NCBI RefSeq assembly: GCF_014218275.1
Contig: NZ_AP023213.1
Span: 2,706,001-2,770,000 of the forward strand
Origin: Citrifermentans bremense
Lineage (GTDB): Bacteria > Desulfobacterota > Desulfuromonadia > Geobacterales > Geobacteraceae
Reading direction: 5' to 3'
DNA length: 64,000 bases
Part shown: in pieces, positions 1 to 64,000 of the stretch
Layout of the letters: every line of letters begins with the position of its first letter
Position numbering within the stretch: position 1 is the stretch's first letter
Notes under the pieces: generated by a model
What the model was told of the DNA's origin: nothing
Databases searched by the model: none
Seen by the model: only the letters and a program-made list of their open reading frames with translations
Program-made: the position numbers and the translations under genes

Positions 1-2064
1 AAGCGTCCTGACGTGCCCGGCGATCACTTCCGCGGGGTAGGAAAGAAGGTGTCTGGTGGAGAGAGCCTGCAGTTCGTCCTTGACCAGCTGCCCCGGGTAG
101 TCGTCAGCCAGAAGCTCGAACACGGTCTTTTTCACCCGCCGCACCCGGTCTCCCGACGCCTCCAGCTTGAAGTCGCCCCGCTCCAGGACCCGGAACGCCT
201 TCTCGTAGAGCTCCTGCAGCAAAAGCGCCTTCCACTCGGTCCAGACCTCGGGCCCCACCGCCTTGATGTCCGCGTAGGTGAGGAGGTAGAGCATCTTCAG
301 GTTCTCGCTCTTCTCCATCTGGCGGGCGAACTGGATGATCATCCGCTCGTCGTGCAGGTCGCGCCGCTGGGCTATGTGGGCCAGGAGCAGGTGGTGCCGC
401 ACCAGGAACTCCAGCCTCTCGCTGTCCTCGCGGGTGAGCCCGAGCCTCCTGGCGATGGTCTTGGAAAGCTCGGCGCCTACCTCGGCGTGACCGCCCCCAC
501 CCCCCTTGCCGATATCGTGCAGCATCACCGCCAGTATCAGGAGCCAGCGCTTGTCGACTTCCCGGGCGAGCTGGGTCAAAAGCGGGAGGGTTTCCTCGTG
601 CTCGCCGCGCCAGAGCTTCACTATCTCCTCCACGGCGAAGAGGGTATGGGTGTCGACCGTGTAGATGTGGTAGGCGTCGTGCTGCACCTTGCAGTAGATG
701 CGCTCGAATTCGGGGATGAACCGGTTCAAAAATCCCAGGTGGTGCATCTGCTGCAGGGTCTCGGCGAGCCCCTTCTCGGACTGAAGGATGTTGATGAAGG
801 AGGCCCCGGCCTCTTTGGAGCGGCGGAACTTGTCGTTGACGAGGTCGAGCTTGTCCCTGATCAGGCGCTTGGTGCCAAGGGCCAGCACCACCCCCTGTTT
901 CTGGGCATGCTCGAAGATCCGGATCAGACGGACCGGCTCCTTGGCGATCACGCTCTCGTCGGGGACCACCAGCTCCCCCTTCACCACGTAAAAGCCGTCC
1001 CCCACCGGCCTGCGGGTGAAGTACCCGAGGATCTTGCGCTTGCCGTCGTCGCGCTGGATGCACTTGGTGATGAGCAGGGAGGAGAAGTGTTCTACCCGGT
1101 TGGCGTGCAGGTAGAAGTCCTGCATGAACTGCTCGACCGCCAGCGTCTTGCCGCGGTCCTCGTAGCCGAAGAAACGCGCCATGGAGATCTGCGCGTCGAA
1201 GGTTAGCTGGTCGTTCTTTCTTCCGGCCAGGTAGTGGAGCTCGTTCCTGATGCGCCAGAGGTAGTTGAGCGAGCTGTAGTAGAGCCCCAGCTCATCCTCG
1301 GAGAGGATCCCCTTGATCACCAGCTCGCGCGGATCGTCCACCTTGTACTTGATCTTCGCCACCCACATGGCCGTGTGCAGGTCGCGCAGGCACCCCTCCC
1401 CCTCCTTTATGTTGGGTTCGAGGATGTAGACGCTGGAGCCGTACTTCTCGCGCCGCTTCTTCAGCTCATCGAGCTTCGCCGCGATGAAGGAGTCGCTCCT
1501 CTTGGAGAGAACCTGGGTCACCATCAGCTTCTTCAGGTCGCTGAAGAGTTGCGCGCTGCCGGTAAGAAGGCGCGCGTCCAGAAGCGCCGTCTTCACGGTG
1601 AGATCCCCCCCCGCCATCTCGACGCAGTCTGATAGCGTGCGCACCGAGTACCCGACGTCCAGGCGCAGGTCCCAGAGGAAGTAGAGCAGGCGGTTGGCCG
1701 CCTCCTCCACCACCTTCGACTCCTTGCCGCTGTAGAGAAACATCAGGTCGAGGTCCGAGTAAGGGTTCAGCTCGCGCCGCCCGTACCCACCGACCGCCAC
1801 CAGGGCAAGCTGACCGGACTTGTGCATCTGCAGGTCGTCGGAGAGCGCCGAGAAGAGCCGGATCACCAGGGCGTCGGTCATCGCCGTGATCGACTGCACC
1901 ACCGAGATGCCGTCCTCCCCTTCGCGGTGCCCGCGCTTGGCCTCCTCCCGGAAGTGCTCGAGGAATTCCCTGGCCGCGGCGAAGTAGGCTCCGCGCTTCT
2001 CCTCGAAGCCCTTGCCGTCGCCTTTGTGCGACTCGGAGAGGTATGCGTTGATGTTGAGCCGCAT
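1..2064 (-). CDS. glnD: Bifunctional uridylyltransferase/uridylyl-removing enzyme GlnD (3' end beyond window)
   Basis: GlnD uridylylates and de-uridylylates PII proteins in response to glutamine and so sets cellular nitrogen status. Reading from 2064 down to the window edge gives 688 uninterrupted codons. A nucleotidyltransferase motif GGYGRRELNPYSDLD lies near residue 90, and an HD phosphohydrolase motif (HDIGKG, preceded by HIYTVDTH) lies near residue 500. The C-terminal ACT domains lie outside the window. The ATG at 2064 overlaps the stop of the upstream small gene (ATGA), so the two are co-transcribed and probably translationally coupled. The gene is last in view of the nadB-chorismate mutase-ACT-like-glnD group. 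Family assignment is firm; only the C-terminus is unseen. Confidence 0.95.
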   Translation of the reverse strand, partial: MRLNINAYLSESHKGDGKGFEEKRGAYFAAAREFLEHFREEAKRGHREGEDGISVVQSITAMTDALVIRLFSALSDDLQMHKSGQLALVAVGGYGRRELNPYSDLDLMFLYSGKESKVVEEAANRLLYFLWDLRLDVGYSVRTLSDCVEMAGGDLTVKTALLDARLLTGSAQLFSDLKKLMVTQVLSKRSDSFIAAKLDELKKRREKYGSSVYILEPNIKEGEGCLRDLHTAMWVAKIKYKVDDPRELVIKGILSEDELGLYYSSLNYLWRIRNELHYLAGRKNDQLTFDAQISMARFFGYEDRGKTLAVEQFMQDFYLHANRVEHFSSLLITKCIQRDDGKRKILGYFTRRPVGDGFYVVKGELVVPDESVIAKEPVRLIRIFEHAQKQGVVLALGTKRLIRDKLDLVNDKFRRSKEAGASFINILQSEKGLAETLQQMHHLGFLNRFIPEFERIYCKVQHDAYHIYTVDTHTLFAVEEIVKLWRGEHEETLPLLTQLAREVDKRWLLILAVMLHDIGKGGGGGHAEVGAELSKTIARRLGLTREDSERLEFLVRHHLLLAHIAQRRDLHDERMIIQFARQMEKSENLKMLYLLTYADIKAVGPEVWTEWKALLLQELYEKAFRVLERGDFKLEASGDRVRRVKKTVFELLADDYPGQLVKDELQALSTRHLLSYPAEVIAGHVRTL

Positions 2065-2273
2065 CACTCTTCCTTGGCGATCCGGACCACCTGCAACACC
2101 CCCGGGAAAGCCGCTATCTTCGCCTCCGGTATGCTCTCCGTGTCGCCGATCACGCCGATGATGACGCGGTTGGCGCCGGTGGATTGATGTATATCGAAAC
2201 CTCGGTCGATAAGGTACGCCTTGATGGTATCCTGGGCCCCTTCGTCGGCCGTCTTGCGCATTACTATCAGCAC
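2064..2273 (-). CDS. Stand-alone ferredoxin-like (DAHP-synthase N-terminal type) regulatory domain
   Basis: A 69-residue protein beginning MLIVMRKTADEGAQ, with the stretch ANRVIIGVIGDT and ending in FPGVLQVVRI. This pattern is that of the N-terminal ferredoxin-like (ACT-related) domain fused to type I-beta DAHP synthases, where it mediates feedback control. Here the catalytic barrel is absent and the gene ends by overlapping glnD. It lies 21 bases downstream of a stand-alone chorismate mutase, which suggests an aromatic-pathway regulatory partner acting in trans. The domain resemblance is seen in the sequence; the trans-acting role is inference. Confidence 0.7.
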   Translation of the reverse strand: MLIVMRKTADEGAQDTIKAYLIDRGFDIHQSTGANRVIIGVIGDTESIPEAKIAAFPGVLQVVRIAKEE

Positions 2274-2294
2274 CTTGAACCCCTCCCTGTTGCC

Positions 2295-2570
2295 TCAGTG
2301 ATCCCCAACGGTCTTGATGCGCTCCAGGCGGCGCGACTCGTCGACCACCCTCTCGAAGAGACGCACGATGGCCTGGTCGTCCAGGGGACCGGTGTTTTCA
2401 GCGCTCATCCTGGTGAAGATGCGCTTTTCCCGCGCAGGGTCGTAGACCGGCAGATCGAGCCCCTTCTTGATTTCCCCGATTTTCAGGGCCAGCGACGCCC
2501 GCTCGTTGAAGATGCGCAGCAGCTCGCTGTCCAGCCGGTCTATCTCTTCCCTGATCTCGTCTATGGTCAT
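2295..2570 (-). CDS. Chorismate mutase, AroQ type (stand-alone)
   Basis: A 91-residue all-helical protein with the AroQ pattern. IREEIDRLDSELLRIFNERA forms the first helix, with the catalytic arginine usually found near its start replaced by the IREEIDRLD signature. It continues with LALKIGEIKK (catalytic lysine), VYDPAREKRI and a C-terminal helix LFERVVDESRRLE. AroQ enzymes convert chorismate to prephenate for phenylalanine and tyrosine synthesis. It is monofunctional here: no prephenate dehydratase or DAHP synthase domain is attached. It lies 7 bases after nadB and 21 bases before the small ferredoxin-like domain gene. Confidence 0.9.
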   Translation of the reverse strand: MTIDEIREEIDRLDSELLRIFNERASLALKIGEIKKGLDLPVYDPAREKRIFTRMSAENTGPLDDQAIVRLFERVVDESRRLERIKTVGDH

Positions 2571-2577
2571 GTCTGCC

Positions 2578-4179
2578 TCAGAACTGCTTCTTCACGAAGG
2601 TGTCGCGCTTCCAGTTCACGTCGTCCACGTCCGGATGGTCGATGTTGTAGTTGAGCCCGCGGGACTCCTTCCTCATCTGGGCGCAGGTGACGATGAGCTG
2701 GGCCACGGTGGCGATGTTCCTGAGTTCGATCAGGTCCGAGGTGACGATGAAGTTCCAGTAGTATTCCTCGATCTCGTCCTGGATAAGCTCGATGCGGTGC
2801 ATGGCGCGCGCAAGCCTCTTGTCGCTTCTCACGATCCCCACGTAGTTCGACATGAAGCGCCTGATCTCGTCCCAGTTCTGGGAGACCACGACCATCTCGT
2901 CGGAATTCGTGGCGGTGCCGCTGTCCCACTCGGGGATGGGGTAGGAGTGAAAGTCCCCACCCTTCAGGACCTCGACCGCGTGGTGGAAGGCGCGCCCGGC
3001 GTAGACCGCAGCCTCCAGAAGGGAGTTGCTGGCGAGCCGGTTGGCGCCGTGCAGGCCGGTGAAGGCGACCTCGCCTATGGCGTAGAGGTGCTTCACGTCG
3101 GTCTCGGCGTTCTTGTCGACGGCCACCCCGCCGCACAGATAATGCGCCGCGGGGACCACCGGGATCATCTCCTTGGTCATGTCGATGCCGTAGTCGAGGC
3201 AGGTCTGGTAGATGTTGGGGAAGCGGGAGGTGATGTACTCGGCGCCGCGGTGCCTGATGTCGAGGTAGACACAGTCGTCGCCGTGGGTCTTCATCTCGTT
3301 GTCGATGGCGCGGGCCACGATGTCGCGGGGGGCGAGGTCTTTGAGGTGGTGGTAGCGCTCCATGAAGGCGGTGCCGTCGCGGCGCTTGAGGATCGCCCCC
3401 TCGCCGCGCACCGCCTCAGAGATCAGGAAGGAACGCGCGTTGGGGTGGAATAGCGTGGTCGGGTGAAACTGCATGAACTCCATGTTGGCGATGGTGGCGC
3501 CGGCGCGGTAGGCCATGGCGACCCCGTCGCCGCTGGCGATGTCGGGGTTGCAGGTATAAAGGTAGACCTTGCCCGCCCCTCCCGAGGCCAAAAGGGTGAT
3601 GCGGGAGGTGAAGGTCTTCACGACCCCTGCCTTCACGTCGAGGACGTGGGCACCCAGGCAGCGGTCCTGGTCGACCTTCTTCTTGAGCACCTTCGACTCG
3701 GTGATCAGGTCGATGGCAGCATGGTTCTCGTAGATGGTGATGTTGTCGTGGGCGTGGGCCGCCTCGACCAGCGCGCGCTGGATCTCGCGGCCGGTGATGT
3801 CGGCTGCGTGCAGGATGCGCCGCTGGCTGTGCCCCCCCTCGCGGGTGAGGTCGTAGGCCTCGCCGCTGGTGCTCTTGGTGAACTTGACCCCCCATTCGAT
3901 GAGGTTCGCGATCACCTGCGGCCCCTCCTCGACCACGAGGCGCACCACGTCTTCGTGGCAGATGCCGGCGCCCGCTACCAGGGTGTCCTGCACGTGGGCG
4001 TCGAAGGAGTCCTCGTTGGAGGAAACCGACGCGATCCCCCCCTGGGCATAGTTAGTAGCGGTCTCCGCTATATCCCGTTTGGCGAGCAGGGCGACCGTAC
4101 CGTGAGCCGCCGCCTGCAGCGCGAAGGAAAGCCCCGCGATGCCGCTGCCAATGACCAGAAAATCACTTTGCACCTTCAT
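2578..4179 (-). CDS. nadB: L-aspartate oxidase
   Basis: A flavoprotein of 533 residues that oxidises L-aspartate to iminoaspartate, the first step of de novo NAD synthesis. An N-terminal FAD-binding motif GSGIAGLSFALQAA follows DFLVI. The family landmarks are NYAQGGIASV, the active-site segment THRxGGHS-like TREGGHSQRRILHAAD, HPTTLF and ANRLASNSLLEA. Length matches the family. It is first in a minus-strand operon with a chorismate mutase, a regulatory domain gene and glnD. A sigma-70 promoter lies about 50-75 bases upstream. Confidence 0.95.
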   Translation of the reverse strand: MKVQSDFLVIGSGIAGLSFALQAAAHGTVALLAKRDIAETATNYAQGGIASVSSNEDSFDAHVQDTLVAGAGICHEDVVRLVVEEGPQVIANLIEWGVKFTKSTSGEAYDLTREGGHSQRRILHAADITGREIQRALVEAAHAHDNITIYENHAAIDLITESKVLKKKVDQDRCLGAHVLDVKAGVVKTFTSRITLLASGGAGKVYLYTCNPDIASGDGVAMAYRAGATIANMEFMQFHPTTLFHPNARSFLISEAVRGEGAILKRRDGTAFMERYHHLKDLAPRDIVARAIDNEMKTHGDDCVYLDIRHRGAEYITSRFPNIYQTCLDYGIDMTKEMIPVVPAAHYLCGGVAVDKNAETDVKHLYAIGEVAFTGLHGANRLASNSLLEAAVYAGRAFHHAVEVLKGGDFHSYPIPEWDSGTATNSDEMVVVSQNWDEIRRFMSNYVGIVRSDKRLARAMHRIELIQDEIEEYYWNFIVTSDLIELRNIATVAQLIVTCAQMRKESRGLNYNIDHPDVDDVNWKRDTFVKKQF

Positions 4180-4227
4180 AACTCCCCCACTAGCCGGGAT
4201 CCGGCCGTTTCATTGGAAAACCCGCAA

Positions 4228-4256
4228 ATTATTGATCTCCGCGCCATTTTTGTCAA
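4228..4256 (-). promoter_or_regulatory. Sigma-70 promoter for the nadB operon
   Basis: On the minus strand TTGACA (4256-4251) is followed, after a 17-base spacer, by AATAAT (4233-4228). This is a near-consensus -35/-10 pair with a start about 40 bases before the nadB ATG. Confidence 0.7.
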
Positions 4257-4297
4257 GACTTTTGACAGGTTATCGGCGCCGGGCTTCACATTAGACC

Positions 4298-4326
4298 TTG
4301 AATTATCATGCTTATTGGTCTATATT
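4298..4326 (+). promoter_or_regulatory. Sigma-70 promoter for the lytic transglycosylase gene
   Basis: TTGAAT (4298-4303), a 17-base spacer and TATATT (4321-4326) lie about 40 bases before the ATG at 4368. It is divergent from the nadB promoter in the same intergenic region. Confidence 0.55.
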
Positions 4327-4367
4327 TCCGGTGGCTGAATTCTCTCACCCATTAGAAAAGGAAGGTC

Positions 4368-4982
4368 ATGCCCTGTAGTTCAAAGCAACTGCTTTTTGCG
4401 GGGTTGGCGACGGTGCTGGCGCTCTCATGCGCCCCCCTCGCCCCGGCCCGTGCCGACATATACCGTTACGAGGCTCCCGACGGGACCCTGCACTTCACCG
4501 ATGCACCTACCGACAAGCGGTTCAAGGTGTTCATGAGGGACATAAAGAAGGACAAGAAGCTAAGGACCGCCTTCAAGCTCCCCGGCTACGCCAGGAACCC
4601 CGCAGAATTCGAGCCCATAATCAACTCCTGCTCCCGCGAGTTCGGCGTCGACAGCTCGCTGGTAAAAGCCGTGATCCACGCCGAATCGGGGTACAACCCC
4701 TCCGCCGTCTCCGCCAAGGGGGCCCAGGGGCTGATGCAGCTGATGCCCAAGACCGCCCAGGGGCTCAAGGTCTCGGACTGCTTCAACCCCTCCGACAACA
4801 TCCGCGGCGGGGTGCGCTACCTGAGGTTCCTCCTGGACACCTTCAAGGGGGACGAGTCGCTGGCCCTGGCCGCCTACAACTCGGGGATGGGCTCCGTCGC
4901 CAAGTACGGCGGCATCCCCCCCTTCAAGGAAACCCAGAGTTACGTGGCGAAGGTTTTGAGTTACCGCAACAATTACAAATAG
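4368..4982 (+). CDS. Periplasmic lytic transglycosylase with DUF4124 N-terminal domain
   Basis: 204 residues. A signal peptide covers roughly residues 1-29 (ends APARA). A DUF4124-like segment (IYRYEAPDGTLHFTDAPTD) follows, then a Slt-type lysozyme-like domain. The catalytic glutamate sits in VIHAESGYNPSAVS, followed by GLMQLMP and the C-terminal AYNSG motif. Such enzymes cleave peptidoglycan glycan strands to 1,6-anhydro products. The start is supported by AAGGAAGG a few bases upstream. It is followed 16 bases later by pgsA. Confidence 0.9.
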   Translation: MPCSSKQLLFAGLATVLALSCAPLAPARADIYRYEAPDGTLHFTDAPTDKRFKVFMRDIKKDKKLRTAFKLPGYARNPAEFEPIINSCSREFGVDSSLVKAVIHAESGYNPSAVSAKGAQGLMQLMPKTAQGLKVSDCFNPSDNIRGGVRYLRFLLDTFKGDESLALAAYNSGMGSVAKYGGIPPFKETQSYVAKVLSYRNNYK

Positions 4983-4998
4983 CGAAAAGGCTGACAGC

Positions 4999-5592
4999 AT
5001 GTCCTCCCCCCCCCCAGCGAAGATAATGAACATCCCCAACATCCTCACCATGGTGCGGATAGCGGCGATACCGATTCTGTGCATCCTGCTCCTGTCGCCG
5101 GAGCGCGAGCCCTGCTTCTGGGCCGCGGCCCTTTTCGCCGCGGCGTCGGTGACCGACTGGCTTGACGGCTACCTGGCCCGACGCATGGGGATCGTCACTG
5201 TGTTCGGGAAGTTTTTGGACCCGATCGCCGATAAGTTGATCGTCATGGCCGCACTGATCATGATCCTCCCATTCGACCGGGTTCCGGCCTGGATGGTGCT
5301 GGTGATCCTCGGGCGCGAGATGATCATCACCGGCCTGCGCGGCATCGCCTCCACCGAGGGGATCGTGATACCGGCGAGCAACCTGGGGAAGTTCAAGACC
5401 ATCTTCCAGCTGGTCGCCATCATCGGCCTGTTGCTCCACTACGACTACCGCTGGTTCTTTTCCATCGACCACCCCCTCTTGGTGGTGAACATGCACAACG
5501 TCGGCATGTTCTATCTCTGGATTGCCACGGTGATAACTATCTGGTCCGGCGTCGACTATCTCAACAAGTTCGTCAGAGTGATAGCGAAGTAG
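4999..5592 (+). CDS. pgsA: CDP-diacylglycerol--glycerol-3-phosphate 3-phosphatidyltransferase
   Basis: 197-residue polytopic membrane enzyme that makes phosphatidylglycerol phosphate. It carries the complete CDP-alcohol phosphotransferase motif (D-G-x2-A-R-x8-G-x3-D-x3-D): DGYLARRMG followed by FGKFLDPIADK. The N-terminus NIPNILTMVRI is typical of PgsA. Hydrophobic segments follow the motif. It sits between the transglycosylase and tRNA-Cys. Among CDP-alcohol transferases, PgsA is favoured by this N-terminus and by the length. Confidence 0.9.
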   Translation: MSSPPPAKIMNIPNILTMVRIAAIPILCILLLSPEREPCFWAAALFAAASVTDWLDGYLARRMGIVTVFGKFLDPIADKLIVMAALIMILPFDRVPAWMVLVILGREMIITGLRGIASTEGIVIPASNLGKFKTIFQLVAIIGLLLHYDYRWFFSIDHPLLVVNMHNVGMFYLWIATVITIWSGVDYLNKFVRVIAK

Positions 5593-5603
5593 AAAAATTA
5601 CCG

Positions 5604-5632
5604 TTGACACAGAGAAGGTTTCAGGTTATAAA
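5604..5632 (+). promoter_or_regulatory. Sigma-70 promoter for tRNA-Cys
   Basis: Perfect -35 TTGACA (5604-5609), 17-base spacer, -10 TATAAA (5627-5632). The predicted start is about 14 bases before the tRNA. Confidence 0.75.
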
Positions 5633-5652
5633 CGGGCTCCTTCGATGCACAA

Positions 5653-5727
5653 GGCGGCATGGCCAAGTGGTAAGGCAAAGGACTGCAAATCCTTCACTCA
5701 TCGGTTCAAATCCGATTGCCGCCTCCA
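5653..5727 (+). tRNA. tRNA-Cys (anticodon GCA)
   Basis: Cloverleaf with acceptor GGCGGCA pairing with TGCCGCC, anticodon stem-loop GGACTGCAAATCC (anticodon GCA), T-arm CGGTTCAAATCCG, discriminator U and an encoded CCA end. The U discriminator is typical of tRNA-Cys. It has its own promoter and an intrinsic terminator. Confidence 0.95.
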
Positions 5728-5732
5728 AATAG

Positions 5733-5768
5733 AAAAAGGCTCACAGTTCATTGCTGTGAGCCTTTTTC
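5733..5768 (+). terminator. Intrinsic terminator after tRNA-Cys
   Basis: Inverted repeat AAAAAGGCTCACAG / CTGTGAGCCTTTTT around a short loop, with a run of T on the plus strand. Confidence 0.85.
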
Positions 5769-5934
5769 ATTTCCAGCCTTGTACGGTTCTTAATCGATCG
5801 TATGGCAGCCCGACAATCTGCCCCATACTCCCCGGTTCATTAACTACCAGAATTCCCACGAAAGATTTGCCTGATCCAGTGGCATCTTATGCGAAGTTTG
5901 CCAACACAGAATTGAAGATTATCGGAGGTACCGC

Positions 5935-6468
5935 GTGCAAAACGGAAAGGAAGTCAGCCGTCGCGAAGTTCTGAAAACATCTCTTGCCGTCGGTTTGACA
6001 TTGGCGGTGAGTGGCACTTTGGATGAGGCCCTTGCCGTTACCATTGAGAAGCCGGCAAACAGACCCGAAGCCGCCAAGGCCCACTTTCTGAAATCCATGA
6101 ACTGTTCCCAGGCAATCCTGGAGACGTATGCCCCCTCTTTCGGCATTAAGCCAGAGCTGGCTAAGAAGCTGGCTACAGGTTTTGCAGGAGGGATGGGAAT
6201 GGGGCATGAGTGTGGCGCCATTACAGCCGCATACATGATCCTTGGACTCTCCTATGGCCCGAAAGAGAGAAAAGTGTTTGCGAAGATCGAGGCGTTCAAC
6301 AAGGATTTCAAAGCCCTCCATCGGGAGCTGGGATGCTCACAGTTGCTTGGGACAGATATGGGAACCAAGGAAGGAATAAAGCAGGCGCAGAAAAGAGGGT
6401 TATTTACCAGCCGCTGTCCCGGATACGTAAAGACGGCCGGCGAAATTCTGGAAAAGATGCTGGCCTAA
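5935..6468 (+). CDS. C_GCAxxG_C_C family protein with twin-arginine-like leader
   Basis: 177 residues, GTG start with GGAGG 7 bases upstream. The N-terminus has SRREVLKTSLAVGLTLAV, a Tat-type leader ending near residue 33. The mature part shows the cysteine pattern of the C_GCAxxG_C_C family: MNCSQAIL, HECGAITAAYMILGL, LGCSQLL and a C-terminal RCPGYV. Members are thought to bind a metal or redox cofactor, but their reaction is unknown to me. The Tat leader suggests export after cofactor insertion. It is monocistronic and convergent with the GH13 gene. Confidence 0.75.
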   Translation: MQNGKEVSRREVLKTSLAVGLTLAVSGTLDEALAVTIEKPANRPEAAKAHFLKSMNCSQAILETYAPSFGIKPELAKKLATGFAGGMGMGHECGAITAAYMILGLSYGPKERKVFAKIEAFNKDFKALHRELGCSQLLGTDMGTKEGIKQAQKRGLFTSRCPGYVKTAGEILEKMLA

Positions 6469-6489
6469 ACCGCAAAACAGCCCGCCATC

Positions 6490-6513
6490 AGCAGACCCGC
6501 CAGGGCGGGTCTG
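6490..6513. terminator. Hairpin between convergent genes
   Basis: Perfect inverted repeat GCAGACCCGCC / GGCGGGTCTGC between the two convergent coding regions. There is no clear T-run on either side, so it may be a bidirectional, Rho-assisted or merely stabilising hairpin. Confidence 0.4.
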
Positions 6514-6522
6514 CCTCATCGT

Positions 6523-8787
6523 TTACCACTCGCCCCTTTCCCACTTGTAAATGAAGCAGCTCGAACTGGGGAGGTCGAAGCCCCCGAAGCGCCCGTCGGA
6601 ACTCTTGAGGGCGGCTGCGTCGTTCACCGAATTATTTCCTTCGGGCGCTATGTCGTTCGCGTTGTCGGCATCGGCCAGCTTGAGCCAGGTACCCCGCGCC
6701 CCCAGCTCCAGGTCCACGTTTACCGTCCTGTTCTCGAAGTTGAGCAGCACCACCATGGCGTCGTGGGCGAACTGGGTCGGCCACAAGCGCCAGCCGAGGA
6801 CCAGATTCCCCCCGCCGTGACGCTGATCCATCCAGGGTCCCAGTATCCAGGCGAATTGGCCGGTATCGGCCGGGCTGTACCCGGAGACCTGGAGCGCCGG
6901 GTAACGCCTGCGCAACCTGATCAGCCGGCTGGCCCAGCGGTAGAACCCGTTGCTGCCGGGCCCTTGATCGGGCCAGTCGAAGCTCACGATGTTCCTGTCC
7001 CGCTCCACATTGAACTCCCCCCCCATGTAAAGCATCGGAGTCCCCAGCGCCACCATGGTGCAGAACAGCCCCAGCCTCGCCTTGCGCTCCTTGGTCGCCG
7101 GTTGGTCCAGCACAGGGTTGGTTTTAACCTCGTAGCTCACGCTGCTTTCGTCGTGGCTTTCGACGTAGTTGACCGCGTTGTTTGTGTGCGCCGCGTAGAG
7201 GGACTTGCTGAAATAGAAGATGTCGGCGAGCTTGTCGGCGTTGTAGAAGTTGCTGTTATCGAATACCGCCTCTCGCAACAGCGCCTTCATCTTGTCGTGG
7301 AAGGGGTCGGACCACTGCGAGAAGCCGTCGTACCCCGAGCGGTTCAGGTCCTGCTGGTTCGGGAGGTTCTCGGCGATGAGTATCACGGACGGGCGGAAAG
7401 CGGAAAGCTCCCGCGCCAGGCGCAGCACGAAGCCATGGTCCATCCAGTCGGTATGGGTCGCGTCGAACCGGAACCCGTCGACGTGGTATTCGACCAGCAT
7501 CAGCTTGCAGGCGTCGATCAGGAGATTCTGCACGTCCTCCTTCTCGGTCGCGACCCTGTTACCCCAACGCGTCTTGCCGCTGAAGTAAAGCCCCCCCTCC
7601 TCCGGATTGAACTCCTCGCCCGGGTGCTCAAGGATCATCTTGTACAGCGGATTGAAATCGTTGCTCGTGTGGTTGAAGACTTGGTCGAGGATTACGGCGA
7701 GCCCCTTCCCGTGGGCGCTATCGACCAGGTGCCTCAGGTCGTCGCAGGAGCCGAAATCGCGCTCGACTGCGCAGAAAAGGGAGGTGCTGTAGCCTAGGAC
7801 CGTGGAGCCCTGCGGACCGGGATATTCCGACAAAGGCATCAGCGCCAGCGCGGTCACGCCGAGATCGTTGAAGTAGCCCGCGTCGATCCTTTCGGTGATC
7901 CCGGCGAACTTTCCGGGATTGACGATCCCCTTGTCCCCCTCGGTGAAGCCGTACACGCTCATCTCGTAAAGGATGAGTTTGGAGCGATCCGGCGTCTGCC
8001 AATGCTGATCGGTCCAGGCGAAGGCCCCCGGGTCGACGACCTTGCTGTTGTTCAGGCCGTAGTCGGGGCCAAGTTCCCTGGCATACGGGTCGGTGAAGTA
8101 CTGCTGGAAGCGCCCCTTGTCGTCGCTTGCCACGCCCCCTTGGACGCAGAACTTGTACTCGTCACCGGGTTTAGCCTCAGGCACCACCAAAAGCCAGGTA
8201 TTGGGGATGCCGAAGTACCCGCGGTATAGCTTCAGCTCGCGGAACTTGCCGGGTTGAGTGGTGTCGTGGCCGGGTCTTTGCCAGCTATTGAAGCTGCCGA
8301 AGACGAAGACGCGGCCGGCGTTCGGGTGGTAGAGCCCGAAGAGCACCCCGCCCCCTTTAAGGGGAGTGGCGCCCAGTCCGGAAAGAGCACCCGTATCCGG
8401 CAGGTAGACCCCGTCAGCGGGGGTCAGTATCCTCAGGAAGTTCGCAGCCGTATCGACTTGCGCAGCCGCAGGCAAGGTGGGATAGACAAAGGCCTTGTCT
8501 GCGCGGCACCAGATCTCCGTCATCACCAGGGCGTCCGGCGAACCCTTGAGGGGCCTGAACCGACGGTCCAGACCTGGGCCTTCCCATGCGCCCGAGGTGC
8601 CGGGACCGTCCTTGAATTTGAAAGAAAAGTCTGAGCGCTTGAGGTCTACCTCGAAGACGGAACCAAAGCCGTCGGTTCCGGTGGCTTTCAAGTCATCCGT
8701 GACAGCCGACCCTGTGTACCAGACCCAGAGGTAAGGATCAGAGAAGCCTGCTGAATTGTCGTAGTGGATGCTGACGTGCGTACCCAT
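6523..8787 (-). CDS. GH13 alpha-glucan-active enzyme (amylase/pullulanase/branching-type)
   Basis: 754 residues, no signal peptide, strong SD (AAGGAGG) before the ATG. The N-terminal ~100 residues resemble a starch-binding/pullulanase-associated domain. They are followed by a CBM48-like segment (GLYHPNAGRVFVFGSFNSW) and the GH13 barrel. Catalytic motifs are visible: region I DQVFNHTS, region II DGFRFDATHTD (nucleophile Asp), region III ILIAEN (acid/base Glu) and region IV VESHDES (His-Asp). It probably acts on cytoplasmic glycogen or malto-oligosaccharides. Exact bond specificity cannot be read from the motifs alone. The adjacent divergent gene is a maltose-O-acetyltransferase-like enzyme. 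Confidence 0.85.
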   Translation of the reverse strand: MGTHVSIHYDNSAGFSDPYLWVWYTGSAVTDDLKATGTDGFGSVFEVDLKRSDFSFKFKDGPGTSGAWEGPGLDRRFRPLKGSPDALVMTEIWCRADKAFVYPTLPAAAQVDTAANFLRILTPADGVYLPDTGALSGLGATPLKGGGVLFGLYHPNAGRVFVFGSFNSWQRPGHDTTQPGKFRELKLYRGYFGIPNTWLLVVPEAKPGDEYKFCVQGGVASDDKGRFQQYFTDPYARELGPDYGLNNSKVVDPGAFAWTDQHWQTPDRSKLILYEMSVYGFTEGDKGIVNPGKFAGITERIDAGYFNDLGVTALALMPLSEYPGPQGSTVLGYSTSLFCAVERDFGSCDDLRHLVDSAHGKGLAVILDQVFNHTSNDFNPLYKMILEHPGEEFNPEEGGLYFSGKTRWGNRVATEKEDVQNLLIDACKLMLVEYHVDGFRFDATHTDWMDHGFVLRLARELSAFRPSVILIAENLPNQQDLNRSGYDGFSQWSDPFHDKMKALLREAVFDNSNFYNADKLADIFYFSKSLYAAHTNNAVNYVESHDESSVSYEVKTNPVLDQPATKERKARLGLFCTMVALGTPMLYMGGEFNVERDRNIVSFDWPDQGPGSNGFYRWASRLIRLRRRYPALQVSGYSPADTGQFAWILGPWMDQRHGGGNLVLGWRLWPTQFAHDAMVVLLNFENRTVNVDLELGARGTWLKLADADNANDIAPEGNNSVNDAAALKSSDGRFGGFDLPSSSCFIYKWERGEW

Positions 8788-9052
8788 ACATCCTCCTTTG
8801 CTCCCTTTGCTTGATTCCCTCCTAACACCTTGAAGTTCCGGGGAGAACTATATGGCAGCGCTCCGCCAAGTCAACTGTTCTATGTGACAAGATATGAGCT
8901 GTTACAATTTTGCCTACGGTGCCCGAGCCCAACTCAATGCCTCGGGTCGCCGTCCCTCTCTCACGCTGTTCCCCTGCTCCCGGCTCCCGGCTGTCCTTTT
9001 CCCCGGTGTCCAGTATCCTTTTACTTTCCCGCGTCCAGCAAAGGGAGGGCTT

Positions 9053-9715
9053 GTGAAAACGGAAAAAGAGAAGATGCTGGCAGGCGAGCTTTACGATCCG
9101 CTGGATACGCTGCTCTGCCAGGAGCGGGACCGTTGCCGCGACCTGTGCCTGCTGCTCAACTCGACTAGGGAGGATCAGAAGGAGCAACGGTATCGCCTGC
9201 TTGCCGAACTCTTTGGCAGGAAAAGCGATGTCTGGATTCAGCCCCCCTTTTTCTGCGATTACGGCAGGAACATCTCTTTTGGCTCCAAGGTATTTTTCAA
9301 CTTCAACTGCGTGGTACTCGACTGCGCCCAGGTGACCATCGGCGACAACGTCCTCATCGTGCCATCGGTGCAGATCTACACAGCAACACACCCTATCGGC
9401 GCAGCCGAGCGCAGAACGGGTCTTATATCAGCCAAACCGGTCACTATCGGTTCGGACATCTGGATCGGAGGCGGTGCGATCATCTGCCCCGGAGTCACCA
9501 TTGGAGATGGAGCGGTTATCGGTGCAGGAAGCGTAGTTACTCGCGATGTGCCTCCAGAAGTGATCGTTGCCGGGAACCCAGCCCGCGTCGTCAAAGAGAT
9601 TCTCCCTTCACCTACCCCCTCCCCATCTGAACACAAAAAGTCCTGTCGCCGGACGCTCCCTTTAGATGTTCTAACACTCCGAAGAACCAAGAAACGATGC
9701 TGCAAAAATGTATGA
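9053..9715 (+). CDS. Maltose/galactoside O-acetyltransferase family protein
   Basis: 220 residues from a GTG start preceded by AGGGAGGG. The longer upstream reading is not supported by an SD, whereas the chosen start begins [16 protein letters not shown], the family N-terminus. Left-handed beta-helix hexapeptide repeats follow, with the active-site region IYTATHPI (catalytic His) and the C-terminal [11 protein letters not shown]. These enzymes transfer acetyl from acetyl-CoA to maltose, glucose or related sugars. The C-terminal ~20 residues past [11 protein letters not shown] are basic and atypical. Confidence 0.85.
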
Positions 9716-9879
9716 CAATTTTATCTCGCTATATTTGGCATTTAATACTGTATGGGCCATAGTCTGTACTGTAATTTTTCGTTTTGTATTACAATTTCTG
9801 ACTAACTGTTGAGGTGTTTTAAAGTTATTGACCATGAATAATTGCGAATTGCAAATTTATAAGCATATTTGTCTACATT

Positions 9880-9993
9880 TTATTTCAACCATACCGATGA
9901 GCCGTTTAAAACAACGTTAGCCAAACATAGCAAAGCTATAAATTGTAATACAAATACAGGAACAGCAGCACTATAGACAGTAAATCGTTGCAT
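9880..9993 (-). CDS. Possible 37-residue single-span membrane peptide
   Basis: ATG at 9993 preceded by GAGGAAATTTG (good SD and spacing), encoding a peptide starting [13 protein letters not shown] with a strongly hydrophobic centre ([17 protein letters not shown]). No homologue is recognised. The SD and the hydrophobic profile are the only support; it could be chance in an AT-rich region. Confidence 0.3.
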
Positions 9994-10018
9994 CAAATTT
10001 CCTCGGGTCAACCGATAT
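9993..10018 (+). promoter_or_regulatory. Possible sigma-28-type promoter for the MCP gene
   Basis: The block ACCGATAT (10011-10018) resembles the flagellar sigma -10 element GCCGATAA. A weak TCAA lies 14 bases upstream. The spacing is one base short of the enterobacterial consensus, so this is tentative. Confidence 0.3.
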
Positions 10019-10048
10019 TCAATCAAACAATCAAAGGATAGGGAGTGT

Positions 10049-13000
10049 ATGAAAAATTTAGACGTGGGTAAGAGAATCATGTTCGGCTTCACTGTCGCGG
10101 CGGTGCTTTGTTGCCTGGGGTGCTACGCGTCGCTGCAGGGTTCGGCCGCCGTAGCGGCGGGCGCCTGTGCCGCGGCCCTTCTGGCCATCCTCGCGCTGGG
10201 GGCGTACCTTTCGCGCGGCGCCGCAGGCGAGATGGCGTCGCTCGCGCAGCAGGCTTCCGAGGCGCAACAGGAGGTGGACCGGTTGACCGAAAGAAACGAC
10301 TGGTTCCGCGCCATCATCGATGCGGTCCCCTTCCCGGTCCACGTGACCGACAACGACATGAACTGGACCTTCATGAACAAGCCGTTCGAAGAGCTTTTGG
10401 TCCGCGAGGGGCGCATCAGGGACCGTGAATCCGCCGTCGGCCTTGCCTGCAGCAATGCCGCCGCCAACATCTGCAACAACGATGGCTGTGGCATCAAGCA
10501 GCTGCACCGGGGCAAAAACGAGAGCTTCTTCACCTGGTGCGGCTCCGAGTGCAAGCAGGACACCTCCTATCTTGTCAACAGCAAGGGGGAGAGGATCGGC
10601 TACGTCGAGGTGGTCACCGACCTTACCGCCATGATCAGGAACCGCGACTACACCCAGGCCGAGGTGGAGCGGATGGCGGACAACCTTACCAAGCTGGCAC
10701 TTGGGAGCCTCGACCTGAACCTCCAGGTGGGAGAGGCCGACGAGCATACCGGCCAGGCGCGGGAAAACTTCGTCAAGATCAACGAGAGCCTCGCCAGGGT
10801 GAAAGAGGCGGTCGGCGCCATGATCGAGGACACGGAAACCTTGGTGGGCGCTGCGCTCGCAGGGCGCTTCCAGACCCGCGTGGACGCCTCCCGGCACCAG
10901 GGGGACTACCGCTCCATCGTCGACGGGGTGAACCGGACCCTGGACATGGTGGTGGACAAAAACGACTGGTACGAGGCGATCATCGACGCCGTCCCCTTCC
11001 CCATCCACGTAACCGACAACGACATGAACTGGACCTTCATGAACAAGCCGTTCGAGAAGCTCCTGGTCCGCGAAGGGCGCATCAAGGACCGCGTCAGCGC
11101 CGTGGGCCTTGCCTGCAGCAACGCCGCCGCCAACATCTGCAACTCGGAAGGATGCGGCATCAAGCAGCTGCACAAGGGTGTGGCGGAGAGCTACTTCGAC
11201 TGGTGCGGTTCGGGTTGCAAGCAGGACACCTCCTACCTCGTGAACCGCAAGGGGGAGAAGATCGGCTACGTCGAGGTGGTGACCGACCTGACCGCCATGA
11301 TCAGGAACCGCGACTACAGCAAGGCCGAGGTGGAACGGATGGCCGGCAACCTCACCAAGCTGGCACTGGGGAACCTGGACCTCGACCTCAAGGTGGCGGA
11401 GGGCGACGAGCACACGGTGCAGGCCCGCGAGGACTTCCAGAAGATCAACGACAGCCTCTCCAGCGTGAAGGACGCGGTGGGCGCCATGATCGAGGACACG
11501 GAGAAGCTGGTATCCGCAGCGCTTGCCGGACAGTTCCAGACCCGGACCGACGCCTCCAGGCATCGCGGCGAGTACCGCGCCATCGTGGACGGGGTGAACA
11601 AAACCCTCGACATGGTGGTGGACAAGAACGACTGGTACGAGGCGATCATCGACGCGGTCCCCTTCCCCATCCACGTGACCGACAACGACATGAACTGGAC
11701 CTTCCTCAACAAACCCTTCGAGGCGCTGCTGGTGAAGGAAGGGCGCATCAGGGACAGGGTCACCGCGCTCGGGCTTCCCTGCAGCAACGCCGCCGCCAAC
11801 ATCTGCAACTCGGAAGGGTGCGGCATAAAGCAGCTGCACCGGGGGGTGCCGGAGAGCTACTTCGACTGGTGCGGCTCGGGTTGCAAGCAGGACACCTCGT
11901 ATCTGTTGAACCGCAAGGGAGAGAAGATCGGCTACGTCGAAGTGGTCCAGGACCTGACCGCCATCATCAGGAACCGCGACTACACCAAGAGCGAGATCGA
12001 GCGCATGGCGGTCAACCTGCAGCTGTTGGCCCAGGGGGACCTGGACCTGAACTTCGCCATCGGGCAGCCCGACCAGCACACCAAGGAGTCGCACGCCGAC
12101 TTCCTGCGCATCGACGACAGCCTGAAGAGCGTCAAGCAGGCCATGGACCACATCATTTCCATAACCAAGGAGATAGCCGACGGCAACCTTACCGTCGAGG
12201 TGACGCCGCGTTCTGAGAAGGACGAACTCTTGAAGGACCTGGCGGGCATGGTGGGTAAACTTTCCGAGGTGGTGCTTGAGGTGAAGCTCGCGGCGGACAA
12301 CGTCACCCTCGGGAGCAAGGAACTGGCGGAAAACGCGGAGAACACCTCGCAGGGGGCGACGGAGCAGGCGGCTTCGGCGGAGCAGGCCTCGAGCTCCATG
12401 GAGGAGATGAGCGCCAACATCAGGCAGACCTCCGACAACGCCTCGCAGACCGAGAAGATCGCGGTGAAGTCCGCCGCCGACGCGCAGGAAGGGGGCAAAG
12501 CTGTCGCCGAGACGCTCGCGGCCATGAAGGAGATCGCAGGAAAGATCTCCATCGTCGAGGAGATCGCGCGGCAGACCAACATGCTGGCCCTTAACGCGGC
12601 GATAGAGGCGGCGCGCGCGGGCGAGCACGGCAAGGGGTTCGCGGTGGTCGCGGCCGAGGTGAGAAAGCTTGCCGAAAGGAGCCAGAAGGCGGCGGGCGAG
12701 ATCTCGACCCTTTCCACCTCCAGCGTCGAGATCGCCGAGAAGGCCGGGAACCTCTTGGGGGAGATCCTCCCCAACATCCAGCGGACGGCGGAACTGGTCC
12801 AGGAGATCAGCGCCGCGAGCAGGGAGCAGGACGGCGGCGCGCAGCAGATCAACCAGGCGATCCAGCAGCTGGACCAGGTGATCCAGAAGAACGCGGCGGT
12901 TGCCGAGGAGATGGCCTCTACCGCCGAGCAGCTCTCCTCGCAGGCGGGGCAGTTGCAGGGGACCATCTCCTTCTTCCGGGTGAACGGCGCAGCTCAGGAA

Positions 13001-13162
13001 GGTCAGTGGAGCAGCAAGCACAGCGCCGCCCCCCACGGCGGAGCGTCCTTGACCTACTCCGGGTCCGCGGCCAAGGCGACCGCCAAAAGGGGGCTCAAGC
13101 GGGCGGCAGCCGACAACGGGATAGCGATCCAGCTCGACCACGACGCCTTCGAGCGCTTCTAA
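10049..13162 (+). CDS. Methyl-accepting chemotaxis protein with three tandem cysteine-rich PAS-HAMP units
   Basis: 1037 residues. Two close hydrophobic segments (about residues 11-55) form a membrane hairpin with almost no periplasmic domain, so sensing should be cytoplasmic. Three near-identical units start at residues 83, 305 and 527, an exact 222-residue period. Each has a PAS-like half ([11 protein letters not shown], five conserved Cys in GLx[15 protein letters not shown], [13 protein letters not shown]) and a HAMP-like helical half. The C-terminal signalling domain has the highly conserved hairpin tip ([20 protein letters not shown]). The cysteines could bind a metal or respond to redox state; that is inference. 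GGATAGGGAG precedes the ATG. Confidence 0.9.
10295..12290 (+). repeat. Three tandem 666-bp coding repeats inside the MCP gene
   Basis: Units begin at 10295, 10961 and 11627. They are highly similar at DNA level over the PAS-like half and more diverged in the HAMP-like half. The exact 666-base spacing shows in-frame duplication. Confidence 0.85.
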
Positions 13163-13167
13163 TCCTC

Positions 13168-13210
13168 AAAAAAAGGCCGCCCCCTACCGGTAAAAGGTGG
13201 AGGCGGCCGC
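13168..13210 (-). terminator. Second of two tandem intrinsic terminators after the TPR gene
   Basis: Minus-strand hairpin with GGCCGCC / GGCGGCC arms and a run of seven T. It lies between convergent genes and could also insulate the MCP gene. Confidence 0.65.
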
Positions 13211-13240
13211 ATCTATTTTCCAACCAACGTGCACCGGCGC

Positions 13241-13285
13241 AAAAAAGGCCGCCTCTGCCCCCGTCACAAGGGCTGAAGCGGCCTT
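13241..13285 (-). terminator. First of two tandem intrinsic terminators after the TPR gene
   Basis: Minus-strand hairpin with AAGGCCGC / GCGGCCTT-like arms followed by six T. It shares the GGCCGCC core with the neighbouring terminator. Confidence 0.65.
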
Positions 13286-13329
13286 CATTCATGTTGCCAT
13301 CCCGGTCAGGCTGGCGCCAGACACTCCGT

Positions 13330-14589
13330 CTAAGCCGGAGCCTGCTTTTGCGCCATGGCGAGGATCTCGCGCGCCAAGGCGTCCTCGGGGTTTTGCTCGA
13401 GCGCCGTCTCCAGGTGCTTCAGCCCCTCCTCCCACCGGCCAAAGCCAAGGCAGGCGCTGCCGAAATCCCGCTGCAGGTCGCGCAAGGCCTGGTCCAGCTT
13501 TTCCGCCGCGGCGAAATGCGTGAGCGCCTCCTGGTCCCCCTCGCCGGCCAGAAGCTTCGCCAGCGCATGGTGGAACTGGGGGATGGCGGGAGAAAGCTCG
13601 ATCGCCTTCTGGAAATGCTCCCGGACCCGCTTGTTGTCCCCGCCAAGTTTCTGCCTCCACCGCCCCAAGGCCGAAATGCGCCTGCGCCAGGTTGGCGTCG
13701 AGCGAGGCGGCCGCCTCGAAACAGGCTCGAGCCTCGTCGTAGTTCTGCTTCATCAGGTGTACGTTGCCGAGGTTCACCTTGAGCAGCGGCGCCTCTGGTG
13801 CCAGCTCAGCCGCCAGGTTGCACTTCTCCAGCGCGTCGTCGAAGCGCCCCAGGGACATGAGGGCGGAGCCGTAATTGTTGCGGCAGTTCGCGTGGTTCGG
13901 GTCGACCTTTACCGCCCTCTCGTAATAGGCCAGCGCCTCCTCGTTGCGCCCCAGGTCGTGGAGCAGGACCGCGTAGGTGTAAAGCGCGCCCCAGTGGTGG
14001 GAGGCGAGCCTCAGCGCTCCCTTCAGCACCTCTTCGGCGTAATCGTACATGCGCAGATCGTGCAGCACGTCGCCGAACTTGTGAAGCACGTGGGCGTTGC
14101 CCGGCACCAGCGAGGCGGCGATCTCGAAGCAGACGGCGCTTTCCTGCAGGAATCCCCCGCGCTTGAGCGCCTCTGCGAAGGCCAGCACCAGATCGGTCAC
14201 GGCGGGAATGCGCACCGCGGGGTGATCCAGCACCGCCTCGAAAAGCTCGGTGGAAATGACCCGGGAGATGCTTTCCCCCGAGGAGGAGATGCGCTGGCTT
14301 ATGGAGCGCAGGTTGCTCGCCGCCTCAGAGACGCCCCCCTTCCCCGCCATGATGCTGGAGGCGAAGAAGGTCGAGAGGTTGTCCTGCGGGGCCTCCTCGG
14401 CAAGCTTCACGTACGCTGCGAAAGCCCCGTCCAGATCGTCATGCAGCAGCGACAGCGCGGCCACGAAGTCGGAGCCCTGGGAAAGAGAGGTGTAGTCACC
14501 CTTGCGCCCGGTCCCTTGCGCCCGGTCCCTTGCGCGCCCTCCGTCTCCCCTTTCTCCTTGCCGCCGAAAAACTTGTTGAAAAAGCCCAT
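13330..14589 (-). pseudogene. TPR-repeat protein gene interrupted by two frameshifts
   Basis: The natural start is the ATG at 14589 (MGFFNKFFGGKEKG). Translation in that frame leaves the TPR coding frame inside a 14-base direct repeat at 14501-14528. Removing one 14-base unit would join it exactly to the TPR frame (DYTSLSQGSDFVAAL onward). A second shift lies at CCCC 13663-13666: dropping one base joins AQAHFGLG to RWRQKLGGDNKRV and the natural end AQKQAPA. Between these, several TPR units are visible (ALAYYERAVKVDPNHAN, LEKCNLAAELAPEAP, ACFEAAASLDANLAQAHFG). The gene may be broken, phase-variable or misread. It lies downstream of a TauE/SafE gene. Confidence 0.7.
14501..14542. repeat. 14-bp tandem repeat at a frame-switch point
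   Basis: CTTGCGCCCGGTCC occurs twice in tandem (14501-14514, 14515-14528), followed by a degenerate third copy (14529-14542). The unit is not a multiple of three, and contraction by one unit restores the reading frame of the TPR gene. Confidence 0.85.
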
Positions 14590-14633
14590 CCTTGTCCGTT
14601 GCAATCACAGTGCTGGTCTTTTCACCACATAAA

Positions 14634-15431
14634 TCAGAACAGGCTCAGCAGCATCTTCGTTCCCATGACGACCAGGAGCAGCGCGAAGATCTTCTTCAGC
14701 AGGTCGATGGGAAGGGTGTGCGCCAGCTTCGCCCCCAAGGGGGCGGTCATCATGCTGGTCGCGGAGATCCCGGCCAAAGCGGGGAGATATACGAAACCGA
14801 GGCTGTATTGAGGGAGCTCCGCCGAAAGGCCGTTGACCAGGTATCCTGCGGCACCTGCCAGGGCGATGGGAAAACCTACAGCGGACGAGGTGCCGATGGC
14901 CCGCTGGATGGCCACGTTGCACCAGACCAGGAAAGGAACGGTCATGGTCCCACCGCCGATCCCGACCAGGCTGGAAACGCCACCGATGACGCCGCCGACG
15001 CCGGACATGGCGGCAAGCCCCGGGAGCTGGCGGTGCGGTTTTGGCTTGATGTTGAGCAGCATCTGGAGGGCGACGTAGTAGAGGAAGACGACGAAGAAGC
15101 CCTTGAGGAAACCGGTGGAAAGCTGGGAGGCGACCCAGGAACCGGCGAAGGTGCCGACCAGGATGCCGGCGCTGATGCGCCGCACCACCGTCCACTCGAC
15201 GGCGCCGCGGCGATGGTGGGCCCGCAGGCTGGAGACGGAGGTGAACATGATGCTGGCGAGCGAGGTCCCGAGGGCCAGGTGAAGGATGTGCGCCTCGGGC
15301 ATGTGCTGCGCAGTGAAGATGAAGGTGAGGACCGGTACGATCACCAGGCCGCCCCCCACTCCGAGCAGACCGGCAAGGACCCCGGCAAAAGCCCCCAGGG
15401 CAACATACAAAAGCCAGAAAGTCATTAGCAA
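14634..15431 (-). CDS. TauE/SafE family membrane permease (sulfite/organosulfonate exporter type)
   Basis: 265 residues, about eight hydrophobic segments. The family glycine-rich motifs occur in both halves: GLLGVGGGLVIVPVL near residue 22 and VGIGGGTMTVPFL near residue 150. These internal repeats define TauE/SafE transporters, which export sulfite, sulfoacetate or related anions; the substrate cannot be deduced here. The start could also be the second ATG two codons on (15425). The broken TPR gene follows downstream. Confidence 0.85.
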   Translation of the reverse strand: MLMTFWLLYVALGAFAGVLAGLLGVGGGLVIVPVLTFIFTAQHMPEAHILHLALGTSLASIMFTSVSSLRAHHRRGAVEWTVVRRISAGILVGTFAGSWVASQLSTGFLKGFFVVFLYYVALQMLLNIKPKPHRQLPGLAAMSGVGGVIGGVSSLVGIGGGTMTVPFLVWCNVAIQRAIGTSSAVGFPIALAGAAGYLVNGLSAELPQYSLGFVYLPALAGISATSMMTAPLGAKLAHTLPIDLLKKIFALLLVVMGTKMLLSLF

Positions 15432-15510
15432 TTCCCGCGGTACCAGTTTTGGCAGGCATCATACGCGGGACTGCGCGGTTTTTCAAACAGCAAATTGACG
15501 AGGCGGGAAT

Positions 15511-15546
15511 AAAAAAGACCGGAAACAATGGCTGCGCTTTCCGGTC
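15511..15546 (-). terminator. Intrinsic terminator after the EboE-like gene
   Basis: Minus strand GACCGGAAA / TTTCCGGTC stem, 12-base loop, then six T. Confidence 0.8.
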
Positions 15547-15672
15547 AGGTAAGTGGACTGCATCGAGCAGGTTACTGCGGGGGTTATGCTCGTTATATCG
15601 GCGCTTGCAGCTGAAAGTTCCCGCAAGCGCGGGGTGCTGTCCCCAATGAGCGCGCGGGTCAAGCCGACCAGG

Positions 15673-16779
15673 TTAAGGACCACGGTCCGTTGCATCCACT
15701 CTCCCCTGCAGCCACCGGATCTCCCGGATTATGGACGAGGAAAGATGCTCCAACCGCAGCTGCGGCGGCAGCACCCTCCAGGAATAGGTCTCGACTTCAA
15801 GCAGCACCTCCCGGTCCAGAAGCGGCAAAAGCTTTTCGGCAAAGCCGCGGGTGGTGCCGAGGGTCCCGGCCTTCTCGAGGAAGAGCGGCACATGGAAATG
15901 GCAGCGCCACTCGTCCCCTTCCTCCCCCAGGTGCTGGGCCAGGGCGTCCGGAAGGTCGTGGTAGCGGCTCAAGGAACCGTCCTTGCCGCGGATAACCACC
16001 TGGTGCAGATAGCAAGGCTCGTCGAAGGCGGAGAGAGCCGCACGCTCGCCGTGCCCACAGGCGAGCGCCGAAGAGACCTGCACCTTGGCCACCCGCACGC
16101 CGCTGTCGGCCAGAAGCGACAGGACCTGCTCCGGCTCCTCGAACTGCTGCGCCAGATGGCAGCAATCCAGGCAGATCCCGATCCGCGCCCTAAGGCGCCC
16201 GGAGAGGTCCATCTCCTTCAGGAAACGAACGAGGTCGGAGGTGGTCTCCAGCACGCAGGCGGGCCCGGGCTCCAGGGCGAGCACGATGTCGACCCCTCTC
16301 TCCTCCTTCAGCAGTTCCAGGTGCGTGAGGACCTGCAGCACACGCTTGCGGTACTCTACCGGCGAGAGGTTAGCCTTGAAGCCTATCGGGACCGTGGAGA
16401 TGGAGCCGGCCGTCCCGGCAGGAAGCCAATCGGCCAGGAGGTCGGCAAGAAGGTTCGTGTACTCGGCACGCTCACGGCTGTGCCAATCAGGCAGGTAGAC
16501 CTTCTGCTTCACCGCCTCGCCGTGGAAGGCGCCGTAGACAAAGCCGTTGATGGTGGGGACATAGCACCCCTCCTCGCGCAGCCAGCTTGCGAATGAAGCC
16601 CGCCCAGCGGCCAGGAGTTCTCTCGCGGCGCGGGCGGACAGGCACAGCCCTATGGGAAAGCGCGCATCGGAGGAGACCGCCTGTTTCACCTTCGGCACGT
16701 GTTCCCGCAAGGCCCTGAAGGTCTCGTCCCAGGAGTCGGCTGGATGGATGTTGCTGCAGTAGGTGATCCTTGACTTCAC
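15673..16779 (-). CDS. EboE-like metabolite-traffic TIM-barrel protein
   Basis: 368 residues from a GTG start with a strong SD (AAGGAGGG). The N-terminus (ITYCSNIHPADSWDETF) and the overall xylose-isomerase-like TIM-barrel layout match EboE of the EboABCDEF cluster, which is implicated in moving precursors to the periplasm in cyanobacteria and other bacteria. Candidate metal-site residues occur in LALEPGPACV, GICLDCCHLAQQFE and the late HFHVPLF and LLEVETYSW. No other ebo genes are visible nearby, so it appears as a solitary member. It has its own promoter and terminator and is probably monocistronic. Confidence 0.75.
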   Translation of the reverse strand: MKSRITYCSNIHPADSWDETFRALREHVPKVKQAVSSDARFPIGLCLSARAARELLAAGRASFASWLREEGCYVPTINGFVYGAFHGEAVKQKVYLPDWHSRERAEYTNLLADLLADWLPAGTAGSISTVPIGFKANLSPVEYRKRVLQVLTHLELLKEERGVDIVLALEPGPACVLETTSDLVRFLKEMDLSGRLRARIGICLDCCHLAQQFEEPEQVLSLLADSGVRVAKVQVSSALACGHGERAALSAFDEPCYLHQVVIRGKDGSLSRYHDLPDALAQHLGEEGDEWRCHFHVPLFLEKAGTLGTTRGFAEKLLPLLDREVLLEVETYSWRVLPPQLRLEHLSSSIIREIRWLQGRVDATDRGP

Positions 16780-16832
16780 GTCGAACCCTCCTTGCTAAGT
16801 GGAGAGGCAGAGTGCACCGCTATCAGTTAAAC

Positions 16833-16861
16833 AGTATTTAATAAAAATGCTTTACTGTCAA
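16833..16861 (-). promoter_or_regulatory. Sigma-70 promoter for the EboE-like gene
   Basis: Minus strand TTGACA (16861-16856), 17-base spacer, AATACT (16838-16833). The start lies about 45-50 bases before the GTG. Confidence 0.55.
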
Positions 16862-16867
16862 AGAAGT

Positions 16868-16895
16868 AAAAAAAGGCGGGAAGATGAATCCCGCC
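16868..16895 (-). terminator. Intrinsic terminator after the decayed PEP-CTERM gene
   Basis: Minus strand GGCGGGATTC... / ...CCCGCC hairpin followed by seven T. Confidence 0.7.
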
Positions 16896-16950
16896 ATTGA
16901 TATTCAACCAAATAATAGCATGTTATGAACAAACAGCAACTGCAGGTACT

Positions 16951-17202
16951 TTATATATTGCGGCGCCTCCTGACATAGAATCCGAAAGTTGCCAGTGCCG
17001 ATCCGAACAGTAAGAACGTCGACGGCTCGGGAACGGGATTTGTGCCTGGGTCTTCAATCCCCAGATAGCTTACCTGGTAGACGACACTCTCAGGCAACTC
17101 GAGCAGGTGCTGGTCTGGCTGGGCTCCGCGATTTCAGGGTAGAAGCCGGCGAGCTTGAGGTACAGGTCGGATGAAGGCCAGCATGTTGTAGCTCGCATCA
17201 GC
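16951..17202 (-). pseudogene. Remnant of a PEP-CTERM protein gene
   Basis: The last ~40 codons encode a perfect PEP-CTERM sorting signal: NPVPEPSTFLLFGSALATFG followed by FYVRRRRNI and a stop at 16951. Upstream, plausible coding sequence continues only by changing frame twice: SYNMLAFI, then DLYLKLAGFYPEIAEP in another frame, then DQHLLELPESVVYQVSYLG. No start codon or signal peptide is found, so the 5' part is lost. It lies at the end of the PrsR/PrsK/exosortase group and was presumably once a substrate of that exosortase. Confidence 0.65.
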
Positions 17203-17241
17203 GCTCCTCGGCGAGCAGCCGTCCGGCATACTCCCGGGAGT

Positions 17242-18384
17242 TCACCGTCGCGCACGAACCAGTTCCATGTTGCGTTTCGCGTCTACGGCGCGCGGGTTCA
17301 GCTCCAACGCCTGGCGGTAATTCGTCGCCGCCAGGGACAACAGCGCCGCAGCGCCCGCGGCATCGTCCCCTTTTCTTTCCGCCTCCTTGAATGCGGCGTT
17401 CCCCGCGTTGTACAGGGCAGCTTCCTTCAGGCCTGGATCGCTGGCGGCGCTCGCCAGGGAAAAGCGCGCCAGGGCATGCCCGTAATCCCCCCCCAGGTAG
17501 AGGGCGACTCCGACGTCGTAGGCGAGAAGGCGGTCGCCCCCCCTCATCCTCTCGGCCCAATCGAAGGCAGCTACTCCCCTCTCATGGTCGCCGCGGGAGA
17601 GCGCCTCTCTCCCTTGCCGCCAGGCGAAGTGGAAGAGGTCATGGCGCAGCACCGGGTAGAGCCCGAACAGTAACAGGAGTAAAAGAACGGCGGCGGAAAG
17701 GGGGCGGTTCACGGCCTCCCCCGGAAGCAAAGGAGAGGCCCGACGGACAAAAGCGGGAGTGCCAGTGCGGGCGGGACCCGGAAGCGCTCCCGCTGGGCCA
17801 ACCGCGGGTCGTGGTACCTCACGCCTCCCCCCCGGAGGTGGAAAGAGGGTCCACGCAAGTTCCAGCGAGCGCCGCGCGCGCTCCCCATCGGGGATCCGGG
17901 CCGCGGACCTCACCCGGTCGCAGAGCTGGAAAAGCTCCGCCGCCTGCTCGAGTTCCAAAGGGGTTAGAAGCCCGGACGCTTCCGCCTGCTCCAGCAGTTG
18001 AGAGCTGGTCAGGCGGCTGGCGGGAAGGCCGGTGCGCTGCGCCAGCCGGACCCGGGCCAGGGAGGCCAGGACGGGACAGAGCTCCTCGGGGGAAAACTGA
18101 CCCGCCTCGAATCGCGCCGCGATCTCCTCAAGAAGCGGCAACGTCTGGGTGGCACCGGCAGGAAGAGCCCCGGTGCCGACTGAGCCGGTCCTGCCGCGCC
18201 GGCGCCAGGCGATGAAGCTCAAGGCGCAGAGGGTCAGGTAAAGGAGGGTGAGAATAAAAGGGGGCGCCGCCGGCGCCGGGAGGGGACCCCTCAGGGGGGC
18301 AAGCACGGCCGGGAGCGGCACGGCAGCGAGCGCTGCAACCCCCTGCTGCACGCGCTCGGCGAGGTTCCCATTGACGCTGCCCAT
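17242..18384 (-). CDS. Membrane-anchored TPR protein, BatC-like C-terminus
   Basis: 380 residues with two hydrophobic segments (about residues 42-60 and 228-247) separated by a cytoplasmic, arginine-rich domain of ~165 residues. The C-terminal ~120 residues are TPR-like (LAYDVGVALYLGGDYGHAL, AALYNAGNAAFKEAERKG, YRQALELNPRAVDAKRNMEL). This resembles the TPR part of BatC/aerotolerance proteins. The first half has no family I recognise. It starts 20 bases downstream of prsR, so it is likely co-expressed with the PEP-CTERM control genes; its role there is unknown. Confidence 0.6.
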   Translation of the reverse strand: MGSVNGNLAERVQQGVAALAAVPLPAVLAPLRGPLPAPAAPPFILTLLYLTLCALSFIAWRRRGRTGSVGTGALPAGATQTLPLLEEIAARFEAGQFSPEELCPVLASLARVRLAQRTGLPASRLTSSQLLEQAEASGLLTPLELEQAAELFQLCDRVRSAARIPDGERARRSLELAWTLFPPPGGRREVPRPAVGPAGALPGPARTGTPAFVRRASPLLPGEAVNRPLSAAVLLLLLLFGLYPVLRHDLFHFAWRQGREALSRGDHERGVAAFDWAERMRGGDRLLAYDVGVALYLGGDYGHALARFSLASAASDPGLKEAALYNAGNAAFKEAERKGDDAAGAAALLSLAATNYRQALELNPRAVDAKRNMELVRARR

Positions 18385-18403
18385 GCGTTTCCCTTTCGTT
18401 TCC

Positions 18404-19768
18404 CTAGGGGTGGATGGAAAGCTTCTTCATCAGGTCGTAGAGCGTCGGGCGGCTAACCCCCAGCTCCTCGGCAGCCTTCATGATGTTCCCCTGCTGGCGC
18501 TCGATCGCCTGCTGTATCATCTCGCGCTCCATCCGCTCCCGCGCCATCTTGAGCGACAGCCCGTCGCTGGAGGGGATCGGCATCGCCGCAGGCTCCACGT
18601 CGCAGCCAAGGTCCAGGGGGCCTATGCTCGTGCCGTCGCACATGATCACCGCCCGCTGCACCCGGTTCTTCAGCTCCCGGACGTTGCCCGGCCAGTTGTG
18701 GCGCTTGAGAAAAGCGGTGGCCGCGGAGGAGAAGCGCACCGCCTTCTTCTTGTTCTCCTTGCAGTAGAGCCTGAGGAAGTTCTCGGCGATGAGGAGGATG
18801 TCGTCGCCCCGCTCGCGCAAGGGTGGGAGCGTGATGTTGATCACCCCGATGCGGTAGTAGAGGTCCTCCCGGAAGCGCCCCTCCTCGATCGCCTTGGCGA
18901 TGTCGACGTTGGTGGCGCAGGTGGTGCGGGCGTCGATGGCGATTTCCTCCCTGCCGCCCACCCGCTGGATGGTCCCCTCCTGCAGAAAGCGCAACAGCTT
19001 CACCTGGAGGTTCACCGGGAGCTCCCCGATCTCGTCGAGAAAGAGGGTTCCCTTGTGGGCGTACTGGAGCTTTCCCCTGACCGCCGCGTGGGCGCCGGTG
19101 AAGGCCCCCTTCTCGTGGCCGAAGAGCTCGCTCTCCAGGAGGTTCTCGGGGATGGCGCCGCAGTTGATCGCCACCAGCGGCCCGCTGTGCCGCGAGCTCG
19201 CCTCGTGGATGGCGCCGGCCACAAGCTCCTTGCCGGTGCCGCTTTCGCCGGTGATCAGGATGGGGGCATTGGAGGCGGCCACCTTGCGGATGGTGTGGAA
19301 GACGGCCTGCATCTCGGGGCAGGAGCCGACCATCCCCCACTGTCCGCCGTCCTCGCTCTCGGCCGAAACCTGCCTCAGGTTCTGCTCGTCGATGTTGGCC
19401 AGGTGGAAGGCCCGGGTGATGATCACCTTAAGCTCGTTTAGAACCGGGGGCTTCGCGTAGAAGTCGAATGCCCCCATGCGCATCGCCTTCAGCGCGTTCT
19501 CCCGCTCGTTGTTCCCGGTGAGCATGATGATCTTCGCCGCCGGGTTCAGCCCCAGCATCTCGTCCAGGCAGCGGAACCCCTCCACCGAGCTGTCGGCGTA
19601 GGGGGGAAGCCCCAGGTCGAGCACCACCACGTTTGGCCTCTCAGTCTTGAACTGCTGCAGCGCCTCCCTGCCGTCAGCCGCCAGAAGCACCTGGAATTCC
19701 TGGTTCAGGCCCCACTTCAACTGCTGCCTGATATCGTCGTTGTCGTCGACAATCAACAGTTTCTTCAC
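18404..19768 (-). CDS. prsR: PEP-CTERM-box response regulator transcription factor PrsR
   Basis: 454 residues from a GTG at 19768; the longer upstream frame lacks plausible protein character, while KKLLIVDDNDDIRQQL is a canonical receiver start. Receiver domain residues ~1-125 (phosphoacceptor Asp in VVVLDLGLPP). Sigma-54 AAA+ domain with Walker A GESGTGKE, the GAFTGA loop contacting sigma-54, LFLDEIGELP (Walker B) and RFREDLYYR. C-terminal Fis-type HTH (NIMKAAEELGVSRPTLYDLM). It lies directly downstream of the histidine kinase. It should activate -24/-12 promoters; two good candidates occur upstream of matrix-type genes at 32.2 and 36.4 kb. Confidence 0.92.
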   Translation of the reverse strand: MKKLLIVDDNDDIRQQLKWGLNQEFQVLLAADGREALQQFKTERPNVVVLDLGLPPYADSSVEGFRCLDEMLGLNPAAKIIMLTGNNERENALKAMRMGAFDFYAKPPVLNELKVIITRAFHLANIDEQNLRQVSAESEDGGQWGMVGSCPEMQAVFHTIRKVAASNAPILITGESGTGKELVAGAIHEASSRHSGPLVAINCGAIPENLLESELFGHEKGAFTGAHAAVRGKLQYAHKGTLFLDEIGELPVNLQVKLLRFLQEGTIQRVGGREEIAIDARTTCATNVDIAKAIEEGRFREDLYYRIGVINITLPPLRERGDDILLIAENFLRLYCKENKKKAVRFSSAATAFLKRHNWPGNVRELKNRVQRAVIMCDGTSIGPLDLGCDVEPAAMPIPSSDGLSLKMARERMEREMIQQAIERQQGNIMKAAEELGVSRPTLYDLMKKLSIHP

Positions 19769-19778
19769 TGCCCCCCCC

Positions 19779-21857
19779 TCATGCTGGCTTGGTGATGAGT
19801 TGCCCAGTCCCGGCCGCAGAGGACGGGAACCAGACCGTGAACACGGTCCCCTCCCCCTGCGCGCTGCATACCTCGATCCTGCCGCCGTGCGCCGCGACGA
19901 TCTGCCGGCACTGGTAGAGCCCGATGCCGAGCCCCGTCTGCTTCGTGGTCTTGAAAGGCGCAAAGAGCTCGTTGCGAATGAAAAGCGGCGACATGCCGCA
20001 GCCGCTGTCCGATACCTTGAGGAAGGGGGATTCCGCGCATCCCACCTCGGCGACGATCGGGGTTCCGGGCTCGGAAGCCTCCACCGCGTTCAGAAGGAGG
20101 TTCAAAAGCACCTTCTGCAGTTCCTCCTCGTCCCCCAGAACCTTCTCCGGGGTCCCCAGCACCGTGACCGTCCTCCCCTGCACCAGGCGCGCCGAGTGCC
20201 GGGCGAGCGCCAGGAGGTCGACCTGGCGCATGTGCAAAAGCTCGCTCTCGCCCAGGTTTCGCAGGCGCCCGATGAGCGCGTGCATCTTCTTCGTGGTGTT
20301 GCCGAGGCTTGAGAGCATGTCCTTTTGGAACTCGGGGTTGTCCAGGTGCTCGCGTGCGTTCTCCACCACCAGCGACACAGTGGCCGCCAGGTTTTTCAGG
20401 TCGTGCACCACGAAGGTCGCGAGGTTCCCCACCGCCTCCATAGCTTTTGCCTGGGTCAACTGCTGGGAGAGGCGCTGGTGCTGGATGGCGACCGAGGCCT
20501 GGCGCGCGATCGCTTTCATCAGGTCGTAATCCTCGTAGCGGTACTCCTCGTCCGGAACCACCTGCTCCCCCAGGACGATGAAGCCGGTGACCTTACCCCC
20601 CTCGAAAAGCGGGATGACGAAGCTCACCTTCAGCTCCTGCAGCCACTGCCGGTTGGCCTCGAGGATCTCGGGGTTGTTGTCCCGACTGCAAAAGACCCAG
20701 CGCCGGTCGCGCAGGTAGGCGACCAGGGGATTGTCGTCGGCCATGGTGGACTTGACCTCTTCGAGCTCAAGGATCCCCGTGGCGCAGAACCAGCCGCACC
20801 CCTCCTGGTGCAGATAGAGCGCTCCCCCCCTCACCCCGAAGATGTCGCAGTAGGCCGACAGCACCAGGTTCAAAAGCTCCTCACCGCTTTGAAAGCTGGC
20901 GAGCCGTTCGGTGAGGCTCAGCCACTGGGCCCGGTAATCGTACTTGCTCTGGTAGAAGTGCTTGTGCAGAAGGACCTTGAGCTCCCTCTTGGCGCGCTCA
21001 GAGAGGAGCAAAAGGAGCAGGAGCATCCCGGCTATGAACCCAAGCGACAGGGCTAGCACCCGGGGGAAGAGCGAACCGAAGTACTTCATCGCCTCGCCTA
21101 TCGAGCCCAGAAGCAGAAGGTACCCGGCGATCACGGTCAGGACCACCGACTTCAAAAGGACCGCCTGCGAGACCTTCACCCGCGCCGTCCCCCTCCAGTG
21201 GGTGCGCGAGTAGACGATCATCAGCGAGGCGAGGATGAAAACCAGCGAGCGCAGCGGAACCAGCTCCATGTTCAGCGAGCGGTACAAAAGCGCGTTGGTG
21301 TAGTAGAAGACCAGGACGGCGAGCATGGAGCCAAGCGCCACGATGTCGAGCTTCACCCGCCAAAGCGCCTCGGAGGAGGCGTTCACCAGGGTGGATTCGA
21401 AGTTGGTGAGCGCGACCACCAAAAGGACCAGCATCACGACGTAGAAGTAGTAACCGGCGTCGGTGAGAAAGAGCATCTGCTCGAGCGGGAAGTCGGGGGC
21501 GTAGTAAAGGGACGCCTCCGGCATCAAGACGGGGACGAGAACCAGCGCCAGTGAGCTGGCGAGCATCAGGCGGGTCGAGCGTGAAAGGCCGCGCTCGGCC
21601 AGGTCCCGCGCGTAGGTGAGGCTAACCAGCAGCCAAAGCGCCGGGAACAGCGCCTCGACTCCAAGCGACAGCCTCTTCCAGGCGACGTAGGGAAACAACC
21701 CGCGCAAAGCCGCCAGGTCGAAGAACTCCAGGAGCGCGGCGGCGCAGAAAGGGAGGGCTAAAAAAGTGCGGCAGGCGCTCTTGCGTTCGAGGCGGACTAT
21801 CCTCAGCATGGCAAACAAAAGCAAGATGACCGCTAACAGCGAGAGCGCCATTTTCAC
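19779..21857 (-). CDS. prsK: PEP-CTERM system histidine kinase PrsK
   Basis: 692 residues. The N-terminal ~290 residues are multi-spanning membrane segments. A GAF domain follows (about 320-460). The HisKA region has HDLKNLAAT with the phosphorylated His near residue 485, and the C-terminal HATPase region ends with GLGIGLYQCRQIVAAHGG and GEGTVFTVWFP. It is the cognate kinase of the adjacent PrsR, in the usual order kinase then regulator. The signal it senses is unknown. Confidence 0.92.
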   Translation of the reverse strand: MKMALSLLAVILLLFAMLRIVRLERKSACRTFLALPFCAAALLEFFDLAALRGLFPYVAWKRLSLGVEALFPALWLLVSLTYARDLAERGLSRSTRLMLASSLALVLVPVLMPEASLYYAPDFPLEQMLFLTDAGYYFYVVMLVLLVVALTNFESTLVNASSEALWRVKLDIVALGSMLAVLVFYYTNALLYRSLNMELVPLRSLVFILASLMIVYSRTHWRGTARVKVSQAVLLKSVVLTVIAGYLLLLGSIGEAMKYFGSLFPRVLALSLGFIAGMLLLLLLLSERAKRELKVLLHKHFYQSKYDYRAQWLSLTERLASFQSGEELLNLVLSAYCDIFGVRGGALYLHQEGCGWFCATGILELEEVKSTMADDNPLVAYLRDRRWVFCSRDNNPEILEANRQWLQELKVSFVIPLFEGGKVTGFIVLGEQVVPDEEYRYEDYDLMKAIARQASVAIQHQRLSQQLTQAKAMEAVGNLATFVVHDLKNLAATVSLVVENAREHLDNPEFQKDMLSSLGNTTKKMHALIGRLRNLGESELLHMRQVDLLALARHSARLVQGRTVTVLGTPEKVLGDEEELQKVLLNLLLNAVEASEPGTPIVAEVGCAESPFLKVSDSGCGMSPLFIRNELFAPFKTTKQTGLGIGLYQCRQIVAAHGGRIEVCSAQGEGTVFTVWFPSSAAGTGQLITKPA

Positions 21858-21873
21858 CCCTGGGGCTTGCCCG

Positions 21874-23160
21874 TTACAAGGACCAGACCTTGATGCCGGA
21901 GCCGTTCAACCGCTCGCGGTCGAACATGCTTTTCACGTCGACCAGCACCGGGTTGGGCCCCATGAGCGCCAAGAGTTCGGCCCCGGTGAGCGAGGCGAAT
22001 TCCGCATGCGCCACGGCCGCTACAACGGCCACCGCGGGCTTCAGCTGCGACCGGGGGGTAAGCTCGACCCCGTACTCGTGGAGCGTTTCTTCCGGATCGG
22101 CCAGAGGGTCGCAGACCTGGACCTGCATCCCGTAATCCTTCAGCTCCTTGATGATGTCGATGACCTTGGAGTTCCGGATGTCGGGGCAGTTTTCCTTGAA
22201 GGTGATCCCGAGCACCGTGACCACGGCATCCAGCACCGGATGACCGGCCCTGATGATCTCCTTCACGGCGCGCTGCGCCACGAATTTCCCCATGCCGTCG
22301 TTGATGCGCCGACCGGCGAGGATCACCTGCGGGATGTAGCCCAGCTTCTCGGCCTTGTGGGTCAGGTAGTAGGGGTCGACGCCGATGCAGTGCCCGCCGA
22401 CGAGACCTGGCGAGAACCTGAGGAAGTTCCACTTGCTCCCCGCCGCCGCCAGCACCTCGGCGGTGTCGATCTCCAGGCGGTCGAAGATGAGCGCAAGTTC
22501 GTTCATGAGGGCGATGTTCAGGTCGCGCTGGGTGTTCTCGATCACCTTGGCGGCCTCGGCCACCTTGATGGAGGAGGCGCGGAACACCCCCGCCGTCACC
22601 ACCGAGCTATAGACCTCCGCCACCACCTCCAGGGTCTCCCGGTCCTGGCCGGAGACCACCTTCTTGATCTTGGTGAAGGTGTGCTCCTTGTCGCCCGGGT
22701 TGATCCGCTCCGGGCTGTAGCCCACCTTGAAGTCGATCCCCCCCTTGAGTCCGGAGACCCGCTCCAGGACGGGGATGCACTCGTCCTCGGTGACCCCCGG
22801 GTAGACGGTCGACTCGTAGACCACGATGTCTCCAGGCTTGAGCGCCTTCCCCACGGTTTCGCTGGCAAGGCAGACGAGGCTTAGGTCCGGCTGGTTCGCC
22901 TCGTCGATCGGGGTGGGGACCGCGACGATGTGGAAATTCGCCTGCCTCAGGTCTTCGATCCGGTCGGTGAAGAGGATGTCCGCCTGCGCCAGGTCCCCCA
23001 CCGCGACTTCCGCGGTTCGGTCGTGCCCCTCGCGCAGCTCCTTGATCCTGGTGCGGTTGATGTCGAAGCCTATGGTGCGGCGCACCTTGCCGAAAGCAAC
23101 CGCCACCGGCAGCCCCACGTACCCAAGCCCTACCACTGAGACAATACGCTCTACCGTCAA
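21874..23160 (-). CDS. Nucleotide-sugar 6-dehydrogenase (UDP-GlcNAc/Vi-antigen TviB type)
   Basis: 428 residues. N-terminal Rossmann motif VVGLGYVGLPVAVAFG, central helix region, and catalytic cysteine in GGHCIGVDPYYLTHKAE. The C-terminal UDP-binding domain holds VLGITFKENCPDIRNSK. The family oxidises UDP-sugars to uronic acids in two NAD steps; the start pattern IGFDINRTRIKELREG favours the TviB/WbpA subgroup acting on UDP-N-acetyl sugars. It lies between exosortase/EpsI and PrsK, consistent with supplying acidic sugar for the exopolysaccharide. Confidence 0.88.
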   Translation of the reverse strand: MTVERIVSVVGLGYVGLPVAVAFGKVRRTIGFDINRTRIKELREGHDRTAEVAVGDLAQADILFTDRIEDLRQANFHIVAVPTPIDEANQPDLSLVCLASETVGKALKPGDIVVYESTVYPGVTEDECIPVLERVSGLKGGIDFKVGYSPERINPGDKEHTFTKIKKVVSGQDRETLEVVAEVYSSVVTAGVFRASSIKVAEAAKVIENTQRDLNIALMNELALIFDRLEIDTAEVLAAAGSKWNFLRFSPGLVGGHCIGVDPYYLTHKAEKLGYIPQVILAGRRINDGMGKFVAQRAVKEIIRAGHPVLDAVVTVLGITFKENCPDIRNSKVIDIIKELKDYGMQVQVCDPLADPEETLHEYGVELTPRSQLKPAVAVVAAVAHAEFASLTGAELLALMGPNPVLVDVKSMFDRERLNGSGIKVWSL

Positions 23161-23268
23161 AACTTCCTCCTGAAACGCGGCAAGAGGTGCCGCCTGAAAT
23201 TCAATCCGTCATGCTGCCGGGTGCACTGCGGTCGCCACGGAAGCCCCGGCGCCGTCAAAAAGGGCGCC

Positions 23269-23895
23269 TCAGCTGGGGAGGAAACTCCTTATCGCGGGCA
23301 GGAACTCCTTGATGAAACGCTCTCCCACGGCCAGCGCCTGCCGCTCATCACCCTGGAACGGCATCGAGACCCTGATGAAGGAGGCGTCGCGGCGCCGGTG
23401 CAACACGGAGTTCAGGATCTGCTCCCCTTTGAGCGAGAACTCCTCGGAGAGGCTCTTGCCGCGCACCTGGTACCAGTAGAGGAAGAGCTCGCTGCTTTCA
23501 CCCTTTTGATACACCGCCTGGACCAGGTTCAACTCGTCTTTGCCTGCCTTTATGGTGTAACGGTTACTGGAGTGCTCCAGCCAGCCGCTGCCGGGAAGGC
23601 AGTGCTTGGGAGAGTGGATCTCCCCTCCCCCCTTGCCGCCGCCGTGGTAGCCGATGTAGAGCTGCACCTTCTCACCCTGCGCCCCCTGGTACTGGCGGAT
23701 CAGGACGTCGCTCGCCTTGAGCACGTTCTGGACGTCGCCGGAAAGCCGCCCCTCCTCGGTCATGCGCCAGCTGTTCACGGTGGTCGGGAACTGCTGCAAC
23801 GGCCGGTTCATCGGGACGCTCAGGTCGCTGTGCAGGTTGAGGTAGAGCCCGGCCGCGAAAAGGAGCAGGTAGAGCGCCAGGAAATGTCCCTTCAT
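23269..23895 (-). CDS. epsI: Exosortase-associated protein EpsI
   Basis: 208 residues with one N-terminal hydrophobic segment (about residues 4-20). The family signature region GEIHSPKHCLPGSGW is complete, preceded by YHGGGKGG. EpsI proteins are encoded with, or fused to, exosortases and contribute to polysaccharide and sorting functions. The start overlaps the exosortase stop by 4 bases. Confidence 0.9.
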   Translation of the reverse strand: MKGHFLALYLLLFAAGLYLNLHSDLSVPMNRPLQQFPTTVNSWRMTEEGRLSGDVQNVLKASDVLIRQYQGAQGEKVQLYIGYHGGGKGGGEIHSPKHCLPGSGWLEHSSNRYTIKAGKDELNLVQAVYQKGESSELFLYWYQVRGKSLSEEFSLKGEQILNSVLHRRRDASFIRVSMPFQGDERQALAVGERFIKEFLPAIRSFLPS

Positions 23896-24737
23896 TCCGC
23901 ACCCCCTTCACCCTTGGAGAGCAGGGAACCGAGCCTGATCATGAGGGCTATGGCGACCACGAAGACGGCGAGCCCGGCGAACTCGTGGAAGAAGCCCTCC
24001 GCTGCCTTGGCGCCCCAGTACTGGGCGAGGAGCCCGGTTCCGATGACCCTCAGCGCGTTGGCCGAGATGGCGATGGGAATCGCCGAGAGGATCAAAAGGC
24101 CCCGGCGCAGCGCCCCCATCTCCAGGAAGAAGGCGTAGGCGACGGAAAGCGCCAGCAGCGAGATGAGAGACCTGATGCCGCTGCAGGCGTCGGCGACCTC
24201 GAGCGTGGTGAAGGGGAGCATGATGATGTTCCCCTCCCTGAGCACCACCACCCCCATGAGCTTCAGCGACGCTATCGAGACCCGCGTAACGAAGAGCTTC
24301 AGGGGAAAGGCGATCATGTCGTAGATGATGTAGGGGAGCGGCACCATGAAAAGGAGGTAGGCAAGCGGCAAGAGCATAAGCCGGAAAAGCCTCTTCCCCA
24401 ATAAAAAAAGGGTCATCCCGCAAAGGGTGACCACGATGGAACTGCGCATGGTGAAAAATTCGCTCCCAAGCCAACCCACCACCAGTTGCAAAAGCCCGGC
24501 TACGACCAGCAAAAGCCCCGGCCACCAGGGTTCGGCCAGCACCTCTGCCAGCTCCTTGCGCCTTTCGTAAGCGAAGTACCCGGCGATGAGGGGGACGACG
24601 AATCCGTGGGAATAGTTCGCGTCCTCGTACCACTGCTGCACCATATCCGGCAGGATGCTCCAGTAGACGCCGGTCAGTATCATAAGCGCCAGAAGAAACT
24701 GCATCCTGTGGTGTTTCAAAGACTCGGCGACTGTCAT
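23892..24737 (-). CDS. xrtA: Exosortase (XrtA/EpsH type)
   Basis: 281 residues, polytopic. The inferred catalytic triad is present in order and spacing: Cys near residue 184 (VADACSGIRSL), Arg near 229 (SANALRVIGTG) and His near 250 (FFHEFAG). The enzyme is a membrane transpeptidase-like protease that cleaves PEP-CTERM tails of exported proteins. In this window one intact substrate (32306-32959) and one decayed substrate (16951-17202) carry matching tails. It forms an overlapping pair with EpsI. Confidence 0.92.
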   Translation of the reverse strand: MTVAESLKHHRMQFLLALMILTGVYWSILPDMVQQWYEDANYSHGFVVPLIAGYFAYERRKELAEVLAEPWWPGLLLVVAGLLQLVVGWLGSEFFTMRSSIVVTLCGMTLFLLGKRLFRLMLLPLAYLLFMVPLPYIIYDMIAFPLKLFVTRVSIASLKLMGVVVLREGNIIMLPFTTLEVADACSGIRSLISLLALSVAYAFFLEMGALRRGLLILSAIPIAISANALRVIGTGLLAQYWGAKAAEGFFHEFAGLAVFVVAIALMIRLGSLLSKGEGGAE

Positions 24738-25039
24738 TGGAGAAAACCTCGAATCCGCAGCAGGTGGGCGAATGCCAGCGTCGATTTGGGATGCTACACT
24801 TTACAGTGCGACAGACAAATTGACAAGCATTAATTCATTATGTTAAACCGGATTCTGGCGTTACACACTGAGCAATTTCAGGAACAGTCAGTGCCGCTCC
24901 GGAAAGTGCCAGCAACCCAGCAGCGCTGACCGCCAAAGTGTGGAAGTGACCGCCATCCATGCCAATGAAGTGCCGTTGCAAATCCGGGTTCACTCTGCTA
25001 AGCCGGCACAAAGATCTTATGTAAACGAGGAGGCCCCGG
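24738..25039. other. Divergent regulatory region between the exosortase and Crp-family genes
   Basis: About 300 bases with a sigma-70 promoter for the exosortase (separate entry). No -24/-12 element with correct spacing was found for the exosortase, and no further coding sequence. Confidence 0.5.
24798..24826 (-). promoter_or_regulatory. Sigma-70 promoter for the exosortase-epsI genes
   Basis: Minus strand TTGTCA (24826-24821), exactly 17 bases, then TAAAGT (24803-24798), about 60 bases before the start codon. Confidence 0.55.
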
Positions 25040-25756
25040 ATGACTCATCAAGCAGGGCAAAAACAAAAAGCAGAGGCGCACATCATCAGCAGCATCCCGT
25101 TTTTCTCCACCCTGAAGGCCGACGAAATCGAAAAGGTGGAAAGGCTTTTCCGTAAGCAGAACTACGAGAAAGAACAGATAGTCCTATACGAGGAGGACAC
25201 CAGCAACTACATGTACCTGATCTATTCCGGGAAGGTGCGCGTGGTCAAGATGAACGAGGACGGCAAGGAGCAGATCATCACCATCCACAAGAAGAACGAC
25301 TTCTTCGGGGAGATGTCGCTTCTGGACGGCAAGACCTCCCCCGCCACCATCATCGCCCACGAGGAGTCTGTGATAGGCCTCCTGCACAAGGACGACTTCG
25401 AGCAGCACCTGATGAGCAACGAAGGTATCCGCCGCAAGGTGATCGAACTGCTCTGCGGCAGGCTCAGGGACTCCTGGGAGATGATCAGGATACTCTCCTT
25501 CAACGCAGAAAACGCGCAGGACCGCGTCATCTCGCTCCTTGACCGCCTGGGGGAGCTCTACGGCGTGCGGGACGACCGCGGCATCATCATCGACGTGAAG
25601 ATGACACACCAGCAGATGGCCAGCTACGCCTCTGTGACGCGCGAGACCATGAGCCGGGTGCTGAGGAGCCTTGAGAAGTCCGGCATGATCTCGGTGCTCC
25701 AGAACAAGGCCATCCTCCTGAACCACCCCTTCCACCAGCAGCGCGCCAGGCACTAG
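25040..25756 (+). CDS. Crp/FNR family transcription regulator
   Basis: 238 residues. N-terminal cyclic-nucleotide-binding-like beta-roll (IPFFSTLKADEIEKVERLF, GEMSLLDGKTSPATIIA), long dimerisation helix, and C-terminal winged helix (MTHQQMASYASVTRETMSRV is the recognition HTH). No N-terminal FNR cysteine cluster is present, so it is not an oxygen-sensing FNR. AACGAGGAGG precedes the ATG. It is divergent from the exosortase gene and upstream of a VanZ-like gene; either could be a target. Confidence 0.88.
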   Translation: MTHQAGQKQKAEAHIISSIPFFSTLKADEIEKVERLFRKQNYEKEQIVLYEEDTSNYMYLIYSGKVRVVKMNEDGKEQIITIHKKNDFFGEMSLLDGKTSPATIIAHEESVIGLLHKDDFEQHLMSNEGIRRKVIELLCGRLRDSWEMIRILSFNAENAQDRVISLLDRLGELYGVRDDRGIIIDVKMTHQQMASYASVTRETMSRVLRSLEKSGMISVLQNKAILLNHPFHQQRARH

Positions 25757-25785
25757 GGGAGCGCTACGACCAAAAGGGGGGGCAC

Positions 25786-26988
25786 TTGAACCGGAAAGCG
25801 CTGCTTGCGACTCTCATCTGCGTCCTTTTGATCGCCTACGCCTCCCTGTTCCCCTTAAGCGGCTGGCGTCTCCCCGGCTCCGGATTCTTCGCCTGGTGCA
25901 CGCTCAAGCTTCCAGGCCACGTCTCGAAAAGCGACCTCCTGGTCAACGTCATCGCCTACGTCCCCCTGGGGTACCTGCTCTTCCGCCTGTTCCGCGTCGA
26001 TAAACGGCCCGCAGTCATTGCGCTTGCCTGCGCGCTCGTCACCGGGAGCGCGCTCAGCTTCGCCATGGAGCTCACCCAGACTGCCCTTCCCGGCCGCACC
26101 CCTTCCACCGTAGACCTCGGCGCCAATACCTTGGGGGCCTGCGCCGGCGCGCTCCTCGCCCTTATCTGGCAGCGCGCCGCCATGCCGCAAGGAGCGCTTT
26201 CTCGCTGGCGGGCAAGTTTCCTCGCCCCCGGGAGAGAGGGGGATCTCGGCCTTGCCGTGCTCCTTCTCTGGCTTTGCTCCCAGTGGGCCCCATTCGTCCC
26301 TTCGCTGGACTGGGGAGGGATCAAGAACGGGCTCAAGCCACTTTGGTACACGGCCAACGACCTGTCGCGCCTGGACCTGATGCAGGGTGCCACCTACTTC
26401 TGCTATCTCGCCGCGCTAGGCGTGCTGGCGCAGGAGACCTTAAGGCGGCGCGCCCTTGCCCTCCCCCTTTTCTCCCTTTTCGCCGCGCTGGTTCTCTGCG
26501 GCAAGATCTTCATCCTGGGCCGCCAGCTTTCCCTTGAGGCGCTGGCGGGGCTTTTTGCGGCTGTTCCGCTTCTGGCCGTGGCGGGGCTTTTAGGGGAGAA
26601 GTCGAGACGTTTAATCGGGTGTCTGCTGCTTGTCACGGGCTTCGCGCTCTACGAGCTGAAACCTGGAGCGGGGGGCTTGGCGGGAGGGTTTGGCTGGGTA
26701 CCTTTTCAGGGGCAGCTGGCCCACGAGTTGACCGGTTTCGGGAGCATTCTGGAAGGGGTGTGGCCTTTCGCCGCCCTGTGGATTTTAATCGCGTCGGTCG
26801 GGGGAGAAACGCGGGGGGGAGCCTGGCCGGGAGCAGCAGCTGTCTTTGCCTTCGTGTTAGCGCTGGAGTGGCTGCAGCTAGAGATCCCGGGCCGCACCCC
26901 CGACCTGACCCAGGCGCTCCTGGCGCTCGCCGGTTGGCTCGCGCCGGCCTTCTACCTGCGCGGTGCGCCCCCCCGGGCGGGCGCCTGA
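25786..26988 (+). CDS. VanZ-like family membrane protein
   Basis: 400 residues from a TTG start (AAAAGGGGGGG upstream). About nine or ten hydrophobic segments. The N-terminal VanZ-type pattern includes KSDLLVNVIAYVPLGYLLF and ALSFAMELTQTALPGRTPST. A second VanZ-like half is suggested by the repeat ALEWLQLEIPGRTPDLTQAL near the C-terminus. Function is unknown for most members; VanZ itself confers low-level teicoplanin resistance. Such proteins are frequent in exosortase loci. Confidence 0.75.
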   Translation: MNRKALLATLICVLLIAYASLFPLSGWRLPGSGFFAWCTLKLPGHVSKSDLLVNVIAYVPLGYLLFRLFRVDKRPAVIALACALVTGSALSFAMELTQTALPGRTPSTVDLGANTLGACAGALLALIWQRAAMPQGALSRWRASFLAPGREGDLGLAVLLLWLCSQWAPFVPSLDWGGIKNGLKPLWYTANDLSRLDLMQGATYFCYLAALGVLAQETLRRRALALPLFSLFAALVLCGKIFILGRQLSLEALAGLFAAVPLLAVAGLLGEKSRRLIGCLLLVTGFALYELKPGAGGLAGGFGWVPFQGQLAHELTGFGSILEGVWPFAALWILIASVGGETRGGAWPGAAAVFAFVLALEWLQLEIPGRTPDLTQALLALAGWLAPAFYLRGAPPRAGA

Positions 26989-26997
26989 GCTGAGGCT

Positions 26998-28494
26998 TTA
27001 AAACTGCTGGTAGATGAACCCCTTGGCGGAGACCCCGCAGATGGTGATCAGATATAAGATGACCCCGTACGCCCCCCCCTGCCCCCACAAGGGAAGACTC
27101 TGCAGAAAACCAAGCTCCTCCGCTTCCGGATCCTTTTTCCTTCGTTCCAGGTCCCAGTAGCCAAGGAAACCGACGACAGCCGTCAATACCAGGGTGAAGA
27201 GAAGTTCCCCGGCTGGCTTCCCCAGAGACAGCTGTTGCAGCTGATGAGGAAGCAACACGGGTCTAAGGCTTTGCGGTAGATCTGCCACTGCGCTATAGGC
27301 AACATATAGGGCGTCGTCAATGGTGGTGGCGCGAAAGAAGACCCAGGAGAAACAGACCATGTTGAAGGTCACCAGCCGTTGCCACCAGGTAAGCCACGGG
27401 CTCTTTCCAATCCCGAACCGTTTGCTCCAAGCGCCTCTTCTTTTTTTTGAAAGAACCCCGGCGGCCAGGTACACACCGTGGATGCCGCCCCAGGTGATGA
27501 AGCACCAACTGGGGCCGTGCCAGAGCCCGGAGATTAGGAAGGTTGTCAGGAGCGCAACCGGCACGCCCCAGCGCGGCCAGTCCCGCAGGGAAAACTGCAG
27601 CGGCTTGAAAATGTAATCCAGGATCCAGCTGGAAAACGAAATGTGCCAGCGCCTCCAGAAATCGGCGGTGGAAGTTGCCAGGTATGGGGCATTGAAATTC
27701 TGGGTGAGACGTACACCGAAAAGCCGCCCTACCCCGAGCGCCATGTCCGTGTATCCGGAGAAATCGAAGTAGATCTGCAGGGCGAAGAGATAGGTCGCGA
27801 ACAGCAGCGCGAGGCCGTGATAGCCGTGCACGTTGCCGTAGACCGGGTCGACGTAGGCAGCCAGACGATCGGCCACCACCACCTTCTTGAGCGCGCCCCA
27901 GATGAAGAGGTTCACTCCGGATCGCAACATCTCAAGAGAAGGCCTCCCCAACTCGTGCAGTTGCCAAAGGAGGTTGCCGCTTCGCTCGATCGGCCCCTGC
28001 ACAAGCTTCGGGAAAAAACAAAGCGACAGGGCGTAGTAACCCAAGTGCCGCTCCGGCTCGATGACTTCCAGATAAACGTCGACCAGGTATGAGATCCCCT
28101 GGAAGACGTAGTAGGAGACCCCGAGGGCGACAAGCTGTGGCGCCGACGGCAAACGCCAATCGAGGGAGAAGAGCCCGAGCGCCCCGTTGAGGTTGTCACT
28201 GACAAAGGGAAGGTACCTCATCCAGAGGAGCAGGGAAAGGTTCCCGGCGATCCCCCCCCAGAGCAAGAGGAGCCTGCGCTTCGGGTCTGCAGTTTGCTGC
28301 AGCAGCAACCCGCAGCCGTAGCAGATGAGCGTCACCATCAAAAGGACCAGCAGTAGGTATGGAACCTTGAAGGTGGCGTAGAAGCTGTAACTTGTGGCCA
28401 ACAGGAAGAGCCAGCGCCACTTCGCGGGCGTGACGCAGAAAACGGCGACACAGGCCGCGCAAAACAGTATGAACGGGAGGGAGGCAAAGCTCAT
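26998..28494 (-). CDS. MBOAT family O-acyltransferase (AlgI/DltB-like)
   Basis: 498 residues, ~12 hydrophobic segments. MBOAT core motifs: YFDFSGYTDMALGVGRLFG, NFNAPYLATSTADFWRRWHI, and the catalytic His region LISGLWHGPSWCFITWGG followed by IHG. AlgI and DltB move acetyl or D-alanyl groups across the membrane to polysaccharide or teichoic acid. The start overlaps the SGNH gene by ATGA. It is the last gene of a four-gene operon with an acyl-AMP ligase and an acyl carrier protein. Confidence 0.9.
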   Translation of the reverse strand: MSFASLPFILFCAACVAVFCVTPAKWRWLFLLATSYSFYATFKVPYLLLVLLMVTLICYGCGLLLQQTADPKRRLLLLWGGIAGNLSLLLWMRYLPFVSDNLNGALGLFSLDWRLPSAPQLVALGVSYYVFQGISYLVDVYLEVIEPERHLGYYALSLCFFPKLVQGPIERSGNLLWQLHELGRPSLEMLRSGVNLFIWGALKKVVVADRLAAYVDPVYGNVHGYHGLALLFATYLFALQIYFDFSGYTDMALGVGRLFGVRLTQNFNAPYLATSTADFWRRWHISFSSWILDYIFKPLQFSLRDWPRWGVPVALLTTFLISGLWHGPSWCFITWGGIHGVYLAAGVLSKKRRGAWSKRFGIGKSPWLTWWQRLVTFNMVCFSWVFFRATTIDDALYVAYSAVADLPQSLRPVLLPHQLQQLSLGKPAGELLFTLVLTAVVGFLGYWDLERRKKDPEAEELGFLQSLPLWGQGGAYGVILYLITICGVSAKGFIYQQF

Positions 28495-29681
28495 CGGGAC
28501 TCCGGCAGCCGCGCAGCGTCGCGTCCAGGGTAAAGCATGGAGGGGTCTACCCCCCTCAGGACCTGCTCGGCAAAGATCCTGGCTCCCTTGTCGGTGTAGT
28601 GGACGTTATCCCCGAAGAATTCCGTCGACTTCGGCAAGGCAAGATGCGTGTCGACAAAGGTGACCCCGAGTTCGCGCGAAATACGTTCGGTGGCCGCATT
28701 GAAGCTGGTAAAGGTGTCGAGCAGCCCGGCCTGGGACAGCTCGATGCAAAACCGCCTGTTGTCCAGAAAGATCTCTGGATAAAGGGAAAGGTTGTCAGGG
28801 CTGATGAGCGCCGGGTAGGAGGTGAGTATTACCCGCGCCTGATGCGATCGTATCAACTCGACCGTCCGGGTGAGCTCCTCCTCGAAACTCTTGAGGTACG
28901 CCGGCGGGACCGCCTCCATCGGTTTTCTTCCCGAAAGGGAACGCTCCAGTTCCTGCACCTGTTTCAGGGTGCTTTTGAGTTGGTACCCCTTGAACGCTTC
29001 CGGCCATGCAGTGCTGACAGCCTGCTTGACCACCTGCTTCAGCTTTGGGAGTATCCGCAGCTGGGTGAGCGCCCTCTCCTTCACTGACGGCGCCCGCGGC
29101 GCCGTTGCCGCAGCCTGCACCGGAGTGCTTTTACTGAGCTCGGCCCTGCTCTGGCCGGTGACATAGAAGATAGGGTTCACCACCAGGACGACGATGTCCG
29201 GGTGCAGCGGGAAGACGTGTTTTTGCAGATAGGAGCGAAAGGAAGTTAAGCTTAGGCCGACCACCGATGCGTTGACAACCTGGTAGCGCGAGGGAGGAAC
29301 CAGCGCCTGCAACTGGGCGGGCCACTCCTTCCCTGCGCTCTCATAGAGCCCGTATGATTCCGAGGAACCGACGCAGACTATGCGGGTAATCCCCTGCCTC
29401 TTCTCCACCTCGAGTTCAGAACTGCGGAAACCGAGGCTGTTGTGCTGCCATTTCTCGAATCTGGCATGAGGAAGGTTATAAGAGAACTTGCCACTTGTAT
29501 CCCGTCCCCTCAGACGCTCGCTGGAATACTTCTGCAAAAGGGGTGCGTCATACCGCAACCAATCGTCGAGTCGTGCACAGACCTCCAGGGTAAACGTCAA
29601 GAGAATCAGGAAGAAGACGGCCTTCGACATCAGGATGACCAATCGAGGAAATCCTACCTGTGCACCATTGGCTCTCGCCAT
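28491..29681 (-). CDS. Membrane-anchored SGNH-type acyl transfer protein (AlgJ/DltD-like position)
   Basis: 396 residues from the ATG at 29681, which overlaps the carrier protein stop (TGATG). One N-terminal membrane anchor (about residues 14-36), then an extracytoplasmic SGNH fold: block I VGSSESYG (Ser), NASVVGLSL, VVNPIFYV, and block V DNVHYTDKG (Asp-His). In alginate, cellulose and dlt systems an SGNH partner of MBOAT completes acyl transfer to the polymer. The operon position matches that role; direct orthology to AlgJ or DltD is not evident. Confidence 0.8.
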   Translation of the reverse strand: MARANGAQVGFPRLVILMSKAVFFLILLTFTLEVCARLDDWLRYDAPLLQKYSSERLRGRDTSGKFSYNLPHARFEKWQHNSLGFRSSELEVEKRQGITRIVCVGSSESYGLYESAGKEWPAQLQALVPPSRYQVVNASVVGLSLTSFRSYLQKHVFPLHPDIVVLVVNPIFYVTGQSRAELSKSTPVQAAATAPRAPSVKERALTQLRILPKLKQVVKQAVSTAWPEAFKGYQLKSTLKQVQELERSLSGRKPMEAVPPAYLKSFEEELTRTVELIRSHQARVILTSYPALISPDNLSLYPEIFLDNRRFCIELSQAGLLDTFTSFNAATERISRELGVTFVDTHLALPKSTEFFGDNVHYTDKGARIFAEQVLRGVDPSMLYPGRDAARLPESR

Positions 29682-29914
29682 CAGGCAATCTTCCGCTCGA
29701 TATGGTCTAGCAGATCCCCTACGTTCTTCAAGGTCAAAAGCTCCTTCTGGGTGAAGCGGATCTTGAACTTGGACTCGACCGCAGTAATCAGGTTCACGTG
29801 CGACAGCGAATCCCACCCCTCGATATCATTGGCAGTCATTTTCCTCTCGATCCTGATGTCGTCGTCATCAAAAACCATCTGAAAAATCCCGTTAAGCGTC
29901 TCCATCGTCGTCAT
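29681..29914 (-). CDS. Acyl carrier protein
   Basis: 77 residues from the ATG at 29914 (GGAG 7 bases upstream; one base after the ligase stop). The phosphopantetheine attachment serine lies in IEGWDSLSHVNLI, and the C-terminal helix is LLTLKNVGDLLDHIERK. Strongly acidic N-terminus (FDDDDIRIE). It sits between an acyl-AMP ligase gene and SGNH/MBOAT genes with overlaps on both sides, as DltC does between DltB and DltD. This suggests a dedicated carrier for the acyl group transferred by the MBOAT pair. Confidence 0.88.
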   Translation of the reverse strand: MTTMETLNGIFQMVFDDDDIRIERKMTANDIEGWDSLSHVNLITAVESKFKIRFTQKELLTLKNVGDLLDHIERKIA

Positions 29915-29915
29915 T

Positions 29916-31541
29916 TCAAATCTCCAAAGTTGAAGTGTCTCCGGGGTCATCCCCGAGGTAGAGGGCCTTGAGGACCCTGCGCATGATCTTGCCGCTCTTG
30001 TTCTTGGGAATGGAGTCGCAGAAGACGATCTCCTGCGGCGTGGCCACGCTCGAGGCCCGGTTCGACACGTGCAGCCGGATCTTCAGTTCCAGGTCTCTCG
30101 TCGGTTTGTAGCGTTCGTGCAGTTGCACGTAGGCGACCACCTTTTCGAAGAGGAGCTCGTCTGGTGCCCCAATAACCCCGGACTCGGCCACCTCCTCGAC
30201 CTCAAGTAGCGCACTCTCCACCTCAAAGGGGCTTACCAAGTGCCCAGCGGTGTTGATTACGTCGTCGCTTCTCCCCATGAACCAGAAGTGACCGTCCTCG
30301 TCGCGCCTGGCAGTGTCGCCGGTGTGGTAATAGCCGTGCCTGAACTTCTGCCGGTACACCGTCTCGTTGTTCAGGTAGGTCACGAACATTGAGGGCCAGC
30401 CGGGCTTGAGGCAGAGATTCCCCTGCTTTCCGGGCGGCAGTTCGGCCCCATCGTCGGAAAGGATCACCGGCTCTATCCCGGGCACCGGTTTGCCCATGGA
30501 GCCAGGACGGACCTCTACCCCGGGGCAGTTGCTGATCATGATGGCGCCGGTCTCGGTCTGGAACCAGGTATCGTAGATGTCACGGTTCAGAAGGCGGCGG
30601 GCCCAGTGGATCACCTCCGGATTGAGAGGTTCTCCGACGCTGAAGATGTGGCGCAGGGCTGAGAGGTTGGCGCTTTTGAAGATCTGCTCGTCCTCGCGCA
30701 TCAGCATCCTCAAGGCCGTGGGAGCCGAATACCAGACGGTGATTTTCTCCTCGCCTAAAAGCTCCATCCATTTCTGGGCGTCGTAGGCGCCGCCGTAGTG
30801 GAGTTGCGTCACGCCAAGGCTCCAGGGGCCGATGATGCCGTAGGAGGTGCCGGTGACCCACCCCTGGTCCGCCGTGCACCAGAAGGTGTCTTCAGGCTTG
30901 AGCCCCAGCACTTCCCTGGCGGTCATGGTCTGGCTCAGGATGCTCCCGTGCCGGTGCAGCACCCCCTTGGGTTTTCCTGTGGAGCCTGAGGTGTAGTGCA
31001 GCACGGACGGGGCGTCCGCAGGCGTGTGCGGAGACAGGAACTCATCCGGGGCCTGTGCCATCAGCGTATTCCACGAAAAGACCCCGTCCGCAGACGGCTC
31101 ATCGTCCACCAGTATCACGAAGCGCAACTCCGGAAGCCTCGGCCTAACCCTGGCAATCTTCTTGTAGAGGCTCTTCTTGGTGACCACTCCCTTGGCCCGG
31201 GAATCCCCCAGGCGGTCCATGAGTGCCTCGTCGCCGAAGTTGGAGAAAAGGGTCCCGCAGATTGCCTGGGTCTTGAGGGTCCCCAGGAAGGCGAAGAACT
31301 GCTCCGGCGCCTTTGGGAGGAAGGTGAAGAAGACGTCCCCTTGCTGGATCCCCAGCCTCTTGAGGACATTGGCGAACTTGTTGCTTTCGCGGTCCAGGTC
31401 GGCGAAGCTGTAGTCCCGGCTGTTCCCGGCGGTGTCGATCCAGCGCATCGCCGTCTTGCCGGCCAATCCCCTGGAGCACTGCAGCGTGCTGCAGATGTGC
31501 CCTATGTTGTACTGCCCGTTTTCTATACAGTCGAATATCAT
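29916..31541 (-). CDS. Acyl-AMP ligase, acetyl-CoA-synthetase-like, likely loading the adjacent carrier protein
   Basis: 541 residues. ANL-superfamily motifs: P-loop LHYTSGSTGKPKGVLHRH, WCTADQGWVTGTSYGIIGPW (an acetyl-CoA-synthetase-like segment), YDTWFQTETG, YHTGDTA, FMGRSDDVIN and the catalytic lysine region IPKNKSGKIMRRVLKA. It is shorter than classical Acs (~650). It is the first gene of an overlapping operon with an ACP, an SGNH protein and an MBOAT. I infer that it activates a small acid, plausibly acetate, and transfers it to the carrier rather than (or as well as) CoA. Substrate unproven. The AAGGTGGC before the ATG is a moderate SD. Confidence 0.85.
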   Translation of the reverse strand: MIFDCIENGQYNIGHICSTLQCSRGLAGKTAMRWIDTAGNSRDYSFADLDRESNKFANVLKRLGIQQGDVFFTFLPKAPEQFFAFLGTLKTQAICGTLFSNFGDEALMDRLGDSRAKGVVTKKSLYKKIARVRPRLPELRFVILVDDEPSADGVFSWNTLMAQAPDEFLSPHTPADAPSVLHYTSGSTGKPKGVLHRHGSILSQTMTAREVLGLKPEDTFWCTADQGWVTGTSYGIIGPWSLGVTQLHYGGAYDAQKWMELLGEEKITVWYSAPTALRMLMREDEQIFKSANLSALRHIFSVGEPLNPEVIHWARRLLNRDIYDTWFQTETGAIMISNCPGVEVRPGSMGKPVPGIEPVILSDDGAELPPGKQGNLCLKPGWPSMFVTYLNNETVYRQKFRHGYYHTGDTARRDEDGHFWFMGRSDDVINTAGHLVSPFEVESALLEVEEVAESGVIGAPDELLFEKVVAYVQLHERYKPTRDLELKIRLHVSNRASSVATPQEIVFCDSIPKNKSGKIMRRVLKALYLGDDPGDTSTLEI

Positions 31542-32246
31542 AAAGCCACCTTTCAGTTTATTACGAAAAGTTGTACCCAGGTTGACTTAACGCTAACAAC
31601 GGGTGCCAAAGGAGGGACAGCTTAAGGCCTGCGCAGTATGGCTCTGGAATCTACTAAGGGAAAAGTAGTAGAACCACGATAAAAAGAAACCACTGAAACG
31701 TAATCCTTCACCGCAGTCTCTATGGCCTGACAATCGGAACCTGCGATTCAGGTGTAGTTTAAAAAACGGTCATAAGGAGAACCTAACTGGTACACCAGAT
31801 CAAACTTGTTTGTCAAGGGAGTAATTAATGTGGGGGAATGATACTTTCTCACGGAGATACCGCAACTTGCGCGATCCGTTTCTTGTGGCACCCAACAGGC
31901 GGGGTGAACTACAACCGGGAATGATGGTCTCGCCGGCACCGCTCGCACTAACGCCAGAAACACCCATATGTTTCCTCCCTTGCCGCTGGCTCGCGCAGGC
32001 GATTTATCCCCACAGTGCCACAAAAGGCGCAAGGGCAGGCTCCGCTTCCAGAGCTTATCCGGCACGGCATTATTGTCGATATTTTTTACATCATGCTAGA
32101 AATCTCTATTCATAGGGCAAGTGCAGGTTTTTGAAATGGAAAAAGGCATCGCGCTGCCAGTAGTAACGGTGCATAGCTGTCGGTAAAGTTTACAGACAGA
32201 GCAGCACCCCGAGAGCCAGGCACGCAAAAACAACTACTTAAAGTAA
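31542..32246. other. Intergenic region between divergent acyl-ligase operon and PEP-CTERM gene
   Basis: About 700 bases with no convincing coding region. It must hold the acyl-ligase operon promoter on the minus strand. A -24-like TGGCAC at 31603-31608 (minus) has the GC two bases too far and is not counted as sigma-54. A real -24/-12 match for the rightward gene follows at 32247. Confidence 0.5.
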
Positions 32247-32261
32247 TGGCACCATTACTGC
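32247..32261 (+). promoter_or_regulatory. Sigma-54 (-24/-12) promoter for the PEP-CTERM protein gene
   Basis: TGGCAC-CATTA-CTGC matches TGGCAC-N5-TTGC with one mismatch and keeps the invariant GG and GC at the correct spacing. The predicted start is near 32273, about 33 bases before the ATG. PrsR, encoded in this window, is a sigma-54 activator of PEP-CTERM systems. Confidence 0.7.
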
Positions 32262-32305
32262 TAGATTGATGAGTTCTTACCATCCTAGAAAAAGGAGAGC
32301 CTGCT

Positions 32306-32959
32306 ATGAAAACTTTGAGGAAGGCAGTCAAGTCAGCAGCCGTGTCTTTCGTGCTTTTGGCAAGTGTCGGCACAGCCCACGCGAACTTGATCACTAACGG
32401 CAGCTTCGAGGACGGTCTTTATCCCGGTACGACGCCATATGTCACGGTTGGCCCTGGTTCCAGCATCATCGACGGCTGGACTGTGGTCGATGGCTCGATC
32501 GACTGGATCAACACCTATTGGCAGGCAAGCGACGGGACCAAGAGCATCGATCTCGCCGGCAACTACCAGCACGGCTTGATCGTGGGGACCGCTTTCGACA
32601 CGGTGGTGGGGCAGACCTACCGCGTGCAGTTCGACATGGCCGGAAACCCGGACAGGCCCTACAACAAATCCCTGGTCAGCATCTCGACAGGGGATATTTT
32701 CACCACCCATGACTTCACCTTCGAGCAGGCAGGGAACACCCGCCAGAACATGGGATGGGTGACGCAGTGGTTCGACTTCGTGGCGACCAGCGACAGCGCC
32801 GAGCTCTTCTTCGGCGACATCACCAACGAGTTGAACCCCAACGAGGCCTGGGGGGCGGCACTCGATAACGTCAGGGTCGACCCCGTACCGGAACCTTCAA
32901 CCGTCTTGCTTCTTGGCGCAGGATTGGCCGCCATCTGCTTCCGGCGCCGTAAAGCCTAG
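32306..32959 (+). CDS. PEP-CTERM sorting-domain protein, choice-of-anchor C type
   Basis: 217 residues. Signal peptide 1-26 (ending GTAHA), then a DUF642/anchor-C-type beta-sandwich: starts NLITNGSFEDGLYPG, with GWTVVDGSIDWINTYWQASD, YRVQFDMAGNP and WGAALDNVRV. The C-terminus is the exosortase signal: VPEPSTVLLLGAGLAAICF followed by RRRKA. The protein should be exported, cleaved by the exosortase in this window and released or attached to the surface/EPS. AAAAAGGAGAG precedes the ATG. It has its own sigma-54 promoter and intrinsic terminator. Confidence 0.92.
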   Translation: MKTLRKAVKSAAVSFVLLASVGTAHANLITNGSFEDGLYPGTTPYVTVGPGSSIIDGWTVVDGSIDWINTYWQASDGTKSIDLAGNYQHGLIVGTAFDTVVGQTYRVQFDMAGNPDRPYNKSLVSISTGDIFTTHDFTFEQAGNTRQNMGWVTQWFDFVATSDSAELFFGDITNELNPNEAWGAALDNVRVDPVPEPSTVLLLGAGLAAICFRRRKA

Positions 32960-33000
32960 GGCACACACCTACCTGATCTTTGCCTTTGCTTCTTAACAGA

Positions 33001-33028
33001 CCCCGGTTTCTCGGAACCGGGGTTTTTT
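33001..33028 (+). terminator. Intrinsic terminator of the PEP-CTERM gene
   Basis: CCCCGGTTTC / GGAACCGGGG hairpin followed by six T on the plus strand. Confidence 0.85.
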
Positions 33029-33071
33029 CGTGTCTTCATGACGGCAGCGGACTGGGACAAGCTTGCGAGAG

Positions 33072-33107
33072 AAAAAAAAGAATCCCCGCAGGCCGCGGGG
33101 ATTCTTT
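33072..33107 (-). terminator. Intrinsic terminator of the first lectin/Ig-repeat gene
   Basis: AAAGAATCCCCGC / GCGGGGATTCTTT inverted repeat with a run of T on the minus strand. Confidence 0.85.
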
Positions 33108-33159
33108 GCTAGGGGGAGCCGTGAGCTACCCCCTCGGTTATCGTTCCGGTGAAGCGGAA

Positions 33160-36099
33160 TTAGAAGAACCGGTTGACCGTCTTGGTGAAGACCGCGACGT
33201 TGTTGGAGGCGTCGTAGGCCTTGATGGTTACGGTGTGGACCCCCTTCGCGACGCCGGTGTTGACGCTGAAGGAGGAGTTGCTGGTGGAAAGAACCAGTGC
33301 GTTGTCCACGTAAGCCTCCATCTTGACGACTGCGACGTTGTCCTTCGCCGAGGCGGAGATGGTGAGCTTGCTGGAGGTCACGTAGTCCTTGGTCGGGGCG
33401 CTGACGCTGATCACCGGGGCTACGGTGTCGTTCAGGACGTTGACGCTTACGCTGGCGGACTGACCGACGTTACCAGCCTGGTCGTAGGCTTTGGCGCTCA
33501 CGATGTGGGTCCCGTTGGCTGCGGTCAAGGTGTTCCAGTTGTAGGCATAAGGGGCCGTGGCGGAGCTGGCCTGCAGGACGCCGTCCAGGTAGAACTCGAC
33601 CTTGGTCACCGCTACGTTGTCGCTGGCGCTGGCGTTCAGGCTGACGGTACCTTGCAGCGTGGCGCCCACCACAGGGGAGGCGATGGCCACCGACGGTGCG
33701 GCGGTGTCGTTGAATACGGTGACCGTGGCTGAGGCCTGGCCGATGTTGCCGGCTGCGTCGTAAGCCTTGGCGCTGACCGTGTAGGAGCCGTTGGCTGCGT
33801 TCGCGGTGTTCCAGCTGAAGCTGTAGGGGACCGCGGTCGAGGTCGCCGCCAGGGCGCCGTTCAGGTAAAGCTCAACTTTTTGTACCGCCAGGTTGTCGCT
33901 TGCGCTTGCCGATACCGTTACCGTGCCGCCGATGGTTGAGCCTGCGACCGGAGAGGCGATGGAGACTACAGGGGCGATCGCGTCGTTGGCGACATTGACC
34001 GTGACGCTCGACTGTCCGACGTTGCCTGCTGCGTCGTAAGCCTTAACGCTGAGCGTGTAGGAGCCGTTTGCTGCATTCGTGGTGTTCCAGTTGAAGCCAT
34101 ATGGAGCCGCGGTGGAGGTCGCTACAAGGGCGCCGTTCAGGTAGAGCTCCACTTTTTCTACCGCCACGTTGTCGCTGGCACTTGCCGATACCGGTACCGT
34201 GCCGCCGATAGTGGAACCGGCCACCGGAGAGGCGATGGAGACCGACGGGGCGATCGTATCGTTGGCGACGATGACCGTGACGCTGGACTGACCAACATTG
34301 CCTGATGCGTCATAAGCTTTCGCGGAGAGGGTATATGAACCACTTGCGAGAGTCAGTGTATTCCAGTTGTAACTGTAGGGCGCGCCCGTGGAAGTAGCCT
34401 TGAGGGTTCCGTTCACATAGAATTCAACCTTGCTGACCGCCACGTTGTCGCTTGCATTTGCTGATACCGACACCGTGCCGCTCGCAGTAGAGCCGGATAT
34501 CGGGGAGGTAATAGCTACCGACGGTGCTGTGGTATCGTTGGAAACATTGACTGTCACATTGGCCGACTGGCCGACATTCCCTGCGGCGTCGTAGGCTCTA
34601 GCCAAAAGGCTGTGAGAGCCATTCGCGCTGCCCTTTGTGTTCCAGGTCAGAGCGTAAGGAGCCGAGCCAATGATGCCGTAGGTCGCGCCGTCAATATAAA
34701 GCTCGATTTTTGAGACTGCCAAATTGTCAGAGGCACCTATATTTACAGTGACGGTACCGTTAACGCTTGAACCACTTGTGGGTGAAGAAATGGAAGCCAC
34801 CGGGGGGGTAGTGTCCACGACGGCTTGTACAGTCGGAATCAAAACTGAGGCAATATTGGATTTTTTGCTCTCGCTTTCGTTGCTATCTTGACCGAGCTTA
34901 TTCCACGCTGTCACAGCAAAGTAGTAGGTCTGCCCGGATTTTAGAGCAGGGATATCTGCGACCCTAACATTATCGGTGGTTATTGACTCGTTCAGATTCG
35001 CGGCGTCAGTTCCATAGTAAATCCTATAACCGTCCACTTGGTAATCCGCACCGTTAACACCTGCAGCCCAACTAATCCGCGCAGTATTTTCGCTATTGAC
35101 CTGAGCAGTTACGTTGACCGGATTGGCAGGCGGGCCACTGTAGGTAGTGCTGACAACTAAGTCATCAACTGCGTACCACTGCTCTGTAGCTGGGGTATAA
35201 GTATTAGCGTTATTCCCTCCGAGCCACACGTGATTCCACTGCCATGAACTCGGGTTATCCCCTGCGGGTACCCACACAACATTGGACTGATCATGTACTA
35301 AACGTCCGTCCAACCAGAAACGTGCTTTGCCGTCAGCAATGCCGCCAGCACTATTCAGTTTCACATACCATTCCATTGAATGCCATTCGCCATCGCCAGG
35401 AGCCCCGGTATTGTACCAGTCCAAGGGAGATGCCCCGAGGTAATCGTTCGTCGTAGTAGAGGCTGAATTGTCACGTGTTGCCGTCAGGGGAGACGGCATC
35501 ATATACAACTGCGTCCTGTAGGTTCCCGATCCGTATTTGGCATAACCGCCTACGTAGCGTGGTTTGTTTTGAGTGCCGCTAAAAAAGTCCCAAACAGATG
35601 CAGTATTAGTAGCATCGTAGTGAGAAAGGTGAATAAACTTCTGCATTGGGGAGGAGGTAGTATTCCACTTCCAGTCCTTCGGGAAGAGGGCCCAAGCTCT
35701 GACATATACTTCTTGCTGAGGGGCAAAAGCGATTCCCAGCAAGCCGTCGGAACCCCAGCTGCCGCTGCTGCTGTAGCAGGGCTCGTTCCAGAAACGAAAG
35801 CTTTTGCCGCTGCCACCGCGAGGATAATCACCATTGATGTTGAGCGTATTGTGCAAGCCATCAAGATTGCTGCATGCCACGGTAGCAGCAACTCGATAAT
35901 CATAAAAGCCTGTGGGGACGGGCGTTGTGCAGTCAGCTCCCTGCACGCAGGTCGTGGTCGCACCCGTCGTGGATTGACGCGGACTCCAGTCTGCGTGTCC
36001 ATCGAAATTGTCACTGAACAAAACCGCTGCAGACGAAGCGTTTGCAGACAAAAGTGCTCCTAGAGCTACTGCGGCCAGCATTACCTTAATTCCTTGCAT
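33160..36099 (-). CDS. Secreted ConA/lyase-like protein with Fn3 and six Ig-like repeats (paralogue 1)
   Basis: 979 residues from the ATG at 36099 (AAGGAGA upstream; the longer reading starts inside the riboswitch terminator). Signal peptide 1-24 (SANASSA). Residues ~25-325 form a jellyroll-type domain resembling polysaccharide-lyase/LamG folds: LFSDNFDGHADW, YVRAWALFPKDWKWN, GDGEWHSMEWYVKL, KARFWLDGRLVHDQ, WYAVDDLVVS. A fibronectin type III domain follows, then six ~92-residue Ig-like repeats (SIASPVAGSTIGGTV...NGSYTLSVKAYDAAGNVGQSS). There is no PEP-CTERM, lipobox or dockerin. Regulation: sigma-54 promoter plus GEMM riboswitch with terminator. Whether the first domain is catalytic or only binds glycans is unknown. 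Confidence 0.85.
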   Translation of the reverse strand: MQGIKVMLAAVALGALLSANASSAAVLFSDNFDGHADWSPRQSTTGATTTCVQGADCTTPVPTGFYDYRVAATVACSNLDGLHNTLNINGDYPRGGSGKSFRFWNEPCYSSSGSWGSDGLLGIAFAPQQEVYVRAWALFPKDWKWNTTSSPMQKFIHLSHYDATNTASVWDFFSGTQNKPRYVGGYAKYGSGTYRTQLYMMPSPLTATRDNSASTTTNDYLGASPLDWYNTGAPGDGEWHSMEWYVKLNSAGGIADGKARFWLDGRLVHDQSNVVWVPAGDNPSSWQWNHVWLGGNNANTYTPATEQWYAVDDLVVSTTYSGPPANPVNVTAQVNSENTARISWAAGVNGADYQVDGYRIYYGTDAANLNESITTDNVRVADIPALKSGQTYYFAVTAWNKLGQDSNESESKKSNIASVLIPTVQAVVDTTPPVASISSPTSGSSVNGTVTVNIGASDNLAVSKIELYIDGATYGIIGSAPYALTWNTKGSANGSHSLLARAYDAAGNVGQSANVTVNVSNDTTAPSVAITSPISGSTASGTVSVSANASDNVAVSKVEFYVNGTLKATSTGAPYSYNWNTLTLASGSYTLSAKAYDASGNVGQSSVTVIVANDTIAPSVSIASPVAGSTIGGTVPVSASASDNVAVEKVELYLNGALVATSTAAPYGFNWNTTNAANGSYTLSVKAYDAAGNVGQSSVTVNVANDAIAPVVSIASPVAGSTIGGTVTVSASASDNLAVQKVELYLNGALAATSTAVPYSFSWNTANAANGSYTVSAKAYDAAGNIGQASATVTVFNDTAAPSVAIASPVVGATLQGTVSLNASASDNVAVTKVEFYLDGVLQASSATAPYAYNWNTLTAANGTHIVSAKAYDQAGNVGQSASVSVNVLNDTVAPVISVSAPTKDYVTSSKLTISASAKDNVAVVKMEAYVDNALVLSTSNSSFSVNTGVAKGVHTVTIKAYDASNNVAVFTKTVNRFF
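33170..34850 (-). repeat. Six tandem Ig-like coding repeats
   Basis: Repeats of about 276 bases encode VAITSPxxGSTxxGTVxV / YDAAGNVGQS units. The central copies are most alike, consistent with recent unequal exchange; the first and last are diverged. Confidence 0.75.
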
Positions 36100-36260
36100 T
36101 TTTTTCTCCTTTGTCTCACTTGACACAAAAAAACCGGGTCGCCTGTCTCTTAATGGCAATGCCATCAAAATTGTTTCGGCGACCCGGCTGTCTCAGTAAG
36201 ACCCTTGGGCTTTCCGTCCCATCCTCGCGGATGGTTTAGTATTGTCGTTCATCTATTCAA
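35140..36260. repeat. Duplicated segment, copy A (with 38530-39660)
   Basis: The leader, riboswitch, signal peptide and ConA-like domain of paralogue 1 recur at 38530-39660 with long identical DNA stretches, including the riboswitch and terminator. This marks a recent tandem duplication of the 5' half. Confidence 0.8.
36127..36250 (-). promoter_or_regulatory. GEMM-I-class cyclic-dinucleotide riboswitch with terminator (copy 1)
   Basis: Read on the minus strand, the aptamer (36250-36177) has the GEMM core: UACUAAACC, hairpin AUCCGCGAGGAU, GGGACGGAAAGCC, a second stem GGGUCU...GAGAC, and AGCCGGGUCGCC. The 3' arm CCGGGUCGCC is also the 5' half of an intrinsic terminator with GGCGACCCGG and seven U (36143-36127), so ligand binding should favour read-through (ON). 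The base two before the C/U of the CAAACC block (G20 in the Vc2 aptamer) is A here, the signature of cGAMP-preferring GEMM variants. The start codon of paralogue 1 is 28 bases downstream. Confidence 0.88.
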
Positions 36261-36353
36261 TTGAGTGTGCTACAGACTCAGCCAGTTCGGATTTTGTTGC
36301 GCATCGCAATCTCCTCAACCACTTTTTTCATCAAGTCAATTGCCCTTGTTATC

Positions 36354-36368
36354 GCAACACCAGTGCCA
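36354..36368 (-). promoter_or_regulatory. Sigma-54 (-24/-12) promoter for riboswitch copy 1 and paralogue 1
   Basis: Minus strand TGGCAC-TGGTG-TTGC, a perfect match to TGGCAC-N5-TTGC. The predicted start near 36342 gives a ~240-base leader that contains the GEMM riboswitch. Confidence 0.8.
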
Positions 36369-36980
36369 AACCAGTATACTTGCACAAACTATTGTTATCA
36401 TTGAACTTTACAGTTTGAGCTAGGAAGAAGGATAACCGTTAGATGAGTAAAAGGTGAACACACAATCCATTCAATCCTTAGCTCCTCTCAGGCGCTCCCT
36501 GCATTTACAACTTGTAAGTGCTCCATTGAACAGGTTGTTCAAAGGCTGAGCACAAAGCAGACATAACGTGTTCGAGGTATTGAGATGATGAAAAATCCCC
36601 CCCTCCACTCTATCTCAACAGCATCCAGTTAACGGATCAGAGCGGCTATACTTTGATTGGTTTGGAATAGAGAGAATCGCTGCGAAATCATCGGGGCAAG
36701 AACTACAGCAGACGACTAGCTGCTTTGAGCGATATTGACAACCGGCGGGGGTCAATTCCGAATGCTGATCGATATAGGCAAAAGGGCACAAGTTGTGATT
36801 CTTTTGCCCTCTGCTTTGTCCGCACCCACAATGTTGCTTGATGTAAACAAGAACAGAATTTATTTAGAGCTACTGAACAACTGTCAAAGTGCTGAGCAGC
36901 GAAATCACGACATGAGGGCTCCCAATCCCTTGGCAGTAAAAATGCAGAGAAAGTTTCCCATTATTGGCAAAGAGACTGGG

Positions 36981-37017
36981 AAAAAACAAGGGAGCCCGAT
37001 GAGCTCCCTTGTTTTTT
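36981..37017. terminator. Bidirectional intrinsic terminator after paralogue 2
   Basis: AAAAAACAAGGGAGC / GCTCCCTTGTTTTTT, with T-runs in both directions, just after the stop of the minus-strand gene at 37053. Confidence 0.85.
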
Positions 37018-37052
37018 ACTGCTGTTTTCCGGCTGGCTGCCAGACATATTTG

Positions 37053-39485
37053 CTATTTCAAGCGGTTAACCGACTTGTTCACCACGGTGACGTTGTTGGC
37101 GGCGTCGTACGCCTTGAAGGTCACCGCGTGCCGCCCGATCGTTACGTATTTGCTGGTGTTGATTGAAGAGCTGCTGGTGGAAAGGACGAGAACGTTGTCC
37201 ACGTATACCTGCAGTTTGGTCACTGCCACGTTATCTGCCGCCGATGCCTTCAGGTAGAGCGTGCCGCTGTTCATGTAGTAGCTGACCGGAGATGCCACGT
37301 TGATGGTCGGGGCAGTCTTGTCATTCATGACGTTAACAGTGACGCTGGATTGGCCGACATTGCCGGCGGCATCATAGGCCTTCACCATCACGGTGTTGGG
37401 GCCGTTGGGGTAGTTGGTGGTGCCCCAGGTGATAGTCCAGGGCGCGGTTGTGGAGGTGATCCTCAGGACCCCATTCACGTAGTACTCGACTTTTTTCACG
37501 CCGACGTTATCGGTGGCGTTGGCGGATATCGTCGCTATCCCGCTGACCGTGGAACCGGCCACGGGCTTGGCGATGGAGACCACCGGGGCGGTCGTGTCGC
37601 CAGTCGTGGTGGTGGTGGTGGCGGTGGTGATGTTGACCAGGGCAGTTTTTGCTGTCGATACCTTGCCGGAGGCGTCCTTGCTCCAGGCGTAGGCGGTGCG
37701 AGAACCGGTCGCTGCAAAAGTGAAGCTGGTCGGCGCGCTGGTTTTCCAGGTGGTGGCGCCCGCCGCGGGAGCGGTCCCGCTCTCGGTGATCTGGTAGCCG
37801 GTGACGCCGACGTCGTCGGCCGCCGCAAAGGCGGTGACCGGTACGGTCAGCGCAGTGGCGGAAGCCGGCATGGAGAAGGAGCTGATCACCGGGGCCGTAG
37901 CGTCGGTGACTGCGACTGCGTTTTTCACGGTCACCGAGCTCGACGCCTGTCCGACGTTACCGGCTGCGTCATAGGCCTTCGCGGTCAGAGTGTAGGTGGC
38001 GTTGGGGCTGTTGGCCGTATTCCAGGTGAGGGTGTAGGGTGCAGAGCCCACCACGCCGAAGATGGAGCCGTTCAGGTACATCTCCACCTTGCTGACAGCG
38101 ACGTTGTCGCTGGCTGCGACGTTGATAGTGACGTTGCCGCTCACGGTGGAGCCTGTGGCCGGCGAAGAGATGGAAGCTACCGGAGCGACGGCATCTGCAG
38201 TGGTCGTGGTGGTAGTGCCCGAAACGGTGGTCGCGCTTGCCGTTACCGAGAGCATCCCTTCGTTGTCGTTGCTGTCGTAGCTACCCTTGTTGTATGCGGA
38301 GACGGCGAAGTAGTACTTGGTCGCGGGGTCGAGGGAAGAGATGTTGTACTGCAGCACATTCCCAACGTCCACTTTCATGTTCAGGTTGGCAGCGTCTTTT
38401 CCGTAGTAGATGCGGTAGCCGTTAACCGGGTGGGCAACCCCGTTGCTGCCGGCGCTCCAGCGAAGGCTCACGGCGTTTGCAGTGCCTGCGGCGGCGGTCA
38501 CGCTCGTCGGCTGTGCCGGAGGGCCGCTGTAGGTGGTGCTTACCACGAAGTCGTCAAGGGCGTACCACTGCTCTGAAGCAGGAGTATAGGTATTAGCATT
38601 ATTCCCTCCGAGCCACACGTGATTCCACTGATACGAACTCGGATTATCCCCTGCGGGCACCCACACGACATTGGACTGATCATGTACTAAGCGTCCGTCC
38701 AGCCAGAAACGTGCTTTGCCGTCAGCAACGCCGCCAGCACTATTCAGTTTCACATACCATTCCATTGAGTGCCATTCGCCATCGCCAGGAGCCCCGGCAT
38801 TGTACCAATCCAAGGGAGCTGCCCCGAGGAAATCGTTAGTGGTAGTAGAGGCTGAATTGTCACGTGTTGCCGTCAGGGGAGACGGCATCATATACAACTG
38901 CGTCCTGTAGGTTCCCGACCCGTATTTGGCATAACCGCCTACATAGCGTGGTTTATTTTGAATGCCGCTAAAAAAGTCCCAAACAGATGCGCTATTGGTA
39001 GCATCGTAGTGAGAAAGGTGAATAAACTTCTGCATTGGGGAGGAGGTAGTATTCCACTTCCAGTCCTTCGGAAAGAGAGCCCAAGCTCTGACATATACTT
39101 CTTGCTGAGGGGCAAAAGCGGTTCCCAGCAAGCCGTCGGAACCCCAGCTGCCGCTGCTGCTGTAGCAGGGCTCGTTCCACATCATGAAGCTCTTCCCTTG
39201 CCCTCTGGGGTGCTGCCCATTGATGTTTAGGGTGTTGTGCAAACCATCAAGATTGCTGCATGACACGGTAGCAGCAACTCGATAATCATAAAAGCCTGCA
39301 GGGACGGGCGTTGTGCAGCTAGCGCCCTGCACGCAGGTCGTGGTCGCACCCGTTGTGGATTGACGCGGACTCCAGTCTGCGTGTCCATCGAAATTGTCAC
39401 TGAACAAAACCGCTGCAGACGAAGCGTTTGCAGACAAAAGTGCTCCTAGAGCTACTGCTGCCATCACTACCTTAATTCTTTGCAT
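37053..39485 (-). CDS. Secreted ConA/lyase-like protein with Fn3 and four Ig-like domains (paralogue 2)
   Basis: 810 residues. Signal peptide and N-terminal ~325 residues are nearly identical to paralogue 1 (LFSDNFDGHADW, ALFPKDWKWN, KARFWLDGRLVHDQSNVVW). After the Fn3 domain come an Ig-like repeat (SISSPATGSTVSG), a different beta-sandwich (VISSFSMPASATALTVPV...YAWSKDASGKVS) and two more Ig-like repeats, ending VNKSVNRLK. No surface-anchoring signal is visible. It is preceded by riboswitch copy 2, but its -24/-12 promoter is damaged compared with copy 1, so it may depend on another promoter or be silent. Confidence 0.85.
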   Translation of the reverse strand: MQRIKVVMAAVALGALLSANASSAAVLFSDNFDGHADWSPRQSTTGATTTCVQGASCTTPVPAGFYDYRVAATVSCSNLDGLHNTLNINGQHPRGQGKSFMMWNEPCYSSSGSWGSDGLLGTAFAPQQEVYVRAWALFPKDWKWNTTSSPMQKFIHLSHYDATNSASVWDFFSGIQNKPRYVGGYAKYGSGTYRTQLYMMPSPLTATRDNSASTTTNDFLGAAPLDWYNAGAPGDGEWHSMEWYVKLNSAGGVADGKARFWLDGRLVHDQSNVVWVPAGDNPSSYQWNHVWLGGNNANTYTPASEQWYALDDFVVSTTYSGPPAQPTSVTAAAGTANAVSLRWSAGSNGVAHPVNGYRIYYGKDAANLNMKVDVGNVLQYNISSLDPATKYYFAVSAYNKGSYDSNDNEGMLSVTASATTVSGTTTTTTADAVAPVASISSPATGSTVSGNVTINVAASDNVAVSKVEMYLNGSIFGVVGSAPYTLTWNTANSPNATYTLTAKAYDAAGNVGQASSSVTVKNAVAVTDATAPVISSFSMPASATALTVPVTAFAAADDVGVTGYQITESGTAPAAGATTWKTSAPTSFTFAATGSRTAYAWSKDASGKVSTAKTALVNITTATTTTTTGDTTAPVVSIAKPVAGSTVSGIATISANATDNVGVKKVEYYVNGVLRITSTTAPWTITWGTTNYPNGPNTVMVKAYDAAGNVGQSSVTVNVMNDKTAPTINVASPVSYYMNSGTLYLKASAADNVAVTKLQVYVDNVLVLSTSSSSINTSKYVTIGRHAVTFKAYDAANNVTVVNKSVNRLK

Positions 39486-39660
39486 TTTTTCTCCTTTGTC
39501 TCACTTGACACAAAAAAACCGGGTCGCCTGTCTCTTAATGGCAATGCCATCAAAATTGTTTCGGCGACCCGGCTGTCTCAGTAAGACCCTTGGGCTTTCC
39601 GTCCCATCCTCGCGGATGGTTTAGTATTGTCGTTCATCTATTCAATTGAGTGTGCTACAG
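38530..39660. repeat. Duplicated segment, copy B (with 35140-36260)
   Basis: Second copy of the duplicated 5' half. Downstream Ig-like regions of the two genes differ much more, and upstream similarity fades through a decayed sigma-54 promoter. Confidence 0.8.
39512..39635 (-). promoter_or_regulatory. GEMM-I-class cyclic-dinucleotide riboswitch with terminator (copy 2)
   Basis: Essentially identical to copy 1: core UACUAAACC, GGGACGGAAAGCC and GACAGCCGGGUCGCC (aptamer 39635-39562), then terminator arms CCGGGUCGCC/GGCGACCCGG and seven U (39528-39512). The same A occupies the Vc2 G20 position. The ATG of paralogue 2 is 27 bases beyond the U-run. Confidence 0.88.
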
Positions 39661-40339
39661 ACTCAGCCAGCGCGGGTTTTGTTGCTCATCGCAAACTCCT
39701 CAACCAGTTTTTCATCCAGTCCATGCCGTTGTTATCGCGACACCAGTGCAAACATAAAACCGATCCTTAGTTTTCCCCAATATAAGCCATGATCACATTT
39801 ATGGATTTCATCTGCATACATGGTTAAGCAACGGCCTTATGTCTAAACCTTCACGTCTCCAGGTATGTCGGGCGAAAAGAACACCGGAATCCAGCTTATC
39901 TCTAGATCAACTGCTCCAGCTGAGCAATCATCAGCACCTCAACAGACAGGAAAAGAAGCCTTAGCCAGCTAACTCAGAAGATTATTGGACGAAAAAAAAG
40001 CCGGGTTGCCGAAAAGGTAAACATTTCGGCAACCCGGCTGTCTCGGTGAGACCCTATAGGCTTTCCGCCCCATCCTCGCGGATGGTTTAGTATTATCGTC
40101 TGCTTGGCTTTTTTGCTGTAAAGAACTAAACTGCGCCAGGTTCGGTGACCACAGGTTCCGGCTCCCCTTACGTCTGGCCATTCTTCCGTAACGTCTGGGG
40201 GGAGTATCGCCTATTCAAGGCAATAGTTATGTGACCTGAATTACATTTTCTGCAGTTTTCCAGGACCTTACCCTGCACCAAGTCGCGGGAAAGGAGCAGC
40301 GGCAGGCCCGCCGCGAACAAATTTCAACTCCCAGCAGGG
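39636..40339. other. Region between paralogue 2 and the cohesin gene, with orphan riboswitch
   Basis: Contains a decayed -24/-12 promoter at 39736-39750 (minus strand TTGCACTGGTGTCGC, cf. TGGCACTGGTGTTGC in copy 1), an orphan riboswitch at 39992-40100, and no gene between them. The rest shows nothing recognisable. Confidence 0.6.
39992..40100 (-). promoter_or_regulatory. Orphan GEMM-I-class riboswitch with terminator (copy 3)
   Basis: Aptamer 40100-40027 on the minus strand: UACUAAACC, AUCCGCGAGGAU, GGGGCGGAAAGCC, GGGUCUCACCGAGAC, AGCCGGGUUGCC. It is followed by a compact terminator CCGGGUUGCCGAAA / UUUCGGCAACCCGG with eight U. Covariation with copies 1-2 (GGGUUGCC/GGCAACCC versus GGGUCGCC/GGCGACCC) supports the structure. 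No ORF follows before the paralogue 2 leader, about 350 bases away. It also lies in the 3' region of the dockerin-cohesin operon. Confidence 0.85.
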
Positions 40340-40843
40340 CTAGGGCGCGGCGACCACAGAGGTTATCAGCGGATCTACCCGATAGGTTGTCAGGTCATCC
40401 CAGGCCTTGAACCCGGTGATGGTGAAAGCAGCTGGCACCAGGGTGGTTCCCTGGGCCAGGACGGGGGTCACGGTCAGGAAGCGCCCTACGGGGAACCCAG
40501 ACGGTTTGACCAGCGAAACCTTGACCGTCTGCGGCGAGGCGGCCGTGTCGTAATAGGCGCTGAGAGCCGCATCGGTTCCGGCGGCACCTCCCGAGGTGAC
40601 TATGGCTCCGGCAGCAAGAGTTCCTCCCCCCGGCGTGGCCAGGGTGACTCCGGGGGGAAGTTGCAGGGTAAATTCCACCCCGTACAGGGTGGTGGCGGCA
40701 CCTGCCGTCTCTATGATGACGCTGCTGCCGGCAACGGGAGTCTGCGGCGCTTCGGCTCCCCCTCCCCCACCGCACCCGGTCAGCAAAAAGATAAGGGACA
40801 GCAAGGCGACAGACGAGAAAAATCTCATACGCGAAACACTCAT
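40340..40843 (-). CDS. Lipoprotein with a cohesin-like domain
   Basis: 167 residues. Lipobox LLTGC near residue 24, followed by a glycine run, predicts a lipid-anchored surface or periplasmic protein. The rest resembles a compact cohesin jellyroll: YGVEFTLQLPPGVTLATPGG, ALSAYYDTAASPQTVKVSLV, GFPVGRFLTVTPVL, AAFTITGFKAWD. It starts 2 bases after the stop of a gene whose product ends in a dockerin, so the two are co-translated candidates for a cohesin-dockerin pair. Cohesin assignment is by pattern, not search. GAGG upstream serves as SD. Confidence 0.7.
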   Translation of the reverse strand: MSVSRMRFFSSVALLSLIFLLTGCGGGGGAEAPQTPVAGSSVIIETAGAATTLYGVEFTLQLPPGVTLATPGGGTLAAGAIVTSGGAAGTDAALSAYYDTAASPQTVKVSLVKPSGFPVGRFLTVTPVLAQGTTLVPAAFTITGFKAWDDLTTYRVDPLITSVVAAP

Positions 40844-40845
40844 AG

Positions 40846-42894
40846 TCAGAACCTCGTTATTCCAGTGACGATCCCCAGAATCAGCAACACGTCACCCGTA
40901 TCGATAACCCCGTCCGGTTGCGGCACCCCCCCCACCAGTGGGGCCAGATCGCCGCGAAGCAACTGGGTTGCATCCGGTTTCGTCTTCCCGACCGCCATCT
41001 GCATGGCAAGTTGGGCGTCCTCCACCCCCACCGAGGCATCGCCGGAGAGATCCCCCACTTTCAGGACCCCTATCGATGCCATGGCCGCTGCGGCCTGCCT
41101 GGTCTCGTTTCCGGCGACGTCGCGCGCAGTTACGATAACCTGGTTGGCGACTCCCGGCTGCAGGTTGCTCAGAAGGTAGCTCCAGGACTGACCGTTAAGT
41201 TCGGCGGCCGTCTGTTGCCCGTTGCCGACCTGCACCATGACGGAGGCAACGCCAGAGCCATTGGTATCGGAGGCGATTCCAGAGATGGGTAGGGAGGTGA
41301 GTATGGTCGGGGTGGTGAAGGCAGAAACTGTGACCACGGGAGGAACGGTATCGAGCACGACGGTGCCGCTTGCCGATTTCTCGTTGCCGGAAAGGTCTTT
41401 TGCGGTCACCACGATGCTGTTTCCCCCTTCGGTCAGACTCCGAATGGTGCAGCTCCAGCTGTTGCCAGTCACCGTCGCGGCGACGGGCGCCGCAGCGCCG
41501 ACCTTGACCAGCACCGAAGCGATGCCCCCTGCATCCGCAACCGTCCCGGAGAGGGTCTGAGTGGCTAGCCGCGTGGGAGAGGCGACTGGGAGCATGGTGA
41601 TGTCCGGGGGCACCAAGTCGACGGTGACCGCGTTGGCGGAAGCGCTGCGCCGGCTTTCGTTCTCGTTGGCGTCGTTTGCTTCCTGCTTGAAGGCGGTAAC
41701 GGCGAAATAATACCTGGTGCCGGTGGCAAGAGAACTCACCACAGCCTCCCTTTGGGAGGCCAAGACGGTGATCGAGCTGTCGAGGTGCCCTGGGTCGGTC
41801 CCGTAGTAGATGCGGTAACCGTCCACCAGGTAGTTCGCCCCGTTGCTGCCGCTTTGCCAGGTGAGACGTATCGACGAGGTGCTGATCCCCTCCGCACTGA
41901 GCGTTGTGGGAGGCGGAGGCGGCCCGCTGTAATGGGTACTGACCACTAAGTCGTCGACGGCGTACCACTGCTCCTTGGCGGGTACATAGGTGTTGGAGTT
42001 GTTGCCGCCGATCCAGGCGTGGTTCCACAACCATGCACCAGGGTCATCCCCTGCCGGCACCCAAGCAATATTTGCCTGGTCATGCACCAAGGCACCGTCG
42101 AACCAAAAACGCGCACGACCGTCGGCGACACCGCCTGAGCTGTTCAACTTCACGTACCATTCCAACGAATGCCATTGCCCATCACCTGGAGCCCCGGCAT
42201 TGTACCAGTCCAGGGGAGCTGCCCCGAGGTAATCATTTGTGGTGGAAGAGCCTGAATTGTCTCGCGCTGCCGTCAGAGGAGACGGCATCATATATAGCTG
42301 TGTCCTGTAGGTCCCGGCCCCGTACTTGGCAAATCCACCCACATAGCGCGGCTTATTCTGCGTACTGCTGAAAAAGTCCCAAATAGAAGCAGGATTGCCG
42401 GGATCGTAGTGGGAAACATGGATGAACTTTTGCATCGGCGATGCAGCGGTGTTCCACTTCCAGTCAGAGGGAAAAAGAATCCAGTATCTGATGTAAACCT
42501 GCGACTGTCCGGCGAACGAAATACCCAAAAGGCCATCAGATCCCCAACTCCCCCCGGAGGAATAGCATGGCTCGCTCCAGAACACGAAGCTTTTCCCGTT
42601 TCCGCCTCTGGGGTGGGTTCCATTTATGTTGAGTGTGTTGTGGAATCCATCCAAATTACTGCATACCTCAGTAGCGGCAATGCGATAATCGCTGAATCCG
42701 GCTGGAACTGGCGTAACACAACTCGCCGCCCCCTTCACACAACTATTTGTTGCTCCATTGGTGAATTGGAGCGGTCCCCACTGACTTTGTGAGTTAAAGC
42801 TTTCACTGAAGAGAACAGCTGCTCGTGAAGAGTCTGGCGTGACAGCCCCACCTCCAATAGCCAAAACTACCATCAGCAATGCACGAAAGATCAT
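40846..42894 (-). CDS. Secreted ConA/lyase-like protein with Fn3, Ig-like domains and C-terminal dockerin (paralogue 3)
   Basis: 682 residues from the ATG at 42894 (CTGGAAAT upstream; one longer frame overlaps the previous gene). Signal peptide about 1-25. Residues ~26-330 align with paralogues 1 and 2 (YIRYWILFPSDWKWN, GDGQWHSLEWYVKL, RARFWFDGALVHDQ). Fn3 domain, then two Ig-like domains (ITMLPVASPTRLATQTLSG, TVSAFTTPTILTSLPISG). The C-terminal ~70 residues form a type I dockerin: loop 1 GDLSGDASVGVEDAQLAM, loop 2 PDGVIDTGDVLLILG. It is followed at once by the cohesin lipoprotein. No riboswitch precedes it; it is at the end of the low-GC glycan trio. Confidence 0.85.
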   Translation of the reverse strand: MIFRALLMVVLAIGGGAVTPDSSRAAVLFSESFNSQSQWGPLQFTNGATNSCVKGAASCVTPVPAGFSDYRIAATEVCSNLDGFHNTLNINGTHPRGGNGKSFVFWSEPCYSSGGSWGSDGLLGISFAGQSQVYIRYWILFPSDWKWNTAASPMQKFIHVSHYDPGNPASIWDFFSSTQNKPRYVGGFAKYGAGTYRTQLYMMPSPLTAARDNSGSSTTNDYLGAAPLDWYNAGAPGDGQWHSLEWYVKLNSSGGVADGRARFWFDGALVHDQANIAWVPAGDDPGAWLWNHAWIGGNNSNTYVPAKEQWYAVDDLVVSTHYSGPPPPPTTLSAEGISTSSIRLTWQSGSNGANYLVDGYRIYYGTDPGHLDSSITVLASQREAVVSSLATGTRYYFAVTAFKQEANDANENESRRSASANAVTVDLVPPDITMLPVASPTRLATQTLSGTVADAGGIASVLVKVGAAAPVAATVTGNSWSCTIRSLTEGGNSIVVTAKDLSGNEKSASGTVVLDTVPPVVTVSAFTTPTILTSLPISGIASDTNGSGVASVMVQVGNGQQTAAELNGQSWSYLLSNLQPGVANQVIVTARDVAGNETRQAAAAMASIGVLKVGDLSGDASVGVEDAQLAMQMAVGKTKPDATQLLRGDLAPLVGGVPQPDGVIDTGDVLLILGIVTGITRF

Positions 42895-42916
42895 ATTTCC
42901 AGGAACTCGCCAAACC

Positions 42917-44098
42917 TTAATTCGTACAGAATTTGAGATTACGACTTGGCTCGTTAAGAAGCAGATCATAGGATTTAAATTCATTGTAAACCTCCTCCCT
43001 TAACAATATCGGCCCATATGTCATCTCAAGGGCCACCATGTCAGGCTCTGAGTTGATTTCTATGAGTACTGGACCGCTATCCGTTATGCAAATATCCAAC
43101 CCCAACAGTTTGTGAAATGGGAACTGCCATTGTATCTTTTTTGACAATACAACAAGCTGCTCCCAGTATGGAATTGAAAGACCTTTAAAACAAAGAGTTG
43201 AGACAGGGTGTTGGCTGTACACGTTCCCAGCATAGTCGACAGCGGTATCGAACACGCCTCCGCTTGCCACATCTACTCCAGCAGCAATCCCGCCTGATGA
43301 AAGGTTATCGATATCAGAAGCACCAACTCCGAATCTGATAAAAGCCCCAATGATCAGCACATCTGAGCAATCGCGTTTGAGAAGAGTCACTACCCGCACT
43401 GTGTTGCAAGAAGGCGAGTATGCTTCCAAAGATGGATGTTGCCTTACGTAGTCCTGGACAATTGCAGGATGATTGAGTTCAAACTCGTCAAGGGTACAAA
43501 CAACACTTTTCCTCTTTACAAAAACTTCATGACCATCTCGGTAAGCCACTACAATTCCCTTCCCCCCCATACCATCATAGACCTTGATGATGATCTTACC
43601 TCCATCAGACTCTTTCATAAAAAGCCGTATCCGATCACGGTACGCCTCCTGAGGGTAGATGACGCCGTACTGCCTCGGAATTGGAAATTCTGAATTCTTG
43701 CATAGTTCGTAACAGATGATCTTGTTTTCGAAGATGACGATGTTTTCCTTCTTGTAGATATTCCGTTGAAACCTCCACCTTTGATATGGATCGTAATTTG
43801 AACCATAATAATAAGGCCAGAGAGATTTGCTTTTCGTCCAGAGCCTGCAACAGCTATAATTATTAGGATAATACTTAAGTTTGAAAAAGATGTAGAGGAA
43901 GTCACAAGCTACATGCAGCTTGTTCCTACTACAATTTTTCCAGTTGATTTCATAGGTAAAGCAATACGGTAAAGCAATAAATCTTATTATTCTACGAACG
44001 CAAAGGACAGTTAAGTCCGTAGTACGATCAACAAAAGCGACAAGAAAATCGTACGCTTTTTCAAAACTGTTCTTGGTTCCGTCATCTTTAAGCTTCAT
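42917..44098 (-). CDS. Sugar-transfer-associated ATP-grasp protein
   Basis: 393 residues, AT-rich. An N-terminal helical segment is followed by an ATP-grasp fold: nucleotide-binding IIIKVYDGMGGKGIVVAY, PAIVQDYVRQHPSLEAYSPS, NTVRVVTLLKRD, LGLDICITDSGPVLIEINS-type metal site. The family (ATPgrasp_ST) occurs in capsule and EPS clusters and is thought to ligate an amino acid or similar group to a sugar or carrier. It overlaps the GT2 gene by 11 bases. Base composition is clearly lower in GC than the flanks. Confidence 0.8.
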   Translation of the reverse strand: MKLKDDGTKNSFEKAYDFLVAFVDRTTDLTVLCVRRIIRFIALPYCFTYEINWKNCSRNKLHVACDFLYIFFKLKYYPNNYSCCRLWTKSKSLWPYYYGSNYDPYQRWRFQRNIYKKENIVIFENKIICYELCKNSEFPIPRQYGVIYPQEAYRDRIRLFMKESDGGKIIIKVYDGMGGKGIVVAYRDGHEVFVKRKSVVCTLDEFELNHPAIVQDYVRQHPSLEAYSPSCNTVRVVTLLKRDCSDVLIIGAFIRFGVGASDIDNLSSGGIAAGVDVASGGVFDTAVDYAGNVYSQHPVSTLCFKGLSIPYWEQLVVLSKKIQWQFPFHKLLGLDICITDSGPVLIEINSEPDMVALEMTYGPILLREEVYNEFKSYDLLLNEPSRNLKFCTN

Positions 44099-45077
44099 GA
44101 TGGTTACCCCATAAAATACACTTTAAATAAGAAACTGATCCAATTCCTCTGGCGCAAAAATATACGTAATAAAGCACAAGTAGGGATAGATACTGCGTGA
44201 ATTTTTTGGAAATTGAGAGGCGGTAAAAAACTGCTATGTTAATAAGTACGAATATCAATACAAGAATTGCAACTGAGAATGAGCTGGGCAGGAATAACAG
44301 CAAAAAATGCAACACAAAAAAAATCAACGTGAACAAAAAGACCATGTCGAACTTCCCGTTTTTTATTGAAATAGCCGTATTGAAGCCGTACCATTTCTCT
44401 TTCAGGAAGAATTGGAGCAGCGTTTTGGGGTTTCGCAAGTGAATGCTTTGCAAATCGCTCGAATTCAGCAAGACAACACCCTTTTTCACCGCTCTCTCAC
44501 ATAGATCGGCATCCTCACAGGTGACCAGTGACTCGTCGAAGCCATTCAAATCCTTGAATAATCCTGTGGTGACAATCATGTTGCCAGAGGGTAAAAAGGA
44601 CACCGACTTTTCCTGATTCTTGGCCTCATATAACCAAGCTTTTTCGACCCAGGCCGCATCCGGAGGCACCCTGTATCCGGCGCCAACCATCCCCACCTGC
44701 GGTCTTGAGAGAAGTTTGACCGCTGTACTGATCCACTTCTTAGGAATTTGGCAGTCACTGTCGACAAAAGCAAGAATTTCACCTTTGGCGACTTGCACTC
44801 CATCATTTCTCACTTTGGCGATGGTCCGGGCCGTCGATTTTATCACCCTGACATTGTATCCCCCAGCCACAGTTGCACTGGAGTCAGTCGACATATTGTC
44901 TACCACTACAATCTCTAACCGATCGGACGGATAATCCGACTCCAAAACGCTCTCAATACACAACCGGATGTAAGCCTCACAGTTGTAGGTGGGGATAATC
45001 ACTGATACGAATGGAAAGTATCCAGCATTCGGAATATCACTCACTTCATTTCTCTCCGACATATCGTTCACTTTCAA
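44088..45077 (-). CDS. Family 2 glycosyltransferase with C-terminal membrane segments
   Basis: 329 residues. GT-A start FVSVIIPTYNCEAYIRLCIE, nucleotide-sugar metal motif FVDSDCQIP, acceptor region NGFDESLVTCEDADLCERA. Two or three hydrophobic segments lie at the C-terminus (FLFTLIFFVLHFLLLFLP). It probably adds one sugar to a lipid-linked oligosaccharide at the inner membrane. The start overlaps the ligase stop by 4 bases. It belongs to the low-GC trio. Confidence 0.85.
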   Translation of the reverse strand: MKVNDMSERNEVSDIPNAGYFPFVSVIIPTYNCEAYIRLCIESVLESDYPSDRLEIVVVDNMSTDSSATVAGGYNVRVIKSTARTIAKVRNDGVQVAKGEILAFVDSDCQIPKKWISTAVKLLSRPQVGMVGAGYRVPPDAAWVEKAWLYEAKNQEKSVSFLPSGNMIVTTGLFKDLNGFDESLVTCEDADLCERAVKKGVVLLNSSDLQSIHLRNPKTLLQFFLKEKWYGFNTAISIKNGKFDMVFLFTLIFFVLHFLLLFLPSSFSVAILVLIFVLINIAVFYRLSISKKFTQYLSLLVLYYVYFCARGIGSVSYLKCILWGNHHEA

Positions 45078-46357
45078 TCAATCTCCGATACAAAATCTTT
45101 CTTCTTGCTGTTGAAGTTCGATCTGGGAACGCCAGTCCTAATATTCACATCAAGGTCCGCTTTAAAGTACTTGTTAAATTCCTTATTGATCAGTTTCAGC
45201 CCATCCTCATCGACCTCACTTTCGATAAGTAACTCGAGAGTGCCCCGAGTTTTTTGCACAGCTTGATAATTCAACACTACGCTATGACTTGAAGCCATAT
45301 TTTTGAAGACATAGTATAGAGTCAGACTCGGGTAGGTGTTGGTCTTACCATGTATCAACGCGCCAATCCTGCCGGTCACCTCCTTGATAATAGGATGTGC
45401 CATACCACAGCTACACCCGCTTTCTCCAAGTTTCACGTAATCACCAAGCCTATACCTTATGATGGGGAAGGAAGTGGACACCAAATTCGTAACCAGTATC
45501 TCATTATCAATTTCTTCAACTATCACCGTTTCCATATTGATATGCATATTTCCTTGGGTGCATTCAAAGGCGATGATTCCTCCCTCAGCGGAGCCATATT
45601 CACTGACGATCGGTTTTCCGAAAGCCTTTTGTACCTCTTCCCTGTACACGTCGTAGATTTTCTCCGAAGTCCCCTTCACCATCTTCAACCGAAATTTGGA
45701 AGATATGCCCCTGGCGTTAACTCGCTTGGCAATCTCATAGATCATAGATGAGTACCCATTCAGGTAGGAGGCCTTCTGAAGCTTACTCAGGAAACGGTCT
45801 AAACCATCGCTCTCATAAGAAAAAAGCCGGAATCTATTTTGGAGAAAATCCAGAAAACTAACTTTAAGCTTTTTAACAAATGAGATATTATACCCCCACA
45901 GGTAACCGTTTCTCTCCCATGGGAAAACGCCATGCCATGAATATCCACGCATGACCGAAGCGTTATGCCAAGCATCCCACTCCTGATTTCTGTAAAATAC
46001 AAGAGGCCGACCCGTGCTACCTGAAGTCTCCGAAAAGAACATCTTTTCAGCCGGCACGTTAATCTGTATTCCTGACACATTGGCGAGGACATCTTCTTTC
46101 TCAGTTACAGGCAACTTTTTTAAATCGTCCAGAGTAGAAAGGTAACTTGGGTGAAAGCCGCATTCATCGAACCTTTTTCTGTAAAAGTCCGTGTTTGCAT
46201 AGGCGTTGGATAGCAACAGCTTCAGCCTCTCTAACTGGAGTTGCCGCAGATCATCTAACTGCCATTTTTCGCTCTCTTTCAGGAAACGGTAGCATTTAAG
46301 GATTTTCTTATTCCTATACGCGAGACCGGCCAGATATATGTATTTGAAAAGCGCCAT
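45074..46357 (-). CDS. PaaK/CapK-like adenylate-forming ligase
   Basis: 427 residues. AMP-binding signature SETSGSTGRPLVFYRNQEWD, then GSAEGGIIAFEC, RYRLGDYVKLGESGCSCGM (with a Cys pair) and a C-terminal domain ending FNSKKKDFVSEID. This type resembles phenylacetate-CoA ligase/CapK proteins of capsule clusters rather than catabolic PaaK; the substrate is unknown. It is first of three overlapping low-GC genes, preceded by ~380 bases without genes. Confidence 0.8.
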   Translation of the reverse strand: MALFKYIYLAGLAYRNKKILKCYRFLKESEKWQLDDLRQLQLERLKLLLSNAYANTDFYRKRFDECGFHPSYLSTLDDLKKLPVTEKEDVLANVSGIQINVPAEKMFFSETSGSTGRPLVFYRNQEWDAWHNASVMRGYSWHGVFPWERNGYLWGYNISFVKKLKVSFLDFLQNRFRLFSYESDGLDRFLSKLQKASYLNGYSSMIYEIAKRVNARGISSKFRLKMVKGTSEKIYDVYREEVQKAFGKPIVSEYGSAEGGIIAFECTQGNMHINMETVIVEEIDNEILVTNLVSTSFPIIRYRLGDYVKLGESGCSCGMAHPIIKEVTGRIGALIHGKTNTYPSLTLYYVFKNMASSHSVVLNYQAVQKTRGTLELLIESEVDEDGLKLINKEFNKYFKADLDVNIRTGVPRSNFNSKKKDFVSEID

Positions 46358-46737
46358 AAAATAGCCTCCACTGGCTCAGTCTCAACGATAGATCGAAAAT
46401 ATCACCGCAGACGGCCATTATACCCATGTATTTTTTTGCAGTAGTTGCAGGATTAAAAGCAGAATCGTCACGCTCTCTTTTGCAACTGCTCCCACAGCTG
46501 AGCAACAGGCCTCGTCACAAGCTGATCCAGCGACTAGGCCAGCGTCACGAATCTCCGGATCGACCAGAATCCCCGACACTCGCTCGTATCAGCGTGGCAC
46601 GCGAGCAGTCCTGCCGAACAACATTGGTGAGGTCGCACAGAAACCTTATTCTTAAGTCACTCGTGACCACCTCCTTGTGCTCATCACGACGGATTAGTCG
46701 TGTAGGCCCAGAGAGGTGACAAACTGGTGGATTTGGC
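46358..46737. other. Intergenic region between flippase gene and low-GC trio
   Basis: 380 bases. I see no coding region, hairpin terminator or recognised operator. It marks the abrupt change from high-GC (right) to low-GC (left) genes and must hold the trio's promoter. Confidence 0.5.
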
Positions 46738-48252
46738 TCATCCGCCCGAGACCGCCGCCCTGCCGAAAAGCTTCTTGAGCAAAAGATCCCTGTGCTCTCT
46801 TTCCAGCGACGCGGGGAAAGAGGCCGCCAGAAACACCGCGGCTACCACGGCGCAGGTGGCCAAAAGCGTGAAGTAGCCCGTTATCCGGTACGGGTTCCAG
46901 GCGATGAAGAGCAGCGCTGCCAGTGTCCCGGCAAGCGCCGGGGCGTAGGCCCTGGCAACATAGCGCCAGAGGCCGATGCGAAGCAGGCTGCAGGTGTAGC
47001 AAAGAACGCACCCAGCAGCCAGCACCAGCGGCACCATAGTCCCCACGGCGACCCCCTCGATGCCGTAAGGCCTGGCGAGCGCCATGCTCATCCCCAGGTT
47101 GGCCAGGGCCTCAAGGGCAAGTATGTAGGCTAAAACCCTGTGCCTGCTGATCCCCTTCAGTATCCCGTGAGCTATCATCTGCGAGAAGGAGACGCCGAAA
47201 CCGATCAGCAAGAGCCTGAGCACCCAAAGCGACCGTTCTCCGAACTCGGGCCCCATCCAGAGCGTGATGAAATCATCTCCATAGAAGTAAAGCGAGATCA
47301 CCACCGGCATGCTGAAGAGAAGCGTGTAGCGGGTGCCGGTGACGTAGAGCCTCTCGTTTGCGCCACCCGCCCCGGTAGCCTCATTGGCGCTGATCATTGG
47401 TACCAGTACAGAGATCATGGCCCAGACGAACTTCTCGAGGTAGTCCAGCAAGGTTGAGGGTATGGCGTAGAATGCCACCTGGGAGACGCCGATCAGTGCT
47501 CCGATGACCACCGAGTCGGTGTAAAAGAGAAGCTTCAGGGCAACGGCGATCACGAAGCTGTACACGCTGTAATTGTAGATGAGCTTCACCGTGTCGCGGT
47601 TCACCGCCGACCGGTCGAAGCGGAGGTGAACGTGTTTCCTGCGCAAACGAAGGTACTGGCAGAGCGCCCTCACCACGCTCGCCGCCAGTTGCAGCGAGGC
47701 GAGGGCAAGGAGCGCGTAGCCGCTTTTAAGCATCAGCACCAGGATCGCGCTCCTGACGATGTTGATGGAGATGGAGGTGCCGTTTATAAACTTGAATTCC
47801 TGCAGCCCCGCCAGAGTCCCGAGGAAAACGGAGCAGACCAGCCCCCCCGCCAGATCCAGCGCAGAGATCAGGAAAACGGCGTACAGGTAGGACCTCGGAA
47901 TGTGATAGAGCTGGAACAGGTCCTGGAAGAAGTAGCCGAAAACCAGGGAGAAGAGGAGCACCACGGAGGAGGTTATCCCGAAGATGGTCATCGAGGTGGA
48001 GTAGACGGCGCGCGCACGGTCGTGGTCATTGCGGGCGGTGCTGCTGGAGATGTAGCGCACGATCGCGGTGTTGACCCCGAAATCGAGCACAGTGAAATAG
48101 CCGGTGACCGAGACCACCAGGGTCCATACGCCGTACAGTTCCTTGCCCAGGCTCTTGACCAATACCGGGCTCACAACGAAGGCTATGGTGACGGTCACCA
48201 ACAGGTTGACCCAGTTGGAGAGGATGTTTTCTATTATCTTGCGCAGCTGCAT
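46738..48252 (-). CDS. Polysaccharide flippase (Wzx/MATE-like)
   Basis: 504 residues, about 12-14 hydrophobic segments. N-terminal NILSNWVNLLVTVTIAFVVS and LGKELYGVWTLVVSVTGYF are typical of polysaccharide exporters that flip undecaprenyl-linked oligosaccharide. Last gene of the long minus-strand glycan operon, 47 bases after a GT4 gene. Confidence 0.88.
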   Translation of the reverse strand: MQLRKIIENILSNWVNLLVTVTIAFVVSPVLVKSLGKELYGVWTLVVSVTGYFTVLDFGVNTAIVRYISSSTARNDHDRARAVYSTSMTIFGITSSVVLLFSLVFGYFFQDLFQLYHIPRSYLYAVFLISALDLAGGLVCSVFLGTLAGLQEFKFINGTSISINIVRSAILVLMLKSGYALLALASLQLAASVVRALCQYLRLRRKHVHLRFDRSAVNRDTVKLIYNYSVYSFVIAVALKLLFYTDSVVIGALIGVSQVAFYAIPSTLLDYLEKFVWAMISVLVPMISANEATGAGGANERLYVTGTRYTLLFSMPVVISLYFYGDDFITLWMGPEFGERSLWVLRLLLIGFGVSFSQMIAHGILKGISRHRVLAYILALEALANLGMSMALARPYGIEGVAVGTMVPLVLAAGCVLCYTCSLLRIGLWRYVARAYAPALAGTLAALLFIAWNPYRITGYFTLLATCAVVAAVFLAASFPASLEREHRDLLLKKLFGRAAVSGG

Positions 48253-48299
48253 ATTGCTCCTGACTGGTGAGACAGGTGGGCGGGGTGACGGCAGACGCC

Positions 48300-49448
48300 T
48301 TACCCTAGCGCCTCACGGTAGATTTGCTGCATGGCGCGGTTCCTGGTGGCAAAGGAGAATTTGCTCCTGGCGACGGCCATCGCCTCCCTGCCGAACTCGT
48401 TCCGGAGCTCCGGAGATTCAATCAGCTGGCAGATATAGGTAAAAAGGTTTTCGGTGACGTGCCGGTTGAACTCGTCGGGGATGTCGTTCACCAGGTACCC
48501 CCTGAACAGCTTGTCGCAATCGAAGCCCCTGGTGTCCACGAGGAGGCCGGTGGCGCCGTGGCTGACCATCTCGGGGATGGCAAAGTAGTTGGTGGATATC
48601 ACCGGGATGCCGTACGCCATCGCCTCCAATATGGCGAAGCCGAAGGCCTCGGTATAGGTCGGCAGGAGGTAGATGTCCGTCTCGGGGAGGATCTCCCCGA
48701 TCAGTTTCTCGCGCGGCACCCGGCCGCAGGTGATGGCGCCGTTGCTCCTCACCTTGTCCAGGTACTCCTGGCGCAGCGCCTCATTCATGGTGCAGAAGTC
48801 CTGCTCGTCGCAGCAAAGCCTCAACCTGATGCCGGGATAGATCTGCTGTGCTTTCTCGAAGGCGTCGACCACGTTGGCCCCGCCTTTTCTGAAGAAATCG
48901 CCGCTGAAAAGGAGGTTTACCTGCCGCGAACCGAAGCGGATCAGTTCGTTTGGCACCTCGCGGATCGCCGGGTAGACCACGGCCACCTTTTCCTGCATCA
49001 CCCCCTCGCCGACCCCGCCGTAGCTATGCAGAGTTTCCCTTCCCGATTTGCTCCAGAAAATGAGCTTCTTGAAGTTCTTCTTGGACATGAGGTAGCGCAG
49101 GTAGGCCACCCTCGCGGAGCGGGGGAGCGGGCAACCGAGCAGGTTGAAGGTGGTCGCCTCCTGGAAGTTGGCGATGGAGTAGATCCACCTGTTCCGGGTG
49201 ATGATCGGGCTCAGTATCGCCTCTATCAGGTCATGCTCTGCACTCTCGTAATGCCCCAGGTACCCCTTGATGCCGCTTCTCACCAGGAGGTTCTTCCTGG
49301 GCAACGGGCTGAGGAACGAGTAGCTGACATCCGATGGGGGGAACTCTGCCAGTTCCTTCGCCATGCCATGCCTTTCGGTGAAGGCGACGCGGACAGGGCC
49401 GGCTTCGCCGCCGGTCGTTTTTTTCCCTTCTTTACTATGCAAGTTCAT
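48300..49448 (-). CDS. Family 4 glycosyltransferase
   Basis: 382 residues, start taken at ATG 49448, which overlaps the stop of the upstream gene by 14 bases (AGGAGG immediately before). GT-B C-terminal motifs: NLLFSGDFFRKGGANVVDAF, ITCGRVPREKL, TYTEAFGFAILEAMAYGIPV (EX7E-type) and ATGLLVDTRG. Retaining glycosyl transfer in EPS repeat-unit assembly is likely. Confidence 0.85.
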   Translation of the reverse strand: MNLHSKEGKKTTGGEAGPVRVAFTERHGMAKELAEFPPSDVSYSFLSPLPRKNLLVRSGIKGYLGHYESAEHDLIEAILSPIITRNRWIYSIANFQEATTFNLLGCPLPRSARVAYLRYLMSKKNFKKLIFWSKSGRETLHSYGGVGEGVMQEKVAVVYPAIREVPNELIRFGSRQVNLLFSGDFFRKGGANVVDAFEKAQQIYPGIRLRLCCDEQDFCTMNEALRQEYLDKVRSNGAITCGRVPREKLIGEILPETDIYLLPTYTEAFGFAILEAMAYGIPVISTNYFAIPEMVSHGATGLLVDTRGFDCDKLFRGYLVNDIPDEFNRHVTENLFTYICQLIESPELRNEFGREAMAVARSKFSFATRNRAMQQIYREALG

Positions 49449-50856
49449 CCTCCTGCTCGGGTTCGTCTGCATCCCTGCCAAGGTAACCGGTGGCGTCGGC
49501 GGCTTCCCGGCCGGTGAACTTCAGCAGCTGGCTGAAGATCAGGGCGTCCATGTCGGTCTGCCTCCCCAGGGCCTGGTAACCCTGTACCGAGCCTTCCATC
49601 AGGAACAGGAAAAGCAACGTCTGAAAATGCCGCTCCGGCACCCCCATGCGCTTGAGAAAGAGCCGGAGCAGGCGGTGTGCCTCGAGCGCCACCTCGTCCT
49701 CCGCTTTCAGGAAGGAGTCCATCGTGTCCGAGTAGTAGCGGACGCCTTTGGCGCCGGCCAGGTATTCGAGCGTCGCGGAAACCATCATCCAGAAGTAATC
49801 GAAGAAGGGGGCCCTCTCCGGTGTAGCGCGCTCCCAGTCGAGCACCACCAGCCCGTTTTTGGTGCATAGAAAGTTCCCCGGCCAAAGATCGTTGTGGCTC
49901 ACCACCGGGACCACCCCGACCAGTGAGCGGTCCAGTTCAGCCAGGTGCCGGCGCGCCGCATCGACCAGTTCCGGACTGCCACCGCGATAACAGGAGGAAA
50001 ACAGCGGGAGCAGGTGTGCGCTCAACGCGGAAAAGGGTCTGGAGGGGGCGATGAAGGCGCCCAGGTACGAGACGTACCACTCATCGAGCTGGTGCAGGAT
50101 GCGGCAGGCCTGCGCAGCTCCCCCCCGGGTCCCGTGTCGGTGCAGCACAGCGCGCAGGCTCTCTCCGGCGATGTATTTCTCGGTGAAGAAATGCCTGCCG
50201 TTTAGGACGAAATGCCTCCCCAACTGCGGCAGGGAGCGGCTGCCCGCCATTTTCTTGGATATCTCTGACAAGGTGGCGAATTCCCTTTCCATGACGGGCA
50301 AATAGCCGCGGTGGGCCGTCGTCTTCACGATCTCCCCATTTTCGCTCGCCATGTTGCGGGTGTCTAGCAGCAGGAGCTTACCGAGCCGGTTAGAAAAGAA
50401 CATTAGCTCGGTCGCCTCGACCTGCGCGCGGTCAGCGCCGGCGGCCTGGCCGGGCTCCTCGCCGCCGAAAAGGACCAGAAACGTCGATTCGCTGCGAAGA
50501 GACAGCGGCAGACGGGAAAGGATCCGCCGGCGCAGCGACGTCATTTTCGGCAAGTGGTGCCTCGCGTAAAGGCGGTAGGCCTTTTTGCTTCCGGCGTGCA
50601 GGAAGCAGGAAAGAAGCCCGTCGTTGACAAAGAGCACCCTTGAAGCGGTAACCCCCTTGAGCCTCAGGGCCGCCAAGTCGAGCAACTGGTGCCAAAGCCG
50701 ACTGCGCGGGAAGCGGCAGACGAGATTGCTCCGCTGTTGCAGCAGTTGCAGGGCGTTCTTCGGACATCCCTCGAAGAAGAGCCATTTCTCCTCGCTACGC
50801 CCCCCCGCCGGATCGACGAAAAGAACCAGGTTGGGATCAATATCGTACCGGCTCAT
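49435..50856 (-). CDS. Aminoglycoside-phosphotransferase-fold protein
   Basis: 473 residues. The C-terminal half has the Brenner motif VSHNDLWPGNFLC and the metal-binding LDWERATPERAPFFDYFW of APH/choline-kinase-like enzymes. A lysine-containing N-lobe (FTEKYIAGESLRAVLHRHG) precedes it. The first ~150 residues are extra. It may phosphorylate a sugar or alcohol for the glycan; the acceptor is unknown. Start overlaps the O-ligase gene by 4 bases. Confidence 0.75.
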   Translation of the reverse strand: MSRYDIDPNLVLFVDPAGGRSEEKWLFFEGCPKNALQLLQQRSNLVCRFPRSRLWHQLLDLAALRLKGVTASRVLFVNDGLLSCFLHAGSKKAYRLYARHHLPKMTSLRRRILSRLPLSLRSESTFLVLFGGEEPGQAAGADRAQVEATELMFFSNRLGKLLLLDTRNMASENGEIVKTTAHRGYLPVMEREFATLSEISKKMAGSRSLPQLGRHFVLNGRHFFTEKYIAGESLRAVLHRHGTRGGAAQACRILHQLDEWYVSYLGAFIAPSRPFSALSAHLLPLFSSCYRGGSPELVDAARRHLAELDRSLVGVVPVVSHNDLWPGNFLCTKNGLVVLDWERATPERAPFFDYFWMMVSATLEYLAGAKGVRYYSDTMDSFLKAEDEVALEAHRLLRLFLKRMGVPERHFQTLLFLFLMEGSVQGYQALGRQTDMDALIFSQLLKFTGREAADATGYLGRDADEPEQEDELA

Positions 50857-52193
50857 GCGGGCTGCTCCGCGACGACCGGCTCAGGCTCCACAACCAGTGG
50901 CAGTCCTGCCGAAGAGCCGCTCAAGGTCCTGGAGAGGATGCCGATCACCGCCAGCTGCACGTAGATGAAGGGCATGGTGATGGAGTCGATGGTGATGATG
51001 CAGACGGAGAACCCGGTGAGACCGGCGCTGCATCCAGCAAGCCAGAGGCCGGCTGCCCGGTCCCGCTCTTGTTTCAGGCTGCCGCGGGCCCTGAACCCGC
51101 TCCTGATCCCTCCGGCGACCAGGAGAAAGAACGGCAACGCCCCGAACACCCCACAGTCGGAAAGCATCTGGATGTAGGTGTTGTGCGTCACCTTCTTGGA
51201 CTCCTTCCTGAAGACCCACTCGCGGAATTGGTCATCCAAGTGGTAGAAACTCCCTTCGAACTCCATCTTCGCTTCCGGGTAGGTGAGAAACCCGGTGCCG
51301 ACCACCGGGTTCCTGCTGAAGACCATGAGTCCCGCCTCCCACAGGATGAAGCGCGAGCGGGCAGACCCCTCGAAGTTCTCCACGTCGCTTACCCCCTGCA
51401 AGGTCTTCATCCGCTCCAGGTAGGCATCGGTGGCAAAGGGGGCCACCACGAGGGCGAAAAGGAGCGCGACCTTGAGGGTAGCTGCCGTTTTGCGGGCGTA
51501 GATGGCGAAACTGAATAGGCAGGCCGTCATCCCTAGAAGCCCTCCGCGCGACTTGGTGCAGACGATGAGGGCGACCATCACCGCGGCGACCCCCATGAAG
51601 ATCCAGAATCGGCGGCGCTTGCCAGCCGCGTAGGCGAAAGCAAGCGCCACCGGCAGGAAGAGCACATAGACCGAGGCGACGCCGTTGGAATCCCCCCAGG
51701 CCGCCCCCCCGAGCCCCTCGAGGCGCTCGTTTCCGAGCATCTGCTGCTCTATCCCCCAGATGCCCAGGAAGGTCAGACAGCCGAGCAGGGTCGTTTCAAG
51801 CAGTTCAACATCCCCGAGCGTCTTGATCAGCAGGTACAAAAGGCCGCACAAACCCAGGGTCTTGGCCAGGTCCGTGGCGAAGTAGCTCGACATCGGCACC
51901 TGGAACTGGGTCAGCAGGATGGAGAGGTAAATCGCCGCCAGCATCCAGAGCATGAGGAGATACTCCCGCTGGAAGATCCGGCCCAGCCCGGAAAGCTCCC
52001 CCCGCAGCAGGCAACCGGCCAGGATCAGGAGGTAATAGGTGATGAAGACGAAACTCCCCCCCCCGCCCCCCCAGAAAAGCATTTCGGGGCGCACTATGTT
52101 GGCGCCCAGGTAGATCACCACGCCCAGGAAGGGACGACGCAGGACGGCCGGAGCCGACAGTGCGATTAGGATGTAGAGGGCTATCTCACGCAT
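50853..52193 (-). CDS. O-antigen-ligase-like protein, exosortase-associated O-glycosylation ligase type
   Basis: 446 residues, ~12 hydrophobic segments with the large periplasmic loop of WaaL/PglL-type enzymes: GSARSRFILWEAGLMVFSRNP and THNTYIQMLSDCGVFGALPF (conserved His). The N-terminus ALSAPAVLRRPFLGVVIYLG matches the exosortase-A-associated ligase group. It may link the EPS repeat units to protein or polymer. Overlaps on both sides. Confidence 0.85.
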   Translation of the reverse strand: MREIALYILIALSAPAVLRRPFLGVVIYLGANIVRPEMLFWGGGGGSFVFITYYLLILAGCLLRGELSGLGRIFQREYLLMLWMLAAIYLSILLTQFQVPMSSYFATDLAKTLGLCGLLYLLIKTLGDVELLETTLLGCLTFLGIWGIEQQMLGNERLEGLGGAAWGDSNGVASVYVLFLPVALAFAYAAGKRRRFWIFMGVAAVMVALIVCTKSRGGLLGMTACLFSFAIYARKTAATLKVALLFALVVAPFATDAYLERMKTLQGVSDVENFEGSARSRFILWEAGLMVFSRNPVVGTGFLTYPEAKMEFEGSFYHLDDQFREWVFRKESKKVTHNTYIQMLSDCGVFGALPFFLLVAGGIRSGFRARGSLKQERDRAAGLWLAGCSAGLTGFSVCIITIDSITMPFIYVQLAVIGILSRTLSGSSAGLPLVVEPEPVVAEQPA

Positions 52194-53350
52194 GTTCCAC
52201 CTGTTCCTGCCTGAGCATCGGGGTCGGCCTCGGCTCCGCGGTAGAGCCGCAGATAATCCTGGACCATCTTTTCGAAGGAGAAGTGGTTGCCGACCCAGTT
52301 GCGGGCGGCATCCCCCATGCGCTGGGCCCGCTCCGGGAACGCCATGAGTTCCAGGATCTTCTCGCCCAGTTCGATGTAGTCGTCGTCGGCCACCAGTAGG
52401 CCGGTCTCCCCCTCAAGCACCACCTCCGGATTTCCTCCCACCCGGGTGGCGATGGGCGCCACCCCGTGAGACATCGCCTCCAAAAGGGTGACGGAGATCC
52501 CTTCCGAAAAGGAGGTGAGCAGGAACAGCTCGAAAAGCGGATAGATCTCGGGGAGATCGTCACGCAAACCGAGGAAACGCACGTTTTTCTCGATCCCGAG
52601 TTCCTGCGCATACTGCTTCAGCGCATTTTCCCGCGACCCCCTCCCCGCGATCAGGAGCGAGGTTTCGGGCATCTTTTCCAGCACGCGCTTGAAACCGCGC
52701 AGCATCATGGGGAGGTTCTTGATCCGCTCCAGCCGCGCCGCGGTACCGATGATCCGGTGCGAGGGGGGGATGCCGAGGGAGCGCCTTTTTTCCTCCGGGT
52801 CGAAGGCTGAGCCGGGTCTGGCGAAGAGGACGCCGTTGTGCACCACAGCGATACGCTCCTCGGCGAAATTGTCGATCGCCACCATCGCCTCCTTGGTGCC
52901 GTCGGAGATGGAGACGATCTGGTCGATCCCCCGCGACAAAAGCGGGTTGCAAAGGCGCCGCTTCCAGTTGGGGAGGTCCGGGTAGAGCCTGCCGTGCTCG
53001 GTGTAGATGACCCGCTTGCGGCCGGCAGCAAGCGCCGCGGGGACGCTGTAGAACATAGGGGTGTACTGGTGGGCGTGCACCACGTCCACCATCTCCTGGC
53101 GGATGATGTGGGCGAGCCAGGGGACGAGGGACCACTGGAGCCCGCCAGGCTTGGTAGCTGGTGAGTAGACGCGGAACCCCTCCTGTTGCAGCAGGGCTCC
53201 CAGCTTGCCGGGATGGTAGAGGCAGCAGACCACCGGGGGGGCGGGGCAAAAAGCGGCGTCACGCACCAGGTCGTAGACCAGCCTCTCGGCCCCGCCGCCT
53301 GCATCGAGCGAGAGGATGACGTGCATTACCTTGGGAATGAGCAGATCCAT
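52181..53350 (-). CDS. GT4 sugar transferase of the exosortase/EpsH-associated type
   Basis: 389 residues. VMHVILSLDAGGGAERLVYD start, HAHQYTPMFYSV, YTEHGRLYPDLPNWKRRLCN, and GT-B signatures IIGTAARLERIKNL, LLTSFSEGISVTLLEAMSHG, NPEVVLEGETGLLV. The start pattern agrees with the EpsH1-associated sugar transferase subgroup. SD TAGGAG 8 bases before the ATG. Confidence 0.88.
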   Translation of the reverse strand: MDLLIPKVMHVILSLDAGGGAERLVYDLVRDAAFCPAPPVVCCLYHPGKLGALLQQEGFRVYSPATKPGGLQWSLVPWLAHIIRQEMVDVVHAHQYTPMFYSVPAALAAGRKRVIYTEHGRLYPDLPNWKRRLCNPLLSRGIDQIVSISDGTKEAMVAIDNFAEERIAVVHNGVLFARPGSAFDPEEKRRSLGIPPSHRIIGTAARLERIKNLPMMLRGFKRVLEKMPETSLLIAGRGSRENALKQYAQELGIEKNVRFLGLRDDLPEIYPLFELFLLTSFSEGISVTLLEAMSHGVAPIATRVGGNPEVVLEGETGLLVADDDYIELGEKILELMAFPERAQRMGDAARNWVGNHFSFEKMVQDYLRLYRGAEADPDAQAGTGGTCVR

Positions 53351-53363
53351 CTGCGGCTATCTC

Positions 53364-54497
53364 CTAAATGGCACGGTACAGCCCCGTCCGCTCCATGGCG
53401 CGTTTGGCGTAGTAGCCGAGCGTCTCGGTGAGGGAGGTGTAGTAGGCCCTGGTGTTGCAGTTGCGGCAGATCGCCAGGCGCCCTTCGCGCTGGGCGGCCA
53501 GGAATTCACGGTGGCGCCGGTTGCCCCAGATGGCGTCCAGGCTCTCGCAGGTCAGGTTCCCCAGGACGTAGCTGCGGAAAAAGGGGCAGGGAACCACGTC
53601 GCCGTTGGGGTTGATAGTGAGCACGGTGCTCGCGACCCGGCAATGGCAAAGGGGGTATTCACCGTAGAGGAAGGTGCGGTCGGTGGTGCTGTAGTAGGTG
53701 CGCCAGTTCACGTAGAAGGGGTAGCTGCGGCTTCTGACCTCACGGATCATCTCCCGCATCTCGGCCAGATCCTCGGGCGACATGAGGTGGGAATTGCCGT
53801 CGGAGGAGGCGAAGTAAGGCTCGGGGAGCTTGCCGTCGAGCCTGGAGGCGGCGACGTTGGCAGACGAGAATTCCCCCAAAGGCCGCGGGTAGACCGCCTG
53901 AACCGGAAAGCCCCGCAGGAATTCCAGGAGCTTCGGGAAGTTCCTGAAATTGAGGCTGGAGAGGGTGGTGCAGATCACGATGTAGGGGCGCTCCGCGCAG
54001 CCGCGCACGTCCGAGAAATGCTGGAGCGCCTGCGCCACCTTGGAAAAGCCCCCCGGCACCCCGCGCACCCGGTCGTGCATCTCGTCGACGTCGTCGATGG
54101 AGAGGTAGACCGTCCCCAACCCCGCTCCCACCAGCCGCTCCACGGCCTCGCGGTCGCAGAGGTTCGCGTTGGTCGGGAAATAGGTGGCGATCCCGCTTTC
54201 GGTCAGGCGCCCGGTGAGGTCGAAGATGACCTCCTTTCGAAGTAGCGCGTCGCCGCCGAAGATCTCGAAGGAGCGGATGCCGTAGTCAGCCAGCCCCGGC
54301 ACCAGCTCCAACCACTGCTCGCGGCTAAGTTCCGCCACGCCGCTTCCCTCGCGCTGCCAGATCGTGCAGGTCCTGCAGCAGCTGGTGCAGCGATAGGTGA
54401 GAAAGGCGATGCAGTCAAGCGCCTGCACGCGCTTGTGGTGGCGCTCCCGCAAAAGTTCCGCGGCAAGCTCGCGATAGGCCCCGATGAGAAGCTTCAT
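53364..54497 (-). CDS. Radical SAM/SPASM protein
   Basis: 377 residues. The [4Fe-4S]-SAM motif is CTSCCRTC (C-x3-C-x2-C) near residue 34. A SPASM-type C-terminal cluster is suggested by VVPCPFFRSY, LAICRNC and LTINPNGDVV. Barrel landmark GVRGVPGGFSKVAQAL. SPASM enzymes modify peptides, proteins or sugars; with no precursor peptide seen nearby, a glycan or protein target is possible. Start overlaps the DUF362 gene (ATGA). Confidence 0.85.
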   Translation of the reverse strand: MKLLIGAYRELAAELLRERHHKRVQALDCIAFLTYRCTSCCRTCTIWQREGSGVAELSREQWLELVPGLADYGIRSFEIFGGDALLRKEVIFDLTGRLTESGIATYFPTNANLCDREAVERLVGAGLGTVYLSIDDVDEMHDRVRGVPGGFSKVAQALQHFSDVRGCAERPYIVICTTLSSLNFRNFPKLLEFLRGFPVQAVYPRPLGEFSSANVAASRLDGKLPEPYFASSDGNSHLMSPEDLAEMREMIREVRSRSYPFYVNWRTYYSTTDRTFLYGEYPLCHCRVASTVLTINPNGDVVPCPFFRSYVLGNLTCESLDAIWGNRRHREFLAAQREGRLAICRNCNTRAYYTSLTETLGYYAKRAMERTGLYRAI

Positions 54498-55564
54498 CGT
54501 CCCCTCCCCCCGTTTCCCTTGCCTGTTTCAAGCTGGACCAGTTCGATCTGCGACGGGTCGGCAACCCCGAGCCCAAGGGCCGCCGCCTTGGCTATGTACT
54601 CGGGCCTGGGCGCAACCGGAGGGAGAGCGTGCTCCTTTCTGAGAGCATCGATCATGCGCCAGCCGGTGGCGTCGATCGCCACGGTGTCGCAAGAAACGAG
54701 GACCTTGTTCACCCGCACCACATTGCTTTGGTTGCGGCCGTTCACCCACTTGTACTCACCGAAGATGGCGTCCATCAAGATGAGCCTCGTCTTGTTCTTT
54801 ATCTCCGGCTGCGAGTTGATGAGCGGTATGTGATCCATGATGTCCTTGTGGTGCTCCCCCGGGTTGCCGATGGAGCCGTAATGGTTCTTCATGCTGAGGG
54901 TCACCCCGCAGTAGCCGTCCAAGGCCTTCAGCACCGGGACGTTGATCAGGTAGTCGCAGTCCCAGCGCCCGGGGGCACCGTGCAGGGCGTTGGCGACGAG
55001 GTTCGCGACGCTATACTCGTGTCCGCCGGTGAGCAGGTTCGCCATCCTATGGTACAAGATCCTGGAATAGCCACCGAAATCAGCCACCTTCCCCACCTTG
55101 ACCCCGGCTCCCAGGTTGCGCCTGAAGCCCGCCAGTTGAAAGGCGTTGTCGGTCATGTCGTAGACGAGGATGTTGTCCGCGGGAACACCGGCGAGCATCA
55201 GCCCCTCCAGGACCGGCTGCACCACCTTCGCCTTAGTGAAGATCCCCTTTATCTGGCAGTTCACCTTGACCGCGACCCGCTTGGAGGGGTCGGGGATCAC
55301 CTTTTTCCAGGCGCTTTTAAGATCGGCGGCGCCGGTGAAGGCAATGACCCCCTGGTTCACCATCCGTCTGACCGTTTCCTGGTCCAGGTCCGCGTTGTCG
55401 AGACCCGGACCGGGAGAGGCCCCGGCATCGTGCACCACCACCACTCTGCTCCTCTTGCCGGCGGGGACGGCCTGGGCGGCCTCCCCCCTGCCACCTGCCG
55501 CAAGAACGAGCATGGCTGTCAACATCTTCAGAAATGCGCGACGCCCCATGGAGATCCAGAACAT
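54494..55564 (-). CDS. DUF362 domain protein with Tat-like leader
   Basis: 356 residues. N-terminus MGRRAFLKMLTAMLVLAAG resembles a twin-arginine leader or anchor. The DUF362 core shows RVAVKVNCQIKGIFTKAKVV, CDYLINVPVLKALDGYCG and LSMKNHYGSIGNPGEHHKD. No ferredoxin cysteine pairs are evident. The function of the family is unknown. GGGGAGG precedes the ATG. It is coupled translationally to the radical SAM gene. Confidence 0.8.
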   Translation of the reverse strand: MFWISMGRRAFLKMLTAMLVLAAGGRGEAAQAVPAGKRSRVVVVHDAGASPGPGLDNADLDQETVRRMVNQGVIAFTGAADLKSAWKKVIPDPSKRVAVKVNCQIKGIFTKAKVVQPVLEGLMLAGVPADNILVYDMTDNAFQLAGFRRNLGAGVKVGKVADFGGYSRILYHRMANLLTGGHEYSVANLVANALHGAPGRWDCDYLINVPVLKALDGYCGVTLSMKNHYGSIGNPGEHHKDIMDHIPLINSQPEIKNKTRLILMDAIFGEYKWVNGRNQSNVVRVNKVLVSCDTVAIDATGWRMIDALRKEHALPPVAPRPEYIAKAAALGLGVADPSQIELVQLETGKGNGGRGR

Positions 55565-55565
55565 G

Positions 55566-56444
55566 CTACCTCCCCTGCGGAGGGAACACCCCCCGCATCA
55601 ATGGGAGCACCGCCTGGTCCCGCCGGTCGCGGTCGGCGAGGTACTCCCGCATTACCCCTTCCTCGGTCGCCTGCCATGCCCTTGCCAGCACTTCCGGGGT
55701 CACCATGGAGGAGAGGTAGAGCCGGCCTCGCTCTTCCAGTGGATAGCGCTTAACCTCCCCGGCGGCGACCCCTGCCACGGCGCTCGCCATCATCTCGACC
55801 CCCAGGCGGACCACCTTGACGTAAAGCGATTCGGGGTCGTCGTCCGCCCCGAGTTCCGGGCGCCCCTGGTGCACGATGTCGCCGTCGTCGATATCCGGGG
55901 TGACGAAGTGCACCGTCGCCCCGACGTACTCCGGCTCGTGGTTCACCACGGCCCAAAGCGTGGTCCAGACCCCCCGGTAGCGCTGGGCCAGCCCGCCATG
56001 CAGGTTGAGGGTTCCCAGGCGCGGCACCGAGAGGATCTCCTTCTTCAGGATGGAGCAGCCGCAAAGGACCAGGAGGTCGGGCTCCAACCGCCGCACCCGC
56101 TCCACGGTCTCCGGGCGGTTCAGCACCCCTTTCCCCGAGAGCTCGACCAGCTGGCACCCGGGGGGAAGTTGCAGTTGGTACCCCTCCTCGCCGAACCCCT
56201 CCCGGTCGATGAGGGCGGTCCTGCGGACATGCTCCGCGATGATCCGCTGGCCGCGCAGGTGCTCCGGGAGTTTCCAGGGGCTTAACAGCCGGCGCACCGT
56301 TCTGCGCAGGCGGGGGCCAAGCGGTGCAGCCGCCTGGTCCTCCACCACGACAGCCACGGCACTAAAGCGCCGGGCCAGTTGGTTGGCAAAGAAGAGGTCG
56401 GAGGGATCCGTCGAAACCACCAGTACCACCCGCAGATCTTTCAT
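55566..56444 (-). CDS. Formyltransferase-fold protein
   Basis: 292 residues from ATG 56444, overlapping the GNAT gene stop (GATGA). Start MKDLRVVLVVSTDPSD. Formyltransferase triad in order: NLHGGLAQRYRGVWTTLWAV (Asn, His) and VHFVTPDIDDGDIVHQG (Asp). Members use N10-formyl-THF to formylate amino sugars (for example Qui4N or Fuc4N) or Met-tRNA. Genomic context favours an N-formyl sugar in the glycan. Confidence 0.8.
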   Translation of the reverse strand: MKDLRVVLVVSTDPSDLFFANQLARRFSAVAVVVEDQAAAPLGPRLRRTVRRLLSPWKLPEHLRGQRIIAEHVRRTALIDREGFGEEGYQLQLPPGCQLVELSGKGVLNRPETVERVRRLEPDLLVLCGCSILKKEILSVPRLGTLNLHGGLAQRYRGVWTTLWAVVNHEPEYVGATVHFVTPDIDDGDIVHQGRPELGADDDPESLYVKVVRLGVEMMASAVAGVAAGEVKRYPLEERGRLYLSSMVTPEVLARAWQATEEGVMREYLADRDRRDQAVLPLMRGVFPPQGR

Positions 56445-57571
56445 CCCTTTCTCCTTAACAGGTCGCGCACCTGGCGCAGAAGCGGTATCAGCGACGTGGC
56501 GTAAAAAGAGCAAACCCTTGAATACGGCTCGGAGTTGAACAGCTGCAACTGGACCAGTTCCCGGGCCTGATCGCTCCAGCGCTTCTTGTAGGGGTCGATG
56601 CTCCCCCCGAAATCGAAGCGGGCGACCCCCTGCGGATCATCGTAGATCTCCCTGAGCAGCTCCATCTCCAGGAAGGCGCCGGGAGAAAGGCCGGCAAATT
56701 CCTCGTCGAAGGAGGCTCTCAGTGCGTGCTCTTTGCCGAAGCCGCACAGATGGAACTCGAAGGCTGCCGGGCGGCCGTCCAGAAAAAGGAGCCAGACGCG
56801 CAGCCCCCCCTCGCGGGCCGCCTCCCGGGCCAGGTCCTCGAAGAAGGCACGGTTCGCCGGCGTCGCCAGGGAGTCCCCCTGCGCATGGGTCCAGCTGCGG
56901 GAGGCGACCTGACAGATGGCCTCCCGGTGCTCGAGGAACTCCTTCCAGCTCGCCACCCGCACCACTTCTAGGCGAGCGGTGCGCTCAAGGCTGTTTTTCA
57001 CGTTGCGCAGGGTCTTGCGCACTCTTTGGCTGCGCCCGGCATGGAACGCCTGCCACCCCCCCGAGATCTCCAGGTAGGGGGAGGCATAGACGCTGCGCAG
57101 GTGGTGCTTCAGCCCGCCATTTACCAGCAGCTTCAGGGCTGCGGCCAGGTTCGGCGAGTCTCCAGGCATCCGGTATAGGTGGACCAGGTCCCACTCCCGC
57201 CGGTTCCGGTCCAGGTATCTGAAAAGCTCCGCCAGGCACTCCCCGCGCTCGGCCTCTCCGACCAGCAGGTCGTTGTGAAGCGTGTTTCCGTTTTCCGGAA
57301 AGCAGAGGCAGCGTACCGGAAGGCCGTAAAGGGAAAAGCGCCGCCGCATCAGCGGCGCGATGGCGAGCGTCCGTCCCTCGCGGCGCAGCACCAAAAGGTG
57401 CAACTCGGCGTCGCCTGCGTAATGCCGCCACCAGCAGTCGAGCCAATAGTGGCTCAGAAACACGGAGGCCCCTTCGCCTGACCGCGCCAGGAGCAGGTCC
57501 CACTCGGGTTTCAACTCCAGAAACCGGCCGTGGTTGGAGACGACCTCTATGTCAATCGCAGATGCAGCCAA
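56441..57571 (-). CDS. CelD/BcsL-type GNAT acyltransferase
   Basis: 376 residues from a TTG start (GGAGGAAG upstream). Two GNAT-like halves: VFLSHYWLDCWWRHYAGDAE and RVWLLFLDGRPAAFEFHLCG, FDFGGSIDPYKKRWSDQ. The latter two patterns are the CelD/FemAB-like signature seen in cellulose and exosortase clusters. Probably N- or O-acylates a sugar precursor. Confidence 0.8.
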   Translation of the reverse strand: MAASAIDIEVVSNHGRFLELKPEWDLLLARSGEGASVFLSHYWLDCWWRHYAGDAELHLLVLRREGRTLAIAPLMRRRFSLYGLPVRCLCFPENGNTLHNDLLVGEAERGECLAELFRYLDRNRREWDLVHLYRMPGDSPNLAAALKLLVNGGLKHHLRSVYASPYLEISGGWQAFHAGRSQRVRKTLRNVKNSLERTARLEVVRVASWKEFLEHREAICQVASRSWTHAQGDSLATPANRAFFEDLAREAAREGGLRVWLLFLDGRPAAFEFHLCGFGKEHALRASFDEEFAGLSPGAFLEMELLREIYDDPQGVARFDFGGSIDPYKKRWSDQARELVQLQLFNSEPYSRVCSFYATSLIPLLRQVRDLLRRKG

Positions 57572-57593
57572 CTCGCTTCCTCCGCGCGGAGTT

Positions 57594-58649
57594 TCACTCC
57601 TGTATGCCCCTCAAACGCCATTTCCTGAACGGGCAGAACACCCCAGCCGTGTTGAGCCTGAAATAGTCGGGATGGGAACTCCCGTCGTTTCCGGCAGGGA
57701 TCCTCGAGATCGCCATCCGGTTTCCCGCGTGGAGGTCGAAAAGCTCCTCGCAGGTGCTGAAGGCACAGAGGTAGCCGCGGCAGTGGAGGTATTCCAGGTG
57801 GCTTGGGTAAAAGTCGACCCCGGGGCGTCCGTTGGGGAAGCAGAAACTCTCCGCCTCCACCCCCAGTTGCTCGGCGAACTTCATCCGGGGGGCTAGAACC
57901 TCCTCCTCCAGCTCGTGCTCCTTCAGCTCCGAAAGGATGCGGTGCGTCGCCGTATGCACCCCGAAGCCTATCAACCCCGAGCGCGCCATCTCACGCACCT
58001 GGTCCCAGTCGAGCAGGCCGAAATCGTCCAGATGCCGCTCGCGTTCCAGGGGGATTCTGCTGCGCAGATACTTCAGTAGCCTTTGGCGCTTTTCACGGCC
58101 GCAGCGCTTGGCGTACTCGACACAGGCGACGTACGCCTGCCAGACGTCTCCCCCAAGGTAATGCCCCTGAGCCCCAGGGCCTGGCAGTTCCAGCTCTGCG
58201 CCAAGCGCCGCCCCCTCGCGGATCAACAGGTAGAGCTCGTCGAACCAGAACATCTCGCTCTCCCCGATCATGTCGATGGTGAGGAAGATGGCGGCGGGGA
58301 TCCCCATCTCCTTGAGCACCGGATAGGCGACGGAGTAGTTGTTTTTCAACCCGTCGTCAAAGGTGATCAGTGCGGAGCGCTCCGGCAGGGGCTCCCCCTG
58401 GTCCAGCGCCCGGACAACCTGCTGCAGGGTGACGAACCGGTAGTGCTTGCTTAAAAACTCGAGCTGGCTACGGAACACCGGCAGTGGTAGCTGGGTCCAG
58501 ACCGGGGGCTGGTAGCTCTGCCGGGTGACGCCGTGGTACATGACCACCAGGAGCCGGTCCCGGTTCAGGTGACGAAAAAGCACGTCGGCACAGGAAACGA
58601 CGAGCGCCTTGGTCAGAGCTTTTTTAACCATTTCCCGGACAGCTTCCAT
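57594..58649 (-). CDS. Polysaccharide deacetylase family protein
   Basis: 351 residues. NodB-type motifs: VVMYHGV, ALITFDDGLKNNYSVAYPVL (TFDDG metal Asp pair), and GVHTATHRILSEL (H-x3-H). FCFPNGRPGVDFY late. Removes N- or O-acetyl groups from the polysaccharide or its precursor. No clear signal peptide, so it may act on the cytoplasmic side. Confidence 0.85.
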   Translation of the reverse strand: MEAVREMVKKALTKALVVSCADVLFRHLNRDRLLVVMYHGVTRQSYQPPVWTQLPLPVFRSQLEFLSKHYRFVTLQQVVRALDQGEPLPERSALITFDDGLKNNYSVAYPVLKEMGIPAAIFLTIDMIGESEMFWFDELYLLIREGAALGAELELPGPGAQGHYLGGDVWQAYVACVEYAKRCGREKRQRLLKYLRSRIPLERERHLDDFGLLDWDQVREMARSGLIGFGVHTATHRILSELKEHELEEEVLAPRMKFAEQLGVEAESFCFPNGRPGVDFYPSHLEYLHCRGYLCAFSTCEELFDLHAGNRMAISRIPAGNDGSSHPDYFRLNTAGVFCPFRKWRLRGIQE

Positions 58650-58666
58650 GTCTCACCCCGAGCCGG

Positions 58667-61171
58667 CTAAAGCCGTGACTTCAGCCAGGCCAGCTCCCTT
58701 TCAAGCGTGGTTTCCCGAAGCGCATCCCCCAGTTCCCGGGCAATCCTGGCCGCGACGGCCGCCCCCGACACCTTGGGGGTCCCCGCGCCGGCGGGGGGGA
58801 CGGGTTCTTCATCCAAACCCTGCAGGTCAGGCCCATCTTTCAGCGCGGCGGCGATCCAGCCGTTTTGCAGCATGAGCGCCACCGGCCGCGTGCAGCTGCT
58901 GGTGGGGAAGCGCTCCAGGTCGATAAGGGCCTCATCCAGCAGGCGCCGCGCCTTCTCCAGGAACGCCAGGCCCCTCTGCCTCCCCGCATAGCGGGCGGCA
59001 TGGTACAAGACGACGCATTTTCTGAGTTCCTGCGCGGCCCAGGTCTCGTTCGGGTACTCCAGAAGCTCGGTCCGCCGCAGGTAGGGGAACTCGTTTTGTT
59101 CCATCCACTCCGTGTAGGCCAATAGCCCCGCCCGGGCCAAGGCGAAAGCTTCGTCCCGCTCGTTAAGCTCGCTCTTTTTGTCCAGAAACTTCGCCACCGC
59201 CCCCAGGAGCACCGTGTAGGACCAAGCCAGTTCCGGGTTTCCCAGCCCGCGCGCATCGATGTCGTCCATCGGGTGCAGCGAGCCCCTGATCAGCTTCTCG
59301 GCCCGGGCGAGGTAGACCCGGTCCCCGGAGAGCTCGAAGGCGTCAAGACATGCGGTGAGCGCGTTTCCGGTCCCCCTGGTGAAGGGATAGCGCGGGAAGA
59401 GGCTCCCCTTGCCGTAGCGCAAAAGCGACAGGTAGCGAAGCGACCTCTTCGCCGTCGCTAGCAGCAGCCTGGGACCGGCTAGCGCGCCGTAGCACCAGTC
59501 GGCAAGGGTCAGCACGGCATCCCGGAAATCGGCCTCCCCGGTCAGGTAATAGTGCAGCATGAGCCCGGTGGTGTAGCAGTGCTCGGCGGCAGGCCCCCCT
59601 CCCCAGTAGCGGGGGTCCTTCACCCCCAGGTGCAGCTTCGAGTAGGTGCGGTGGGTCGCGTTTCCGGCGCTGATGTAGTGGTCCGTGTGCCAGAAGAGCC
59701 CGCCGTTGTACTCCTCCCGGTCCTCGCCGGTATGGTAGATGTCGATGTCGAGCACGTGGCGGGCCAGGTCCGAGGCGAGCTCCCCCCAGCGCGGGTCGCC
59801 CGTGGCGAGGAACTTGCGGTACAGCCCGGCGCAGACGTCGTACTGGTTGTTGTAATGGGAGACGAAGGGATCCGTCCCCTGGTGGTAGACCGCCTCGTGG
59901 TCCGCGTAGATGTCCCCGAAGTCGCGCCAGCCGTATTCGTCGATCGCCTCGCGCCGCTCGAAGAGCGCCTGTGGCCCGGGGAGGAACCGGTCCACCAAAT
60001 CGCCGGCGGCAGGCGGGAGATCCTTGAGGAAACCTGAGGCCTGCACCGTCTCCGGGGCGGGATAAAGCGCAAGCGGCAAGGCTAGCGGCGCCAAGTCCTC
60101 CGGGGTGCAGCAGAAGTCCAGCCAGAAGGAACTGGTGCTCCGCTCCCCTCCCTGCAACTCGTGCGGCTGACTGCACTCGGGGAAGAGCGAGAGGCAAAGC
60201 CCCGCGGTCCCGGCCGCGACTGACTTGGGGAATTCCTGCCAGAAGCGGGGTAAGAGCGCCCCGATCCCCTCCGAACCGATGCCGCACCAGACAAGCGGCG
60301 TCGCCCTTTTCCCCTCCAGCAACAGCTCGTCCCCCTCCAGCAGCCGGTACCCCCCCTGGACCGTGCTTCCCCCGCTGGAAAGCTGGGAAAGCGACAGCGA
60401 AGCGCCGCTTTTCGGCAGGACCCGTCTCCCCCCCTGCTCCGGCATCACCAGGCGCTCACCGGGGCGCTCAAGGGGAAGCTCGAAGGAGAGTCCGCGGAAA
60501 AGGAAGGAGCCGGCGTCACCTAGATCCCACAGCCCGCCGTCGTGGCGTGCCCTTTGCGGGTTGTGCAGGGTGAGTTCCAGGCGGCAGAGGCTTTTGCCGG
60601 CGAAGAAGTGGAGCCGGCAGCAAAAGCGCGCCGCGGCGGCGAAGGAGCCGTCCAGCCGCAGCGTCGCCCGCAGCGCCCCGAAGCTCTCCAGGGTGATCTG
60701 CTCGATGGTTCCCGGCAGATCCTCGCCGGCGCGGCCAACCAGGCGGCAACGCCCGGCGCCGGAAGCGGCTACCTCCTCCCGCTGCACCTGGAGGAAGGGG
60801 CGGAGCGTCCTCGCATCGATCCGAAAGCGGGACGTTCCGGTATCGACCTGCCAGCTCTCCTCTCCGGGCGTCACGCACAACCGGGATGCCGAACCGGGAG
60901 CCGGAGGCTCCCCTGGCGCCAGACGGTAACGGAGCTCCGCCTGCGCCGAGATGCTGGCTGCGAAGTCGCAGAGAAGCCATTGCACGGTGCCGTCTTTCCA
61001 GCGGCTCAACACCTGCATCTGTGACGGGACCGGCTCATCTGCCGCGTCCTTCAGGCACATGGCACCCGGATCGGCCAGCTCCCCCTTGGCAAAGGGGACC
61101 GAGACCCGCACCGGCTCGGCCGTCCTCGCCACTCCGGCTCTCTCCCTGACTACGATCTCCTTAACCTGCAT
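58667..61171 (-). CDS. YetA/PcRGLX-like RIFT-barrel plus alpha-toroid protein
   Basis: 834 residues from ATG 61171, one base after the upstream stop (GGGGGAG before). The N-terminal ~400 residues are beta-rich with VRVSVPFAKGELADP and PSQMQVLSRWKDGTVQWLL, typical of the RIFT-barrel domain of YetA/exo-rhamnogalacturonan-lyase-like proteins. The second half is an (alpha/alpha) barrel-like region (DPRWGELASDLARHVLDIDI, GLMLHYYLTGEADFRDAVL). No signal peptide is visible. A role in trimming or editing the glycan is inference. Confidence 0.65.
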   Translation of the reverse strand: MQVKEIVVRERAGVARTAEPVRVSVPFAKGELADPGAMCLKDAADEPVPSQMQVLSRWKDGTVQWLLCDFAASISAQAELRYRLAPGEPPAPGSASRLCVTPGEESWQVDTGTSRFRIDARTLRPFLQVQREEVAASGAGRCRLVGRAGEDLPGTIEQITLESFGALRATLRLDGSFAAAARFCCRLHFFAGKSLCRLELTLHNPQRARHDGGLWDLGDAGSFLFRGLSFELPLERPGERLVMPEQGGRRVLPKSGASLSLSQLSSGGSTVQGGYRLLEGDELLLEGKRATPLVWCGIGSEGIGALLPRFWQEFPKSVAAGTAGLCLSLFPECSQPHELQGGERSTSSFWLDFCCTPEDLAPLALPLALYPAPETVQASGFLKDLPPAAGDLVDRFLPGPQALFERREAIDEYGWRDFGDIYADHEAVYHQGTDPFVSHYNNQYDVCAGLYRKFLATGDPRWGELASDLARHVLDIDIYHTGEDREEYNGGLFWHTDHYISAGNATHRTYSKLHLGVKDPRYWGGGPAAEHCYTTGLMLHYYLTGEADFRDAVLTLADWCYGALAGPRLLLATAKRSLRYLSLLRYGKGSLFPRYPFTRGTGNALTACLDAFELSGDRVYLARAEKLIRGSLHPMDDIDARGLGNPELAWSYTVLLGAVAKFLDKKSELNERDEAFALARAGLLAYTEWMEQNEFPYLRRTELLEYPNETWAAQELRKCVVLYHAARYAGRQRGLAFLEKARRLLDEALIDLERFPTSSCTRPVALMLQNGWIAAALKDGPDLQGLDEEPVPPAGAGTPKVSGAAVAARIARELGDALRETTLERELAWLKSRL

Positions 61172-61172
61172 A

Positions 61173-62402
61173 TCAGGGCTCCCCCATCGCCGCTGCCGGG
61201 TCCGGGAGTTCCCCGCTGCCGGCAAACCAGTGGTAGTAATCCTCCATGAGGCGCACCCGCCGCGCGAAGGAGAAATGCCCTTCGATCCGCTCGCGGCATT
61301 CCCGCGCGCAGCGCTCCCTCAACTTGGGGCTTTCAAGCAGCTCCAGCACCCGCCGCGCCAGTTCCTGCGCGTCTCCGGCCGGCGCCAGGTACCCCCCCTC
61401 GCCGTCGTAGAGGAGCTCCGGGATCCCCCCGACGTTGGTGGAGACAGAGGGTATCCCCAAGGCCATCGCCTCAAGGAGCGTGTTGGGGAGCCCTTCGGTG
61501 ACAGAGGTCATCAGGAAGACGTCGAGGGAGACGTAGACGTCGCGCAGGTCGTTTCGGTGTCCGGTGAAATGCACCACCTCCTCGAGCCCCAGACGCGCCA
61601 CTTCGCGCCGCGCCCGGTCCAGCTCGTCGCCGTAGCCGTCACCGACGATCACGAAGCGCACCCTGGGAAGCTTCTGTGACACGCGCCTGGCCACTTCGTA
61701 GAAGGTATCCAGGTCCTTCTCCGGGGTGATGCGGGCCACGGTCCCCACCAGAAGCCCCCCCTCCCCTATCCCGAGTTCCCGGCGCAGTACCGGCGTGCTC
61801 CCGGCGCGCCGCCAGACCGAGGTGTCGATGCCGTTATGCAGCACCGCGACTGCGGACTCGTCCAGACCGTTCGTGACCAGCCGGTCGCGGGTGTCGTTGG
61901 AGACGGCGATGACCGGCCACAGGTAATGCTGCATCAGCCAGATCTGCAGCCTCTGGCGGGCCCGGAACTTGAGGTAGCCGGCAAGCGACGAGAAATCCTC
62001 ACGCTTGAGCATGGCGTGGGAGTGGCAGGTGTAGAGGATGCGCAGCCCCGGGCGCATCAGCCTCAGGATGAACGCGTAGAGAAGCGTCTTGTCGTCGTGG
62101 GCGTGCACCAGCTCCAGCTGGTGCCGGTCCAATAGCGCCGCCAGCCCGCGCAGGCAGGCGAAGTCGAGGGTGCTGCCGTCGCAGAGGTCGACGTAGTCGA
62201 TGCCGAGCTTTTTGGCCATCTCCGGGATCTGGAACTCGTGGTCGCCGGGCTGGCGCAGGTAGGTCACCAGCACGTAGACCCGCGCCGGGTCGTGCTGCGC
62301 CGCGGAGTTAAGAACCGTCTTGTCCGGCCCTCCCCCACCCTTGTAGGTTCCCCGCAGGTCCATCACCCGCGGCACCCCCTGTGTCGGTCTCGGTTCCATC
62401 AT
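61173..62402 (-). CDS. Family 4 glycosyltransferase
   Basis: 409 residues from ATG 62402, overlapping the acetyltransferase stop (AATGATG). GT-B features: MDLRGTYKGGGGPDKTVLNS, LVHAHDDKTLLYAFI, VGTVARITPEKDLDTFYEVA, FLMTSVTEGLPNTLLEAMAL and GGIPELLYDGEGGYL. The upstream 177 codons in this frame belong to another frame and are rejected. Confidence 0.88.
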   Translation of the reverse strand: MMEPRPTQGVPRVMDLRGTYKGGGGPDKTVLNSAAQHDPARVYVLVTYLRQPGDHEFQIPEMAKKLGIDYVDLCDGSTLDFACLRGLAALLDRHQLELVHAHDDKTLLYAFILRLMRPGLRILYTCHSHAMLKREDFSSLAGYLKFRARQRLQIWLMQHYLWPVIAVSNDTRDRLVTNGLDESAVAVLHNGIDTSVWRRAGSTPVLRRELGIGEGGLLVGTVARITPEKDLDTFYEVARRVSQKLPRVRFVIVGDGYGDELDRARREVARLGLEEVVHFTGHRNDLRDVYVSLDVFLMTSVTEGLPNTLLEAMALGIPSVSTNVGGIPELLYDGEGGYLAPAGDAQELARRVLELLESPKLRERCARECRERIEGHFSFARRVRLMEDYYHWFAGSGELPDPAAAMGEP

Positions 62403-62926
62403 TCGATCCTTCCGTCGGGGTGTTTCAGGCGGCAGGGGGCGCCAAGGGCCGTGGTTCCGGCCGGCATGCTCCTGGTCACCACGGTGTTCGCCCCCACCAC
62501 GCAGTTGTCTCCTATCTCTATGGGGCCGATGATCTTCGCCCCGGCGCCGATCAGGACGTTGTCCCCTATCCTGGCTGCGCCCCCGCTCCCCCCGCGGTCG
62601 CCGATGGTCACCCCCTGGTACAGGGTGCAGTTGTGGCCGATCTGGACCGTTGGGTGGAAGATGATCCCGCCGAAGTGGTGGATGCGGAACCCCTCCCCGA
62701 TGCGGCAGCTGGCCGGTATCGAGATCCCAGCGGTTATCTCGATGAAGCGCTCGCAGAAAAAGCGCAGCGGCTGCCCGGACCACCCTTTTTGCTGCAGCCA
62801 GTGGAAAAAGCGGTAGACGAGGATGGCCTGGAACCCTTGGGAGAGGAGACCCGCCACGAGCGTCCTCGCGGAGGCGTTGCCGTCCGGGTCGAGCCGGGCC
62901 AGGTCCTTGCTGATCAGTTCGAACAT
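62399..62926 (-). CDS. Serine O-acetyltransferase-like hexapeptide acyltransferase
   Basis: 175 residues from ATG 62926 (GGGAGG 6 bases upstream). Begins MFELISKDLARLDPDG, then hexapeptide repeats with ASCRIGEGFRIHHFGGIIFH, GVTIGDRGG and VVGANTVVTRSMPAGTTALG. In EPS clusters such CysE-like proteins often acetylate sugars. Overlaps the asparagine synthase end by 13 bases. Confidence 0.8.
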   Translation of the reverse strand: MFELISKDLARLDPDGNASARTLVAGLLSQGFQAILVYRFFHWLQQKGWSGQPLRFFCERFIEITAGISIPASCRIGEGFRIHHFGGIIFHPTVQIGHNCTLYQGVTIGDRGGSGGAARIGDNVLIGAGAKIIGPIEIGDNCVVGANTVVTRSMPAGTTALGAPCRLKHPDGRIE

Positions 62927-64000
62927 GCTGCACCTCCCTGGTACTGCTGGTGCCAGAGCGCCAGCATCAAAAGGCTCCAAAGGAGCGTCCCGTGCCGGGC
63001 GCGGTCCTGCTGGTGCTCCTCCCAGACCCGCCTCACCACGTTGAGGGAGAGGTACTGCGACAGGGTCGGGTCATCCAGGAGGCGGCTTTCCGCAAACTCC
63101 CTCAGATCGGTTTTGAACCAGGCATCAAGCGGCACGGTGAACCCCTGCTTCGGGCGATTCAGCACGCTTTCGGGGAGCAGGCGCCCGAAGGTCTTCCTGA
63201 GGATGATCTTTTTCTCCCCGCCGTCGATCTTCCAGCGGGAGGGAAGCCTCGCGGCGAACTCGACGATCCGGTAGTCGAGAAACGGCGCCCTCACCTCGAG
63301 CGAATGCGCCATGCTCATCCGGTCGACCTTGACGAGGATATCGCCTGGGAGGTAGCTCTTCAAGTCGGTGTAGAGCATTGCGGTGACGTGATCGGCCCCC
63401 TGCATCCGGCTGAAGTAGCGCGTGGTCTGGCCGGCGGGGTCGTAACCGGCGCAGGCGCGCCGGAAGGGTTCCGACAGAAGCTCAGCCAAAAGGTCGTCCT
63501 CCACGAAGGTGTTGGTCCGGTAGTAGGCCGCAGCAGGCTCCAGGAGCGCACTCCGGGTGAGGGAGCGGGCCTTTCGGAACAGCGGGTGCTGCACGGCCCC
63601 TGCGGCCTTGCCGACGAGGGAGAGGAGCGCCTTGGGGACAGCGCGCCGCGTCAGGTCCTCCTTCAGCTCGATGGCGTACTTCTCATACCCGGCGAAACTC
63701 TCGTCGCCGCCGTCTCCCGCCAGCGCCACGGTCACCGACTGCCGCGCCAGGCGCGAGACGTGGTAGGTGGGGAGCGCCGAGGAGTCGGCGAACGGCTCAT
63801 CGAAATAGCGCGGCAGGAGCGCCACCGTCCCCGCCAGGTCGGCGCTGACGCGGTACTCCTTGTGCTCGGTGTTAAAAAGCCGGGCCACCTCGCGAGCGTA
63901 GGGGGTCTCGTCGTGGCGCTTGTCGTCGAAGCCGATGGAGCAGGTTTTCACCGGCTCACGCGCCGCGCGCGCCATGAGGGCCACCACCGCGCTGGAATCG
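62914..64000 (-). CDS. Exosortase-type asparagine synthase/amidotransferase (5' end beyond window)
   Basis: At least 362 codons in view, covering the synthetase domain: a PP-loop beginning DSSAVVALM at the window edge, CSIGFDDKRHDETPYA, ALAGDGGDESFAGYEKY, DILVKVDRMSMAHSLEVRAPFLD and RPKQGFTVPLDAWF. The N-terminal glutaminase domain lies outside. In exosortase loci this subgroup is thought to amidate a glycan or its precursor. It heads the visible part of the long operon. Confidence 0.88.
   Translation of the reverse strand, partial: DSSAVVALMARAAREPVKTCSIGFDDKRHDETPYAREVARLFNTEHKEYRVSADLAGTVALLPRYFDEPFADSSALPTYHVSRLARQSVTVALAGDGGDESFAGYEKYAIELKEDLTRRAVPKALLSLVGKAAGAVQHPLFRKARSLTRSALLEPAAAYYRTNTFVEDDLLAELLSEPFRRACAGYDPAGQTTRYFSRMQGADHVTAMLYTDLKSYLPGDILVKVDRMSMAHSLEVRAPFLDYRIVEFAARLPSRWKIDGGEKKIILRKTFGRLLPESVLNRPKQGFTVPLDAWFKTDLREFAESRLLDDPTLSQYLSLNVVRRVWEEHQQDRARHGTLLWSLLMLALWHQQYQGGAACSN

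Follow-up and report, generated by a model that had tools for sequence, protein, structure and literature searches.

Cyclic-dinucleotide riboswitches of the GEMM-Ib (c-AMP-GMP) type are known from Geobacter, where the pgcA switch of G. sulfurreducens combines a GEMM-I aptamer carrying adenine at position 20 (A20) with an anti-terminating ON layout; such switches occur many times per genome, are known in tandem and already count polysaccharide biosynthesis genes among their named targets (PMC6456294). Doublets and triplets of c-di-GMP-I aptamers have been described as pseudo-cooperative (PMC9481103), and PEP-CTERM/exosortase genes of the PrsK/PrsR system carry sigma-54 sites (PMC1569441, PMC9850573).

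The locus that we analysed, within a 64-kb window of the Citrifermentans bremense genome (the whole stretch of 64,000 nucleotides), shares features with all three. Like the Geobacter GEMM-Ib switches, its riboswitch RS3 is a GEMM-I, A20 aptamer laid out for anti-termination; it differs in having a sigma-54 box 103 bases upstream and in its target, a large and probably secreted Ig-repeat protein with a jelly-roll-like domain, encoded where an exosortase-linked exopolysaccharide cluster ends, a class not named in the sections of PMC6456294 consulted. Two further aptamers, RS1 and RS2, precede one gene as in the known tandems, but here a neighbouring paralogue has a single switch, which makes a natural pair. 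XrtA, PrsR and the upstream sigma-54 box recall the PEP-CTERM systems, although genes A and B lack a PEP-CTERM tail by eye. What is new is the sigma-54 box before an aptamer, a pair of paralogues with unlike gating, and an A20 plus G20 tandem before a homologue in another family. In a literature search by titles and abstract openings, we found no paper on a GEMM switch with an exosortase, lectin or polysaccharide lyase target; the gene tables of two 2015 PNAS papers on these switches may list orthologues. We read RS3 as a cGAMP-preferring A20 transcriptional ON switch for gene B, with a sigma-54 box and a matrix-type target, and give this model as a whole a probability of about 0.72.

An aptamer and a terminator share one strand

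A cmscan of the window against all 4,227 Rfam families matched the leader of gene B to RF01051 (GEMM-I, c-di-GMP-I) at 45.9 bits, against a gathering score of 35, with an E-value of 8.5e-6 for the 64-kb window and the full model (1–87) covered (Table 1). The complete GEMM core that a sequence-only reading of this DNA had reported in the minus-strand leader is thereby borne out, by the covariance-model check that the reading had itself proposed. It had also claimed that the last arm of the aptamer doubles as the first arm of a terminator, and it does: bases 62–73 of 76, the 3′ strand of the aptamer, form the 5′ arm of a 12-pair stem. A 12-pair helix with the 3′ part of the aptamer arose in 10 of 2,000 single-base shuffles of the downstream part. 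From the end of the U run to the ATG of gene B (36099) we count 27 bases, where 28 had been given.

Because the terminator takes the strand that closes the aptamer, sequence and folding indicate that ligand should oppose termination. The layout is that of a transcriptional ON switch, as previously proposed from the same geometry, in which the terminator and the complete aptamer would be mutually exclusive. Without ligand, the last strand of the aptamer would pair with the downstream arm and RNA polymerase would stop before gene B; with 3′,3′-cGAMP, that strand would be held in the aptamer, the terminator would not form and gene B would be transcribed. A generic terminator scan, which allowed loops of 3–8 bases, reported 7 sites where 5.5 were expected; the terminators of RS1, RS2 and RS3, with their longer loops, are not among them.

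Table 1. Features of the locus (window coordinates)
Feature	Position	Strand	Description
RS3	36175..36250	(-)	GEMM-I aptamer, A20, leader of gene B
RS3 intrinsic terminator	36127..36189	(-)	Arms 36189-36178 and 36143-36132, U run to ~36127
RS2	39560..39635	(-)	GEMM-I aptamer, 45.9 bits, sequence identical to RS3, leader of gene A
RS2 terminator		(-)	Own terminator, arms 39574-39563 and 39528-39517
RS1	40025..40101	(-)	GEMM-I aptamer upstream of RS2, 46.2 bits
RS1 terminator		(-)	Own 16-bp terminator, arms 40039-40024 and 40014-39999
Gene B	33160..36099	(-)	979 aa; signal-peptide-like N-terminus (by eye), jelly-roll lyase-like domain, fn3, six Big_7 Ig stretches
Gene A	37053..39485	(-)	810 aa, paralogue of gene B; lyase-like domain, fn3, three Big_7 stretches
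Gene C	40846..42984	(-)	Third paralogue; dockerin-like C-terminus by eye
Block copy B	35132..36371	(-)	Leader, riboswitch, N-domain
Block copy A	38521..39753	(-)	Leader, riboswitch, N-domain
Sigma-54 -24/-12 box	36354..36368	(-)	Perfect, 5′ of RS3
Degenerate sigma-54 counterpart	39737..39751	(-)	Before RS2, without the invariant GG
PrsR	18413..19759	(-)	PEP-CTERM-box response regulator; TIGR02915, 626.8 bits, cut-off 502.6, sole match above cut-off
Exosortase XrtA	23919..24698	(-)	TIGR03109, 229.4 bits, cut-off 208
Polysaccharide gene cluster	42917..63987	(-)	Upstream, same strand: glycosyltransferases, Polysacc_synt, Wzy_C, polysaccharide deacetylase, Asn synthase, others

Neighbouring paralogues are predicted to be gated differently

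The window holds two more RF01051 matches, RS1 and RS2, which the sequence-only reading had missed; they form two complete aptamer–terminator units in tandem before gene A. The reading had likewise overlooked the paralogous genes A and C. Shuffling reached the RS2 helix in 11 of 2,000 trials and the 16-pair helix of RS1 in none of 2,000. The regulatory unit is larger than a single switch, with two paralogous targets, three aptamers and a sigma-54 box before one target. The N-domain of gene B is 93% identical to that of gene A and 73% identical to that of gene C, for which no aptamer lies within 700 bases upstream. Behind gene C comes a lipoprotein of cohesin-like appearance (by eye), the two together spanning 40340–42984, and similar pairs occur in G014 (L035 3925–6550) and G029 (L036 2298–5206); at E 0.001, Pfam gave no match for this protein of 167 aa.

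Genes A and B share a block of 1,241 bases, 93% identical, that comprises leader, riboswitch and N-domain. The RS2 aptamer lies inside it and so is not independent support for RS3, and RS1 lies outside. The C-terminal Ig parts of the two genes have their best matches in two different G014 genes (86% and 85%), the Ig part of gene A also matching the second of these at 82%. Set against the near-identical block, these matches suggest that the paralogues predate the split from G014 and that the riboswitch and N-domain block was copied or homogenised later.

Such recent sharing of RS2 and RS3 would also fit a gene B leader that is a decaying or passive copy, its terminator merely ending upstream transcription and its aptamer having little effect, and a scan of the region for sigma-70-like promoters gave no excess (2 found against 2.6 expected). 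We regard this as very improbable, given that the G014 orthologues still have an aptamer in front of them, as do diverged homologues such as those of G029 (31% identity) and G016 (26%), and that the sigma-54 box is present in G014 too.

A sigma-54 box precedes RS3

The sigma-54 box before RS3, spotted by eye first and scored afterwards, scores 10/10 against TGGCAC-N5-TTGC with both GG and GC, and is the only perfect match in the window; allowing one mismatch gives 3 matches against 4.9 expected. A perfect box also lies 101 bases before the aptamer of the G014 orthologue. These are the 2 of 29 leaders (13 in the same genome and 16 before homologues) that score 10/10; none of the other 27 reaches 9, and single-base shuffles gave 0. 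We consequently rejected the idea that these leaders generally carry a sigma-54 site. The counterpart before RS2 is degenerate, and no good box precedes RS1. The box of gene B lies 254 bases from the start codon, beyond the maximum of 221 given in PMC1569441, because the riboswitch lies between. The sigma-70-like alternative is a 9/12 match at 36401–36373.

With a sigma-54 promoter box of its own, gene B would likely need a sigma-54 activator as well as cGAMP. Gene A, without an intact box, sits behind two switches in series and should respond more steeply to the same ligand if its transcription starts upstream of RS1. PrsR and XrtA are encoded in the same window, and a search for a shared PrsR-type motif gave no 18-mer (up to 4 mismatches) common to the leader of gene B and that of the PEP-CTERM gene at 32306–32959. 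The PEP-CTERM-like gene, P0003 (32247–32959, plus strand; tail by eye), lies beyond the 3′ end of gene B and has a 9/10 sigma-54 box upstream.

Position 20 points to cGAMP

Position 20, in a numbering that we take to be that of the Vc2 aptamer, is A in RS1, RS2 and RS3. Across the genome there are 13 RF01051 matches, 11 with A20 and 2 with G20. A20 marks cGAMP-selective GEMM-Ib switches, and the A20G variant shifts selectivity to c-di-GMP (PMC6456294). By analogy with this Geobacter work, A20 points to 3′,3′-cGAMP as the ligand of RS3, which the sequence-only reading had left open.

Alternatively, RS3 might sense c-di-GMP, or respond to the two dinucleotides about equally well. The GEMM-I class contains sensors of c-di-GMP, and switches that answer to both messengers are reported in Geobacter (PMC6456294, PMC12285248): OmcST is an example of a response to both cGAMP and c-di-GMP (PMC6456294), and a G. 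metallireducens strain richer in c-di-GMP and poorer in cGAMP showed a rise in several predicted cGAMP targets (PMC12285248). An A-type aptamer from D. acetoxidans binds c-AMP-GMP markedly better than its G-type relatives do, with at most a slight loss of affinity for c-di-GMP (PMC9481103). Most GGDEF matches in the genome are also of the ordinary kind: in the 24 of 26 in which the motif could be read, the selectivity residue is Asp in 22, Thr in 1 and Ser in 1. Yet all three window aptamers carry A20, and the pgcA switch, which is of the A20 type, is ~1,200-fold selective for cGAMP (PMC6456294). We consider c-di-GMP or dual sensing unlikely, though less so than a passive leader.

For cGAMP sensing by RS3, the genome also offers a candidate source. 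The Ser-bearing GGDEF match (G000:C1:1288722-1289195, 149.3 bits) reads GGDEY, and Ser at the selectivity position is presumably the mark of Hypr enzymes, making this protein a candidate Hypr-type enzyme. By eye, another GGDEF match, weak (44.7 bits) and degenerate, carries Ser in this position too.

Probably secreted proteins beside a polysaccharide cluster

The sequence-only reading had described the target as a large protein with a ConA-like domain and six Ig repeats. Its size and repeats hold, and the ConA-like assignment finds weak support in sub-threshold Pfam matches and a low-confidence model. The N-domain of gene B matches polysaccharide lyase 14 (PF21294) at 18.8 bits, below the Pfam cut-off of 27; sub-threshold matches to PF21294 occur in 9 of 14 family members at E up to 1 (best 7.6e-5), and to PF14099 in 6 of 14. 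A phmmer search of the N-domain against PDB sequences gave nothing up to E 1. Structure models had low confidence, with a pLDDT of 30.6 from the single sequence and a mean pLDDT of 40.1 (pTM 0.49) from a five-row alignment. At E < 0.001, Foldseek gave ten hits for this weak model. Eight are chains of alginate or glucuronan lyases, and the other two come from TtX122B, a domain of unknown function; TM scores by query are 0.27–0.38. The N-domain thus weakly resembles jelly-roll polysaccharide lyases, and our best guess is a jelly-roll that binds or cleaves polysaccharide.

Genes A, B and C lie at the 3′ end of a polysaccharide cluster with flippase- and polymerase-like genes. Proteins A and B probably belong, as secreted surface or matrix proteins, to the adjoining exopolysaccharide/exosortase cluster and bind or cut a polysaccharide. 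By eye, the first paralogue in G133 (L104 7833–9797) and G029 (L036 2298–4649) seems to be fused to a glycosyltransferase-2-like N-terminus.

The pairing recurs across the order

At least one RF01051 match occurs in each of 38 of the 39 relatives searched. With a profile built from 14 N-domain sequences we searched 141 genomes of the order; 23 of them have homologues, and re-scanning the stretches around these gave 40 homologous ORFs, 39 of them assessable (the L103 ORF, which begins at a contig end, was set aside). The 40 leave out the second piece of a broken-up G057 gene (L102 1424–2254) and a 148-aa MAG fragment (L034 34–480), two MAG ORFs were counted apart, and the G005 ORF was counted, its called start overlapping the aptamer by 7 bases with a later ATG available. 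Many of the weaker homologues match the profile only in part.

For 19 of the 39 ORFs, a GEMM-I aptamer lies on the same strand within 700 bases upstream. These ORFs come from 16 of the 23 genomes, from 9 of 10 genera and from three families; they are not independent, because many share descent. Eighteen of these came from the initial stretches, and G026 was added with further sequence (43.5 bits, ~120 bases before the ORF). Given 13 aptamers in 4.46 Mb, the chance expectation per gene is ~0.1%; with the aptamer density of the richest relative it would be 0.3%. At position 20, A stands in 19 and G in 3 of the 22 aptamers that precede these 19 genes. No aptamer was found within 700 bases of the remaining 20 ORFs, three of which are second genes behind a switch-bearing homologue. 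Among the 14 strong homologues (E < 1e-90), 7 have an aptamer and 7 have none, the latter mostly being the first copy beside polysaccharide genes (by eye). The target had been thought unusual for the GEMM regulon; within its clade the pairing is not an outlier and recurs across the order.

A search of genome contigs gave a single locus, in a Bdellovibrionales MAG, and its two homologues have no aptamer in the MAG sequence examined. Separately, two GEMM-I aptamers lie upstream of an fn3/Ig-repeat-like protein that lacks the jelly-roll domain (L038 1986–5471, minus strand); the association may thus hold for Ig-repeat proteins more generally.

Tandems of mixed type

In two genomes of one genus in another family, G029 (L036 14644–14919) and G133 (L104 5067–5344), an A20 aptamer and then a GGC-type (G20) aptamer precede a homologue. 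In both, the 3′ strand of the A20 aptamer folds into a hairpin with a U run behind it, and a strong Shine–Dalgarno-like AAGGAGGTGA lies between the aptamers. After the G20 aptamer comes a long hairpin, similar in the two genomes, that lacks a U run. Ser occupies the selectivity position in 1 of 22 GGDEF matches of G029. An A20 plus G20 doublet is absent from the passage of the logic-gate table (Table 2) consulted in PMC9481103, which counts 347 c-di-GMP-I doublets that may include A20/G20 cases.

The C. bremense genome itself has an A20 then G20 pair before a lipoprotein-like gene (G000:C1:2699017-2699278; L015 1018–1279), with aptamers at 2699017 and 2699203, both followed by terminator-like hairpins. 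That mixed tandems are common was considered and rejected: in ten further stretches, picked from the highest-scoring matches, all of the 21 aptamers read (of 24) are G, in 16 cases with the triplet displaced by one position, and the 3 unread ones look G by eye. We give no rate, because picking by score is biased towards G types. In G006 (L145 366–1411) and G018 (L146 255–1444), four GEMM-I aptamers stand in an array within ~1.2 kb.

Discussion

For the C. bremense locus, the sequences themselves show the aptamers and their copies, the terminator sequence, the base at position 20, the promoter box and the recurrence in relatives; from these we infer the ligand, the switching, promoter use, the transcription start of gene A and the function of the proteins. 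More tentatively, and with doubt outweighing confidence, we hypothesize that a module conserved in Geobacter-like bacteria places secreted jelly-roll/Ig proteins under cGAMP control, that these proteins remodel exosortase-linked exopolysaccharide or anchor to it, and that members of the module have different logic gates. Gene B would then combine a sigma-54 promoter with one switch, gene A would depend on read-through and two same-ligand switches in series, and the G029 and G133 homologues would sit behind a cGAMP-type and then a c-di-GMP-type switch, a two-messenger gate.

Genes A and B supply a natural single-versus-tandem riboswitch pair on paralogues, and G029 and G133 a candidate two-messenger tandem. 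In Geobacter, cGAMP is tied to transient attachment, distinct from the permanent, c-di-GMP-linked electrode biofilm (PMC6456294); a polysaccharide-active or adhesive protein gated by cGAMP would thus be a candidate for a direct effector. If our reading is true, the predicted cGAMP regulon extends to large, matrix-associated secreted proteins.
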